Shown piece by piece: positions 1 through 64,000 of a DNA stretch of 64,000 nt (positions are counted from its first letter, which is position 1; each line of letters starts with the position of its first letter). The position numbers and the translations under genes were made by a program. The stretch is from Aphrocallistes beatrix (lineage: Eukaryota; Porifera; Hexactinellida; Sceptrulophora; Aphrocallistidae). The stretch is taken from NCBI GenBank assembly GCA_963281255.1, contig OY725491.1, forward strand, positions 6,055,644 to 6,119,643, written 5' to 3'. Under the pieces are notes generated by a model. That model saw only the letters and a program-made list of their open reading frames with translations, ran no database searches and had not been told where the DNA came from.

Positions 1-762
1 TGATTTTACATCAGTGCAGTCATTATTGGTCAGACAGTTCTGGTGAATTCGTCTACTATTATATAGGAGACATGCCCACCATGCCACAGGAGAATAAGTG
101 GAGTAAGAACCATTGTTTTGCAGTGATAGGAAATGTGCGTTTTATAAAGTCAAATCAGCTGACAGACCAACCACACCATAGTAGTACTTCAATTACATCA
201 GGAAGAATTCCTTCGCCTTCTAAGGAACATTCCACATGTGTTCGCTACATGTTGATAATCTTTTTTGCAGCAATCATAACCATCCGATCCAAAAATGAGC
301 TTTAGGACGAGTGTCAACAAATCACCTGCTGATTATCCTAATCAACCATCAAAGGGAAGATGATGTTATATCTCTCAACCATCGGAGCAAGAATGTGTCT
401 GCTTGCAGTTGATCGTAAGAGAGCACCAAGTAAGCGAAAATAAATCCTACTTCTAACCTTCAATAGAAGAATTTATAATTATAAAACGAAATACGCTAAA
501 GCACTGAATCTAAAGAATTAAAGATTAATTAATTGATGCGCAAAGTATTGGAAAATGCAACTAACTGTTTCATGACGAAGGACTTACTTTTGAATTTACA
601 CATGTTGATTACCCCCAATAACTCAGAAATAAAGTTAATAATTGAAAAATGTGATCATACGAGGTCACTCATATAAAGCACATTTCTCAAAATACATCAT
701 CACACAAATCTAATCTTATTCTAATAATAATAATAATATCATCACTAACACTCCATATACGG
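1..762. other. Intergenic or gene-edge DNA, no supported gene
   Basis: AT-rich sequence with no reading frame I can relate to a protein family. A 77-codon frame at 72-305 has no recognisable domain. The 3' flank of the cornichon gene lies at the right end, with an AAT-rich run near 720-740. An exon of a gene outside the window cannot be excluded. Confidence 0.4.
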
Positions 763-1215
763 TCATTTCTCATCTTCACTGCTGAGGTAGAGAATGAAGA
801 ATATGAGACTACCAATCGCATAAGCGAGGAACATCACGAGATGGAACACGATCTTAACCCAGTGATCGATGTTGAGTTGTTTCAGGGTATTGTGGTTGAG
901 GATGGTAGTCGAGTCGTAGAGCTCTCTGGTACTCCTGGGTACGCGTTTCACATAGTTGTAGAGAAGGTAGAGCACTAGGGGAAGATTCACGAGAAGAATT
1001 ACCCATCTGAACATGAATAAGCTGAGAAGGAACAACGCAGGGTGCACTGTGTACTCAATGACGAAGAGCTTGTTGAGAGTCCGAGCTGCGTCGATTGGGT
1101 TCTTAAAGTCATGCGACAAGTCATCTAGGATAATTAGACCCCAGCAAACAACTCCAATCAAGACCAAGTTAATCACGAGAAATATGAGGTAGAGTGTCAG
1201 GTCTAGTTCGTACAT
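763..1215 (-). CDS. CNIH: Cornichon-family ER cargo receptor
   Basis: This is a 150-residue membrane protein of the cornichon (CNIH/Erv14) family, which loads transmembrane cargo into COPII vesicles at ER exit sites; some animal members are also AMPA-receptor auxiliary subunits. The sequence shows hydrophobic segments near residues 5-30, 55-85 and 120-143, the family motif DFKNPID after the first helix, LNKLFVIEY before the second, and an LYDSTTIL stretch matching the cornichon LYDPTTIM. The length fits CNIH1-4 (about 140-160). One ATG exon, no intron seen. It diverges from the Munc13-like gene across 824 bp, so the promoters probably share that gap. I cannot assign a specific vertebrate paralogue. 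The acidic C-terminus (SSEDEK) is unremarkable. Confidence 0.93.
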   Translation of the reverse strand: MYELDLTLYLIFLVINLVLIGVVCWGLIILDDLSHDFKNPIDAARTLNKLFVIEYTVHPALFLLSLFMFRWVILLVNLPLVLYLLYNYVKRVPRSTRELYDSTTILNHNTLKQLNIDHWVKIVFHLVMFLAYAIGSLIFFILYLSSEDEK

Positions 1216-2039
1216 GTTGACACAATGAGAGATGGAGGACTTGTGGAGTTATATTGGAATATAATACCTCATTAGATTCCATTACGATTAGGTTAGTTTA
1301 GAAGTAATATAATATCAAGTATTACTCAATAAACTGAAGAAAGAATACTAACCAAACTCCCTGTTAATTAAAAGCCCCCATACACGTTGCAACAAAGTTG
1401 CATCAATCCAAGAGTTTGAGAGAGTCAAAGCATCGAAGACACTAATTATTTTCACTGCAGAAAAATTACGTTTTATTTGAACAAATAAAGATAACTCGAA
1501 CAAATATTATGGTTTGAGTAATTAGATGTGGAAATGAGACAGACGCGATAGATGAGACTTGAAGTCTGAGCTAGCCTCACTGAAATGTGAAGTTTCAACA
1601 AATTTGCAAATCGTTGCAAATTCAATTAGCTACAGATGATTTCATTACGAGACAATTGGTGACGAATCAGACCAGACTATTAATTATAATCACCACTGTT
1701 TATACAACAGAATAGGATCCCGAATTTGTGGAGTTTTACTCAGGCGGAGAATTTAAAATTATAGTAAATAAGTAATTTTATGTTTGCGTCATAGCTGTAT
1801 ATCATGCTTGCCAAGTAATATCTATAGCATATTTCAAAAGCAAGATGGCACCTTATTCTTCAATGGATCACTTTCTACTGAGGTTATTCCAGACAAATTT
1901 ATATTCATTAACTGAACCACAAGTCAAGGTAGTAAGTTCCATATCCACGCTGGCTCTGTTGGTAGGTATATAAATTAGAGCAGAAATCAGCTCGAATAGC
2001 TAAACCTAAATACAAATTCAATTGTACCAGAGCTTTATC
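1216..2039. promoter_or_regulatory. Divergent intergenic region
   Basis: An 824-bp AT-rich gap lies between the start codons of two divergent genes (cornichon on minus, Munc13-like on plus), so it must hold both promoters and 5' leaders. I see no convincing core-promoter motif. The inference rests on gene orientation only. Confidence 0.5.
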
Positions 2040-5000
2040 ATGACTGATCTAGTGCATCAATCTGTGAAGAAGAGAATGTCTCTCAATTCACATACGGCGT
2101 TCGAAACGCAATCTTACATCGGCTCAATCCCACTCACAATGCGGGAGAGTTCGTCTGATGGTTCCAAAAACAGTGGAACTGGGCTAAACAATTCTAAGAT
2201 TTCAGCGAATGACCTGTTTCCCCTTTCCAACTCCATCATCCACAAGAAGAGCCACTACTTCTCCACTAACATACAAACGCTGCTCCATCATATCGAGCAA
2301 ACGGCTATTAACAAAGTGGCCGAACAAAACGAAGGACTAAAGTCTTCCAAGCTTAATATTGAGACCAAAAAAGACATTTTCCTACTAGCAGTACGCGCGA
2401 ATAAATGTCTGATTGCCAGTAAGGAACACGAAGCATCGCTGGGGGTGAAAAGGGTACCAACACCGACTAACCGCAAAGAGACACGTCGTGAGAGTAGAGA
2501 CACACAGACCATTATTTCCAAGTTGCAAAAAATGCTGAACGTCACTCCGAGACAGCTCGAAGAGTGGACAAACGAAATCGAGGCAACCACAAACGTAGAG
2601 AGGTGGATTGAAGTGACCATTGAGGAGGCGAACAACTTGATGCAAGGGGACGCATCGACACTTCCTCAGCAACAGCCAAATCCGTACTGCAAATTCGGGC
2701 TGATGGCGAGTCAAGAAGCATTCATGAAGGGTAAAGGAAATGTAACCAATTGGGACGCTTGTGACTCGATTTGTATTTCAAACGCGAAACAGGGTACAAA
2801 CAATCCGAAATGGCGTGACTCGTTCAAAATCCCGCTGTTCGCTAACCGTAATGCAATCGTGATAGAAGTATGGGACCAACGCGAACCGCAATTGGAACGG
2901 AACTCACGTAGACGAGGAAAGTCTCTCGGCTCCATTGGTAAGAACAAGAAGCGAGATGTCGGGAGTCAGTACATCGGGAGATGTGCGTTTGATGTCAGCA
3001 ACGTCGGGAGTGACAAGGAGGTGAGCACAGCGAAACTGCTGTCTCACTCTGGGAAGAGCATCCGTGGTCAGATGCAGATAAGTACGCAGGTGGTCACTAC
3101 GACACATGATGAAGCGCTGGAGAACTTGCGGAAAGGTGACAAAAGCTTGGAGCTGTTCCAAATACTCCTCACAGAATGGGGCCGTTACCAACTGTCCAAT
3201 GGAAAGCCAACCCTTGAAAACGCTCTCTCAGAAACTTTCCAAATGCTGCTGAAGAAAATCGGAGATCTACTGGGGCTATCTCACTTCCAATCCACCATCG
3301 GGTACTGGCCATACTACGCGAACTACCTGGTGCCCCACTCCCAAAATAGAGAAATTCTGCTGCAGTCCTTGCTCGAGATTAACTCGCTGTGGGAAAGTGA
3401 GAGTCCACGAATAAGTCAGGCACAAGTAGAGGCACTCGTCAACCACTTGCAACAGATCTACAACCATGATATGAAACTCATTGAGAAGGCCCGTCTAATT
3501 TTCCCGCCCAACAACCAAGCAGCAGTACATAACCTGACGAACATCACCAAATGCCTGCATCATCTGTTCAATTTCCTCAAGCGCGTGGGTGCCATTGAGG
3601 AAGAGGTCAACTTCCAAACGGAAATGACAGCACAAGTCGAGAAAGATGTGAAGAACTGGTTCAATGTCGTCCTCACTAATGCTCAGCCAAAATTCGCTGT
3701 AAATGACGAACTTGATCAATCGGGGTCATTGGCAGATGTCCTCCAGATCTTAGCACAGGACTTGGCCGATTCTCTGAAGTACTATCCTAACGCGTTTGGG
3801 AAGCTAGGCATAAACTATTTCGAAATATCGCTTGGAGCATATGACCACGAACTGAACATTACAATCAAAGATTTCTTCAGCTCCTACGACTTTGATTCCT
3901 ACTTCAGTGACAATGGCTCGTACGATGAAGACATGGACGAGATTTGTGAACGTTCGCAATGCTCTCTTGCCCTGTTCCGCCTTTACGTCGGTATTCGTAA
4001 CCTCGTCGCATTCAAACAGTTCTCTTCCGACACCAACATCGAACTGTCCCTCGAGAAGTACCACCATCTTTTCAAACCATTCGTGAAGACATGGATCGAC
4101 AGCTTGCGCTTCCTCACTCACGTTCATACTGAGACGATCTCCTTAGATACCGAACTGCAGACTTATCAAGACACGAGCTCGAAGATATCCAACTCGGCCT
4201 TAGATATTCTGCAATGCTTCGAACACTGCCATGACTTCTACAACAAGCTACAGTGGCCATTCATTGAAGACAGCTTCCATTATGCTGTAAGAGTAACCGA
4301 AATAGTAAAAGATCTTGCAAAACTGTACGTACACTTCGAGAAGGATCGTATGACCAAGAAGACAAAGAGAATGCTAACGAAAGGGGATGGATTCGAAGTT
4401 TGCGAAGAGCTGTGCCTAGCCATGAATAACTGCCAGTTTGTGATCCAATACCTTGAACAAGCGAGGAGCCTCGATAAGTGGACACGACTGACCGACTGTT
4501 TCCCATTGCAAGCAAGCTCATTCATCGAGACCATTGAAAGTATCTACGACCAGTCAATCTACAATATCAACTTACAGATTCAGCAGATGATCAATTCACT
4601 GGCAGTCGCCTTCCAAACTCAGTTCAAGGAATATTTTGTAGGTTTCATGGCGAAACCCGAGATCATTGAAATGAAAAAGGCAATTTACGACCTTGAGAAC
4701 TGGCTGGAGCAGAATATAGCATCTTCAAAGGAACACTTGCCACAGAACCTAGCCACGGTCATGATTGAACAGATGTGGAACAACATAATTAAATCGATTC
4801 AACCCTACAAGGAAGACATTAACAAGTGCGATAAGCAATATGGAAAAATGTTTGATGCTATTCAAAGGTTATATGATATGTTTCTAACCAAAGGACAACT
4901 ATCACGAGATGCACTGGGCACTAATGAATACATCATCATCTATGATTTCTTCCAGCTGCACATCATTAAAACTCCCAAATTAATTGAAGCATATTGCCAA

Positions 5001-5666
5001 GAGTTAGTAAAGAACGACAAACCACTAACAGAAGACCTGGGCACCTTGACATTCAGCGCCATATACAATGTGAAGTCAGGGAAAATCGACGTTAATGTCA
5101 TAAAGGCGGCAGGGCTCAGCTTCTTAGAAGAATTTCAGAACTATAAAGCCTGCGTCAAAGTCGGCGTTTTCCCAGAGCAGCATCGAGTGGACTCTACCAA
5201 AACGAAAGTTTTCAACAGCGGAATTAACCCAAAGATTCTTCAAGAGGTCGCGATCGGTATTCCCATGGAGCTGATGAGCAAAGAAGGAGTCCTGCTGACT
5301 CTCTCCGTCTTCAGCGAGGCCAGCAAAGAGAACGGATATGGAGGCACGATCTACTTCCCACTCAAATCGGTGCAGCAGGCTAGCGCGCAAGGAACAGACA
5401 AAGAAGATAAACCGGTGAAGCCCGAGTCCCTGACGCTACCGTTCATCCTACCGATCCAGTCCGACATTCTGACGGTCCTGCAGGAGAGAACCGGAGATAA
5501 GGTAGCTGCTCAATTCCTGAAGAAACTACACAAACTGAAATTGACAGAGAAGGTTAAGCAGACGATGCAACGAGAGAAGGACAGCACTTCCCCCACTGAG
5601 AGCGTGAAGAGTGTGAAGAGTGAAAAGAAGGGATCAAAATTCAAAATCGGGAAAAGCAAGAACTAA
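2040..5666 (+). CDS. Munc13/BAIAP3-like C2-MUN-C2 protein
   Basis: The protein has 1208 residues in one exon and is related to the UNC13D/BAIAP3 branch of Munc13 proteins, which act in SNARE priming and dense-core or lysosome-related vesicle exocytosis. In order: a poorly conserved basic N-terminus; a first C2 domain about residues 188-345 (WIEVTIEEANN, then PNPYCKFG, NPKWRDSF, VIEVWDQ); a long helical MUN-type region about 360-1000; a second C2 about 1004-1150; and a Lys/Ser-rich tail. No C1 domain is seen, as expected for this branch. In the first C2 the usual Asp of the SDPY loop is Asn (PNPY), so Ca2+ binding there may be weak. An in-frame non-ATG extension begins at 2022; the first ATG is at 2040. 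BAIAP3 versus UNC13D cannot be settled by eye. Confidence 0.88.
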   Translation: MTDLVHQSVKKRMSLNSHTAFETQSYIGSIPLTMRESSSDGSKNSGTGLNNSKISANDLFPLSNSIIHKKSHYFSTNIQTLLHHIEQTAINKVAEQNEGLKSSKLNIETKKDIFLLAVRANKCLIASKEHEASLGVKRVPTPTNRKETRRESRDTQTIISKLQKMLNVTPRQLEEWTNEIEATTNVERWIEVTIEEANNLMQGDASTLPQQQPNPYCKFGLMASQEAFMKGKGNVTNWDACDSICISNAKQGTNNPKWRDSFKIPLFANRNAIVIEVWDQREPQLERNSRRRGKSLGSIGKNKKRDVGSQYIGRCAFDVSNVGSDKEVSTAKLLSHSGKSIRGQMQISTQVVTTTHDEALENLRKGDKSLELFQILLTEWGRYQLSNGKPTLENALSETFQMLLKKIGDLLGLSHFQSTIGYWPYYANYLVPHSQNREILLQSLLEINSLWESESPRISQAQVEALVNHLQQIYNHDMKLIEKARLIFPPNNQAAVHNLTNITKCLHHLFNFLKRVGAIEEEVNFQTEMTAQVEKDVKNWFNVVLTNAQPKFAVNDELDQSGSLADVLQILAQDLADSLKYYPNAFGKLGINYFEISLGAYDHELNITIKDFFSSYDFDSYFSDNGSYDEDMDEICERSQCSLALFRLYVGIRNLVAFKQFSSDTNIELSLEKYHHLFKPFVKTWIDSLRFLTHVHTETISLDTELQTYQDTSSKISNSALDILQCFEHCHDFYNKLQWPFIEDSFHYAVRVTEIVKDLAKLYVHFEKDRMTKKTKRMLTKGDGFEVCEELCLAMNNCQFVIQYLEQARSLDKWTRLTDCFPLQASSFIETIESIYDQSIYNINLQIQQMINSLAVAFQTQFKEYFVGFMAKPEIIEMKKAIYDLENWLEQNIASSKEHLPQNLATVMIEQMWNNIIKSIQPYKEDINKCDKQYGKMFDAIQRLYDMFLTKGQLSRDALGTNEYIIIYDFFQLHIIKTPKLIEAYCQELVKNDKPLTEDLGTLTFSAIYNVKSGKIDVNVIKAAGLSFLEEFQNYKACVKVGVFPEQHRVDSTKTKVFNSGINPKILQEVAIGIPMELMSKEGVLLTLSVFSEASKENGYGGTIYFPLKSVQQASAQGTDKEDKPVKPESLTLPFILPIQSDILTVLQERTGDKVAAQFLKKLHKLKLTEKVKQTMQREKDSTSPTESVKSVKSEKKGSKFKIGKSKN

Positions 5667-7748
5667 CTAAAATCCAAAATCGGGAAAACAAGAACTAATT
5701 ATTTCGCGTATTTTCCCACTAAATATCCATACCCTTAGTTAGTCGGTAATTCCATGACCTATGAGTTGTATTTTAGATTTTTATAAATAAATAAGAAAAA
5801 CATTATTAATGAACTAGTACGGGTGGCATTAAATCAGAGCAGCTGTGGAGCTGGAGAATATTCATGGAAAAGTTCTTAGAGCACACTATACACTCGACAA
5901 CTATGAAATATTACCTCTCTAAGATAATAAGTGACGTGTGACGTGTGAAGTAATAAGATTAAATAGTTATGCAAATTGTGGGATCAGACACAATTGTTGC
6001 AAATATTCAGGCTAGGATTACTAATTATCCGTATCCTGTTTTTTCACTGACTAGCTGCTAACCTGAAGTAATTGAAACTAAAGCAACTTAAACTTGAAGT
6101 GTGTAACGCAGTTCCAATAATGTGTTCAAAACATAATTCTTTTTGTGCAATAACTTGCCATAAAAGGTCAGGAACAAACTCGTTGCATTTTCCAATAAAT
6201 TATTTTAAAAATATTATTTGTCTAAATGACGAGTAACAGCTCGCACGAATCATTCAAATTAGCTTGTCAGCGTAATCTGAACCAAGTGGAAGATTCTGCT
6301 AACGAATCATAGACATTGTGCAATGTTTACAGGTAGAATAATAACGAGAAAGCTTTGGACCCTCTTCACCTTTAAAATTCGATTAGTTTCCCAATAACAT
6401 AACGCAAACAGTTTATTATCAAAGCATATAATGAACACTAATGTGATTGCCCAAGCTTACATGTGAAGTTAACTAAAGCAAACCCAACAAATATTTAATC
6501 ATGAATACCCAGTAAGCTTTCACAATATTATATGACACATTGCATCGTGAAATGTCAACATTATAAACATGATGCTAGCAGAAGAGAGGAAGAGACGATT
6601 AATACTTTATATTATTTACTATTAAATATTACACATAGCAGAAATAGAAGCGTATATCAGTAAAATGGGAAGACACGCCTTTAAGCTAATGTTACAGGTA
6701 CAGAGTAGTATGATAAGCAGAAACTATTCCATCAATGCAATTAGTCTCTCACTTATTGAATATATTAATAGAGCATTCTAAAACATTCTAAGAATTAAAA
6801 AAATCCCTTCACATCTCCACTGTTTGAATTCTAATTGGTACCAGTGTACGTGAGTTATTGATTGTTTACATTTATTTAAACTCAATTGAAAAACTCTGTG
6901 TAAACATTTCTTAAATACTGTTAATTAGAAAATTGTTCACAAAAATTATATGATTACTAACCCCATCGCTTTGAGAATAAATTAATCCCTCACACAAAAT
7001 CTGATACGGTAACTTGTGTCTATGCAATATCTCTATCATCCATTCCCGAAGTCAGAACAAAAGCTTGAGACCAATGATTTCGGAGCATATTCATTATATA
7101 ATGTCCAAAGGCATGTTCACTAAGTTAGAGTTGAAGGGTACCGGGACACCCGATTGTTTCGAGATGGAGAGAGAGCAAGGAATTGTTGAGGTAAAAAGGA
7201 CCTTAATGTAGTATCTATGGTTTCAGACCTAAACACAGGAAATTTCCTTATATCTAAACTATGTATCTCGTCGTGTTAAAGTGATGAGTCACCAAATTAT
7301 GCTATATTTCAATTCTTTTGAGCAAATCGACTCAGTCATGAATGGGCAAGCATAACCATCTCAGGCTTAGAATAGTAGGTATGTGTGTGATAATTATAAC
7401 AAATCCTTCCTTCTCACATGAACCCAATGCAAAGTCCTATAAAATGAGTCATACAATGGAATGGAAACTTTGAACCAAAAGGTGTAAATTTAATATTCTA
7501 AAATACAGTTATAAAAACCGGAAGTGGTGGAATTTCTCAAAAAAAATAGATAGCGCATATTTACCATAAAGAGCCGTAATCTGGAATAAATCAGACCATT
7601 ATATTTCGCAGGACCGCACATACGGACATACATGATACATTATCCATGCCAGTGCATTTGCACTAAAGACTAATTTTCAAATTACATTTTGAGTTCATAA
7701 AATTTTAGGTACACAAGTATCCTTAATTAAAGGTAATTTGAGAAGATC
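5667..7748. other. Intergenic, no gene seen
   Basis: About 2.1 kb of AT-rich DNA lies between the Munc13-like gene and the cysteine-rich cluster. Short open frames (for example 7014-7211) have no family resemblance and no supporting context. Promoter elements of the first cluster gene probably lie in the last few hundred bases. Confidence 0.5.
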
Positions 7749-8936
7749 ATGGATTGTAACCAAAGCACGAGTTTTGGAAGTCAATCGTCGAGAGAACTTG
7801 GTAATAATAATCCAAGTACAATCTCAAATGTAAATTTTGAAACACCAGAAGATACGCCTCCGAAAGGACAGAATGAAAGTAGCAAGGAAAGCGCAGTTAG
7901 CGTTGTAAATCTTGATAAATCAACGAACGAAATAATTCCGAAAGAAGCCCAATCTAAAATTGAACCAAAACCTCTTCTTATAAATAATATAGCAACGATG
8001 CTCGCTGGAACCAACATAATCGATCCTACAAAATATGGAAGCTGTGAAGTTAGTTGGAATGATCCACACCTCCAAGTGCTACCCGGACTAAACATACTCG
8101 CTGTGTGTAGAAATATTGATTGCAAATTCCATTTGAAAGATGTAATGTGCCCAAAGGGAATCTATCCAGAAAATAATGGGTACTGTCCCTTCGACAAGGA
8201 GATTCATAAGGTCCATTGTCCCGTGTGCAAGCAACGAATTAAATTTGACAACTCGTTTGGATACTGTTTCTACCAATGTAAATTTGAAATAAAGTACATG
8301 CTAGATAACAATAACAGCGGGAAGCTAAACATGGAAGCATCAAACAATACGCTTATATTCGCTAAATGTAGCAATAGTATAAGCGGCCATTTGCAATACC
8401 TAGAGCTACAATTTTATAAGTGTCACACCACTCCACTCCCTACCCCCTCTCTACACCTACCCATCAGTGGAGGGGCGAGTAATCAACCGACTTTCGTTCC
8501 GATAGAATTCTATGACGTTACAAATGAAAATTGTTTTAGAACAAAAGAATTCTCTTTTAGTGTGACAGATTATGGGAGAGTGTGCAAGGGAATTAATTTT
8601 CAAGCTGAATGTACTAATAATCCTAGCTGCATATCGATAAAGGCATCTGACAGTGTTTATATTCAGATAGGAATGTGTGGAGACGACGGAGGATTGTGCC
8701 CAGTTCGGACACAAATTACGAAGATGTTTTGTCCTGCTTGTAAGTGCAAAATCCCTTCAAGTAATTGGAGAAATATGGTCTTCACGGACTGTACAGCCAA
8801 TATTGAATGGGCGCTAGCAAGTGATGAAGACACCCCTGGGACCACAGAAATCATCGTTCCAAGTGGAAAATGTTATAGAGCGAAAACAATTTGCGAAATA
8901 AAGGAATATTCGTTCCTTAATGTCAAGTTAAAATAG
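7749..8936 (+). CDS. A + Ubl-stub + B fusion protein of the cysteine-rich cluster
   Basis: This 395-residue protein is the only cluster gene with both module types. Residues 1-84 are Ser/Thr/Asn-rich and probably disordered. Module A spans about 85-224: WNDPHLQVLPGLN, C-x4-C, GYC, then CPVC and a final YQCKF. It ends like other A genes (LQYLELQ). Next come about 20 residues from CHTTPLP to ISGGA, which match the last part of the Ubl domain in neighbouring genes (CHTAPVP to IRGGA). Module B fills 245-395 (KGINFQAEC, CPACKCKI, FTDCTANIEW). The Arg before Gly-Gly is Ser here, so cleavage is less likely. One exon. The cysteines look like a zinc site, but this is inference. Function unknown. Confidence 0.85.
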   Translation: MDCNQSTSFGSQSSRELGNNNPSTISNVNFETPEDTPPKGQNESSKESAVSVVNLDKSTNEIIPKEAQSKIEPKPLLINNIATMLAGTNIIDPTKYGSCEVSWNDPHLQVLPGLNILAVCRNIDCKFHLKDVMCPKGIYPENNGYCPFDKEIHKVHCPVCKQRIKFDNSFGYCFYQCKFEIKYMLDNNNSGKLNMEASNNTLIFAKCSNSISGHLQYLELQFYKCHTTPLPTPSLHLPISGGASNQPTFVPIEFYDVTNENCFRTKEFSFSVTDYGRVCKGINFQAECTNNPSCISIKASDSVYIQIGMCGDDGGLCPVRTQITKMFCPACKCKIPSSNWRNMVFTDCTANIEWALASDEDTPGTTEIIVPSGKCYRAKTICEIKEYSFLNVKLK

Positions 8937-9463
8937 TTTTAATGTGCTGGACACCTAGCATCAGAAGAACAGCTAAGTTGAGTATTGTTAAATAGATTTA
9001 TTCAACAGAGAACTTCCTTATCCCAGTAGTCCTAGCCAGTAGCTCCAATAGTCAGTAGCTTCATGTATGTAATATCGTATAGGAAAGTAGATGTATCTTA
9101 TTACTCGTATATTAGGTAGGGTAAATTATCTTAGAAATTAATGTTCTAACACTATGACCCATGTACATGGAAACGATATTTTGGGCGAATTTATATAAAA
9201 ATTATTAGCACCAAAAAGGAATACGCAATATTATTGTTGCAATAAATTAGTATTTGCAATTTTTGGACGTTCCATTAAAACAAATATTAAGTAATGAATA
9301 TAATATATGTATATGAATCAAACTTTGCTCAGGATCGGAAATTCTCCGTACAAGAACAAATAATAATGCAGCAGGTTAAGGTTAACGCTCTCTTTCTCTC
9401 TCTCTATATATATGTACAATGTATTATCTGAATTAAATATTACATACAACTAGCATACTTGCA
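8937..9463. other. Intergenic spacer in the cluster
   Basis: A 527-bp AT-rich spacer with a CT/TA microsatellite near 9388-9412. It presumably contains the 3' end of the fusion gene and the promoter of the next gene. No RNA gene or coding frame seen. Confidence 0.5.
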
Positions 9464-10174
9464 ATGCGACAGAAGCGGATCCTACGCATAGAGCTGTCTA
9501 GAGGCAGAGGAGGGAGTGTGTACGTGAGTGTGTCTCCTTCTGACTGTGTTCTCAGCATCAAACACAAACTAGAAACTCTCACAGGCATTCCTACTCTCTC
9601 CCAGACTCTCTACTATGCTGCTACTCCACTCTCTGACTCCACTCCTCTGCACGAGTTCTGCCACACCGCTCCAGTCCCTACCCTCTCTCTACATGTACCC
9701 ATCAGGGGAGGAGCGTGTAATCAATCGAGTAAACTTTTCGATTCGATAAAGTTTTATGATGTCACAAATAAAAATTGTTTTGAAACAAAAGAATTTTCTT
9801 CCAGGGCGCCAGATTATAGGACAGTTTGCAAAGGGATTAATCTTGAGGCGGTGTGTGATAATCCTAGATGTAGATCTGCAAATGACAATGTTGTTGATAT
9901 CCAGCTAGGAATGTGCACAAATAAGGGAGGCTATTGCTCCATTCGGAGAGCAGTATCAGATATGATTTGCCCTGCTTGTAACTGCAAAATCCCTTCAAGC
10001 AATTGGAGAAACATAACCTTCACCAACTGTACCGCGACAATTGAATGGGCATTAGCCTGCAACGAACAGATCAAGGGAAGTGTAGAACTCATCGTTTCAA
10101 GCAATGAATATAAACAAGCTAAGACCTCGTGCGAAATGAAGGAATACGCGTATCTTGATGTGGATGTAAAATAG
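9464..10174 (+). CDS. Ubiquitin-like + cysteine-rich B fusion, copy 1
   Basis: This is a 236-residue single-exon protein. Residues 1-83 form a ubiquitin-like domain: SIKHKLETLTGIP aligns with the ubiquitin helix NVKAKIQDKEGIP, and LSLHVPIRGG with LHLVLRLRGG. The domain ends in Arg-Gly-Gly (81-83), followed directly by Ala-Cys and module B (KGINLEAVC, a following C, GGYCSIR, CPACNCKI, FTNCTATIEW). Ubiquitin precursor fusions such as UBA52, RPS27A and FAU have this head-to-tail layout and are cleaved after Gly-Gly; I infer the same here. The ATG matches the start of three paralogues. Near-identical in DNA to the next gene, including the 3' flank. The biological role is unknown. Confidence 0.87.
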   Translation: MRQKRILRIELSRGRGGSVYVSVSPSDCVLSIKHKLETLTGIPTLSQTLYYAATPLSDSTPLHEFCHTAPVPTLSLHVPIRGGACNQSSKLFDSIKFYDVTNKNCFETKEFSSRAPDYRTVCKGINLEAVCDNPRCRSANDNVVDIQLGMCTNKGGYCSIRRAVSDMICPACNCKIPSSNWRNITFTNCTATIEWALACNEQIKGSVELIVSSNEYKQAKTSCEMKEYAYLDVDVK

Positions 10175-10454
10175 ATATTCTTGCTCGAGGTATTTAACCA
10201 GTAATTTTAGTGTGTATCTTATACAAGTAATTAGGTGAACATTATAGACTAAGTTAGCTAAGCTCTTAGAGACCTTGCCTGTCTCCAGTAGTTCTAAGCT
10301 CAGTGCTTTAGGCACTATAGCTCATGTTCTGTATTATACTGTAGATGTGTGAATTGAGATTGGTTACTGTAGGTGAGATAAATTGTTGTTAATCATAGTT
10401 ACTTGCTTACTTTTACTGTGACAATGTACTATTCATTATCTGAATAAAATATTA

Positions 10455-10525
10455 CATACAGTCGAAATCGGGTTATTTTGACACCGGGTTTTTTTGTCCC
10501 ATTGGGTTATTTTGTCGTCAAGTCA
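10455..10525. repeat. Short insertion with GGGTTATTTTG repeats
   Basis: Between the two Ubl-B copies there is a block in which GGGTTATTTTG occurs twice, with a related GGGTTTTTTTG between them. The equivalent position upstream of copy 1 lacks it. No target-site duplication is clear. Confidence 0.45.
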
Positions 10526-10582
10526 GTGTAAAAATTGTTTTATTCATACGTACGTATGTATATACGACTAGCAATACTTAGA

Positions 10583-11296
10583 ATGCGACAGAAGCGGATC
10601 CTACGCATAGAGCTGTCTAGAGGCAGAGGAGGGAGTGTGTACGTGAGTGTGTCTCCTTCTGACTGTGTTCTCAGCATCAAACACGAACTAGAAACTCTCA
10701 CAGGCATTCCTACTCTCTCCCAGACTCTCTACTATGCTGCTACTCCACTCTCTGACTCCACTCCTCTGCACGAGTTCTGCCACACCGCTCCAGTCCCTAC
10801 CCTCTCTCTACATGTACCCATCAGGGGAGGGGCGTGTAATCAATCGAGTAAACTTTTCGATTCGATAAAGTTCTATGACGTTACAAATGAGAATTGTTTT
10901 GAAACAAATGAATTCTCTTATAGTGCGCCAGATTATAGGAGAGTGTGCAAAGGAATCAATTTGCAAGCCGAATGTAATAATCCTAGATGCACATCCGTAA
11001 GGAGATCCGATGTTGTTATTGTTCAGATAGGAATGTGCACAAATAAGGGAGGCTATTGCTCCATTCGGAGAGCAGTAACAGAGATGATTTGTCCTGCTTG
11101 TAACTACGAAATCCCTTCGAGAAATTGGAGAAACATACTCTTCACCAACTGTACCGCGACTATTGACTGGGCATTAGCATGCAACGAAAAAATCAAGGGA
11201 AGTGTAGAACTCATCGTTTCAAGCAAAAACTATAAACAAGCTAAGACCTCGTGCGAAATGAAGGAATACGCGTATCTTGACGTAGGTGTAAAATAG
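10583..11296 (+). CDS. Ubiquitin-like + cysteine-rich B fusion, copy 2
   Basis: This 237-residue tandem paralogue of the preceding gene has an almost unchanged Ubl domain (1-83, ending IRGG) and a moderately diverged B module (GYCSIR, CPACNYEI, FTNCTATIDW). In CPACNYEI the extra Cys of copy 1 (CPACNCKI) has become Tyr, so that residue is not part of the essential set. I chose the ATG at 10583 because it aligns with the other three Ubl genes; in-frame ATGs exist upstream at 10556 and a non-ATG extension reaches 10535. Predicted cleavage after Gly83 would release a B protein beginning Ala-Cys. Function unknown. Confidence 0.86.
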   Translation: MRQKRILRIELSRGRGGSVYVSVSPSDCVLSIKHELETLTGIPTLSQTLYYAATPLSDSTPLHEFCHTAPVPTLSLHVPIRGGACNQSSKLFDSIKFYDVTNENCFETNEFSYSAPDYRRVCKGINLQAECNNPRCTSVRRSDVVIVQIGMCTNKGGYCSIRRAVTEMICPACNYEIPSRNWRNILFTNCTATIDWALACNEKIKGSVELIVSSKNYKQAKTSCEMKEYAYLDVGVK

Positions 11297-11740
11297 ATAT
11301 TCTGGCTCGAGGTATTTAACCAGTAATTTTAGTGTGTATCTTATACAAGTAATTAGGTGAACATTATAGACTAAGTTAGCTAAGCTCTTAGAGACCTTGC
11401 CTGTCCCCAGTAGTTCTAAGCTCAGTGCTTTAGGCACTATAGCTCATGTTCTGTATTATACTGTAGATGTGTGAATTGAGATTGGTTACTGTAGGTGAGA
11501 TAAATTGTTGTTAATATAGTTATTTGTTGACTCTTACTGTAAGACTTTCAGGGTAAATGGTGCTAACGCTACATGGTGAGCAAATTTGGGGAAACTTCTT
11601 TACTAATGCATGTAACCTAACAAGTCATGGAACTTCCATCTGGAATAACACAAACAAACAAATGAACAAATAATCTGTTTTAAATTTTAATACGTTTAAG
11701 TACATCTCTATATTGATTAGGCATAAATATATGTACTAGA

Positions 11741-12544
11741 ATGTCGCAAACCAGCACTAGAAGATCGAGACGTAATCGTTGCAAGCAATATTCTTATGTT
11801 CGTGATAGAGATCGTTCCAGGTCACCAAACTTCAAGACACAGTTTTGTACTTCAAGTGTGAACCATAGCAATTATGACAGAGATCGAGGCCTGTTTATTG
11901 AACATGAATTTGATGAGTTTTTATATCAAACTAAACTCAATTCGTGCAGTGCTTCAGAAAACACGCGGAAATATATCTACACTAAATCTCACCAATTCAA
12001 ATCAGAAACAATGGTACCATGCATTCGTGATAACCTGATCTTGCAAGAAAATGAAATATCTACGAAGTTGGGAGAAAGTACTATCGCTGAGACGCAGAGT
12101 GCAAAGCTGTTTTACTCATTGAGCGGCTCTGATATAACAGATCCATTGTTCCACAGAAGAGTTCAAGTAAACTGGGACGACCAACATTTGCAAGTAGCTC
12201 CAGGCATGAACTACCTGGCTGTGTGTAAAAATGTGGAGTGTAAGATGCTTCTGAAAAATGTCATCTCTCCCAGAGGATTATTTCCGGAAAGAAATGGGTA
12301 CTGTGCTCTTGACAGAGAAATTTACAGGATCAAGTGTCCCGTGTGTCAAAAGCCTATCCATCCAGATGGTTCGGTGGGTATCGGATTCTTCAAGTGCAAG
12401 TTCCAAGTTTCCTACATGTTGAAGGCTTCGAGAAAAAAATCAATCGATTCGAGGGCTGAAGGAGAATGTCTTGTTTTTGGTAAATGCAGAAAATCTAGTC
12501 AAGAAATGTTTCAATACCTCGACATCAACGTAACAGCAATTTGA
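11741..12544 (+). CDS. Cysteine-rich A-module protein with Arg/Ser-rich N-terminus
   Basis: This is a 267-residue single-exon protein. The first ~45 residues are rich in Arg and Ser with RDRDRSRS-like dipeptides, as in RS domains. Module A covers about 125-267: SDITDP, then NWDDQHLQVAPGMN, C-x4-C, a Gly before NGYC, CPVCQKPI, FFKCKF, and a C-terminal YLDINV strand. The layout matches the other A modules. No Ubl and no diglycine are present. The RS-like start suggests, but does not prove, nuclear or RNA-associated location. Same strand as its neighbours; no intron seen. Function unknown. Confidence 0.8.
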   Translation: MSQTSTRRSRRNRCKQYSYVRDRDRSRSPNFKTQFCTSSVNHSNYDRDRGLFIEHEFDEFLYQTKLNSCSASENTRKYIYTKSHQFKSETMVPCIRDNLILQENEISTKLGESTIAETQSAKLFYSLSGSDITDPLFHRRVQVNWDDQHLQVAPGMNYLAVCKNVECKMLLKNVISPRGLFPERNGYCALDREIYRIKCPVCQKPIHPDGSVGIGFFKCKFQVSYMLKASRKKSIDSRAEGECLVFGKCRKSSQEMFQYLDINVTAI

Positions 12545-12729
12545 GGTAAAATGTCTTTAAAAAAAGTGAATATTGTAATTTAAAAAAGGTTTCAGTTTAG
12601 TGAGATAGTGATACTACAGTTTTTGTTCCATATCATATGAAATGAACTAATTAGTTTATACCAGGGTAGTATGTATTTGTAACTAAGTTCCAAAATAATC
12701 GATGTCTAGAACTTGACGCAGTATTAATT

Positions 12730-12897
12730 CAGGCCCGGCGGAAGCAACTTTTTATTGGTCCGGCCAAAGCGGAAGTTGGTCCGGCCAAAGTGGAAGTTGG
12801 TCCAGCCAAAAGCAAATTTGCATATGAAAATAAGCCATAATGGCATAAAATTGGTCCGGCCAAAGCCGGACCAACCGGACCAGTTCCGCCGGCCCTG
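12730..12897. mobile_element. Short MITE-like inverted-repeat element
   Basis: A 168-bp element bounded by imperfect 14-bp inverted repeats: CAGGCCCGGCGGAA on the left, and TTCCGCCGGCCCTG on the right, which is the reverse complement with one mismatch. It contains about four copies of TTGGTCCGGCCAAAG. CAGGGCCGG-type ends are common in hAT elements, but I see no clear 8-bp target duplication, so the family is uncertain. It has no coding capacity. Confidence 0.65.
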
Positions 12898-13186
12898 ATT
12901 ATGTGTAATTATTAGCGGGGTGACATGTGGCATTTATGTCTGGACAGATCAGTTACAGTCCACAGTTGATAAAAGTCAATGATTTAAAAGTTGGGAAATT
13001 TCACAGAATTTTGGAAAGATCCTGGGTTTTTCAGTGTCCACTTTTCGTCTAGGATTTTTGACTGTGGTACATGTTTTTGTTCCTAAATAATTAATAAGGA
13101 AATATCATATTTTTTGATAAAACGCCTTACCAGCTTTTGATTGGTAAATACAGATTTGAATATTAACTAGAATTTGGAGAGTAGGA

Positions 13187-14893
13187 ATGAGCTCAGAAAA
13201 AGATAGAAGAGCGGGTCCTAACAATTATGGTGCTAAATTAACTGAATTTGGTCAGATGAAGAAGCATAATCCACACGAGTACAGAAGGGGAACAGACAAT
13301 CATCATTCCAAAGTACCACAAATAGAAAATTCCAAGCTATGGGACATAAATCGAAATCCCTCTATTGATTTCAAAAGAGATCTAACTTCTTCCCATTATC
13401 ATAGACACGATGTGTCTAAGAATAAACATACAAACAACAAGGATCTATATGGTCAAATAAATTGGGGAGAAGATCTCTCAACAAACACCGAAGTTGACAA
13501 GTCAAGGGCCCAGAATCCGAACCACAAAATAATATTTTATCCTCCAAATAGTCAAACTTTGTATTCAAAAACACTACTGTTTCCTTCAGAGGCTCGATAT
13601 GGCCCTGAAGATACACGAATCTCTCGACGAAAGCCTCAATCGCCTCCAGATACACAAACTTTACTTTCAAATACAGCTCCGTATATTCCAACGTCTCAAG
13701 TTACCTTTCCAGATACGCAGAACCTCCATTCAAACACACTACTATTTATTCTAAAACCTCAAACTGCCCTTCCAGATACACAAAATTTCCCTCGAAAGAG
13801 TGAAACATTCCTTCTAGATCATTCCAAAGAACCGCTATTAGAAAAGTCCAAGCTATGGGACATAAATCGAAATCCCTCTATTGATTTCAAAAGAGATCTA
13901 ACTTCTTCCCATTATCATAGCCACGATGAGTCTAAGAATAAACATACAAACAACAGGGATCTATATAGTCAAATAAATTGGGGAGAAGATCTCTCAACAA
14001 ACACCGAAGTTGAAAAGTCAAGGGCCCAGAATTCGAATGACAAAATAATATTGCACCCTCCAAATAGTCAATATATCTCTACGAATACTCAAACTTTTCA
14101 TTCAAAAACACTACCGCTTCCTAGAAGGGCTCGAATTACCACTGCAGATAAACAAACCTCCCAAAGAAAGCCTCAAACTCCTCCTGAAGATACACGAACT
14201 TTACTTTCAAATACACTTCCGTATATTCCAACGTCACAAGTTACCCTTCCAGATACGCAGATCTTCTATTCAAACATACTACCATTTACTCCGAAGCCTC
14301 AAACTACTTTTCCAGATACACAAAATTTCCCTCGAAAGACTGAAACCTCCTCCCCAGACAGCAAAATTTACTCTCTAAAACACTTCCAATTCCCTTCGTT
14401 ATATACGGTACCAAAAAAGAGTGGACTAGTTACAGTTATAGAAACAAATTATTCCAATTTATCTCAAAAGTCTTTCCTTACTTATGAAATAAACGTAGCC
14501 GACAAAGCTCATCAAATACCAGCTCCGGGTCTGAATTTCATCACCAAATGCAGGTGCCAGACAATGGATGACGACTTTATCATTCATCGGAGCGGTTTGA
14601 TTCCAGAAAATAATGGGTATTGCAATCTAGACAGGGAAATCCACCGACTGATATGTCCCTTGTGCAGAAAGCGTGTACCACCAGACCCGTGGCTTAGTGT
14701 AGGGTTTTATCAGTGCAAATTCAAGGTCACATTCCAGACAAACAGCGCGAAAATGAAGAACGGGCCTAAAACAATCAAAGGAAGTGCAAGAGGAAATCGT
14801 CTTAAATTCGCCAAATGCTTCCCACCAGGCGGATTCAAGTATCTCTTTCTAGACGTAGAAGTTGAAGCCACGACTGATATAACTTTGGTTTAA
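13187..14893 (+). CDS. Large A-module protein with duplicated low-complexity N-terminus
   Basis: This 568-residue single-exon protein is the longest of the cluster. Residues 1 to about 420 are polar and repetitive, with many PDTQ/SNT elements and Pro/Thr/Ser-rich spacers. A segment starting SKLWDINRNPSIDFKRDL occurs twice, 172 codons apart. The C-terminal ~130 residues are a divergent A module: APGLNFITKC, then C-x-C instead of C-x4-C, NNGYC, CPLCRKRV, FYQCKFKV and a final LFLDVEV strand. The modified first Cys pair may change metal binding. It looks like a fast-evolving scaffold or adaptor, but I cannot assign a function. Confidence 0.78.
   Translation: MSSEKDRRAGPNNYGAKLTEFGQMKKHNPHEYRRGTDNHHSKVPQIENSKLWDINRNPSIDFKRDLTSSHYHRHDVSKNKHTNNKDLYGQINWGEDLSTNTEVDKSRAQNPNHKIIFYPPNSQTLYSKTLLFPSEARYGPEDTRISRRKPQSPPDTQTLLSNTAPYIPTSQVTFPDTQNLHSNTLLFILKPQTALPDTQNFPRKSETFLLDHSKEPLLEKSKLWDINRNPSIDFKRDLTSSHYHSHDESKNKHTNNRDLYSQINWGEDLSTNTEVEKSRAQNSNDKIILHPPNSQYISTNTQTFHSKTLPLPRRARITTADKQTSQRKPQTPPEDTRTLLSNTLPYIPTSQVTLPDTQIFYSNILPFTPKPQTTFPDTQNFPRKTETSSPDSKIYSLKHFQFPSLYTVPKKSGLVTVIETNYSNLSQKSFLTYEINVADKAHQIPAPGLNFITKCRCQTMDDDFIIHRSGLIPENNGYCNLDREIHRLICPLCRKRVPPDPWLSVGFYQCKFKVTFQTNSAKMKNGPKTIKGSARGNRLKFAKCFPPGGFKYLFLDVEVEATTDITLV
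13331..14362 (+). repeat. Internal in-frame tandem duplication
   Basis: The segment beginning TCCAAGCTATGGGACATA at 13331 recurs at 13847, 516 bp (172 codons) later, inside the large A-module gene. The first ~170 bp of each copy are nearly identical; the rest is more diverged with a ~20-bp length difference. The reading frame is kept. Confidence 0.85.
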
Positions 14894-15162
14894 TAGATAC
14901 GGTAGCGATATGAACTTATAGGATAACTATTCTGCTGCTTTATTTCCTATAGTCCAACAGGAGTGGAGTGCTTTACGTATTTGTATTAACCATAATCTAT
15001 CCATATGCTAGTACGTAGTATAAAAATGCAGATTTCGATTAGAAATAAGAACCCTCTAGGTTTTACTTTTAAAAATGTAACTTTTACTGTCATCAAAAGA
15101 TTTATATTATATTGTGCTAGATAAGCTTAGTGCTAGACGAACTGAGAAAGTAAGAAGTTGAA

Positions 15163-15681
15163 ATGGGACATCCTTTCAGTTCAGTTCACTCTACTGATCC
15201 ACAATATGAGCCTTGCAGCCCAGTTAAGTCAACAGGACAAGACGTTGACATCTTCCAACTGTTAGAAGGCACCGATGTAACGAATGCCAGTCAATACGCT
15301 TGCTGCGACGTAACATGGAATGAAGAACACCTCAGAGTAGTAAACGGAATCAACTTCTTAGCAACGTGCAAGAATGTCGATTGTCCGCTGTTCTTAAAGG
15401 GAGTGGTCAGTCCGATGGGAACGTACGGACATAGAAAGGGACTTTGTACAATTGACAGAGAGATGCAGGGCATCACGTGTCCCAGGTGTAAGAAATTGAT
15501 TCAACCCGACTCCTCATTAGGAATTGGAATCTGCAATTGCAAGTTTGAAGTGAGGTTTAAGATGAAGAATGAGAAGGAGAGAATGATAAAGTGTGCGACT
15601 CAAACTAACCAACTTGTACTGGTGAAATGTTTCAAACTGTCTTCCCAAAAATTTGATTTTCTGGAAATACAAATAACCTAA
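15163..15681 (+). CDS. Short cysteine-rich A-module protein
   Basis: A 172-residue single-exon protein that is mostly module A. A short N-terminus of about 35 residues precedes LLEGTDVTNASQY, TWNEEHLRVVNGIN, C-x4-C (CKNVDC), a Gly-rich turn with GLC in place of GYC, CPRCKKLI, ICNCKF, and a final FLEIQIT strand. It is close to a minimal A unit and useful for defining domain borders. It ends only 141 bp before the next Ubl-B gene on the same strand. Function unknown. Confidence 0.82.
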   Translation: MGHPFSSVHSTDPQYEPCSPVKSTGQDVDIFQLLEGTDVTNASQYACCDVTWNEEHLRVVNGINFLATCKNVDCPLFLKGVVSPMGTYGHRKGLCTIDREMQGITCPRCKKLIQPDSSLGIGICNCKFEVRFKMKNEKERMIKCATQTNQLVLVKCFKLSSQKFDFLEIQIT

Positions 15682-15822
15682 CTTGCTTAGTACTCAAACT
15701 TTAGCAATAATCCCTTAAGAAGCTTTGCCAGTAGAATTTAATCCACCTCTTTCTTATGTCAGTATTTATTCAAATTATTTTACACCATTTCTGACTAGAG
15801 TTCAATTAGCTTCACATTCACA

Positions 15823-16527
15823 ATGCGACAGAAGCGGATCCTACGCATAGAGCTGTCTAGAGGCAGAGGAGGGAGTGTGTACGTGAGTGTGTCTACTTCT
15901 GACTGTGTTCTCAGCATCAAACACGAACTAGAAACTCTCACAGGCATTCCCACTCTCTCCCAGACTCTCTACCATGCTGCTACTCAACTCTCTGACACCA
16001 CTCCTCTGCACGAGTTCTGTCACACCTCTCCAGTCCCTACCCTCTCTCTACATGTACCCATCAGGGGAGGGGCGAGTAGACAAACTACTGGATTCCAACC
16101 TTTCATTTTCAAGGATGTGACTAAGGAAGAATGTTTTGAGAAAGCAAAGTTAGGAAATAGTAATACATTCTACTTAATTGTTCAGAAAGGTTTGAATTTT
16201 CAAGCTATTTGTGCAAATCAATACTGTCAGTCAGTGAGACATGGCAATGTTGTGTATATTAGTAAGGGGATGTATCCCGATCAAGGAGGATACGTGTCTA
16301 TACGCAGAGAGGTGTTCAGGCTGAAATGCCCGGCATGCAAAGCAAACATCCCAGCTGAAAATTGGCAAAACATAGTATTTACCGACTGTACAGCTAATAT
16401 AGAATGGATTCTGGTGGACAAGAGTGAAGGGACAACAAAGTTGGTGACTGAGAAAGGAATGTTCACTCGCGCGAAAGCAAGCGTCGGTATGCTGGAATAC
16501 CACACATTGGATGTAACCCTGAAGTAA
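15823..16527 (+). CDS. Ubiquitin-like + cysteine-rich B fusion, copy 3
   Basis: This 234-residue protein has a Ubl domain (1-83, ending HVPIRGG) nearly identical in DNA to copies 1 and 2 but sharing distinct changes with copy 4 (for example STSD, YHAAT, LSDTTP). The B module after Gly-Gly starts ASRQTTGFQPF, which lines up without a gap with the start of the free-standing B genes (MACGQSTGFQPF). Core features are KGLNFQAIC, a following Cys, GGYVSIR, CPACKANIP, FTDCTANIEW. This gene is the key link between Ubl-fused and free B proteins. Cleavage after Gly83 is inferred, not shown. One exon; role unknown. Confidence 0.87.
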   Translation: MRQKRILRIELSRGRGGSVYVSVSTSDCVLSIKHELETLTGIPTLSQTLYHAATQLSDTTPLHEFCHTSPVPTLSLHVPIRGGASRQTTGFQPFIFKDVTKEECFEKAKLGNSNTFYLIVQKGLNFQAICANQYCQSVRHGNVVYISKGMYPDQGGYVSIRREVFRLKCPACKANIPAENWQNIVFTDCTANIEWILVDKSEGTTKLVTEKGMFTRAKASVGMLEYHTLDVTLK

Positions 16528-16761
16528 GAAAATCATTCCTGAAATAACTGAAGGATATAACTGGAAGTTTAGAAATGTGTGTTTGTTTATGAACTCATAA
16601 ATATCATTAACAATTTTTGATTGCTAATTTAAGGCAGGGTATTTTTTTATGTGTTAAAATTAATGACTATAGCTTTCGTAGAAAACTTGTTACATTGCTA
16701 TGATATTATAAGGTACTGTTAGTAATTATCCCAAAGTGCAACCGCATACCTGTAAATAAAT

Positions 16762-16905
16762 CAGGTCTCTTTATTCACTGAAGTTCTGAGATTCTAAGAA
16801 TTCGATTTAAATGTAGATAATTTCTTAGAATCTAGTGAATTTCTAAGAATTACGGTAAAATCTAAGAAATAATTTCAGTTTAGAACTTTAGTGAATGAGG
16901 CCCTG
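16762..16905. mobile_element. MITE-like element with hAT-style ends
   Basis: A 144-bp inverted-repeat element. The left end runs CAGGTCTCTTTATTCACTGA; the right end read in reverse runs CAGGGCCTCATTCACTAAAG, continuing with AGTTCT on both sides. The interior is AT-rich with repeats of TCTAAGAA. CAGGG ends fit hAT-type non-autonomous elements. No target-site duplication is clear, so the call is tentative. Confidence 0.6.
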
Positions 16906-17098
16906 CTGGTCTTCTACCACCTTATATCGGTAATAACATCCTGTACTAGCTATGCCTCATCGTATCACAGTAGACATAAAATAACATGTACGATCTGAAT
17001 TTAATATGGAAATCCTAGCTGTGCCAGAAATGAATTAATATAAGTCGGTTATTTTATTGGTGAGATAGACTATCCAAATAAAAACAAAATCTGTAAAA

Positions 17099-17797
17099 AT
17101 GCGACAGAAGCGGATCCTACACATAGAGTTGTCTAGAGGCAGAGGAGGGAGTGTGTACGTGAGTGTGTCTACTTCTGACTGTGTTCTCAGCATCAAACAC
17201 GAACTAGAAACTCTCACAGGCATTCCCACTCTCTCCCAGACTCTCTACCATGCTGCTACTCAACTCTCTGACACCACTCCTCTGCACGAGTTCTGCCACA
17301 CCGCTCCAGTCCCTACCCTCTCTCTACATGTACCCATCAGGGGAGGGGCGAGTAGGTATCCAACGAATGAACCATTGGAGTTTGTAGAATTAAATCAAAT
17401 ACAATTCTTACAAGAATTGTCACTAAACGAAAAGATAGGACATTGTGGAGTTAAGAAGGGCGTCAACATAGTTATTCGGTGTGGTAACATGTATTGTGGG
17501 TTGGGAGCGACGAATAGTGACGTAATTCTACAAAAGGAGAACTACGCAGAGCATTTGGGTTATTGCAGTGTTCGCACTGAACTATTGAATATGCACTGTC
17601 CACAATGTGGTAGCAAGATTCCGAGTTTGGAGAGCTTCGTATTTGTAGACTGTGTGGTGCTGGTAGAGTGGAGGATGAAGGACGGAGACGAAGACAGGAA
17701 AGAGTTGAGAGCACAGGGAGACACGTACCAGATCCTTAGACTCACCTCTGTCGACGTACTCTACGAGTATATTGACTTCAGAGTTAGACTCAATTGA
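17099..17797 (+). CDS. Ubiquitin-like + divergent B fusion, copy 4
   Basis: This 232-residue protein has a Ubl domain (1-83, ending IRGG) close to copy 3 but the most divergent B module of the cluster. After Gly-Gly it starts ASRYPTNEP and keeps the core pattern (KKGVNIVIRC, C-x4-C, LGYCSVR, CPQCGSKI, FVDCVVLVEW) while most other positions differ. Conservation of the Ubl with divergence of the attached part is clearest here. Its C-terminus (IDFRVRLN) replaces the usual LDVxLK ending. One exon, ATG aligned with paralogues. Function unknown. Confidence 0.85.
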   Translation: MRQKRILHIELSRGRGGSVYVSVSTSDCVLSIKHELETLTGIPTLSQTLYHAATQLSDTTPLHEFCHTAPVPTLSLHVPIRGGASRYPTNEPLEFVELNQIQFLQELSLNEKIGHCGVKKGVNIVIRCGNMYCGLGATNSDVILQKENYAEHLGYCSVRTELLNMHCPQCGSKIPSLESFVFVDCVVLVEWRMKDGDEDRKELRAQGDTYQILRLTSVDVLYEYIDFRVRLN

Positions 17798-18314
17798 AAT
17801 ACTCCTGTTGATGTCCCTTAGTAATTCCATACAATATGTCATAATTAATTGATTTGCTTGTCTGATTTGTAAATAGATTTACTCTCAATCATGCATTATT
17901 ACATTGGAAAACATACATACGCAGTGTCTAAGGGGAAGTTGCAATGTAGATAGATGGTGGAATACTAAACAATAGATGACATGGTTCAATTAATTTCTAT
18001 TTAATGAATTAATCATTATTTATAATACGTGCAAAACTGCAACAAACCTGAAAATAAATATGAAGAGTAATAGCTAACCACAGCGTCACCTCACGCATAG
18101 ATTTTAAAGTCACGTGCTAGATGTCAGGACTTGGGTTTTACAATTAGAACAAAAGGAAGCAATAAACAATCACCACATAATTGCATATTTAGTGAATAAT
18201 ACAGATATGTATACCATTTTCTCTTTGATTTTCAGATTTTGATGATCAGATAAGAGCGTGAAATCTATACAGTATCCGCATTATTTCATTCAAGTAAAGG
18301 AATTCCCTAATAGG

Positions 18315-18782
18315 ATGGCTTGTGGACAAAGTACTGGCTTTCAACCCTTCTTATTCAAAGATGTGACTAATGAAGATTGTTTCGAGACATTAAGTTTTGG
18401 ATGTTCTACTGGTAATCATCGACATTACAGAACGATTGACAAAGGTTTGAATTTTCAAGCTCAGTGCGAAAATCAGATGTGTAAATCAATGGAAGGAGGT
18501 GGCTGCGTGTACATCAGCAAAGGAATGTATCCAGATCAAGGAGGATACGTGTCTATACGTAGCGAGGTATTCGAATTGAAATGTCCTGCTTGTGGAGCGG
18601 AAATTCCAGCTGAAAATTGGAAAAACATCGTCTTTACTGACTGCACTGCAACGATAAAATGGCGTTTAGTTGACAGCTGTAATGGAGAAACGTTATTGGT
18701 GACTGAGAGTGGAATGTTTACTCGCGCAAAGCCAAGCGTCCAAATGATCCTCTACCACAAGTTGGATGTGATTTTGAAGTGA
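18315..18782 (+). CDS. Free-standing B-module protein 1
   Basis: This 155-residue protein consists only of module B. It starts MACGQSTGFQPFLFKDVTN, aligning exactly with the residues after Gly-Gly in the Ubl-B gene at 15823. Core: KGLNFQAQC, C-x4-C, GGCVYISKGMY, GGYVSIR, CPACGAEIP, FTDCTATIKW, final LDVILK. An in-frame non-ATG extension starts at 18258, but the ATG at 18315 matches both sister genes and has a similar leader. Removal of Met would leave an N-terminal Ala as in the predicted cleaved products. Function unknown; the Cys set suggests a zinc fold. Confidence 0.83.
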   Translation: MACGQSTGFQPFLFKDVTNEDCFETLSFGCSTGNHRHYRTIDKGLNFQAQCENQMCKSMEGGGCVYISKGMYPDQGGYVSIRSEVFELKCPACGAEIPAENWKNIVFTDCTATIKWRLVDSCNGETLLVTESGMFTRAKPSVQMILYHKLDVILK

Positions 18783-19299
18783 AATGCTCTAACTCTGGTT
18801 CTTAACAAGTAAGTTGTAGTGAGTAGAATTATAAGTTTACGTACAAGTAATGTACAACTCAGTAAAACCTCGATTTGTATTTAGAATATTGTGAATGTCA
18901 TAGAATATGTATATGTAATTGAATATCTTATATTAGTTTACGTAAGTAAACGGGCAAACCTAGCTTAGTTCCTTGACCAAAGCGTTTAGCCTAGTGATTA
19001 ATGAATCTAGGTTTTGCCAAAGCTATCAGCTAGATGCATGGAATGAGCAGAAGTATCATTTCACTTTGTTAGCAATTATGAGCGGCGCTAGTGCATTTAA
19101 AAAGGGTATGCGATACCCAGCAACCCAATATTCAGGCTGGGCTATCTATATTTCTTTTCTGCTATTCGCGATGCCGAATGCATAAAGTTAGCTCTAGACA
19201 CTTCCCTCCCCTGCTTCAAGATTACAAACAAATATTATAATTGTTTATAAGCTATATTAGCTCACCATTGACTTAGAATCTAGAAAATTCGCGAATACC

Positions 19300-20373
19300 A
19301 TGGGGGATGAAAAGAACGCGTGTAGCGAGGGACTCGAAGAAATTGAACCGCTACTCTCTAACTTGAAGATAGAAGACGAACCAAAAAGAGGGGGGCCTTA
19401 TAATTTAAGACCCAGGAAACCCAAAGAGAATGGTGTGAGCAACGCCAGCAAAAAGCGTAAAGTGACGCATAAAACAGAACGAGAAATGAAGACACAAGAC
19501 ATGGCAGAGGAAATACACAGTAATCGTTTTCCATCGTTAAAATTAACCAAAATAAAGACAGAAAAAGATCAAGATCCTATAGATCAAAATTCAAAAGCAT
19601 TCCGAGCAGATACAAAGAAAACAAAAGAAATTGAATACCCCCCTCAGTCCATTTCTATAAAAACAGAGTCTCATCCATTCAGTTCGTCTTACCATTCTGC
19701 AGATGAGACACAGCTCACTAAGGCAGAATATGAATCAGATATAAACTCACCACCAAACTATTCCCAACCATTGCAAACTCTACTTCCCAAGGATACAGAA
19801 CGCGCACGGTCAGATGATACTGTGAATAAACATCGTGAAAAAGCTCAAACCAACCAACTCATTCCACATAATCCTACTGGAGAGCTGTATTTACCGTGTT
19901 GCTTGGTAAAGAAGGAAATAAACTCGGAAGAAGATCTATTCTCCACATTGCATTCGTCTCGCATCGTAGACAAGACAGGTTGCAAATTCATAATGGCAGA
20001 GTACAATTGGAGCGAGAAACACCTTCGATTGGTGCCAGGACTTAACATACTGGCCACCTGTAAGAACATTGAATGTACTAAACACCTAGAAGGTGTTGTG
20101 TGTCCTAGGGGGTGGTTTCCAGAGAGAAAGGGGTACTGTCCACTAGACGGAGAAGTATTCAATGCCACCTGTCCCCAGTGCAAGAAAAGTATAATTCCTG
20201 ACGATTCTTTAGGATTTGGGTTCTACAATTGCAGTTTTCAACTAACTTACAAACTTCACAAACAACCCAAGCACACTACAGAGATAATGAAGAAGGAGAA
20301 TACGATATATTTCGGGAAATACAGGCCTCTCAACGAAACATTAGACATTCTGCAGGTTAGGATGAGTGTGTAG
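19300..20373 (+). CDS. A-module protein with basic, SUMO-motif-rich N-terminus 1
   Basis: This is a 357-residue single-exon protein. Residues 1-225 are probably disordered and basic, with an NLS-like KKRKVTHK near residue 50 and several psi-K-x-E motifs (LKIE, IKTE twice, VKKE), the SUMO attachment consensus. Module A covers about 226-357: YNWSEKHLRLVPGLN, C-x4-C, PERKGYC, CPQCKKSI, FYNCSF, and LQVRMSV at the end. The start ATG has a good context (accATGG). The paralogue at 23228 shares the architecture. A nuclear, SUMO-linked role is a hypothesis from motifs only. Confidence 0.82.
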   Translation: MGDEKNACSEGLEEIEPLLSNLKIEDEPKRGGPYNLRPRKPKENGVSNASKKRKVTHKTEREMKTQDMAEEIHSNRFPSLKLTKIKTEKDQDPIDQNSKAFRADTKKTKEIEYPPQSISIKTESHPFSSSYHSADETQLTKAEYESDINSPPNYSQPLQTLLPKDTERARSDDTVNKHREKAQTNQLIPHNPTGELYLPCCLVKKEINSEEDLFSTLHSSRIVDKTGCKFIMAEYNWSEKHLRLVPGLNILATCKNIECTKHLEGVVCPRGWFPERKGYCPLDGEVFNATCPQCKKSIIPDDSLGFGFYNCSFQLTYKLHKQPKHTTEIMKKENTIYFGKYRPLNETLDILQVRMSV

Positions 20374-21101
20374 GATTACTAGTTGGACTGACATGTAATC
20401 ATAATACTTTGTGTTACAAGTGCTGGTACTGCTACACTATGTAACAATTACTGTGTTTTCTAGTTATTAATATGTACTATCTTTACTACTAAAATAGAAT
20501 TGTTGTTTGTCCGTAATTAATTGGGAAGATCATATGTTCTATTTCTGTACCGAATTTAGTAGGAGAGAGAGCTACTTATGCTAAATCAACGAATATGCTG
20601 AATAGGTTCGACTTGAATAAGAATTTTCAAACTGAAAAATAAGACTGAAAAAAAGGCTGAATGTCCAAATTGGAATAAAAACAATAATTAGTTTTTTTAA
20701 GGTTGAGACCTTGGTGTAACTCAGCTTAACCGTGGCGTTAGCCCCCGAAAAAATATGAACCTAATAATGTGTCGAAAAAATCGTGACACAAATCGTGGTG
20801 GAACTCCCAAAAATCGTGGTGTAATTTTCACACCAGTTAAATATGTGCGTTTCTTAAAAACTTAACCGGCTAATTTTAAAATATTTCGAACCAAAACCTT
20901 ATAATTTCCTTTGTTTCCTAACAATCCCAAACAAATGCCTCCAACAAACCCTTTCTATTTCTTCGTGAGTTCTAGGTTGTGAGTTATTGATTATATCTCT
21001 ATCTATCGTAAGAATTATCAACAACCTCGAAAACTTACAATTTACGTATAAGTTTAGCATCGACCATTCTTTAAGTGAAGTAATATACATTCTCTAATTG
21101 G
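20374..21101. other. Intergenic spacer in the cluster
   Basis: 728 bp of AT-rich DNA with several AAATCGTGG repeats at 20790-20822. It presumably carries the 3' end of the A gene and the promoter of the next B gene. No gene seen. Confidence 0.5.
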
Positions 21102-21560
21102 ATGGCTTCTGGACAAAGTACTGGCTTTCAACCCTTCTTGTTCAAAGATGTGACTAACGAAGATTGTTTCGAGAAAAGAAGTTTGGTAAGCGGAGGTAAA
21201 TATTATCGAACGATTGACAAAGGTTTGAATTTTAAAGCTCAGTGTGAAAATCAGATGTGTGAATCAGTGAAAGACGGTTGCTACGTGAACATCAAGAAAG
21301 GAATGTATCCAGATCAAGGAGGGTACGTGTCTATACGTAGCGAGGTATTTGAATTGAAGTGCCCTGCTTGTGGAGCGGAAATTCCAGCTGAAAATTGGAA
21401 AAACATCGTCTTTAATGACTGCACTGCATTGATAAAGTGGATTTTGGTTGAGAACGGAGGCGGAGTAACGTTATTGGTGACTGAAAGAGGAAAGTACACT
21501 CGTGCAAAGCCAAGCGTTCAAATGATCCTCTACCACAAGTTGGATGTGATGTTGAAGTGA
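21102..21560 (+). CDS. Free-standing B-module protein 2
   Basis: A 152-residue B-only protein starting MASGQSTGFQPFLFKDVTN. It keeps KGLNFKAQC, C-x4-C, GGYVSIR, CPACGAEIP, FNDCTALIKW and LDVMLK. It differs from its sisters mainly in a charged loop (VKDGCYVNIKKG) and near KRSLVSGG. The start again matches the post-diglycine position of the Ubl-B genes. Single exon, same strand. Function unknown. Confidence 0.83.
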   Translation: MASGQSTGFQPFLFKDVTNEDCFEKRSLVSGGKYYRTIDKGLNFKAQCENQMCESVKDGCYVNIKKGMYPDQGGYVSIRSEVFELKCPACGAEIPAENWKNIVFNDCTALIKWILVENGGGVTLLVTERGKYTRAKPSVQMILYHKLDVMLK

Positions 21561-22274
21561 AATGCTCTAACTCTGCTTCTTAACAATTATATTTTGTAAG
21601 TTGTAGAAAGTATGTTACGTGAATGTAAAACTCAATTAGAGATTTGTATTCAGAATATTGTGAATGTGATACATTAGATAATTACTTAATTTAATATTTA
21701 ATACAAATCTAAATAAGGGACAAACTAGCCTAGTCTCGTAGACTCAAGGGTTTAAAATCTCTAACATTCCAATTTAACAATGGGAAGGTGGTGGAAGTGG
21801 TTTGGCCTTAAGAACTACGGATTTATGGCAAAAGTGACTATAATAAAGGACACGTACAGTCTTGTATCACAAATATTAAAATACAGATGCAGATTGATTG
21901 TCCGAAATTGGTGAAAGTATTCCATAAAGTCATCCTGTATTACTTATTAGTCCCTTGTTAGTTTAAAATATAAATAGTTAAACACGCTAAGGAAAAAATA
22001 ATCATTAATTAATACGGGGTTATAAATATAACTAGCTTACTACAGCATCACCTCACGCGTATCTTTGAAAACTATCATAGTATGTTAATATGCCAATGCC
22101 TCAAGGGTTACGATTAGTGACAAAAGGAAACTCTAAAACGATAACCGCATAATAATATCCGTAAAATGTATATATAATTTTGATTTGAGATCTAGATTGT
22201 GAATATCTATAGTCTAAAGTCTCCGGTTTGTATCGACATCCTTTCATTCAAGTAGAGCATTACAGATTCATAGG
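21561..22274. other. Intergenic spacer in the cluster
   Basis: 714 bp of AT-rich DNA. The part from about 22040 to 22150 resembles the region upstream of the B gene at 18315, so it is duplicated promoter or leader sequence. No gene seen. Confidence 0.5.
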
Positions 22275-22733
22275 ATGGCTTGTGGACAAAGTACTGGCTT
22301 TCAACCCTTCTTATTCAAAGATGTGACTAATGAAGATTGTTTTGAGAAAAATAGTTTGGCAAGCGGAGGCAAATATTATCTAACGATAGACAAAGGTTTG
22401 AGTTTTCAAGCTCAGTGCGAAAATCAGATGTGTGAATCAATGGAAGAAGGTGGCTGCGTGTACATCAGTAAAGGAATGTATCCAAGTCAAGGAGGATATG
22501 TGTCTATACGTAGCGAGGTATTCGAATTGAAGTGTCCTGCTTGTGAAGCCGAAATTCCAGCTGAAAATTGGAAAAACATCGTCTTTACTGACTGCACTGC
22601 ATTGATAAAGTGGATTTTGGTTGAGAACGGAAGCGGAGAAACGTTATTGGTGACTGAGAGTGGAAAGTACACTCGTGCAAAGCCAAGCGTTCAAATGATC
22701 CTCTACCACAAGTTGGATGTGATGTTGAAGTAA
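22275..22733 (+). CDS. Free-standing B-module protein 3
   Basis: A 152-residue B-only protein, closest to the genes at 18315 and 21102. It begins MACGQSTGFQPFLFKDVTN and has KGLSFQAQC (Asn of the usual GLN replaced by Ser), C-x4-C, GGYVSIR, CPACEAEIP, FTDCTALIKW, LDVMLK. The Asn-to-Ser change is in an otherwise constant position. It is the B partner of the duplicated B-A block. Function unknown. Confidence 0.83.
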   Translation: MACGQSTGFQPFLFKDVTNEDCFEKNSLASGGKYYLTIDKGLSFQAQCENQMCESMEEGGCVYISKGMYPSQGGYVSIRSEVFELKCPACEAEIPAENWKNIVFTDCTALIKWILVENGSGETLLVTESGKYTRAKPSVQMILYHKLDVMLK

Positions 22734-23227
22734 ATGCTCTAACTCTGCAAGTTCTTAACAATGATATTTTGTAAGTTGTAGAGATTATAATTTACCAACA
22801 CATACATGTATAACCCAATAAGGCATTGTTCTGTATTCAGAATATTTTGAGTGTAATAAACTACAACATGTATAACTACGCATGTAATAAAGGATAACGT
22901 TTGTAAACAGTATTGTAAACATCTCGAAAAGTTTACAATATTTTTTACAAATAAAAAAAGGATATCAATAAGCATGAAACGAAAATTCAAAATCGTAACG
23001 AACTAAACTTTTTCTTTACAAATGATATTCGTTACTTTCATTTCGAATGAATATCGAATATTTTGTATATTCGTGACCACCATTTTCCTGTTGAGAAAGC
23101 TAAAACTGGAGTATCGATTATTTGAAGCAGCACGAAATAAGGCATGGCCAGAAGGGCTGTCCCTTATTTATGACGCATGTAAAATGCTAGTTTTCAAGCT
23201 TAGGCTCTAGATCAAATATTAGAAGTA
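22734..23227. other. Intergenic spacer in the cluster
   Basis: 494 bp of AT-rich DNA. The first part resembles the 3' flank of the other free B genes. A short open frame at 23022-23210 has no recognisable content. Confidence 0.45.
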
Positions 23228-24256
23228 ATGGAAGATAAAAAGAAAGCGCGGTCGTACGGGGATCAAGCGATTGAGGAGTTATTCTCTAAATTAAAGATAG
23301 AAGAAGCGCCAGGAAGAGAGCGACCTTACAGTCTCAGATCTAGGAAGCCAAGAGGGGCCAAAGAGAATGGCGCAGGTTATATTCGCAAAAAGCATAAAGA
23401 AACGCATAAAAAGAAACGAGAAATAAAGAAGCAGGGTAAAGAGAACTCACGGAAAAGTAGTAATCCTATTTTATCGGTAAAATTACCTAAAATAAAAGTT
23501 GAAAAAGATGATGGATCAATAGAACAGTATCTCACTCATTCCATTTCTATAAAAACAGAACTTTATCCCTTCAATTTGCCTTATAATCCAGGAGATGAGT
23601 CGCAACACTCTAGGGCAGAATATCTTTCAGATATAAAACCACCGCTAAATTACTTCTTTCAAAGTCTAAGTCTACTTCACGAAGATGCAGAACATAGAAG
23701 GCAGATTGATACCCTGGGTTGCCAACTAGAACAATCCCACCTCACCACTCCTAGCTCCACTGGAGAACTGAATCCATCATGTCGTTTAACTGAGAAAAAA
23801 ATATACTCGGAAGAAGATCTATTCTCTTTCATGAACATTTGTCGCATCGTAGGCAAGACAGGTTGCAAATTCATAATGGCAGAGTACAATTGGAGCGAGA
23901 AACACCTTCGATTGGTGCCAGGACTTAACATACTGGCTATCTGTACGAACTTTGACTGCACTAAATATCTAGAAGGTGTTGTGTGTCCTAGGGGGTGGTT
24001 TCCGGAGCGAAAGGGGTACTGTCCACTAGACGGAGAAGTATTCAATGCCACCTGTCCCCTGTGCAAGATAAGTATCACTCCTGACAATTCTTTAGGGTTT
24101 GGGTTCTATAATTGTGATTTTCAACTAACTTACAAACTTCACAAACAACCCAAGCACACTACGGAGATAATGAAGAAGGAGAATACGATATATTTCGGGA
24201 AATGCAAGCCTGCAAAAGAAACAATTGACATTCTGCAGGTTAGGATGAGTGTGTAG
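23228..24256 (+). CDS. A-module protein with basic, SUMO-motif-rich N-terminus 2
   Basis: A 342-residue paralogue of the gene at 19300. The N-terminal ~210 residues are basic and probably disordered, with LRSRKPRGAKEN and a Lys-rich stretch near residue 55. LKIE, IKVE and IKTE motifs sit at positions corresponding to the paralogue; the VKKE site is lost (EKKI). Module A is nearly identical: YNWSEKHLRLVPGLN, CTNFDC, PERKGYC, CPLCKISI, FYNCDF, LQVRMSV. It is the last cluster gene, converging on BTBD19 with 340 bp between stops. Function unknown. Confidence 0.82.
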   Translation: MEDKKKARSYGDQAIEELFSKLKIEEAPGRERPYSLRSRKPRGAKENGAGYIRKKHKETHKKKREIKKQGKENSRKSSNPILSVKLPKIKVEKDDGSIEQYLTHSISIKTELYPFNLPYNPGDESQHSRAEYLSDIKPPLNYFFQSLSLLHEDAEHRRQIDTLGCQLEQSHLTTPSSTGELNPSCRLTEKKIYSEEDLFSFMNICRIVGKTGCKFIMAEYNWSEKHLRLVPGLNILAICTNFDCTKYLEGVVCPRGWFPERKGYCPLDGEVFNATCPLCKISITPDNSLGFGFYNCDFQLTYKLHKQPKHTTEIMKKENTIYFGKCKPAKETIDILQVRMSV

Positions 24257-24596
24257 GATTATAGTTGGACTGAACTAAATAAGTATAATACTATATGTAT
24301 GTATGTATGTAACTAGCCTGCTCTATGTAACAATGTAAAATTCTGTGTTTCTTAAACAATCCAATTACAAATATGTAAATGGTTTCAAGCTAACATTTCG
24401 TAAAAGTTGTGTTAGCACAAGATTGTAACTATGACGGTTTACAAATATCTATTTCTTGATATGAAATTCTTGAAGTGAATGTTTACAGTTGATTTTAAGA
24501 TAAATAGCATCGTGTATCGATGTTTTGTTCATTTATCATCACGCAACTATTGTGTTGATTTGTATGTACATTGAAATACATTACTATAGAACTCCA
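24257..24596. other. Convergent 3' intergenic region
   Basis: 340 bp between the stop codons of the last cluster gene (plus) and BTBD19 (minus). It includes a short TATG microsatellite near 24296. Both 3' untranslated regions must lie here. Confidence 0.5.
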
Positions 24597-25487
24597 TTAA
24601 ACATTGGACACTCCCAGTCCCATCGGCTGTAGGGACTCCCGCGGGACTGTCCCCCTCCTGGGGCACAGCTGGGGGTTGTTAGAGTCCACCTCCTTCCTCG
24701 CGTGGTACCTCCACGCGGAGGAGATCAGACTGACCGGGATGTACCGCTTCACCTCGTTCTCCTTCTCCACCAGAGTCAGGTACTCCTGGTCCAGCAGCGG
24801 GAAGCGCACGTGTCCGATCACCTTCTCCACCGTGTCGCCGAGGGACTTGCTGCTCGCCACGGCGTTAACGCCCGCCCACTCCTTCACCCGACTCAGAACC
24901 TCGACTTCGTCGATGTTCAGCAGGTCGGACTGCAGAATGAAGGACAGAGCTTCGTCCGATATTTCCCTGAACGCATTCGTCTTGAAAACATCTTCCGTCC
25001 GCTCCTCTATGTACCCGAGACACTCGCCCTGTAGATCCACCTGTTCGTAGAGCAGGGCCGCCTGAATGTACTCGCAGACGGTGTCTACGCTCATGTTTTC
25101 GCGCATGAACTGGACGCAAATCCGCCGTAACCCGTCCAGCCCGAACTCAATGGCTGCTCTTAACACCTCCGACACGATCTCAGAGCTCAGCTTGCAGCTG
25201 TTCGTGTAGATGAACTCCAGGACGGAGAGGAAAATGGGCGGGGAGATGTCGGATAGGACGAGGGGGGTGCCCGGGTCCTCCCCCTCGCTTGGCGGGACCG
25301 ACAGCATGGCTCGGAACACGGCGCAGCGGGCTGCTAGCATGGAGCGGTGACTGCAAATGACGCGCCGCTCATCTCCCACAAGGAACTTTATGTCGCTCCA
25401 CTCCTCGTCATCAATCATCTTGCTCATCTCCTCTGCGAACGCGTCCGGGTCTCCGTAGAGGATCTTCTCCTTCGATACTCGCGCCAT
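24597..25487 (-). CDS. BTBD19: BTB/POZ domain-containing protein 19
   Basis: A 296-residue single-exon protein matching BTBD19 (human about 291). A BTB/POZ domain spans about residues 27-125 (WSDIKFLVG, CSHRSMLAARC, LSVLEFIYTNSCKL) and a BACK domain about 130-235 (CEYIQAALLYEQ, WAGV). The C-terminus carries PRRGTVPRE, which matches the distinctive RRGTLPRE tail of vertebrate BTBD19. BTB-BACK proteins often serve as adaptors, including for cullin-3 ligases, but BTBD19 has no Kelch repeats and its function is poorly known. GC-rich coding sequence, unlike the adjacent cluster. Start ATG at 25487. Confidence 0.9.
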   Translation of the reverse strand: MARVSKEKILYGDPDAFAEEMSKMIDDEEWSDIKFLVGDERRVICSHRSMLAARCAVFRAMLSVPPSEGEDPGTPLVLSDISPPIFLSVLEFIYTNSCKLSSEIVSEVLRAAIEFGLDGLRRICVQFMRENMSVDTVCEYIQAALLYEQVDLQGECLGYIEERTEDVFKTNAFREISDEALSFILQSDLLNIDEVEVLSRVKEWAGVNAVASSKSLGDTVEKVIGHVRFPLLDQEYLTLVEKENEVKRYIPVSLISSAWRYHARKEVDSNNPQLCPRRGTVPRESLQPMGLGVSNV

Positions 25488-27248
25488 TTCTCGCGGTTAT
25501 GATCGGTTTCAGTAGAAAGTAGATGAGGAATAGAAACAGTTTGTCCGGGTTAGGGCGTGTTTTTATGGGGAAATGCCAATGGTACCGGCATTTATACACA
25601 ATCCATGGCCTATTGCAGAAATCCAAGAGAGGAATTCTATTGGCCAGATCTCCAATCTGCCAATGCTTCATGAGATGTTTGTTATAAAATACAAAAATAA
25701 CTCAAAAATTATAAATTTTACAACGTGGATTATGGACACAGTTTATGTTAAACGTGTTGACATTAAAATGAGACATTTTAGGATGAGTTAATTTATACAA
25801 AATTTTGATTAAAAGAAGCATACAAAAATAAGATTATACTTGTAACTTACCAGATTGCGAATGGCTTGCAACATCCAACAGATTCAAATTGCTGTTTTCT
25901 GCAAGAACTGTTGACAATTCGCCAAAATGTTCATAATTTCAGACCAGAAAAGTGCGTATTAAGAAGTATTGAGTGTAGATATGTACTTAGTTTGAACAAA
26001 TCCAATGTTCTTGCACAATTATCTCAGATCAGTTGTGCTGTATAGCTCTTCTCATCGTCATCTCTTGCTCAGTTGAATAAATTAACATAACTGGATAGAA
26101 ATATATTCAGACTGATTCTCGTCTTCCTAATCTGCCTACAAACTCGTTTCTAAATGCAAACAAAAAGACTGAAGTTTCTGAGCAAATTTGGGAATTCTTT
26201 CAATCTTATTAACATTGAAAAGTGGTTTTGAGTGCCAATCCGGTAAATACGTTCAAATTGCTGAGATGAGAGGCTATTTTGTGACAATTATGTTTGCAGG
26301 GATATTTTATAAATATTTATTAATTAAAATGTTTAATGGTTATTATAATTTAAAATCACAAAAGAGAGATAATCAAGGTTGAATTGATGATAGAACAGAA
26401 ACAATTGAAAGTTACAAAGGTCAATCAAATATTCAAATCTGGAACACTTAACATTCACAGATGAAAAAGTGGATAACGAGTCACCTGTATCAACCACCTG
26501 AACCTAAGATAATTTTCTAACCGATGAACTTTCGACCACCAAGTTCGAAACGAAAGTAATCTCAGCTTGGAAACAAACGACATATATTTTGACGCGCAAT
26601 TTAAAGTCCATCTCAGCATTTACCGTAAGACCGCAAATTAACGATCAAAGTACTTGCACAATAATGCCCGAATAATTAGAAAAATTTACAAACAAACAAG
26701 ACAATTTTATTATCAATATGTATTTAAGGATATTTAAGGTTTTGAGTGGGGGATTACATGACAATCAGTACACAGGATCAATCACACTCCTACCCATCTT
26801 TAATTAAACTAAATTGAAATCGATTCAAGGTGCATCAAAGTGCATTTAACGTAACTGCTCCGTAAGCAGATATGTTGTGTTATAGAGAAAAATTGCGTGA
26901 CAGTTTTTTCACTGGAAAATATCCAAAACTTTCTTGGATCTTTCAAGGAAATAAATATAATCAAATTGTTCTAAATTTTTTTCTTAAAAATTGTTCAAAT
27001 CATTCTTGTTGGTTGAAGTGATTGCTGAAGATTATTTTACACGATTAATTGCCTGAAAAGGAAAACGATGAGATAAATACTATGAATTGTATAATTGGCA
27101 TAGAAACAAGTTATAGCGAGCAGCTGAAATTGAAATATAAACATTCCGATAAACAAAATTCACAACAGCGCAGTACATGTAAAAGAAAAATATGATTGAA
27201 CTAGCGATATTTAGCGAATAAATTAAACGCAGGCGCGCGCGAGAGCAG
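25488..27248. other. Intergenic, no gene seen
   Basis: 1.76 kb of AT-rich DNA between the BTBD19 start and the 3' end of the L3HYPDH-like gene, both on the minus strand. It should hold the BTBD19 promoter. Short frames (25573-25791, 26188-26382) show no family resemblance. Confidence 0.5.
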
Positions 27249-28763
27249 CTAGTTTGGCAGCCGGCCGTTGCAGACCGTGTCCTCTGTGTCGGTCGTGAAT
27301 TTGCAGGATCCGGTGTAGTACCCGTGCCCGGACACCTCCACTACCACCCCGCTCTGCGCCCCGCGTGACTCCTCGCGCAGGGCCCGCCCCGTGAAGAATC
27401 CGCCCGAGGGTCCCAGGAAGGTCCGCAGGTCGCCTAGCTGCACCTGTCGCTTGTAGAACTGCAGTGCGACGCGGGCTGTGACGCTACTGCCGCAGGGACT
27501 CCTTGCAACCTACAACACAGCTGTCAGGACGCGAACGAGGTTGTGCCTATCGCACACGAGCAGAACTCACCTGTCTATTCCCGCACACGACGAAGTTGGC
27601 GGACACGCGCTCTGCGTTCTCTTCGCCGTCCTCCACCAGGATCACGCCCAGGAGCTGGATGGGGTCGGAGGGGTCGCTGAGTTCTGCTCTGAAAGAGCGG
27701 CGCACCTCTTGCAGCAGACACTCCCCCGCCGAGACCAGGGAGTCGGGGGGGGACTGCTCCAGGCTCAGTTGGAACTGACTGGCGCTGACGATCGCGTAGT
27801 ACGCGCCTCCGAACGCGATGTCGTAGCGGACGGATCCGTAGTCCGGGAGCTCCGCTTCTTGGTTCTGCGCGTACACGAACCCTGGAACTGAGTGGAAGCG
27901 CACTCGGCCTGAAACGCCGTTCGAGTACTCCACGAATGTTTTAACGACGCCGCAGGGACATTGGATGTTGACTTTGGTCTCTGGAGCATGTGGACGGACC
28001 AGATTGTAGTCTAGTGCGTACCTCCCTAACGAGATGATGCAGTGCCCGCACATCGACTGATAACCTAATTGGGAGATTTGATTAGAGCTAAAGCATACTC
28101 GGACCAATTAAGCGTGTTTCAATATGTTGCGAATGAAATGGTTAGCAGAGCACACACGTGGAATGCTGAATATCAGATGTCTGCGGGATGTTTCTGTTTC
28201 AATTGTATGCGTGGGGGATGCGACCACAGATTCCACTTAAAATCAAGAAAGCAATCAAGTTGAATTGGTTGTTTATGGAAAGCAGAAGAATTGGGAATGC
28301 AAAGTGGCTAAGGGCTGTAGCATGTGGCAGGTAATCTAACCACAGCACACATGGCTGGAACAATACTGACTAAGGAATGCTAGCTATAATATTATACTAA
28401 CACTTCTGCTGAGTTCAGCTTAAGATGCAGCGCTGTATTTACACGCAGGCTTACCTGATCCGTCCATCAGCAGGACGGCCACGTCTGCTTCTGGGTGGTC
28501 CGGGGGGACAGGGAGCACCGCGCACATGTCCGAGTGTCCCCTCGGCTTGAGCAGCAGTCTCCTGCGCAGGTGGTCCAGTCGGTCCCGCGCGTACTTCTGC
28601 TTGTCCAGGATGCTGGCGCCGCTCACCTGAGGGTAGCCAGAGGTGATGATGCGCACCGGATCCTGACACGTGTGCATCTCCACGGTGGAGATTATGTTGG
28701 TGGCGTCGGAGAGAGGTTTGTGTGGGCTGTCTACCAGGGATTTGCGCTTTTTCGCAGGTGTTT
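27249..28763 (-). CDS. L3HYPDH: L3HYPDH / proline racemase family enzyme, 5' end unresolved
   Basis: Proline-racemase superfamily; overall closest to human trans-3-hydroxy-L-proline dehydratase (354 residues). Exons on the minus strand: about 28763-28455, 28064-27571, 27509-27249, with introns of 390 and 61 bp; about 354 codons. The first catalytic Cys is in SMCGH. The second catalytic position reads RSPCGSSVTAR, with Cys where human L3HYPDH has Thr; Cys is typical of proline racemases and hydroxyproline epimerases. The usual MHTGGEP motif is MHTCQDP. So the reaction (dehydration or racemisation/epimerisation) is uncertain. No in-frame ATG precedes the conserved ISTVEMHT strand in this exon; a likely acceptor is CTATAG at 28764-28769, so the start lies in an upstream exon I could not find. 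It lies just downstream of the IRF stop. Confidence 0.87.
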
Positions 28764-28808
28764 CTATAGATTCGTATTTTAATATAGTGCAACATGTGCT
28801 GCGTAGCA

Positions 28809-31800
28809 CTAAGCAAGCAACTGACCATTATGCACAATATTCTCGCAGGAAGAGGAGAGAGATCGCTTCTGCGAATCAGAAGCGTTTGTGCCAGGGCGCG
28901 AGAGTTTAAAGTTGTCGGCTGTCGCTTCCTCACTCGCCTCGACAGCGAGAGTGTGTCGTTGGAATGCGTCCGGGTTGAGGAAGCGTGAGAGGGAGAGCGT
29001 GTCTCTCAAAGTTGAGTTTGACTGCGCGATGAACTCAGACTTAATAAACTGCTGTGTGCCGCCTACGTCATAATAGCATTGTAATACAATCCTGTACTTA
29101 TGCAGTGCAATGAGACGGAATAGCTGAGAACGTACCCTCAGTGGAGATAGGGAATGGAGCTTGCTTGATGGAGGGCGGCTGTAGGGAGTAGGGAATGGTG
29201 GGAGTGGTGGGGAGCATGAACCCGATGGCGATGGCAGGAGCTGGTGACGTGATGGCGGGGCTGGGTAGGGAGATAAACTTGTTGGCGAGAGCGGATGTGA
29301 CGTCAGGCGAACTCCCATTCGTCATCTAAACAGGACGACAGTAACTACACGCTAGAAAGGAAACACACGCTGGGGATGCTCCATACCTTCACGTGTGTGG
29401 GCGTGGTGCTGAGGGTGCTGAGGGGGCTGGGGTACGGGGGTTTCTTCTTGAACGGTACCGTGGAGGCGAGAGAGGGGACCAGGAGGGAGGTGGACAGCTC
29501 GTGGTTAGTGTCGTATCTGGGGAGGGTGGGTGTGAGGGAGGGGGTGCCTGGAGAAGGGAGGAGTGGGTTGAATTTGGTGGTAGAGGTGTCGAGGAAAGGG
29601 ATGGGCGTGATCGGGGACATGTGTGAGTTGGCGCCTGGGCCTGGCAACACGAAGAAGTTCCGACCGATCTGCAGGTTCGGACTTCCAGGCAGGATGTCCC
29701 CTGGGGTCCCCTGGGTTCCTGTGTTCAGATTCGTGAACTTCTATCGAGAAAGATGAGATTAACAGCAGAGCACGCCAGCTAAGCACGGACTGAGCTACTC
29801 ACCGAGTTGATGGAGTACTGGGAGGACTGGGAGCCCGAGATCTGAGGGGCGGGGATGAACCGTGGGACGATGTCCGCACTGAGCGGCTCGTCGAACGGAC
29901 AGCTGCTCAGTTCGTCCGGGGTTTCCGTCAAGGACTTGGGGAAGCCTGGTATCTGGGTGGGGACCTGTGGGTACTCCTTGCACGGAGTGTCAGAAGTGGA
30001 GTCGGTCAGCTCGTAGACGCGGTGTCCTCGGATGTACACGTCTTTCCGCTCCTTGATCCCTCGGACCGAATACAGCGCGCAGCTTTGTAGAAAATAAAAT
30101 GTAAAATATTTTTATCAGCAATACTGCTTTGATGTCAAACAAAGAAAGTTTTCACTTCTTTCCCTCTTGTGAATGGGAAAACTTAGATGCTGCACACATG
30201 AGGAGTGAGGTATGAGTAATTACAAATAGATCTATAGATGTATAGTGATTCAAGAAATTAGCCACGTAACTACTTTGATGGGTAGCAATTGATAAATTGA
30301 TAAATTGGGAAGTCGTGGAAATTCAAAGCAAAGTAAGGACAACCTACTTAGTAATTCTATGTATTGTAGCTAAGTCAATTCATGTGAGAAATCTGTGATA
30401 ACCTCAATAAATCACTTTTAATAAATAAGTTATCACTCAATTTCTAAACACAATTATTCTTCAGAGAATCCCACTCCAATTATTTGATCGATGACTTTCA
30501 GTAAAGTAATTAGTAATTACGTTTATGTCATCAAATGAAAATGACAATTGCTCAGCTCCGTTGCTTCCAAAGAATAGAAACAGGATATGGTCCCATTAAC
30601 CGATTCGATTATGTTAATTAAATATACGCACATACAGTTAGTTGACTCTTCTTAATCAGGTCACATTGGGTCTCGATATTTTGACCCGATAAGCGAATTC
30701 CCAATTTACTGATGCAATTTAGCACAGCTTCTATGCATTAGAGCTATTCCGGCCCTACCAAAAGTGACCCAATTAAGCTTTGGCCAGATTAACCGGTAGC
30801 TCTATTAAGCGGAGTCTACTGTTCATAGTGTGAAGATCTAGTAACTCACCGGAAGTTGAGCTTCCAGTTGATTGGGTTGGCTTCGCTCTTGCGATGCTTG
30901 CCCGAGTAGGAGGCCCACTCCTTGTACAGGGCTGCATCCTTGTCCATGCAGTAGGTCTTCTCCCTCGCGTGCTTCCAAGGAACTGAGAAGAGCGTCTTGC
31001 CTCCTGTGAGCCACTTCAGCCCATCGTATTTGCCAGAATTGATCTGCTCCACCAACCATTCCTTCAATCTCCTCTTGCCTACAGCACTCTAACATTAGCT
31101 CACAGCTTCTGGTGATAGTATTGGATTTCAATCAAATGGAAAGAAATGAGCTCATTTTGAAATTAGTATTTCTATTCTCATGCTGCTTATTCTAATGAGC
31201 AGTCTTAAGTTGAAATGATTGCCCAATCGGAAACATCTCGGACTAATACTACGAAAGAAGTCAATTTGAGAGAAAACATTATAAAGGATTAAGTAAGTTT
31301 AATTAGTTATTCTGGAAATTTGTGTAGCAATTGCAATTACGACCAAATTATGAAGTTATCTAAAAATACTGCAAAATAATAGGTAGTAAGTTCGAGTTCA
31401 TATCCTTCCACTTTGCAATATTACATTTCTACAGATAAAGGAGGAGAAATAAAGTTTGCAACATCATTGTTATAATGCAATCATAATCAACTTTTGCAAC
31501 TTGAAACGAAATTGAATCCAATGTTCCAAAAACGGAATTGAAAATAGAATTCTGACTTGCCAACGAATTATGCAATGTGTAAACAGCATTCCTAATATTT
31601 CAAAACATTTTAACTCGATAACACGGTCTCCTGGAAACGACAGAACGAGTAAATTATTTAAATTGTAGCGAATTATGCAGCCAGACAATCGCAGGGAATA
31701 AGTGCTGGTAGAGAATCGGTGCAATGAGAGAGACTGGCATTACCTGGCGTCTCGGCAGAGAGATCGCCGTGAGCGAAATCCGTCTCTGAGAATCCGCACG

Positions 31801-32121
31801 GCAGCAGGTCCATCTCCTGACCCGCGGGCGGGGACTGCGAGTCGAGAGTGATGGGGGAGACGTTGCCCCCGTCCGAGTTCGAGTAGGCCTGTCTCGGGGG
31901 AGGGGAGAGGGAGGGAGTGGCGCTAGGATGCTGCTCCTCATCGAGATACAGCCCCTGCTGACCGTTGGAGTTCTACCGGAACAAGCGGGGTGAAGGTGTG
32001 AGCACGAGGTGTGAAGGAAATGCAAATAATTATAACTCACCTCGACTCCTGCGTCCTCAGGGCTGATAGTGAGAGGTGGAGTTGAAGACGTAAATTCGTG
32101 ATCTTCGCTAGTTGGGTTCAT
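28809..32121 (-). CDS. IRF: Interferon regulatory factor (IRF) transcription factor
   Basis: Seven exons on the minus strand: 32121-32041, 31972-31744, 31078-30850, 30082-29803, 29740-29387, 29325-29136, 29062-28809. Introns have GT-AG ends and consistent phase, giving about 538 residues. The IRF DNA-binding domain spans about 104-205 and has all five signature Trp: KEW, LKWL, VPWKH, KEWAS, NWKLNFRC. IRFs bind GAAA-type elements in the nucleus. Unusually, about 100 acidic/Pro/Ser-rich residues precede the domain, which is normally at the very N-terminus. The rest (206-538) is Pro/Ser/Thr-rich and I see no IRF association domain. A splice acceptor lies 6 bp upstream of the ATG, so a 5' untranslated exon or spliced leader is possible. 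The stop nearly abuts the L3HYPDH-like gene. Confidence 0.88.
30634..30821. mobile_element. MITE-like element in an IRF intron
   Basis: A 188-bp segment in the 767-bp third intron. Its ends are imperfect inverted repeats: CAGTTAGTTGACTCTTCTTA on the left; read in reverse, CAGTAGACTCCGCTTAAT on the right. Such CAGTxGACTC-CTTAAT ends resemble pogo/Tigger-type elements, which insert at TA; TA is present on the left only. Tentative. Confidence 0.45.
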
Positions 32122-33768
32122 TTCAACCTGAATAACAAACAACAACAATAATAATAATAACAATAATAAGAATAAGAAGAAGAGAACTCAAACAACACTC
32201 GGTTGGAATAATTCGAATAGAAATTATCGATAATTTATATGATTTGCTAAAGTGAAATTGAAAGTAAATTAGCTGATTTCATCGGAAGGAAATAGTTCAA
32301 ATTCCTGCATACCAATCGCCTCGAAATATATTATTCGCGCTTGTATCACTTACTTTCCTTCGCACATGGGTCGGAAGGAGTAGGGAGTTGTCTGATTATA
32401 TCAGAAAAGGTCTTCAGTTAGCAGAAATAGAACAATTCGATTGAACAGTAAATGAAAGTGATTCTGCCAATTCAGGTGGTTTTATACTCGTATCTCGTAC
32501 AACAGTGTGCAGTGCATAGGAATGCTCTGCTTTAGGCTCAACAATGGTTGCATAGTTCTTATATCATTTTCTATTGAATCTCTCTATTCATATGTGTTCC
32601 AAGCCCGGAGCACATAGTAGAATTTCATAATAGCCAATGCGTAACCAAACTGCCTATGAGTATCATGATAGAAGCCAGCAGCAGTGGAGCATTGAAGCAA
32701 CAAAGGGGTGAAATCGAAATTCGCTTGGCTAGGGAAGCCTGAAGCCGGCGTAGTTGTGTTGTTTTGAAAGTGGTAGATTTCCTACAAAGTGGATCGTTTT
32801 CTGAGAGACCGCTTTGCATAACTTTCACGAAATCCTAAACAAAGCAAACTCAGATAGATGAGAGGCATTTGGGAAATCTCTCCAGATCTTGGCAAGCTTG
32901 TTTGTTGCGGAGGAAGGCTTCGAAACTTGACAAATTTGTGGAAGAATTACTCCTGCTTTGATTCGCTTTCGTTTCTCGATCGTATGATTGCACCAGGACC
33001 GACCCAGCACATGCGCGACTTCCTTGCGCAGTGAATTAGATGCTTTGCAACCACGCGTTAGAACTACCTAAAAGAGGCCGAAAACATAAATCATTTCAAT
33101 TAGCAATTCTTCACAGCTGAGGAAAGTATTGCCAAATACGTTGGAACTGTTTTCATTCACATTCAACTCTCTTATTCCGGACTAATTCATTAGGATTATT
33201 ATATTATTCATTGGTAATTGATTAGCAAAAAGTTTTAACAGAAGAATAGAGAGTACAGAAAACAGCATCATGATAAAATGTGTAAAAATGTGCAAGAATG
33301 CAAGTAATAACACTGTATCCATATATGGATATACAAAATCTATAAAACATGATTAAGATGTACACCATTTTGAAGTTGCATACTCGACCACGAATAATAA
33401 GCTTTCAAGGCAGTCTCACTCACAGGAATATATCAATTGAACAATGGGAGACTGTGTGTTTTGTTTTTTAGTAAATTATAACGTGAAAAATAAAATCTTT
33501 ATAAATTGTGGAATTCGAACAATGAACTCAAACTTTGGTCTCCTATTGTGTCCCAAACTCCCAATAAGTATCAGATAATTCAATAGGAATATTCATAGCC
33601 ATCTCACACACAAGTTAAGAATTCAAATATACACAGAAGAGCAAACCAATACGAACTATTATAAACAAAAAATAGATAGTCTTGACACAATCCTCAAAAT
33701 TGTAAAAATATACTAAAATATGTATAAGACCGGAAATGGGAATAAGAACATCTAGTAACGGGAGAGAG
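32122..33768. other. Intergenic, IRF promoter side
   Basis: 1.65 kb between the IRF start and the CARMIL stop, both on minus. It must include the CARMIL 3' end and the IRF promoter or leader. The AAC/AAT-rich run at 32137-32185 is a simple repeat. Open frames at 32625-33010 show nothing recognisable. Confidence 0.5.
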
Positions 33769-36700
33769 CTAAGTATCAGAGGAGGCAATCTCGTCATTAT
33801 TTCCTGATGATACCTTTCCTCCCTCATCGTCGTCAGATATGACGACCCAGCTTTCTGATGGGCGAGGCTTTGTGACTTCTAACTTAGTTCCAGACTCAGC
33901 TGGATTCTCATTCGATTCCTGACTGTTCTTCTCCGCATTTTCTTCAGCCTCAGAAGTACTTTTTTTCTTCGCAGGATTCGGCTTAGGCAGAGGATGTGCG
34001 GGACTGATCAGCTTGGGAGAACTCATGTGAGAGGCGATAGGACTTCTGAGCTTTGGAGAAGTTGCTTCGGCTCCGTCTTCAGAGGACCTAGACTGTCCGA
34101 ATGACATTTTCGTCGGCTTGGTGGGAGTCAGGGGGGTCGGTTTTATAGGGTACAACGGTTTCTTGGGAGAGGAAAGAGATACGCTTCGTATCTCTGAGTA
34201 CGAAGATTTGTCGCTTGCATTCTCGAAGAGATCTGAGCTGGTGGTTGAGGTGTCAGAGGACTCTACTGGCGCCTGGGTAGCAGGAGGCGACACCTGTTCA
34301 CTAGAGGAATCTAAAGAATCAGGGTTTTTTTCTACAATTTTTTCCTTTTCTTCGCCTAATTCACTGTTCTTTGTTTTCTCAGCTAAATCACTGGCGCTCG
34401 CATTCTTATTTTCTACGGTCACCTTTTCCGGACTCTCCTGGGTGACTTTGGGCTTAGTGCTGGCCTGGGGCGGTTTCATGGGTTTGACAGTTGTAGGCTT
34501 GGGTCTATTCCCAGCGACGGGCGGTCGCTTTACCTCGCCCTCCCCTTTGCTCTTGAGATCCACCGGTTTATCCTTCGGCTTGGGCAGTACGGGGATGGGC
34601 TTCCTAGAGACGGAAGGGGACTTCTTAATCTCACCATCAGTCCCGGAGTTCACTACCTTCACTAGAGGGAGTTTTTCTGCAGCTTCCTCCTCCTTCTTCT
34701 CAGCTCTATCCACTCCGTCCTTAGCCTCGACGTGCTCAGCTCGGGGTTCCTCACTGCTGCTAACGACCGCCGATTTCTCCTCTTTCGGGACTTCGGGGAT
34801 GGTGGACTTGCTTTCCACTGTTTGGCGTTTGGTTGCGATGGGAGGCATTTTCAATTCTTCGCCCTTTTCCTTGGCTGGGTCGACTTGCGGCAGGACTGGC
34901 TTGAAGACGCTCACAGGTCTGGGACGCGGAGTCGGTCTCGTCGGCAGCGGTTGTGACATCTTCTCAGAGAGAAAATCCACAGACTTCTTCTGTTCCACTT
35001 CTTCCTTCTCGGCAGCTGTGAGGAGATTCTCGTGCGATTTAGACGCTCGCACTTTGGCCTTTCCCAGTCCGGCAGCCAGAATGGAGGCCAGGCCCAGGTT
35101 TCCTGAACCAGGCGTGGTTTGTCCGGAGGGCACCTTCCGAGGGGAGGTGGGAGGGGGGTGCTTCTTCTCGGACTCATCAGTCCCGGTTTCTTCTGGATGC
35201 TCAGTTATTAAGTTTTCTCTTTCTGATTCAGGTGCTTCTGTCGCGCCAGGATTAGGCTCGTCAGGAACAGGTGTCGCCTCCTGGTCCAAGCCTGGCACCA
35301 CGGTAGCGGCGATTTCTGTGAATATGTCGGTGGGAGGCGTTTCCGTCGCCGCTTCTCTATGCTCCCGGTTCGGCGGTCGCCTCACGGGACCTCGAGGCTT
35401 GGACCTGAGCACGGACAGCTCGGGAGCCTGGGAGGCAGCGGACGAGAGATCTTCGAACGCAGTCATGTCCGGAATCAGGCTGAGCTCCGCCTTGACGGAG
35501 CTGTTGGAAGAGGAGGAGTTCGTGCGCGTCACCTTGACGCCCGGCTTCATCTTCTTGCTGAAGCCGCGGAACTTGGAGCGGAGCGAGGACTTCGAGGAGC
35601 CGCTCCCTCCGGAATCTGGAACCGGGTCTTCTGAGTCGATCGGAGGGGTACCCGGCACTTCTAGAGACACAGGGACCTCAAAGTTCACAGACGCGGGTAC
35701 CGCGGTGTCTTCAGGAAGTTCGCCTTCTCTCTCAAGATCTTGCAGGTCCTCAATCTCGATGTCAGGCTCGCACTCCGGGTTGAAGGTCTGGTAGCTGACT
35801 CTGTGTCTCTTCATGCTCTGACTGAACGCCAGCTTCATCCGACAGGTTCCCCCCGTGGCCACGCGGTCGGGGGACTTCGGAGATTCGGCCGTCTCCAGCC
35901 GGTACACCTGCTGGTACATGGCGTCGAGCTCGCCGGACATCAGCTCGCAGGTCTGCGCGATCAGCTGCTCGGCTAGACCGAGGTTGCCGACGTTCACATT
36001 CGTAGCCAGTCCGCCCGAGAAGACGGTGAGGAGCTCCTCCGTCAGGAAGCTGGACTGCTGGAGACCTGACACATTCGCTCGGATCGCTTCCAGCTTCTCC
36101 TTGCTGACCACGCTCACGAAGGAGAACTCCAGCTTGTCCATCATGTCCGCCAGCAGCTTCTCGCGCAGCTGGCGCACCTCGGGCGCCAGGGACTGGTCGC
36201 AGAGGGAGGAGACGAGGCCGGAGAGTTGGGAGGAAGTCTCGGACTCGAGTTTGTCCGTGTAGAGGTTCTCGCAGAGCATGGTCACGTGCCCGGCCTGCCC
36301 CGCCAGCTTGGCGGCCCGGTCCAGGACCTCCTTCCGCGAGTCGTCCAGCTGGGAGCGGTCGTACTGCTGCGCCTCCTCGTCCAGCTGCACCGTCTTCTTG
36401 TCCAGCAGCAGCTGCTGCTCCGCCAGGAACAGCTGCACGCGCTTCCTGATCACGGCTAGCGCGTGCTCCCGCTTGAGGGGGGACTGGTTCCTGGAGAGGA
36501 GGCGGGACAGCTTGGAGAGGGCCGTCTCCAGCTCCTTGTCCCCCTCTTTCCTGAGGCGTGGCATGTCCTTGTAGGGGATGGGCATCTCGCAGAGGGAGAA
36601 GTTGTTCTCCAGAGCGGAGGCGAGGCCGCTGATGCAGCCGACGGACTCGCCGTTGTCGTCGTAGAGGATGCTGTCCAGGCTGCAGTTGTTGCTGATCAGC

Positions 36701-38517
36701 TTGCACAGCTGTCGGAAAGAGGGCGGGCCCATCAGGTTGGAGCTGACGTCCAGCTGCTTCAGGGAGCCGTTGCGAATGAGCGCGCGTAGAACGAAGTTCA
36801 TGTGGTCTCCCAGGCGGCAGTCCTTCAGCTTGAGGGAGTGCAGGGAGCAGTCCTTGTCCAAGAGGGACTCCTCCAGCGCCTTAGCGGCCGCAGACTTGCC
36901 CCGCTTCATATTTCCGGACAGGTCGAGGCTCAGGAGGGAGCGGTTGCGGAGGATGGGGACGATGACGTCACTGTAGTTGTAGTCCAGACCTGTCTGGCTC
37001 AAGTCCAGCGAGGAGAGGCAGCCCATCTCGGACACCAGCTCTGCGGCCTGCTTGAAGCAGGAAGTCAGGTCGTTCTGCGACAGATTCAGCTGCAGATGTG
37101 CCAGGTTTGAGTTCGTCTTGAGGGACTCGAGCACCTGGAGGAGCAGGTCTGGCTGGAGGCGGCAGGAAGAGAGGTTGAGGCACTTCAGAGACGAAGCGGA
37201 CTCTAAGAACTGATTCACAGCGCCGGACTTGCTTTGACTCTTCCCCACGGCCGGCTTGCTGTTCCCTGAGAGGTCGAGAGAAGAGAGGTGTGTGAGGCAG
37301 CCTTTGTGCAGAGCCGTGAAGAGCTGCTCGAAGGGGACGTTGGTCGCGGAGAGGGACAGCTCCTGCACATGGTTGTTGGCGGCCAGGAGGGAGAAGAAGG
37401 TCTGCAGGTCGGAGGCCGAGGACGAGAAGTGGTTGCCGGAGAGGTCCAGCACGCGCAGGGTGGTCCAGGTGTCCTTGTGCTTCAGCAGATTCTTGGAGAG
37501 AGCGGCGAACCCTTTGGAAGAGAAACCGGTGCCACTGAGTCTGAGCTCGCGCAGACCGGAAGGGAAGCCCTGCACAGCTGCGGCGATGGCCTCGACGCCT
37601 TTGTCCTCCACCGCCGTGTCCGTCAGGTCGATGCTCTCTAGCGCGCAGTGCGGGTTAGCCGCGAAGCCTTGCGAGAACAGTTTCTGCGTCTGCTTGTAGC
37701 CCAGGGCGGGGATGGCGCGGAGAGTCAGCTGGTGCAGGCTGGGGCAGAGCTTGGCGACGCTCAGGACGGCCTCCGTCGACTCGGGACACAGCTTGATGCC
37801 GTCGGCGTGCAGACCCTCGAAGCGAGGAGAGAACTCCAGCGCGCGGATGAGCGGGACCAAGTCGCGCGTGGAGAAGTGAGAGAAGTCGTTCAGGGAGAGA
37901 GTCCCGATGCTGTGAGTGTGGTACGTGTTCTCCAGGTCCCAGGCGATCTCGTCGTAGAATGGAATGTCCAGGTAGTCGCACAGCAACGCGTACAGCTCTG
38001 AAATGGCGCCGATCTGACTGTCATGAGTGACGCGCGACACGTTCTCATCGACGATTGTGTCCATCTTCTCGAGACGGCCGTCCCCTTGGATCTTCACCTT
38101 CAGTCGCCTCGTGACGGCCACTCTGCCCAGCGAGGAGTGCAGGGGGGAGAGAATGGCGGCGAGAGAGTCCACGCAGAGTTCGGGCTTCACTTCTAGCTTT
38201 ACCTGCCGCGTTTTGTCTGAGTGAGGGTCCAGGTTGTACACCAGCGTGATGTTGTCAGGGGAGGAACTGTTGAGGGCGCTGATGGCTAGCAGGCTCAGGG
38301 AGAGGTCGAGTTTCGGCGTTTTTCCTTGAGTATTTAGAATGTAAAGCCGTTTGTTGGAGACGCAAAGTTTTTTCTTATCTTTGCTATTCTTTTTCTCTCC
38401 CTCTCCGGTCACCTCCTGCGTGAAGAAGATGCCCTTCTCCTTCGCGCCCAGTATCTTCAGCTCGGCAGGAGTGACTAGCTCCTCGAAATTGAAATCTCTA
38501 GGGGCTGCAGAGGCCAT
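33769..38517 (-). CDS. CARMIL: CARMIL, capping protein regulator and myosin-I linker
   Basis: A 1582-residue protein in one exon with CARMIL architecture. It has an N-terminal PH-like domain (about 10-130), a long leucine-rich repeat solenoid (about 200-650; repeated LSSLDLSGN, LKCLNLSSC, LRVLDLSGN), a helical region about 670-860 like the CARMIL dimerisation domain, and a very long Pro/Ser/Lys-rich tail to the end. CARMILs bind and weaken actin capping protein at the leading edge and recruit myosin-I and Arp2/3 partners. I see no perfect capping-protein-interaction motif; RSKPRGPVRRPP near residue 1060 is a partial candidate. Tail motifs such as LPTRPTPRPRP could bind SH3 domains. It shares a 675-bp divergent gap with BLTP2. 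Human CARMILs are about 1370-1435 residues and have many exons. Confidence 0.92.
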   Translation of the reverse strand: MASAAPRDFNFEELVTPAELKILGAKEKGIFFTQEVTGEGEKKNSKDKKKLCVSNKRLYILNTQGKTPKLDLSLSLLAISALNSSSPDNITLVYNLDPHSDKTRQVKLEVKPELCVDSLAAILSPLHSSLGRVAVTRRLKVKIQGDGRLEKMDTIVDENVSRVTHDSQIGAISELYALLCDYLDIPFYDEIAWDLENTYHTHSIGTLSLNDFSHFSTRDLVPLIRALEFSPRFEGLHADGIKLCPESTEAVLSVAKLCPSLHQLTLRAIPALGYKQTQKLFSQGFAANPHCALESIDLTDTAVEDKGVEAIAAAVQGFPSGLRELRLSGTGFSSKGFAALSKNLLKHKDTWTTLRVLDLSGNHFSSSASDLQTFFSLLAANNHVQELSLSATNVPFEQLFTALHKGCLTHLSSLDLSGNSKPAVGKSQSKSGAVNQFLESASSLKCLNLSSCRLQPDLLLQVLESLKTNSNLAHLQLNLSQNDLTSCFKQAAELVSEMGCLSSLDLSQTGLDYNYSDVIVPILRNRSLLSLDLSGNMKRGKSAAAKALEESLLDKDCSLHSLKLKDCRLGDHMNFVLRALIRNGSLKQLDVSSNLMGPPSFRQLCKLISNNCSLDSILYDDNGESVGCISGLASALENNFSLCEMPIPYKDMPRLRKEGDKELETALSKLSRLLSRNQSPLKREHALAVIRKRVQLFLAEQQLLLDKKTVQLDEEAQQYDRSQLDDSRKEVLDRAAKLAGQAGHVTMLCENLYTDKLESETSSQLSGLVSSLCDQSLAPEVRQLREKLLADMMDKLEFSFVSVVSKEKLEAIRANVSGLQQSSFLTEELLTVFSGGLATNVNVGNLGLAEQLIAQTCELMSGELDAMYQQVYRLETAESPKSPDRVATGGTCRMKLAFSQSMKRHRVSYQTFNPECEPDIEIEDLQDLEREGELPEDTAVPASVNFEVPVSLEVPGTPPIDSEDPVPDSGGSGSSKSSLRSKFRGFSKKMKPGVKVTRTNSSSSNSSVKAELSLIPDMTAFEDLSSAASQAPELSVLRSKPRGPVRRPPNREHREAATETPPTDIFTEIAATVVPGLDQEATPVPDEPNPGATEAPESERENLITEHPEETGTDESEKKHPPPTSPRKVPSGQTTPGSGNLGLASILAAGLGKAKVRASKSHENLLTAAEKEEVEQKKSVDFLSEKMSQPLPTRPTPRPRPVSVFKPVLPQVDPAKEKGEELKMPPIATKRQTVESKSTIPEVPKEEKSAVVSSSEEPRAEHVEAKDGVDRAEKKEEEAAEKLPLVKVVNSGTDGEIKKSPSVSRKPIPVLPKPKDKPVDLKSKGEGEVKRPPVAGNRPKPTTVKPMKPPQASTKPKVTQESPEKVTVENKNASASDLAEKTKNSELGEEKEKIVEKNPDSLDSSSEQVSPPATQAPVESSDTSTTSSDLFENASDKSSYSEIRSVSLSSPKKPLYPIKPTPLTPTKPTKMSFGQSRSSEDGAEATSPKLRSPIASHMSSPKLISPAHPLPKPNPAKKKSTSEAEENAEKNSQESNENPAESGTKLEVTKPRPSESWVVISDDDEGGKVSSGNNDEIASSDT

Positions 38518-39192
38518 TGCTGACTTTAATGAATCTACACTCGCCTGTAAACAACTTATTATATTCGTACATAGTCACATGTGCATAACAGTCCTAGTGC
38601 ATTATTCCACTATCAAATATCGAATATCTCCGAGAGCAGAGCTCAATGGTATTTCAAACCAATAATCACTTCCCAACGCTTCTTATTTCCATCGTAATTC
38701 AGTAATGGAAGCTATTGGGAGCGGAACTCTAAATGGAGAATACATTTGACCGTATTTTAGTTACCTAACTGCTAAAATATCACTAATTAGATGATCCAAT
38801 AGTATCAAAGCATTCCTAACGGCCTACTCAGCCTTCAAGAGTGGTTATACGTGAGTACCATGGATAAGAGCTTATGCGAAGGAAGAGTGAATAATCCAGA
38901 GTGAATATGTACGTAGTTAGAAAGAATTAGTATGTTTTAGTTTCAATTGGTTAATTTTATAAATAAGTAACCAATTATAGTTAGACACAACCCAGCTGAC
39001 GTTTATTCTTAAATTAGATTCGATTACTTTAATTAATTATCAATTTTCAGAGGTATTTTGCTAGATTTCACTATTACAACTAACTTCCATTCGAGCAATT
39101 GCCAATAGGCGTAGCACTTCTAAACTGCGTAATAATTTATTCGCAGCATTATACTCGGATCCATCACTAAACGAGCTGCTCCAGTCAGCTAG
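38518..39192. promoter_or_regulatory. Divergent intergenic region CARMIL/BLTP2
   Basis: 675 bp separate the two divergent start codons. AT-rich; no confident core element. It must supply both promoters or contain leader exons. Confidence 0.5.
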
Positions 39193-42100
39193 ATGGCAAA
39201 GAATGCATTGGAGGGGGACTTTGTGACCTACATGCTCTATTTTGTATATTTATGGTTCGGACTGCTGACGCTGTTTATATTCAGTTCCTGCATCATCAAG
39301 TACTTCTACTCCTTCCTCCTCTTCCTCGCGCAGTACTGGCTGAGGGCCTACATCTACACGGAAGGGATGGGACTCCTGTCTCTGGACAAGATGGAGCTCT
39401 TCTTCTGGGATGCGAAGACTTATGTCTGTATCGAAGGAATCGGAATATATTTCTTCGATCCCTTTTCCAACACCTTCCTCAGAATCGGAGTGGATCGGAC
39501 AAGAGTGGAGTACATTCACACTCTCCCACCTCCTGACACAGTCCCGACAATCAGGTACACTCTATCACTTAGCACTGTCGATTTCTATCTTATTTAGAGT
39601 GACCAGATGGCAGTTTTTCCCTGGAATCCTATTTCATGTCCAGTTTTGTGTGTGCTTCCTATACTATTATGTACGATCTACAGATGATCTTATATAATAA
39701 TATAGGTGCGCAGTTCTAGAATGAGTGTGGGTGTCCGTCGTCCGGCCATAAGCTCCCCCCCCCCGGCGACAGTTTAATTTTTTTTGTGTGATGAAGAGAC
39801 ATTCTAGGTAAATTTGCACATAACCCTTCAATTTTCACCATATGCTAATCTTCATGACATCTGGTCGCCCTAATCTTATTCATCTAATCTTATTCGCAGA
39901 TGGTATCACATACTGATCCCCAAACTCGCGAGGAGAACCGAAGCTCCAGACCCTCTCCTGCCTAGAGGGAGCCTCCTCAAGAAGTTGAATCTCCTCCTGG
40001 CGAGACTGCTGCTGCCAAACCTGCAGATAGACTTCTGTCTGTTCGAGATGTTGGTCAGCCACGAGGCGCACTCTCAGCTCTACTGCCTCCTCACCTCCGC
40101 GAGCACCCTCCTCTCGTTCCGCCCCTTCTCCCCCGGGAGGTACACCCTGGACGTCACGCTGCAGACCAGGGAGACCGGCGCCTCACTGGAGATGAGGAGC
40201 GGACAGCCAGCGTCCGAGGTCCCCTCCCTGTTCTCCTTCAAGGGGCGCTTCTGTCTCAAGCTCTGCTACAACCCTCTCTACGCACACCCACTCACGCACC
40301 TCGAAGCGGCCACCGCTGACATGCAAATCTCTTGTCTGCAGAAGGCACCGGAAATTCTTGCTGGATTTCTAAAGATATTTTTACTCCCGAATCAGTCCGC
40401 TAGTTCCACTCCCTCGTCCCCCTCCCTCTTCCTGAGGCAAGTCACGGGCTGGAGGTATTTCCCGCCCTCCCTCTCTCTCCTCTCCGAAGACTGCACTGCT
40501 TCCTACCTCGTATTCAGCGGCCAGGCCGTGCGCTGCAGCTGGCAACACCTGTTGCTAGAACTGTACTCTCGCCCGGGTCTCCTGCGTAACGTGAGCAGCA
40601 GCCGCAGACACCGCAGCGACAGGAGAGGCACCGGACTCCGGTTCCTGGCCAGACTTTCCGGCGCTCAGGTGGAGACGGCCAGCATGGAGCGCATCTTGTC
40701 CCTCTCCTCGCTCCTGACAGAGGTGGAGCTGCACCCCCCGGAAAGGGGAGGGGATGTGAAGAGGGGTACAACTGCGGTTTCTGTTCGTCGGTTGGCGAGG
40801 AAGCTGAAGGGACTGGTCTGGAGGAAGGGCAGCCGGATTCAAGAACCGCCCAATCCCCCTGATAGCCTCAGTCGACCTGACCTGACCGCGAACCTGGAGC
40901 TCCAGTCCCTCTACCTGGTGTTGGACCCGGTCCTCCTCGCCAACTTCTTCCCACTCGCCCTCCCCAGCTCCCGGCTGGGGGCAGGAGGACGGCTGTGTGA
41001 GCTCGTCTGCTCAGAGCTGAGCCAGTTCTCTTCCAGACAGATCTCGCTCTGCGCGGAGGACGCAGTGCTGGCGCTCTACCACTCCGACCCGCTCATCCGC
41101 TCGAAGCAGCCGCTCTTCAAGCTCGTCCTCGCGCACTGCGCCTCCTCCCTCCTCCTCCCCACGCCCCCAGGGGACGAGAGTCCACTCGGGACACTCACAC
41201 TCAGCGCCCGCAACCTCTACCTGCACTCTCCTGGCGTAGCCAGCAGTGCGGACGATAAAGCGGAGCTCTCTCCGCTGTCCGCCAAGCCGGACAGCCTCGA
41301 GGTGTCACCGGACTCGGGGGTGCACCTCTGGGGCCGCTGTCTCGAGTGCACCAGTCTCTCCTCCAAGCTGTCCATTCCCGCGGACGCTGGCTCTCCTTTC
41401 TCCGTCTGCCTTGCGGCGGAGCTCGTGAACGCGGAGCTTTCTCGGCACGGACTCTTCGCCCTGGAGTGGCTGTTGTCTGCGTTTATGCCACTTCCTGACA
41501 CCTCTAACCGGACAGCATCCATCGCGCACTCGCTCACTCTCCCCGAAATCTCCCTCAGCGCCTCACTGCGCAACATCAACCTCTTCCTCTACGACCTCAG
41601 CCCCAACGCCCCGGCCCTCCTCCTCCACACCGACTCCCTCTCCTCGCAGCTGTCCGCCGCGTCCCTGGTCCTCACGGCAGAGAGCACGGGCCTGCTGCCG
41701 ATACAGGTGGAGGAGGGGAGGTTCGCTGTTAGCACCCTCGCCAATCTCCCACAGGGCCTCCTGGAGCTTGAGTCCCTGTCCGCCGTCCTGTCTCGCCGCC
41801 AGCAGCCACAACTTTTGGAGTTGGGCAGCGAGGCTGCCTCACTGCACTGGACCCCCACCAGGCATTGCCACCTGGCGGATTGCGCCAAGGCCGTGAAGAC
41901 GCAGGTTCTGGAGTTCTCCCGGTTCCTTTCAGCGCGTTATAGCGTCGCGACAGGGAACAGCCACAACTCCTTGTTCAGCGTGGACAGCGAACCGAAGCTG
42001 CGCAAGGAGGGCGTGGAGTACCGGAGCTTCCTCGGTCAAATCAGATCCGGCATCGACGTCTCCTGCGGCTGTAAGCAGTTGTATGTCAGCATCCGTCCGG

Positions 42101-45100
42101 ACCCTAACACCAGCGTCAGTTTCGATATGCGAGAAAGTTTCGCTTGCCTGAAATCGGGGCAACTGTCCATGTCTGTTCCCGCCCTCAAGATCTCCATGGA
42201 CAAGCGGGAGGTGATCTCCCTCAGCCAGATTCTGCTGATCAGGATGAACTCCCCGCCGCCGGAGCTCTCGCAAGCTCGCTCCCTTTTCTCCGATTGCGAA
42301 TGGCCGACCAACTTCCCGGTCGCGATCTCCTTCCAGAAACTGTCAGTCTCGTTCCCCTACAAGTACAACGTCGCGCTGACGGTGCACAAACTCACCAACA
42401 TCCTCAAGTTCCTGCGACGGACGCACTTCCCCGCTGATCCCGACTCGCGGAGACTCGTGGTGCCTCCGGACCTGGTGCTGAGCGCCGGAGAGATCTTGAT
42501 CGACCTTCCGGACGACAGTTTCGAGGTGAAGATGCGAGACCAGTATGAACTCAAGTCCGACGAGTCTCTGGAGAAGGCGCATCGGCGCCAGCTGATGGAC
42601 GAGAAGATCCGCGAGATTCGGTCGCAAGAGGGGGAGCTGGTCACCTCCGACAAGATCGAAGGGCTACAGGGCTCCCTGCGGCGAGAGGACTCGACCGTCT
42701 ACATCAACCGTGCTCGCACCTTCTACCGCAACAACCCCATGCGCCATTGGCTGCTGAGGATCAGACTTTCCCAGAGCTCTCTCTCCATCCTGGCGGACCC
42801 CAGCCTCCAGGGGAGGGGTAACCTCGCGCGGCGCCTGAAGGAGATCAACCCCGAGTCCCCGCTGCCCGAGGCGCTGGACTTCAGCGTCCTCTGGGGCAGG
42901 AACACGCAGGGCTGCGTCGGGAAGTGCGAGCTCCTCCTGCGAGACTACCCCCAGCCTCTCACCTCCATCCACGCGCTGGAGTTCTCGGGGACGGTGCTTG
43001 GGGTGGAACGACGTGGAGGCCCGCTCTCTGTCAGAGAGGCTTGTGTGGATATTTTCCCGCCCTGGGACCCCTTCAAACTCAACCTCAACATCTGTCCGCT
43101 CAAGTTCTTCCATGACCTCACTGCCAAGGCCAGCAAGATCGACTTCGCTTGGGGCGCCGCGTTTGAGCCAGCCTGGATGCAAGTGGGAGAAGTCGCAGAG
43201 ATGTTGTACCTCCCTTCCTTGGACCCATCCCCCGCACTCCCCTTCTGGGACCGCATCCGCATCAAGCGGCACGGCAGGTTCCGCCTGTCCTGCGACAAGT
43301 TCACGGTGTTCCTGCTGTCCTCGCGGGACCCGTACAACAACACGGAGAGCTTGGTGGTGGAGATGAAGCGGTTCTCCGCCCTCTGGGCGAACTGTCGCCT
43401 GAGGTTCGAGGGAGAGGTCGGCTTCTTTCTGAGCACCGCTTCAAAGTACGACGACTGTCGCCTCGCCTACTTACCCAGGGCCGAGCTGGACATCCAGATG
43501 ATCTGGGTGACGGACGGGAACAACATGGACCACCATCACATCTGTCCCGTCAACAGGGCCAAGGCCACGGCCCCCGTTCCCGACTCTTACGCTCTGTTCC
43601 GCTCCAGCTGTCTAGACCTCTCCATCCACCTGAACATCCAGGGCTGCGAGCGGGAGGAGAAGCAGCTCACGCCCAAGTTCCTCTGCTACGCCAGCGCCAT
43701 CCGGTGGCTGAAGAACTTCAAGAACAGCTTCCTCCTCAACGTGACGCGTCCCACGCGCAGAGGCAGCGTCTGGCTCAACGTGCGACCTCCCAAGAAGAAG
43801 CTCTCCCGTCACTACCGCACCCTGCGCTTCAGCAGCCAACTCTGCGCCTGCCAGCTCAGCTACTGGAGCTCGTACGCGCACCGCCAGGGCGTCACGGTGC
43901 ACGTGGCTGCGCTGGAGATGGACTCCGAGTACAGACTGGCCGTCAAGGCGGTCGCGGATGGACTCATTCACAGACCCACCGCCAGGTTCAAGGTTGCTCA
44001 GTGCCAGATCGGCAGCTCCGACATCCGAATAGACGCGTGCAGCTGTAACCTGAGCGACGCGATGAAGATGAAGCGAATGGAGTTCGTGTCCGTTTGCTCC
44101 ATCAGCTACAGGTACAACGTGGACGTTGAGAAGACAGGCGAAGACGCGCACTCCCCCACTGGAGACAACGCATTCAAGCACCACGTGGAGGCGAACAAAG
44201 TGCGGATCTTATGGAACTGTTTCGTGAGGACGCTGGTGCTGGGATTGTATGAGTCTTACGAAAACAGTCGGATCCTGCGGAAGAACCAGTCCTCAGAAGT
44301 GCTGCGGAACATTTCCGTGCTGAAGAAGTCTCTGCAGCAAGCAGCCATGGCCGAGCACACGCCCGTCAACCACGTTCCCCCTCTCAGCACCTCACACAAA
44401 CCGTCACGCAAGACGCTGGAACTGGACCGCTTCCTGGAGCTGCGGGACAAGAGCCACAGCCACGAGGACCTGGCGCGGAGCGGGCAGCAAGAAGAGAGAG
44501 TCATCTGCGAGAACCGCTGGCTGGTGGAGCTGATGGAGATCCAGGTGGCGCTGTGCTGCGAGCGGGAGCTGCAGGGGCAAGGCGAGTCCGCCGAAGGCTG
44601 GCTCCTCGTCACCTCTGCTCACTCCTTCGTGACGGGCATGCTGAACGAGCCCCGCTGGAACAAGGGGGACCTCCTGCAGAAGAAGGTCTGGGAAGCGCGC
44701 GTGAACTTGATGCAGTACTTCGCCTCGCACGCGTTCAGCCAGGCGGGACAGGTCCCCTGGCTCGACTCCACCCTCGTCCTCGGGGAGCAGAGACAGACCG
44801 AGTCCATCTTCAACGAGCTGGTCCCGCCGGAGCAAGGGCTGGCTCGGGAGCAGCAGGAGTTCTCGATGGGCGCTGTCTACGCCAGCGAGGCAGGCACGGA
44901 CCTCCAGCGCATCGCGTACTCCTCCTACTGCTCCGTCTCCTACGCCTGCTTCCTGGACCTGGAGTGCGACAACCCGGCCGACCTCGAGATGTACTCCAGC
45001 AAGGAGTCCCTCAGCAGTACCAGCTCCTTCAACTCGGACACGGCCAACACCTTCTACCTGCGACACCCCGAGCTGAAGGTGGCCACCTCCTCGCTGCAGT

Positions 45101-46536
45101 ACTCCATCGTGCTGGACATCGTGAACAACCTCCTGCTCTACTTCGAGTCGGAGAAGAAGAAGGTGGCGCAGCGCTACGAACAGCTCAGGTTCGAGCTGCA
45201 GCTGAACAACTCGGGGAAGGAGCTGGATCTCTTGCTGACCGAGTCTCAGAATCGGGTCCGCGAGCTGGCCTCTCGCGTGCGACGGACGGAGAAGAGTTTG
45301 TACGCCGCCGAACACGGCCAGTCCGACCGGAGGCCGCTGAGCGGGGACTGGGTGAGCATCCTCTCGGTCAGCAGCGGCACACGGTGCACGGACCTTCAGG
45401 CGCAACTGTCTCAAGCGAAGGAAGAGCTGGGCAGCGCCTCCCTCGACCTGAAGCTGCTCATCAAGTATATAAAGGAGGTGGAGTTCCAGAGGAGCAGCTC
45501 CGAGTGCGCGGAGGAGAGCAGTGTGCCGACTACGCGCGAGATCGACATCTGGCTGGAAGAGGTGAAGTGGGTGCTGCTGCAGGACGGACAGCTGGCCATC
45601 GCACAGATTGACTTGGGACAGGCGTTCTACTGCGTCAGCACGAATCAGGACGGGAGTGGAGAGCACCGCTTCGAGCTGGGATCTCTCTCAGTCATGAATC
45701 TCCTGCCCAACACGCCCTTCCCCCACGCTCTCTCCACCTACGACCCAGGACTCGCGAACCCTAAGATCGACCGGAACTCTTCCCTGCGCATCTTCCTGAA
45801 GGAGCGGGCGCCCGTGGGCGGCATCTACGTGAAGGAGCACCTCGAAGTGAACTTGGTCCCGCTGGCCATCAGACTAACCAAGCGCTTCTACAAAACGATC
45901 TTCGCGTACTTTTTCCAACAAACTGGGTCAGGAAAGAACCCAGAATTCGCTGAAGGCTTTACCGCTTCTTCTGACGGGACCTCTCTCGATTTGATTAGTC
46001 TGGGCGGGGAAAGTGTCAGCTCAGAACTGAGCGAGAATTTGGAGCGAATGAAGGAGCGAGCAGAAAAGAACAAAAGTTTCATCTACATCAAGATTCCTGA
46101 TGTGCCCATATCTCTCTCTTACAAGGGAAACAAGGAGAAGAACATTGAGGATGTGAGGGATTTGGAATGCGTGTTCGGGCCTCTCGAGTACCACAACCAG
46201 ATCTACACTTGGAAGGAACTGTTTGTCCGTCTGAAGAAGGAAATCAAGCGACTCGTCATTTCTCAGGCGTTTAAGAGGAAGATCGGGTTGAAGACGGGAA
46301 TCGATGGTCCGTTGCTGCCTGGAGCATCGCTGAATTTGGACACTGAAAAGGCGAAACTTATCGGAGTCCGGAAATCACCGCCTCAGAATCCTAAGCGAAA
46401 GAAGAAAGCAAAGAAACTTGGCTCTAGAGACAGCGACCTATCCGCAAGTATTCCAACCGATGAGTCGGACCAGTCCGACTTCACTTCTAGCCTCCCGGAA
46501 TCCTTTTCTATTCCGTATAACCACAAACCTTTGTAG
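39193..46536 (+). CDS. BLTP2: Bridge-like lipid transfer protein 2 (KIAA0100/hobbit/FMP27)
   Basis: Two exons, 39193-39554 and 39900-46536, give about 2332 residues, close to human BLTP2 (about 2235). BLTP proteins form long hydrophobic grooves that move lipid at ER-plasma membrane contacts. The N-terminus has a membrane segment (about 12-45) that anchors it in the ER. Strong matches to human along the length include STASKYDDC, KKKLxxHY, VLDIVNNLLL, APVGGIYVKEHLEVN and NKSFIYIKIPDVP. A coiled-coil stretch lies about residues 1780-1900. The tail is Lys-rich. The single intron (345 bp, phase 2) contains a MITE; without it the intron would be 59 bp. The second exon, 6.6 kb, is exceptionally long. 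PSMB6 follows 260 bp downstream on the same strand. Confidence 0.93.
39595..39872. mobile_element. hAT-type MITE with 8-bp target duplication
   Basis: A 278-bp insertion in the BLTP2 intron. The ends are TAGAGTGACCAGATGGCA and, read in reverse from the right, TAGGGCGACCAGATGTCA. It is flanked on both sides by ATCTTATT (39587-39594 and 39873-39880), an 8-bp target-site duplication as made by hAT transposases. A third ATCTTATT follows at 39886-39893. No coding capacity. Confidence 0.85.
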
Positions 46537-46796
46537 AGCGAATTTATCCAAGAGATCATTTTATCGGCTTGTAACATATTACAATATTACTACGCACGAG
46601 TTTAACTTTACTTTCTTACTCTAAATCTGCGCTACTCGATTGTCCGAGCAATAATTTGGTTCTCTACGTATCTAATACCATTTTAAAAACACAAGAATAT
46701 TTCAATTCGATTATAATCCTGCATTCATTCATTATAGACTCACAAATAGTAACGTGACTGTACTAATATAAATAAACCTAATTATCTTTGCTAGGA

Positions 46797-47432
46797 ATGC
46801 TGAACTTAGAGGCACAGCCTGTCTCTCACACTTCTATAATGGCGGTGCAGTTCGATAAAGGAGTTCTCATCGGCGCGGACTCCCGTACAAGCTCCGGCTC
46901 TTACATCGCTAACCGCGTCTCTGACAAACTGACTCGGATCTCCGACCGCATTTACTGCTGTCGCTCCGGCGCTTCTGCGGACACTCAGAGCATCGCGGAC
47001 TTTGTCAAGTACGGTTTGGACCTGCACACGTCGGAGCTGGGACAGGCGCCGCTGGTGCAGACGGCCGCACATCTCTTCCGCTCGACTTGCTATGAGTACC
47101 GGGACTACTTCACCGCCGGGATCATCTGCGCGGGATGGGATGAGGTGAGCGGGGGGCAGGTCTACTCCATCCCGCTGGGAGGGATGTGCGTGCGTCAGCC
47201 TTTCACTATCGGGGGCTCTGGTAGCACGTACATTTACGGATTCTGTGACTCCAATTTCCGAGAAGACTTCACTAAGGACGAGTGTCTCGAGTTCGTACAG
47301 CGCTCACTGGCCTTGGCGATGGCTAGAGACGGGTCCAGCGGAGGTGTGATCCGCATTGTGTCCATCGAAGAGGGCGGCACTGAGAGATTCCTATTCACCA
47401 GCGAGGACTGCGCTCTGTTGCGGGATTACTAG
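46797..47432 (+). CDS. PSMB6: 20S proteasome subunit beta-1 (caspase-like)
   Basis: A 211-residue N-terminal-nucleophile hydrolase, orthologue of PSMB6/Pre3, which cleaves after acidic residues in the 20S core. Counting the Thr of HTSIMAVQF as Thr1, it has Asp17 (GADSRT), Lys33 (SDKL), Arg45 of the acidic-specific pocket (CCRSG), GSGSTYIYG and ARDGSSGGV. The oddity is residue -1: His replaces the Gly found before Thr1 in active beta subunits (VSLGTSIMAV in yeast against [10 protein letters not shown] here). The propeptide is short (11 residues) if ATG 46797 is the start. A splice-acceptor-like TTTGCTAG ends 2 bp before the ATG, so a leader exon or spliced leader is possible. The gene starts 260 bp after BLTP2. 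Confidence 0.92.
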
Positions 47433-48174
47433 AATTGGAGTTTAGTTAGGCAGACTTGTTTGTTAATTCAGTATTTCAATGAGTGTTGCTGAGTAGATTG
47501 TGTTGAATAGGCAGTGATGCTCCTCAGATTTAAACATAGGTCGTAATACTCACATTTTAAAAGTGTCGTTCGACAGACTGATAGTGCAGCTCCAGGAAAA
47601 TACCAACTGGAGCGGTGAAACTTGCACATATTCATTTGTTAACAAATCAAAATATTTACTTTTAGCTAAGAACTAAGATTGGATATTACATTGGAATTTG
47701 CTTGTACCTTAACTTATTTGCGGTTAAAATTAAGAACGCGTCATCATCACTTGATTTAAAAACGGTAGTAAAAATGAAAGGTGGATAATTAGGATATATT
47801 TAATGATTGTTAAACTCAAATTGAAGTGCTATGCTGTAAATTGATAATTTTATCCGTAGACAACTTGTGAGTGTTGTCTAATTAGAACTATTTAATTAAA
47901 CGAATAGAAATATAAAAAATGACAAGTGATGTTAAAGCTTCTTTTTTTCCAACAATAATTAATGCTAAGAAATAATAGCATGGGATCACGTGTACTTGAA
48001 TAATGTAATAGTTAAATGGAAATAATGTGATGGACTTAAGGTTGCCTAACCTAGATTTCGTTGAATTATTAGTAAAATAATCGGGATTTCCTTTCCTGGG
48101 GAAGTATAAATATGGTTTCGAGTGTAAGATTCTATGCTATATCTGGTGTCTACTACAGAACTAAAGGTTAAATT
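47433..48174. other. Intergenic, contains one copy of a dispersed repeat
   Basis: 742 bp, AT-rich. Bases 47773-47867 resemble 53692-53780 (see the repeat entry). The remainder should contain the PSMB6 3' end and the kinase promoter. Confidence 0.5.
47773..47867 (+). repeat. Dispersed repeat, copy left of the kinase
   Basis: Resembles 53692-53780 in the same orientation. Both copies have ATGAAAG, then ATATATTTA, then a shared GTGATTGTTAAAC-like core (GATTGTTAAAC in both), then a CTATGSTGTAAAT segment and RGCAAC/AGACAAC. Roughly 70-80% identity by eye. Family unknown. Confidence 0.5.
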
Positions 48175-50770
48175 ATGGAGAAGATGAAACTATTTCATAG
48201 TTGTTTTATATTTATATTGATACCATGTATAGTGCGGGCAAATCAACAAACTTTTAATGATTCAGACAATGGAGTCATCGTTTATATCGGATCGGATACG
48301 GAACCATTTCACATTAGAAGGAATGGATTTGACTTTAGAGAAGGGAGTATATTATGTAAAGAGTTGTCGAATGAAACATTGGAATACTATGATTTTATGG
48401 GTAATACAAATGACCTTCGTCATTATGAAATGAGGTGCAATGACGATGACGTTCGAGCTTGTGATTGCAATTTTAATGGTCCAGATGACGACAATGAGGA
48501 TATTGTTGGCGTAAGTTGTCTTCCCTCAAACGATGTCGTCGGTTCTCTCCGTCTGCTGCCTGATGGTCGAGTAATAGAACTATTTGAGGATGATGAATTT
48601 GGTTTACCTGTGTGGGCACATTATTGTATTAATGATAACGATGGTTGGAACCAGGAAGTAGCTGAATTAGCATGTCAGAATCTGGGATTTGATGGGCTGA
48701 ATTCAAGCAACCCTAATAGTTTTAGGATCAGTATTTGGGAAGACGAAGGAGATAGAAACGTCTATGGTTTGAGGAGAATTAACTGCGATGGAGCCTCAAC
48801 TTTCAGTAGTTGTATAAAAGAAACTGCAAGTTTTAATGCAAGGTGCGATAATCAGGGAGTTATTGGGGTTCAATGTGAGCACAGGCTGCAAACTTCATCC
48901 ACTATGCTTGCTACCGGAATTTTATCAGCTAGCAGTAGTTTACTTCAAGCGACACCTTCGATCACAAATATACCAAGTTCAGTACAAGATACTGTCACTC
49001 CACTAACTCAGCAATTTATTACTCCATCAATGTCACAGTTATTCATACCCCTTTCAGTTTCTCAACAAGTCACTCCATCAGAAGTTGTTCTAACTCCATC
49101 AATGTCTCCTTCTGAAAATCAGGATACGGCTTCGATTGGAAACATAGAATCAACACAAACAGTAGCGCCAACAGCTAGCAACACTCAAGATGATAGATTG
49201 ACTAAAATTATTGCCATAGTCGCTTCATTGATGGCATTTTTAATCATCATATTGATAATAGTCACTGTACTTATCATTATAATATCAGTATTTAAGCGAC
49301 GAAGAAATAAAAAAGCGAGAAGAATGTCTGATGATCATAATAACAACAACACACACTATGCAAACATTGATCCAGGATCCATGGGTGAATTTCTGCCCCC
49401 AAGAGAACAGAATATCGAAGGAGTAACTGGTACAAGAACAGAGAAAAGTCGTGAAGAATATGAAATTATGGCCCCTGTGGTGGTTTTAGAGGAACTCGGA
49501 GGAACGAACTTCTATGAAACCATAAATCCACCAAAAGAGAAAATCTATGATCAGGTGGTGCATCAGTTTGGTATGATAGTGCCTTCACTCCAAGATAGAG
49601 AGTATTTAAATCTGAGCAAAAACGATCTTATTGCTAAGAGCAATAATCACCATTCGAACACACAACTTTCTTGCTTCATTTACCAGAATGACTCCGAGTT
49701 CTGGGCGCCTGAGGATACGGAAACAGCAATTTACACACAAATGTCCATTAAGAGATATCGGGAAATAAACCCTGAAGAGATGATTATGGACAAAATTATT
49801 GGAAGTGGAAAGTTCGGTTGTGTACACAATGGAATTTGGAGGACTCAAAAGGCTGAAGTCCCTGTCGCCATCAAAACTATCAAAGGGGACGCTATAGATT
49901 CCAATGTCGGCCTCTTGCAAGAGGCTGCCATTCTAGGTCAGTTCAACCATCCGAACGTTCTCAAGTTGTTAGGAGTAGTTACCATAGTTAAACCGATGAT
50001 GATGGTAACAGAGCTGATGAAGACAGGACTGACAGATTTCTTAGACATTATCGATCATTCAAATTCGATTCCATTAGACACGATGGAAGAGCTCTTTCTT
50101 CGCTTTTCGCTAGAAATAGCAAACGGAATGGAGCATCTAGCTAGCAAGAAATACGTCCACAGGGATTTAGCTGCGAGGAACATCCTGATTAATCATAGCA
50201 TTTCCTGCAAGATTGCAGATTTCGGCCTTGCGCGAGGTGTAGGTGTTGAAGAAGTATATTATGTGTCAAAAGGTGGATTGGTACCTTTGAAGTGGACAGC
50301 ACCGGAAGCTATCCTCTACATGAAATACTCAGAGAAGAGTGACGTGTTCAGTTACGGGGTAACTCTCTTTGAGATATGGTCGATTGGAGAACGTCCATGG
50401 AAAGGCGTGCCGAACGGAAATGTAAGTTTAATTTAATATAACATTGTAGAGCCTATAAATATCATACATATTTTGCTTCTAGGTAATACTATATTACTCT
50501 TTTTTGCAGGTTACACAAAAGGTTCTTAAAGGTGAGATGATGCTTCCACCAGCTAATTGTCCAATAAATATCTACAAGCTGATGGTAGAGTGCTGGCATC
50601 CTGCTAAAGATGAGAGGCCAGCCTTCAATAAGATAGTCAGTCTGCTACAGAACAGCACTGATATTCTCAAGAGAGACGCTGATACAGGTTCTGCTGATCT
50701 TAAGAGGAGAGCCCTCAAAGACCTACAAGATAAGTACCTCAAATCTGATACTGTTTACTTTGATGTTTGA
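48175..50770 (+). CDS. SRCR-type receptor tyrosine kinase
   Basis: Two exons, 48175-50421 and 50510-50770 (88-bp GT-AG intron, phase 0), give 835 residues. Order: signal peptide (1-22, ending IVRA); a Cys-containing ectodomain (about 25-235) that looks like two degenerate scavenger-receptor Cys-rich units (GVSCLP, GVQCE); a Ser/Thr/Pro-rich stalk; one transmembrane helix (about 343-371) followed by KRRRNKK; a juxtamembrane region with many Tyr; and a tyrosine kinase domain (about 534-820). Catalytic motifs are intact: IGSGKFGCVHNG, VAIKTIK, HRDLAARN, DFGLARG, WTAPEA. YTQM fits a PI3K p85 site and YLNL and YANI fit Grb2-type sites. The ligand is unknown. Much more AT-rich than BLTP2 and PSMB6. 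Without splicing, the kinase would stop after PNGNVSLI. Confidence 0.9.
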
Positions 50771-51945
50771 TGAGATTGCAATATTTTTGAACATATATTA
50801 TTGACATGTTGGAATAGCTAAATGTTTGAAATTGGATGTACAATACATAAGAATTGAGCATTTTAGTGTAACATTATGTAACAAGTGTAACATTAAATTT
50901 ATTATAAATTGTAGAAAATCAGGAACGAAAAGGGAAATAAGTTGGATAGACAAAGTATTTTGTAATTGTTAATAAACTCTCAAATCAATATGCTATACGA
51001 TAAATCTATCGAGTAAAAAATAGAGAAAAAGGTTAATGTTAAAGGGGAAAAAGGTTAATGTTATACGACGATAAAGGTTAACGCTACACGGGGAAAATTT
51101 TACTTTACAAAAGGTTCCAGGTACCTAATACAAAGTCTATGGAAAAGGTTAGCTCAGAACGGCCTCAGTGACATCTGTTGCTTATGTGTTACTAAATACA
51201 ACTATGCGTGTTGCATTTCGTGTGAAGTGAGAAGGAAGGTTTGTTTACGATTAGCAATCCAAACAATGATTTATTAGATAAATTTGGAATTTTTGCAGTT
51301 TATACAGACCGGAAAATGAACTAATTGATCAGCAAATATGTATATGTGAGGGACAGAATCATAAAACGGAGTACATATAGGAATATACAAGTCTCGTAAC
51401 AAATATACGCATTGCACTGATGTGAAGTTATAGGATACACGATGCGCTTATGTTGCTAGGTAAGTAAGCATAAGTATGTATACTTAAATATGGCATTTCC
51501 CCTTATTTTATTTGCTATGAAGACCATTAGTATTTGAAAGGTTTTAATTAATTGGGACAATAGTTTAGTTGATTTAATTATACGTGTAATTTATTACTAC
51601 GATACAAAGTAGCAATACACATACAAGACATAAAAATAAAATACACAAAACCGTTGTCCGTGTAGCTCTTCCATTAGGGTAGTGACGCGGTCCGTGTAGC
51701 TCCTCCATCAGTGTAGTGGCGCGGTCCGTGTTAGTCCGTCCCGGCTCCACCCCCATCCTTTCCTCTCCGGTCGCCGAACTGTGGACCCCCTGCTGTGTAT
51801 GCCCCTTCTATGTTTCCCTCCCGCCCGTCCTATAGTTAATTACTCAGGTTGACCCCTCAGGGTTCCAGCAGCCGTTTTGTGGCTAACTGTGAATGCACTT
51901 GGGACGTATTCATGTACCTTTCCCCAACCTGAGCTAGAATTGGAG

Positions 51946-52037
51946 GGTGTCAAGGCCGGAGCCCCTCCGAATTGAGAGACCCCTCATTATGTAACCTAAC
52001 TGTATACTTACTATACCTATACTTATACCTTGACACC
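51946..52037. repeat. Inverted repeat pair, possible tiny MITE
   Basis: GGTGTCAAGG at 51946-51955 and its exact reverse complement CCTTGACACC at 52028-52037 bound 92 bp. The arms do not clearly extend further and no target duplication is seen. Confidence 0.4.
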
Positions 52038-52691
52038 ATTTAAGGACCTCCCAATACCCTTAGGATGCAACAAAAAGTACGATTGAATTTTGGATGTAAA
52101 ATTATGACTAAATCGGACATTAATTTAAACTTAAATTAACTGAACTTTAAACGATACGAGGGTATTCGAACTTACACCTACACTGAACTTAATTTTGAAC
52201 GATATTCGAATTCGACCTTATAACCTAACTTTACACGTCAACGAAAACGAAGAGTTACTCTCTTATTCGACCTTAAGCTGAACCTTAACCTATCTTAACG
52301 AATGTATTGAGGAGACCACATGGACAACTTCGAAGCTCATAATTAACAACCCTCCCCCCTCCCCCCAAATAAATATTCTAAACCTAATAGAATCAACAAT
52401 TTTTAGCTATACCCCTCTAAGGGGTATGCACGATAACGATAAACTGAACCTAGACGGGAGGTATAATTTGGAATACCTCGTAAAGCGCACTGAAAGTTTA
52501 TTAACCTAGTCTACTGACCTAACTGCAAAATAATGTACCCTACTACCCAGGAAATGATGAAGGTAGCGATGAGTGAGGAATGAGGCTAGAGACATCTCAC
52601 ACCTAGAAAGAAGGAGGGAGTTGATTAGTTTGAAAATGGGAAAGAAGTGAATGTGATGATGTTAAGATTTGACACATACCTTAGCTCGACG

Positions 52692-52800
52692 GTCTGGCAG
52701 TTTTGAAGTCCCTCATTCTGAAGATCTGGTAGTCCCTCAGTCAGAAGATCTGATAGTCCCTCAGTCAGAAGATATGGTAGTCCTTCAGCCTGAATCTGGC
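52692..52800. repeat. Minisatellite, about 33-bp unit
   Basis: About three to four imperfect copies of a unit containing GTAGTCCCTCAGTCAGAAGA. The copies differ by a few substitutions. No coding role visible. Confidence 0.7.
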
Positions 52801-53369
52801 GGAGAGAATTCTAAAAGAGAAAAGATCAGGTCGGTCTATTTGTAAAGTCTATTTGTCAAGTGTAAGAGTAGGATAATACTGACCTGCTGGAGAGTTGGCT
52901 GTGTAGCGGTGCCCCCGGGGGTGATGAGGTGAAGCGTTGAAGAAGGTAGCGAATATTGCCGGCAATATAGTTTCTGCAGCTTCTTCACCCGTATATATAC
53001 TCTCCCCGGTCCCACACAAAAGTAAGCATCTGTCAGTAGGCACCTGCCAATCATTATCTGGAGTATACACCTGTAAGACTAAACACCTGTCGACTAGACT
53101 AGAGTGTGGACACCTTTGAAGCAGGTGTTGCCTCTGACAAGTGTTTACTACTGAGTTAGTTCTAATTATAACTGCAATAGACAGGAGGTTGCGACAGGTG
53201 TCTGCTCCTGCATGGAACGGTGTAGAGTATATATACAAGTGATGAACACAGTTTCGAACAATTTCAACAGATCCTTTTCGCTCTCCATCACTCTTCCAAA
53301 CTTCTCATCTGATGGGCTTCTCTCTCCAACTCAACACTTACACCACATCTACAGCACAACCACATCATA

Positions 53370-53625
53370 TATCCGCGAAAGCTACGCTACAGCTACATCA
53401 TATCTCCGGGAAAGCTACGTTACAGCTACAGGATATCTCAGGAAAAGCTACGTTACAGCTACGTTACAGCTACAGGATATCTCTGGGAAAGCTACGTTAC
53501 AGCTACAGGATATCTCTGGGAAAGCTACGTTACAGCTACAGCATATATATCTCCGCGAAAGCTACGTTACAGCTACAGCATATATATCTCCGCGAAAGCT
53601 ACGTTACAGCTACAGCATATCGTAA
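53370..53625. repeat. Minisatellite with GCTACGTTACAGCTACA core
   Basis: Seven or more copies of GAAAGCTACGTTACAGCTACA separated by GGATATCTC or GCATATATATCTCC linkers, period about 33-36 bp, with one partial internal repeat near 53450. It creates open frames with repeated SYVTATGYL-like peptides, which I treat as a by-product. Confidence 0.8.
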
Positions 53626-53691
53626 CTTATACTTATAGAAATAACAATTAAATTAGTCATATGGGGTAGAAACAAATCAGAAATGAAAGGG

Positions 53692-53780
53692 TGAATAAGT
53701 AGTATATATTTAGTGATTGTTAAACCCTCCTATCCCAAAGCTATGGTGTAAATATATCTTGTGAAAGTAGGCAACTACGA
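53692..53780 (+). repeat. Dispersed repeat, copy right of the kinase
   Basis: Partner of 47773-47867, same orientation, with ATGAAAGGGTGAATAAGTAG then TATATATTTAGTGATTGTTA. The two copies flank the kinase gene about 5.9 kb apart. Confidence 0.5.
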
Positions 53781-54352
53781 GTATGAGTCTTGATTCAAAG
53801 GAATAAAGCAAGAAAATAAATATATAAATTTCGATACATATTTGTGGACATCTAACCTGGCAACATAAGCAATAACAAATAGTATTTGCAATCGTCTTAA
53901 ATGTAGAACAGCGAGCATAAAAGTAAATTTTCGGGAAAATAAATCAACGAACCTCCCTAAATAAATTCAAAAACAACACGTTACTTTTGTTTCAGAGTAG
54001 AAGGGGAGAGTATATCTATTTCCGCTTCATTAATCTAATATTTGAGAAAAATAAAGAAAACAACGAAGAATTAATTGGAATAAGAGCAAAGTAAACCTAG
54101 CAACATAAGTGAAATAGTTGTATTTTAAAGAATTTTGATGAAAAATAATCTGCGCCGAATGGTGTTAACGAGATAGTGAGTTATGTCGTCATTGACTTAC
54201 CTGACAGACCTGACAGTTGTCGGGTAGCATGTATTGTGCGGGCATGTTGCGGGCTTGCGAGCCAGCCCGCCCCGCGTGCAACTCTGATGGTAGTGAAGCC
54301 AGTGGTACTTCGCAAACCACTCATTGCTAAAGGCGACCGAAGGGAGCCTCTG

Positions 54353-54372
54353 GCGGACACAAAGTGTCCGCA
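54353..54372. repeat. Hairpin-forming inverted repeat next to the satellite
   Basis: GCGGACAC-AAA-GTGTCCGC is a perfect 8-bp stem with a 3-base loop in a locally GC-rich segment (54200-54400) that differs from the AT-rich DNA to its left. It may be the end of a mobile element that borders the satellite, but I cannot name one. Confidence 0.45.
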
Positions 54373-54422
54373 AGTCGCACAACGCAATGAAGCAAAGCTC
54401 GCTTGTATTTATAATTCAATAA

Positions 54423-57400
54423 GGAATGTTGCCAGATGTGAGCGAAACCAGGCATTTTATGGCGGAAACGTTATAAGAGCAAAGCGAAAGGAAGCCTTTT
54501 GAGTGAGGAACAAATTGAAAATGAAAGTGATCTGAGGCATTTTCTGCTGCCTGTGGGGGGGTACAGTGACATTTTGAGGTTGGAATGTTGCCAGATGTGA
54601 GCGAAACCAGGCATTTTATGGCGGAAACGTTATAAGAGCAAAGCGAAAGGAAGCCTTTTGAGTGAGGAACAAATTGAAAATGAAAGTGATCTGAGGCATT
54701 TTCTGCTGCCTGTGGGGGGGTACAGTGACATTTTGAGGTTGGAATGTTGCCAGATGTGAGCGAAACCAGGCATTTTATGGCGGAAACGTTATAAGAGCAA
54801 AGCGAAAGGAAGCCTTTTGAGTGAGGAACAAATTGAAAATGAAAGTGATCTGAGGCATTTTCTGCTGCCTGTGGGGGGGTACAGTGACATTTTGAGGTTG
54901 GAATGTTGCCAGATGTGAGCGAAACCAGGCATTTTATGGCGGAAACGTTATAAGAGCAAAGCGAAAGGAAGCCTTTTGAGTGAGGAACAAATTGAAAATG
55001 AAAGTGATCTGAGGCATTTTCTGCTGCCTGTGGGGGGGTACAGTGACATTTTGAGGTTGGAATGTTTCCAGATGTGTGCGAAACCAGGCATTTTATGGCG
55101 GAAACGTTATAAGAGCAAAGCGAAAGGAAGCCTTTTGAGTGAGGAACAAATTGAAAATGAAAGTGATCTGAGGCATTTTCTGCTGCCTGTGGGGGGGTAC
55201 AGTGACATTTTGAGGTTGGAATGTTGCCAGATGTGAGCGAAACCAGGCATTTTATGGCGGAAACGTTATAAGAGCAAAGCGAAAGGAAGCCTTTTGAGTG
55301 AGGAACAAATTGAAAATGAAAGTGATCTGAGGCATTTTCTGCTGCCTGTGGGGGGGTACAGTGACATTTTGAGGTTGGAATGTTGCCAGATGTGAGCGAA
55401 ACCAGGCATTTTATGGCGGAAACGTTATAAGAGCAAAGCGAAAGGAAGCCTTTTGAGTGAGGAACAAATTGAAAATGAAAGTGATCTGAGGCATTTTCTG
55501 CTGCCTGTGGGGGGGTACAGTGACATTTTGAGGTTGGAATGTTGCCAGATGTGAGCGAAACCAGGCATTTTATGGCGGAAACGTTATAAGAGCAAAGCGA
55601 AAGGAAGCCTTTTGAGTGAGGAACAAATTGAAAATGAAAGTGATCTGAGGCATTTTCTGCTGCCTGTGGGGGGGTACAGTGACATTTTGAGGTTGGAATG
55701 TTGCCAGATGTGAGCGAAACCAGGCATTTTATGGCGGAAACGTTATAAGAGCAAAGCGAAAGGAAGCCTTTTGAGTGAGGAACAAATTGAAAATGAAAGT
55801 GATCTGAGGCATTTTCTGCTGCCTGTGGGGGGGTACAGTGACATTTTGAGGTTGGAATGTTGCCAGATGTGAGCGAAACCAGGCATTTTATGGCGGAAAC
55901 GTTATAAGAGCAAAGCGAAAGGAAGCCTTTTGAGTGAGGAACAAATTGAAAATGAAAGTGATCTGAGGCATTTTCTGCTGCCTGTGGGGGGGTACAGTGA
56001 CATTTTGAGGTTGGAATGTTGCCAGATGTGAGCGAAACCAGGCATTTTATGGCGGAAACGTTATAAGAGCAAAGCGAAAGGAAGCCTTTTGAGTGAGGAA
56101 CAAATTGAAAATGAAAGTGATCTGAGGCATTTTCTGCTGCCTGTGGGGGGGTACAGTGACATTTTGAGGTTGGAATGTTGCCAGATGTGAGCGAAACCAG
56201 GCATTTTATGGCGGAAACGTTATAAGAGCAAAGCGAAAGGAAGCCTTTTGAGTGAGGAACAAATTGAAAATGAAAGTGATCTGAGGCATTTTCTGCTGCC
56301 TGTGGGGGGGTACAGTGACATTTTGAGGTTGGAATGTTGCCAGATGTGAGCGAAACCAGGCATTTTATGGCGGAAACGTTATAAGAGCAAAGCGAAAGGA
56401 AGCCTTTTGAGTGAGGAACAAATTGAAAATGAAAGTGATCTGAGGCATTTTCTGCTGCCTGTGGGGGGGTACAGTGACATTTTGAGGTTGGAATGTTGCC
56501 AGATGTGAGCGAAACCAGGCATTTTATGGCGGAAACGTTATAAGAGCAAAGCGAAAGGAAGCCTTTTGAGTGAGGAACAAATTGAAAATGAAAGTGATCT
56601 GAGGCATTTTCTGCTGCCTGTGGGGGGGTACAGTGACATTTTGAGGTTGGAATGTTGCCAGATGTGAGCGAAACCAGGCATTTTATGGCGGAAACGTTAT
56701 AAGAGCAAAGCGAAAGGAAGCCTTTTGAGTGAGGAACAAATTGAAAATGAAAGTGATCTGAGGCATTTTCTGCTGCCTGTGGGGGGGTACAGTGACATTT
56801 TGAGGTTGGAATGTTGCCAGATGTGAGCGAAACCAGGCATTTTATGGCGGAAACGTTATAAGAGCAAAGCGAAAGGAAGCCTTTTGAGTGAGGAACAAAT
56901 TGAAAATGAAAGTGATCTGAGGCATTTTCTGCTGCCTGTGGGGGGGTACAGTGACATTTTGAGGTTGGAATGTTGCCAGATGTGAGCGAAACCAGGCATT
57001 TTATGGCGGAAACGTTATAAGAGCAAAGCGAAAGGAAGCCTTTTGAGTGAGGAACAAATTGAAAATGAAAGTGATCTGAGGCATTTTCTGCTGCCTGTGG
57101 GGGGGTACAGTGACATTTTGAGGTTGGAATGTTGCCAGATGTGAGCGAAACCAGGCATTTTATGGCGGAAACGTTATAAGAGCAAAGCGAAAGGAAGCCT
57201 TTTGAGTGAGGAACAAATTGAAAATGAAAGTGATCTGAGGCATTTTCTGCTGCCTGTGGGGGGGTACAGTGACATTTTGAGGTTGGAATGTTGCCAGATG
57301 TGAGCGAAACCAGGCATTTTATGGCGGAAACGTTATAAGAGCAAAGCGAAAGGAAGCCTTTTGAGTGAGGAACAAATTGAAAATGAAAGTGATCTGAGGC

Positions 57401-60400
57401 ATTTTCTGCTGCCTGTGGGGGGGTACAGTGACATTTTGAGGTTGGAATGTTGCCAGATGTGAGCGAAACCAGGCATTTTATGGCGGAAACGTTATAAGAG
57501 CAAAGCGAAAGGAAGCCTTTTGAGTGAGGAACAAATTGAAAATGAAAGTGATCTGAGGCATTTTCTGCTGCCTGTGGGGGGGTACAGTGACATTTTGAGG
57601 TTGGAATGTTGCCAGATGTGAGCGAAACCAGGCATTTTATGGCGGAAACGTTATAAGAGCAAAGCGAAAGGAAGCCTTTTGAGTGAGGAACAAATTGAAA
57701 ATGAAAGTGATCTGAGGCATTTTCTGCTGCCTGTGGGGGGGTACAGTGACATTTTGAGGTTGGAATGTTGCCAGATGTGAGCGAAACCAGGCATTTTATG
57801 GCGGAAACGTTATAAGAGCAAAGCGAAAGGAAGCCTTTTGAGTGAGGAACAAATTGAAAATGAAAGTGATCTGAGGCATTTTCTGCTGCCTGTGGGGGGG
57901 TACAGTGACATTTTGAGGTTGGAATGTTGCCAGATGTGAGCGAAACCAGGCATTTTATGGCGGAAACGTTATAAGAGCAAAGCGAAAGGAAGCCTTTTGA
58001 GTGAGGAACAAATTGAAAATGAAAGTGATCTGAGGCATTTTCTGCTGCCTGTGGGGGGGTACAGTGACATTTTGAGGTTGGAATGTTGCCAGATGTGAGC
58101 GAAACCAGGCATTTTATGGCGGAAACGTTATAAGAGCAAAGCGAAAGGAAGCCTTTTGAGTGAGGAACAAATTGAAAATGAAAGTGATCTGAGGCATTTT
58201 CTGCTGCCTGTGGGGGGGTACAGTGACATTTTGAGGTTGGAATGTTGCCAGATGTGAGCGAAACCAGGCATTTTATGGCGGAAACGTTATAAGAGCAAAG
58301 CGAAAGGAAGCCTTTTGAGTGAGGAACAAATTGAAAATGAAAGTGATCTGAGGCATTTTCTGCTGCCTGTGGGGGGGTACAGTGACATTTTGAGGTTGGA
58401 ATGTTGCCAGATGTGAGCGAAACCAGGCATTTTATGGCGGAAACGTTATAAGAGCAAAGCGAAAGGAAGCCTTTTGAGTGAGGAACAAATTGAAAATGAA
58501 AGTGATCTGAGGCATTTTCTGCTGCCTGTGGGGGGGTACAGTGACATTTTGAGGTTGGAATGTTGCCAGATGTGAGCGAAACCAGGCATTTTATGGCGGA
58601 AACGTTATAAGAGCAAAGCGAAAGGAAGCCTTTTGAGTGAGGAACAAATTGAAAATGAAAGTGATCTGAGGCATTTTCTGCTGCCTGTGGGGGGGTACAG
58701 TGACATTTTGAGGTTGGAATGTTGCCAGATGTGAGCGAAACCAGGCATTTTATGGCGGAAACGTTATAAGAGCAAAGCGAAAGGAAGCCTTTTGAGTGAG
58801 GAACAAATTGAAAATGAAAGTGATCTGAGGCATTTTCTGCTGCCTGTGGGGGGGTACAGTGACATTTTGAGGTTGGAATGTTGCCAGATGTGAGCGAAAC
58901 CAGGCATTTTATGGCGGAAACGTTATAAGAGCAAAGCGAAAGGAAGCCTTTTGAGTGAGGAACAAATTGAAAATGAAAGTGATCTGAGGCATTTTCTGCT
59001 GCCTGTGGGGGGGTACAGTGACATTTTGAGGTTGGAATGTTGCCAGATGTGAGCGAAACCAGGCATTTTATGGCGGAAACGTTATAAGAGCAAAGCGAAA
59101 GGAAGCCTTTTGAGTGAGGAACAAATTGAAAATGAAAGTGATCTGAGGCATTTTCTGCTGCCTGTGGGGGGGTACAGTGACATTTTGAGGTTGGAATGTT
59201 GCCAGATGTGAGCGAAACCAGGCATTTTATGGCGGAAACGTTATAAGAGCAAAGCGAAAGGAAGCCTTTTGAGTGAGGAACAAATTGAAAATGAAAGTGA
59301 TCTGAGGCATTTTCTGCTGCCTGTGGGGGGGTACAGTGACATTTTGAGGTTGGAATGTTGCCAGATGTGAGCGAAACCAGGCATTTTATGGCGGAAACGT
59401 TATAAGAGCAAAGCGAAAGGAAGCCTTTTGAGTGAGGAACAAATTGAAAATGAAAGTGATCTGAGGCATTTTCTGCTGCCTGTGGGGGGGTACAGTGACA
59501 TTTTGAGGTTGGAATGTTGCCAGATGTGAGCGAAACCAGGCATTTTATGGCGGAAACGTTATAAGAGCAAAGCGAAAGGAAGCCTTTTGAGTGAGGAACA
59601 AATTGAAAATGAAAGTGATCTGAGGCATTTTCTGCTGCCTGTGGGGGGGTACAGTGACATTTTGAGGTTGGAATGTTGCCAGATGTGAGCGAAACCAGGC
59701 ATTTTATGGCGGAAACGTTATAAGAGCAAAGCGAAAGGAAGCCTTTTGAGTGAGGAACAAATTGAAAATGAAAGTGATCTGAGGCATTTTCTGCTGCCTG
59801 TGGGGGGGTACAGTGACATTTTGAGGTTGGAATGTTGCCAGATGTGAGCGAAACCAGGCATTTTATGGCGGAAACGTTATAAGAGCAAAGCGAAAGGAAG
59901 CCTTTTGAGTGAGGAACAAATTGAAAATGAAAGTGATCTGAGGCATTTTCTGCTGCCTGTGGGGGGGTACAGTGACATTTTGAGGTTGGAATGTTGCCAG
60001 ATGTGAGCGAAACCAGGCATTTTATGGCGGAAACGTTATAAGAGCAAAGCGAAAGGAAGCCTTTTGAGTGAGGAACAAATTGAAAATGAAAGTGATCTGA
60101 GGCATTTTCTGCTGCCTGTGGGGGGGTACAGTGACATTTTGAGGTTGGAATGTTGCCAGATGTGAGCGAAACCAGGCATTTTATGGCGGAAACGTTATAA
60201 GAGCAAAGCGAAAGGAAGCCTTTTGAGTGAGGAACAAATTGAAAATGAAAGTGATCTGAGGCATTTTCTGCTGCCTGTGGGGGGGTACAGTGACATTTTG
60301 AGGTTGGAATGTTGCCAGATGTGAGCGAAACCAGGCATTTTATGGCGGAAACGTTATAAGAGCAAAGCGAAAGGAAGCCTTTTGAGTGAGGAACAAATTG

Positions 60401-63400
60401 AAAATGAAAGTGATCTGAGGCATTTTCTGCTGCCTGTGGGGGGGTACAGTGACATTTTGAGGTTGGAATGTTGCCAGATGTGAGCGAAACCAGGCATTTT
60501 ATGGCGGAAACGTTATAAGAGCAAAGCGAAAGGAAGCCTTTTGAGTGAGGAACAAATTGAAAATGAAAGTGATCTGAGGCATTTTCTGCTGCCTGTGGGG
60601 GGGTACAGTGACATTTTGAGGTTGGAATGTTGCCAGATGTGAGCGAAACCAGGCATTTTATGGCGGAAACGTTATAAGAGCAAAGCGAAAGGAAGCCTTT
60701 TGAGTGAGGAACAAATTGAAAATGAAAGTGATCTGAGGCATTTTCTGCTGCCTGTGGGGGGGTACAGTGACATTTTGAGGTTGGAATGTTGCCAGATGTG
60801 AGCGAAACCAGGCATTTTATGGCGGAAACGTTATAAGAGCAAAGCGAAAGGAAGCCTTTTGAGTGAGGAACAAATTGAAAATGAAAGTGATCTGAGGCAT
60901 TTTCTGCTGCCTGTGGGGGGGTACAGTGACATTTTGAGGTTGGAATGTTGCCAGATGTGAGCGAAACCAGGCATTTTATGGCGGAAACGTTATAAGAGCA
61001 AAGCGAAAGGAAGCCTTTTGAGTGAGGAACAAATTGAAAATGAAAGTGATCTGAGGCATTTTCTGCTGCCTGTGGGGGGGTACAGTGACATTTTGAGGTT
61101 GGAATGTTGCCAGATGTGAGCGAAACCAGGCATTTTATGGCGGAAACGTTATAAGAGCAAAGCGAAAGGAAGCCTTTTGAGTGAGGAACAAATTGAAAAT
61201 GAAAGTGATCTGAGGCATTTTCTGCTGCCTGTGGGGGGGTACAGTGACATTTTGAGGTTGGAATGTTGCCAGATGTGAGCGAAACCAGGCATTTTATGGC
61301 GGAAACGTTATAAGAGCAAAGCGAAAGGAAGCCTTTTGAGTGAGGAACAAATTGAAAATGAAAGTGATCTGAGGCATTTTCTGCTGCCTGTGGGGGGGTA
61401 CAGTGACATTTTGAGGTTGGAATGTTGCCAGATGTGAGCGAAACCAGGCATTTTATGGCGGAAACGTTATAAGAGCAAAGCGAAAGGAAGCCTTTTGAGT
61501 GAGGAACAAATTGAAAATGAAAGTGATCTGAGGCATTTTCTGCTGCCTGTGGGGGGGTACAGTGACATTTTGAGGTTGGAATGTTGCCAGATGTGAGCGA
61601 AACCAGGCATTTTATGGCGGAAACGTTATAAGAGCAAAGCGAAAGGAAGCCTTTTGAGTGAGGAACAAATTGAAAATGAAAGTGATCTGAGGCATTTTCT
61701 GCTGCCTGTGGGGGGGTACAGTGACATTTTGAGGTTGGAATGTTGCCAGATGTGAGCGAAACCAGGCATTTTATGGCGGAAACGTTATAAGAGCAAAGCG
61801 AAAGGAAGCCTTTTGAGTGAGGAACAAATTGAAAATGAAAGTGATCTGAGGCATTTTCTGCTGCCTGTGGGGGGGTACAGTGACATTTTGAGGTTGGAAT
61901 GTTGCCAGATGTGAGCGAAACCAGGCATTTTATGGCGGAAACGTTATAAGAGCAAAGCGAAAGGAAGCCTTTTGAGTGAGGAACAAATTGAAAATGAAAG
62001 TGATCTGAGGCATTTTCTGCTGCCTGTGGGGGGGTACAGTGACATTTTGAGGTTGGAATGTTGCCAGATGTGAGCGAAACCAGGCATTTTATGGCGGAAA
62101 CGTTATAAGAGCAAAGCGAAAGGAAGCCTTTTGAGTGAGGAACAAATTGAAAATGAAAGTGATCTGAGGCATTTTCTGCTGCCTGTGGGGGGGTACAGTG
62201 ACATTTTGAGGTTGGAATGTTGCCAGATGTGAGCGAAACCAGGCATTTTATGGCGGAAACGTTATAAGAGCAAAGCGAAAGGAAGCCTTTTGAGTGAGGA
62301 ACAAATTGAAAATGAAAGTGATCTGAGGCATTTTCTGCTGCCTGTGGGGGGGTACAGTGACATTTTGAGGTTGGAATGTTGCCAGATGTGAGCGAAACCA
62401 GGCATTTTATGGCGGAAACGTTATAAGAGCAAAGCGAAAGGAAGCCTTTTGAGTGAGGAACAAATTGAAAATGAAAGTGATCTGAGGCATTTTCTGCTGC
62501 CTGTGGGGGGGTACAGTGACATTTTGAGGTTGGAATGTTGCCAGATGTGAGCGAAACCAGGCATTTTATGGCGGAAACGTTATAAGAGCAAAGCGAAAGG
62601 AAGCCTTTTGAGTGAGGAACAAATTGAAAATGAAAGTGATCTGAGGCATTTTCTGCTGCCTGTGGGGGGGTACAGTGACATTTTGAGGTTGGAATGTTGC
62701 CAGATGTGAGCGAAACCAGGCATTTTATGGCGGAAACGTTATAAGAGCAAAGCGAAAGGAAGCCTTTTGAGTGAGGAACAAATTGAAAATGAAAGTGATC
62801 TGAGGCATTTTCTGCTGCCTGTGGGGGGGTACAGTGACATTTTGAGGTTGGAATGTTGCCAGATGTGAGCGAAACCAGGCATTTTATGGCGGAAACGTTA
62901 TAAGAGCAAAGCGAAAGGAAGCCTTTTGAGTGAGGAACAAATTGAAAATGAAAGTGATCTGAGGCATTTTCTGCTGCCTGTGGGGGGGTACAGTGACATT
63001 TTGAGGTTGGAATGTTGCCAGATGTGAGCGAAACCAGGCATTTTATGGCGGAAACGTTATAAGAGCAAAGCGAAAGGAAGCCTTTTGAGTGAGGAACAAA
63101 TTGAAAATGAAAGTGATCTGAGGCATTTTCTGCTGCCTGTGGGGGGGTACAGTGACATTTTGAGGTTGGAATGTTGCCAGATGTGAGCGAAACCAGGCAT
63201 TTTATGGCGGAAACGTTATAAGAGCAAAGCGAAAGGAAGCCTTTTGAGTGAGGAACAAATTGAAAATGAAAGTGATCTGAGGCATTTTCTGCTGCCTGTG
63301 GGGGGGTACAGTGACATTTTGAGGTTGGAATGTTGCCAGATGTGAGCGAAACCAGGCATTTTATGGCGGAAACGTTATAAGAGCAAAGCGAAAGGAAGCC

Positions 63401-64000
63401 TTTTGAGTGAGGAACAAATTGAAAATGAAAGTGATCTGAGGCATTTTCTGCTGCCTGTGGGGGGGTACAGTGACATTTTGAGGTTGGAATGTTGCCAGAT
63501 GTGAGCGAAACCAGGCATTTTATGGCGGAAACGTTATAAGAGCAAAGCGAAAGGAAGCCTTTTGAGTGAGGAACAAATTGAAAATGAAAGTGATCTGAGG
63601 CATTTTCTGCTGCCTGTGGGGGGGTACAGTGACATTTTGAGGTTGGAATGTTGCCAGATGTGAGCGAACCAGGCATTTTATGGCGGAAACGTTATAAGAG
63701 CAAAGCGAAAGGAAGCCTTTTGAGTGAGGAACAAATTGAAAATGAAAGTGATCTGAGGCATTTTCTGCTGCCTGTGGGGGGTACAGTGACATTTTGAGGT
63801 TGGAATGTTGCCAGATGTGAGCGAAAACCAGGCATTTTATGGCGAAACGTTATAAGAGCAAAGCGAAAGGAAGCCTTTTGAGTGAGGAACAAATTGAAAA
63901 TGAAAGTGATCTGAGGCATTTTCTGCTGCCTGTGGGGGGGTACAGTGACATTTTGAGGTTGGAATGTTGCCAGATGTGAGCGAAACCAGGCATTTTATGG
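54423..64000. repeat. 159-bp satellite array, about 60 units
   Basis: Head-to-tail copies of a 159-bp unit, counted from TTGCCAGATGTGAGC at 54429 to the same phase at 63967, which gives 60 units plus a partial one at the window end. Almost all copies appear identical. One unit differs near 55065-55080 (TTTCCAGATGTGTGCG). The last units carry single-base indels near 63668, 63776, 63825 and 63844. Since 159 is 53 codons and one minus-strand frame has no stop, a 3086-codon open frame runs through the array; I do not regard it as a gene. The right end lies outside the window. Confidence 0.95.

Follow-up and report, generated by a model that had tools for sequence, protein, structure and literature searches.

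The locus considered here, in the glass sponge Aphrocallistes beatrix, raises the question of whether a ubiquitin-like domain (Ubl) that is joined at a Gly-Gly pair to a cysteine-rich module (B) is made as a precursor and cut at that point. The best-known precursors in which ubiquitin or a Ubl carries a whole protein as its tail are those of three ribosomal proteins. Judging from the sequences, we consider it probable that the Ubl-B genes encode cleaved Ubl precursors like UBA52, RPS27A and FAU, with an unnamed tail. The window, by which we mean the whole stretch of 64,000 nucleotides that was analysed, holds four intact Ubl-B genes, free B genes and type-A genes (Table 1). The coordinates, frames and residues given in a preliminary description agreed with our re-reading of the sequence. 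It had placed B directly behind a terminal Gly-Gly in W15823, and this is the case, the pair being Ubl residues 82-83. In W17099, an in-frame stop precedes the start codon with no AG in between, and an in-frame ATG lies upstream of the start of W10583.

Table 1. Positions of Ubl-B, free B and type-A genes in the window.
Feature	Position	Strand	Description
W7749	7749..8936	+	type-A B-like domain, 18-residue Ubl tail (CHTTPLPTPSLHLPISGG, 8421-8474) and B module
Ubl-B gene W9464	9464..10174	+	junction IRGG/ACNQSS
Ubl-B gene W10583	10583..11296	+	junction IRGG/ACNQSS
Type-A gene	11741..12544	+	distant B-like domain with N-terminal extension, without Ubl
Type-A gene	13187..14893	+	long N-terminal extension, without Ubl
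Type-A gene	15163..15681	+	without Ubl
Ubl of W15823	15823..16071	+	83 aa, ends IRGG; PF00240 E 6.7e-5, 23.0 bits
Module B of W15823	16072..16527	+	begins ASRQTTGFQPF; from ORF and alignment A1
Ubl-B gene W17099	17099..17797	+	Ubl 17099-17347; B from 17348, strongly diverged
Free B gene 18315	18315..18782	+	reads MACGQSTGFQPF
Type-A gene	19300..20373	+	without Ubl
Free B gene 21102	21102..21560	+	reads MASGQSTGFQPF
Free B gene 22275	22275..22733	+	reads MACGQSTGFQPF
Type-A gene	23228..24256	+	without Ubl

In the genome of the sponge, 14 Ubl-B genes were found intact, spread over five contigs (four on C4, three on C14, five on C20 and one each on C12 and C15), and the Ubl ends in Gly-Gly in every one of them. 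The same pair was found in seven of 21 other Ubl ends of this genome, a hand-picked sample (Fisher p 6e-5, or 0.012 when each of the five contigs is counted once, as the paralogous Ubl-B copies are not independent of one another). One of these seven ends belongs to what we take to be ubiquitin-RPS27A, a known precursor. In alignment A2, which comprises 12 of the 14 intact genes, Met1, one Leu and the two Gly are the only invariant Ubl columns. We also looked within this genome for a gene that had kept the fusion while lacking Gly-Gly, a case raised in the preliminary description, and met none. The retention of the pair in the whole set, though the Ubls are otherwise strongly diverged, supports cleavage indirectly.

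It is also conceivable that the Ubl-B protein stays intact, with the Ubl acting as a built-in interaction domain and Gly-Gly as a flexible linker inherited from ubiquitin. Many Ubl proteins are never cut, the surface of these Ubls is far from that of ubiquitin, and the genome keeps a Ubl end with GGRKK in what we take to be an SF3A1-like protein, presumably uncut. W7749 retains the fusion and the Gly-Gly without a full Ubl, about three quarters of the domain being gone. However, a linker would need no such exact pair where the fold ends, nor a homogenised DNA block that stops nearby (see below), and Gly-Gly is constant among the 14 genes, in Ubls that vary at nearly every other column. We regard an uncut protein as rather unlikely. 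Two of these observations nevertheless weigh against cleavage: the B module of W7749 is still read in frame after a piece of Ubl that is too short for folding, and Gly-Gly also ends a third of the sampled other Ubls, including the SF3A1-like C-terminus.

The residues that follow the pair were less uniform than first described. Ala plus Cys or Ser had been reported directly after Gly-Gly; this holds in the window, whereas elsewhere Ala-Thr, Gly, Thr, His, Asp, Ala-Gln or Leu is found, and the agreement within the window is partly a matter of shared DNA of the Ubl block. The first residue after Gly-Gly is never Pro (14/14). An additional Gly is present at the junction in three genes (C14:3701, C20:489 and C20:485), which makes the exact position of the cut uncertain; in C20:485, Pro would be the next residue after the fourth Gly. 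The Ubl copies of the window and C14 are followed by B in 7/7 cases and never stand alone. This constant partnership and the lack of Pro after the first Gly-Gly are consistent with precursors that are cut.

The Ubl is recognizable as such and is not ubiquitin proper. Pfam PF00240 matched the four window Ubl-B genes at E 2e-7 to 7e-5; W9464 and W10583 lie above the curated cut-off of 25.4 bits, and W15823 (23.0) and W17099 (24.6) lie just below it. All 12 members of A2 matched the same family at E up to 1, the best at 7e-12. Nine representative Ubls share 17-32 residues with ubiquitin; among them Ile44 is kept in three, Lys48 and Lys63 in one each and Arg72 in two, and Gly75-Gly76 in all nine. 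The window Ubl is identical to ubiquitin at 22 of 76 residues and has, by alignment, Tyr44, Thr48, Pro63 and Pro72 in place of the residues that mark ubiquitin proper (Ile44, Lys48, Lys63 and Arg72), as well as His70 and Val71. Because of Tyr44, His70, Val71 and Pro72, ordinary deubiquitinases may fail to recognize it. The genome contains polyubiquitin genes as well, and also genes that, by their tail sequences, we take to be UBA52-like and RPS27A-like.

A second line of evidence comes from the DNA of the Ubl. Among the genes of the window and C14, identity of the Ubl DNA lies at 88-99% over a stretch that opens with the start codon and closes 0-3 codons beyond Gly-Gly, whereas in these pairs most 5' flanks and B modules have diverged far. 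For pairs from the window or from C14, dS is 0.02-0.10 in the Ubl and 0.30 to saturated in B. Ungapped identity is 0.20-0.53 over the 60 bases before the ATG, is then high across the Ubl and drops 0-3 codons past Gly-Gly, with the exception of W9464/W10583. In a gapped comparison of the 5' flanks, only this pair of 21 exceeded all of 200 shuffles, and W15823/C14_3696 and W15823/C14_3701 nearly exceeded every one; the flank similarity is thus real for W9464/W10583 and perhaps for two further pairs of the 21. The four window Ubls have a GC content of 0.53, and the four B modules that were measured one of 0.41. A test for conflict between the Ubl and B trees, meant to demonstrate gene conversion, gave no significant result (p-AU 0.305), and the case for homogenisation consequently rests on the contrast in dS. 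We infer that gene conversion caused the bounded similarity, a pattern that resembles the concerted evolution of ubiquitin genes.

Such blocks could also be explained by the history of the genes, if B genes received a copied Ubl unit or exchanged one by conversion; the junction would then mirror the moved piece of DNA, not a processing event. The near-identical Ubl blocks, with sharp edges at the ATG and shortly past Gly-Gly, and their higher GC are what this would give. However, the Ubls of C20, C12 and C15 are mutually diverged and end in Gly-Gly nonetheless, and conversion accounts for identity but not for the retention of the pair. We consider this explanation by itself highly improbable. 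That the homogenised DNA covers about the proposed mature Ubl supports the production of a cleaved precursor, and the suggestion of diglycine-cleaved precursors in the preliminary description has gained from it and from the constancy of Gly-Gly on five contigs.

If the Ubl-B proteins are precursors, a cellular protease, most likely of the DUB or ULP kind, would cut after the second Gly and thereby free a Ubl, 83 residues long in the window genes, together with a B protein beginning at the next residue. The four genes of the window cluster would then deliver practically one Ubl with differing B tails, as ubiquitin is delivered from several fusions. One sub-branch would have lost the Ubl and would make B directly, with the start codon at the former cleavage point; with Met removed before Ala, free B would have the same kind of N-terminus as cleaved B. 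The model predicts that the 83-residue Ubl occurs free and that B proteins begin with Ala. The genome has many USP matches and some matches to ULP-type proteases, which we count in favour of such processing. A USP gene adjoining the C20 array was considered as a dedicated protease and dropped, as it looks like what we take to be USP47, an old gene.

The free B genes bear on the point of cleavage. They had been described as starting exactly there, and it is true that they read M-A-(C/S)-GQSTGFQPF and that in A1 their Ala aligns without a gap to the residue after Gly-Gly. However, they are not three independent cases: the three window genes form one clade, so the exact start represents one event. 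This clade adjoins W15823 (99/100) within an otherwise Ubl-bearing group of 11 rows (99/98 and 96/98 in trees built from 18 and from 23 B modules), a placement that was stable when C3 free B genes and type-A rows were added. Its start exactly at the junction, beside W15823, supports cleavage there. Against this, the exact start is a single event, and the three aligned free B genes of C3 begin about five columns inside the C20 junction in A1.

The starts themselves differ in how firmly they are placed. Gene 18315 starts with ATG, and the ORF as listed runs from 18258 with GTG. In 21102, no AG occurs between the ATG and an in-frame stop 18 bases before it, so no canonical acceptor can splice on an upstream coding exon. 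Seven AGs (18315) and six (22275) lie between the upstream in-frame stop and the ATG, and an upstream coding exon is therefore possible for both. A Ubl remnant, sought in the 400 bases before the free B ATGs with two Ubl references and 200 shuffles each, was not detectable. As to the order of events, and not the mechanism, free B may have been ancestral and the Ubl added at the start codon several times. The junction exactly at Met in A1 and the presence of free B genes on C3 agree with this order, but the window clade lies inside Ubl-bearing genes and three C3 rows cluster with the C20 Ubl-B genes (86/88; three of the five C3 genes included, two left out, and no root inferred). This nesting favours two losses of the Ubl, and we think the reverse order unlikely.

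B has a set of invariant cysteines (C-x4-C, C-P-x-C and one further Cys), and this pattern suggests a zinc-binding fold. In Pfam, the non-Ubl matches of the Ubl-B proteins were no better than E 0.05-0.1 and included no ribosomal family; the tail is B and not eS30. NCBIfam gave nothing relevant for four proteins, and the best PDB match of B had E 0.053 with a profile and 0.12 with a single sequence. The weak PDB matches of the profile (copper ATPase domains and RBCK1, E 0.05-0.1) were set aside as chance. The "effector" role first proposed for B has no support, as none of Pfam, NCBIfam and the PDB gave B a significant match to a family. With one C20 B module as the query, pattern matches were confirmed as relatives in 0/3 cases among viral contigs and 0/39 among genome contigs, and no relatives were confirmed in a phage collection, all of these being collections without eukaryotes. 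Other eukaryotes may have uncharacterised fusions of ubiquitin to a tail similarly rich in cysteine.

Among known systems, FAU (FUBI-eS30) is similar in having a diverged Ubl fused N-terminally to another protein at a Gly-Gly junction. FUBI-eS30 is reported to occur in a sponge, its G-G dipeptide being conserved in the metazoans analysed (PMC4515611), and the fusion becomes non-cleavable once the diglycine is altered, the processing enzyme being USP36 (PMC8354635). However, the FAU tail is ribosomal, whereas the Ubl-B genes form a multigene family that has several types of Ubl and, as its tail, a cysteine-rich module without a name. The likeness to UBA52 (ubiquitin-eL40), RPS27A (ubiquitin-eS31) and polyubiquitin is that the fused unit is homogenised between loci while the partners differ; ubiquitin units are reported to undergo concerted evolution across loci (PMC10457151, PMC8122580). 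The difference is the low identity of the window Ubl to ubiquitin, with Tyr44, Thr48, Pro63 and Pro72. In the algae Bigelowiella and Guillardia, ubiquitin is fused N-terminally to non-ribosomal partners (NiSOD, actin and a zinc RING-like protein, some called zinc ring finger; PMC6332867); these are ubiquitin coding regions by description, and the likeness to Ubl-B lies in the N-terminal fusion to a non-ribosomal partner. According to the same paper, a targeted search of human, yeast, Arabidopsis and Chlamydomonas turned up S27a and L40 as the sole clear ubiquitin fusions (PMC6332867). In the literature searched, which covers few subscription journals, no title or abstract opening describes the Ubl-B architecture.

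A gene family that joins various Ubls to a cysteine-rich partner at Gly-Gly suggests a new set of Ubl precursors. If this is true, the multigene family, with its several diverged Ubls and a tail that is not ribosomal, would enlarge the set of Ubl-tail precursors. It would also allow a natural test of what deubiquitinases require besides Gly-Gly, and concerted evolution would act on a Ubl other than ubiquitin. A Gly-Gly end would also permit conjugation, that is, E1 activation and attachment to targets. A lineage-specific Ubl system, in which DUB or ULP enzymes release modifiers of several Ubl types from B tails, B is a matched partner family and gene conversion keeps the Ubls of the window and C14 uniform, is a tentative and doubtful extension. 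On this reading, similar fusions of a Ubl at Gly-Gly to a second unnamed domain (L084 and L085) would make Ubl-tail precursors a recurrent route to new proteins in this genome.

All four Ubls (ubiquitin-like modules) encoded in the window have 83 codons and end in IRGG, with the cysteine-rich module B directly after. A search of the sponge's own genome with the window Ubl returned seven copies, four in the window and three on contig C14, and each was followed by B. Searches with two B modules gave 49 and 52 matches. The surroundings were read for those outside contig C18, parts of contigs C2 and C10, and C7:930 kb, and this revealed seven further Ubl-B genes whose Ubls are of other types; five lie on C20 and one each on C12 and C15. 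Gly-Gly was found at the junction in all 14 intact fusions and was followed by Ala in seven, Gly in three, and Thr, His, Asp or Leu in one each; in C14:3701, C20:489 and C20:485 the exact position of a cut is uncertain owing to additional Gly residues. At C2:732-747 kb, C10:4850-4853 kb and C18:41-45 kb there are also open frames, the longest of 1294 aa, each containing multiple B-like matches.

As a control, we used 21 other PF00240 matches in 20 regions, hand-picked from 150 listed, none of them in a B gene or in the C15 repeat cluster. Gly-Gly ended seven of them and was absent from 14, against 14/14 fusions (Fisher p 6e-5; 0.012 with the five contigs counted once each). The layout noticed in the preliminary description, with a Gly-Gly junction in the Ubl-B genes and free B genes (B without a Ubl) that start at the matching point, was correctly seen and exceeds chance. 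Across the 12 genes aligned, no Ubl column was invariant except Met1, one Leu and Gly82-Gly83. Nine representative Ubls (W15823 stood in for the four of the window and C14:3698 for the three of C14, and the other seven were used individually) shared 17-32 identical residues with ubiquitin; Ile44 was retained in three, Lys48 in one, Lys63 in one, Arg72 in two, and Gly75-Gly76 in all nine.

Feature locations in the window, and control Ubls ending in Gly-Gly
Feature	Location	Strand	Note
Intact Ubl-B genes (4)	window 9464, 10583, 15823, 17099	+	
Free B genes (3)	window 18315, 21102, 22275	+	
Type-A genes (5)	window 11741, 13187, 15163, 19300, 23228	+	distant B-like domain without Ubl
Chimaera	window 7749-8936	+	type-A domain, 18-residue Ubl tail (ending ISGG) and B module, in frame; most of Ubl absent
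L076	C16:3763874		Ubl with tail presumed RPS27A-like
L084	C20:1047104		fusion to another unnamed domain
L085	C4:776176		fusion to another unnamed domain
L088, L089			pair with Gly-rich follow-on
L083			Pro comes next
L092			C-terminus presumed SF3A1-like

Among the controls, L084 and L085 form a second kind of Ubl-Gly-Gly fusion, in which the Ubl ends in IRGG or LRGG and a domain containing RPYGWKR and SYHGT follows. The Ubl of L076 is diverged and ends in LSGG; polyubiquitin genes and a gene that we take to be UBA52-like encode standard ubiquitin. Many diverged ubiquitin repeats lie in tandem at C15:555014-584647, across several large ORFs.

We consider a cleaved precursor the best interpretation of Ubl-B, and a probable one on these sequences. 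Such precursors would work like ubiquitin-tail and FAU precursors, yet they belong to neither, and their tail is a module without a named family in the libraries searched. Its invariants in 21 aligned sequences were C-x4-C, C-P-x-C and a single additional Cys. Ubl and B would be separated through a cut after Gly-Gly by a USP or ULP protease. Two reports describe such processing for FUBI, a Ubl unlike ubiquitin, with the diglycine required (PMC8354635, PMC10611586). The genome gave 61 USP-family matches, counted exon by exon, and nine ULP-family matches, all candidate proteases only. A tandem USP-family array at C17:3630818-3668145 (13 longer matches, two with internal stops, and two short ones) reads as a local expansion of deubiquitinase-like genes. 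A multi-exon USP gene, presumably resembling USP47, directly adjoins the C20 Ubl-B array (C20:473501-482500) and may be a chance neighbour. Ubiquitin E1 has preferences at residue 72; because this position is Pro in the window Ubl, activation by that enzyme seems unlikely. The freed Ubl could serve as a chaperone for B, in parallel with the role proposed for ubiquitin on ribosomal proteins (PMC8122580), or as a modifier with enzymes of its own.

The Ubl DNA appears homogenised. Its identity was 88-99% in all 21 pairs of the seven window and C14 genes, and its synonymous divergence was 0.02-0.05 among the window genes, 0.03-0.10 among the C14 genes and 0.17-0.27 across the two sets, whereas dS of B in the same pairs ranged from 0.30 to saturation (Fisher p 2e-5 to 8e-25 in the five pairs tested). 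In ungapped bins, identity was 0.20-0.53 before the ATG, rose to 0.77-1.0 through the Ubl and dropped 0-3 codons after Gly-Gly. The exception was W9464/W10583, which are young duplicates with B modules 88% identical in DNA and a shared stretch in the 5' flanks. When 5' flanks were compared with gaps, this pair alone exceeded all 200 shuffles; W15823 with C14:3696 and C14:3701 came near the threshold (2 and 4 of 200 shuffles), and the remaining 18 pairs were unremarkable. Taken alone, the B tree is compatible with a window clade (p-AU 0.305), so the homogenisation argument depends on dS. The pattern looks like the concerted evolution of ubiquitin genes described in PMC10457151 and PMC8122580. 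Ala-(Cys/Ser) after Gly-Gly, also pointed out earlier, is indeed common to the window Ubl genes, but it is not independent evidence because it lies partly in this shared DNA.

The free B genes of the window start at the putative cleavage point, as had been proposed: in all three, Met aligns with the second Gly and Ala with the next residue. Judged by sequence, the start codon of 21102 is secure, because an in-frame stop lies 18 bases upstream of the ATG with no AG in between; 18315 and 22275 have no in-frame ATG upstream, but possible acceptors are present. None of the seven genomic Ubl copies lies immediately upstream of a free B gene, and a search for an upstream Ubl remnant at the window free B genes found none. 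In two B trees these genes formed one clade (support 90/94 and 95/93) next to W15823 (99/99 and 99/100), nested in a group whose other members have a Ubl or a Ubl remnant. A single Ubl loss, with the start codon at the junction, fits this clade best. The exact start represents one event only and is suggestive, not decisive. The genes are under purifying selection, with dN/dS of 0.38-0.44 among themselves and 0.17-0.24 against the B of W15823. On contig C3, five free B ORFs begin MAEN, MGGS or MATN. A second Ubl loss is likely there, because the three that were aligned cluster with the C20 Ubl-B genes (86/88); their starts, however, lie inside the C20 junction by about five columns.

The window is the terminal part of contig C4 in a genome of 100.5 Mb and 28 contigs. 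The Ubl/B cluster spans 7.7-24.3 kb, all on the plus strand, and the flanking genes include those for an SRCR-tyrosine kinase protein, a BTB-BACK protein, a proteasome subunit and a C2 protein. Such neighbours are in keeping with an animal, and possibly with a sponge. The contig-end stretch (window 54000-64000) has strong GC skew and is probably repeat or subtelomeric DNA.
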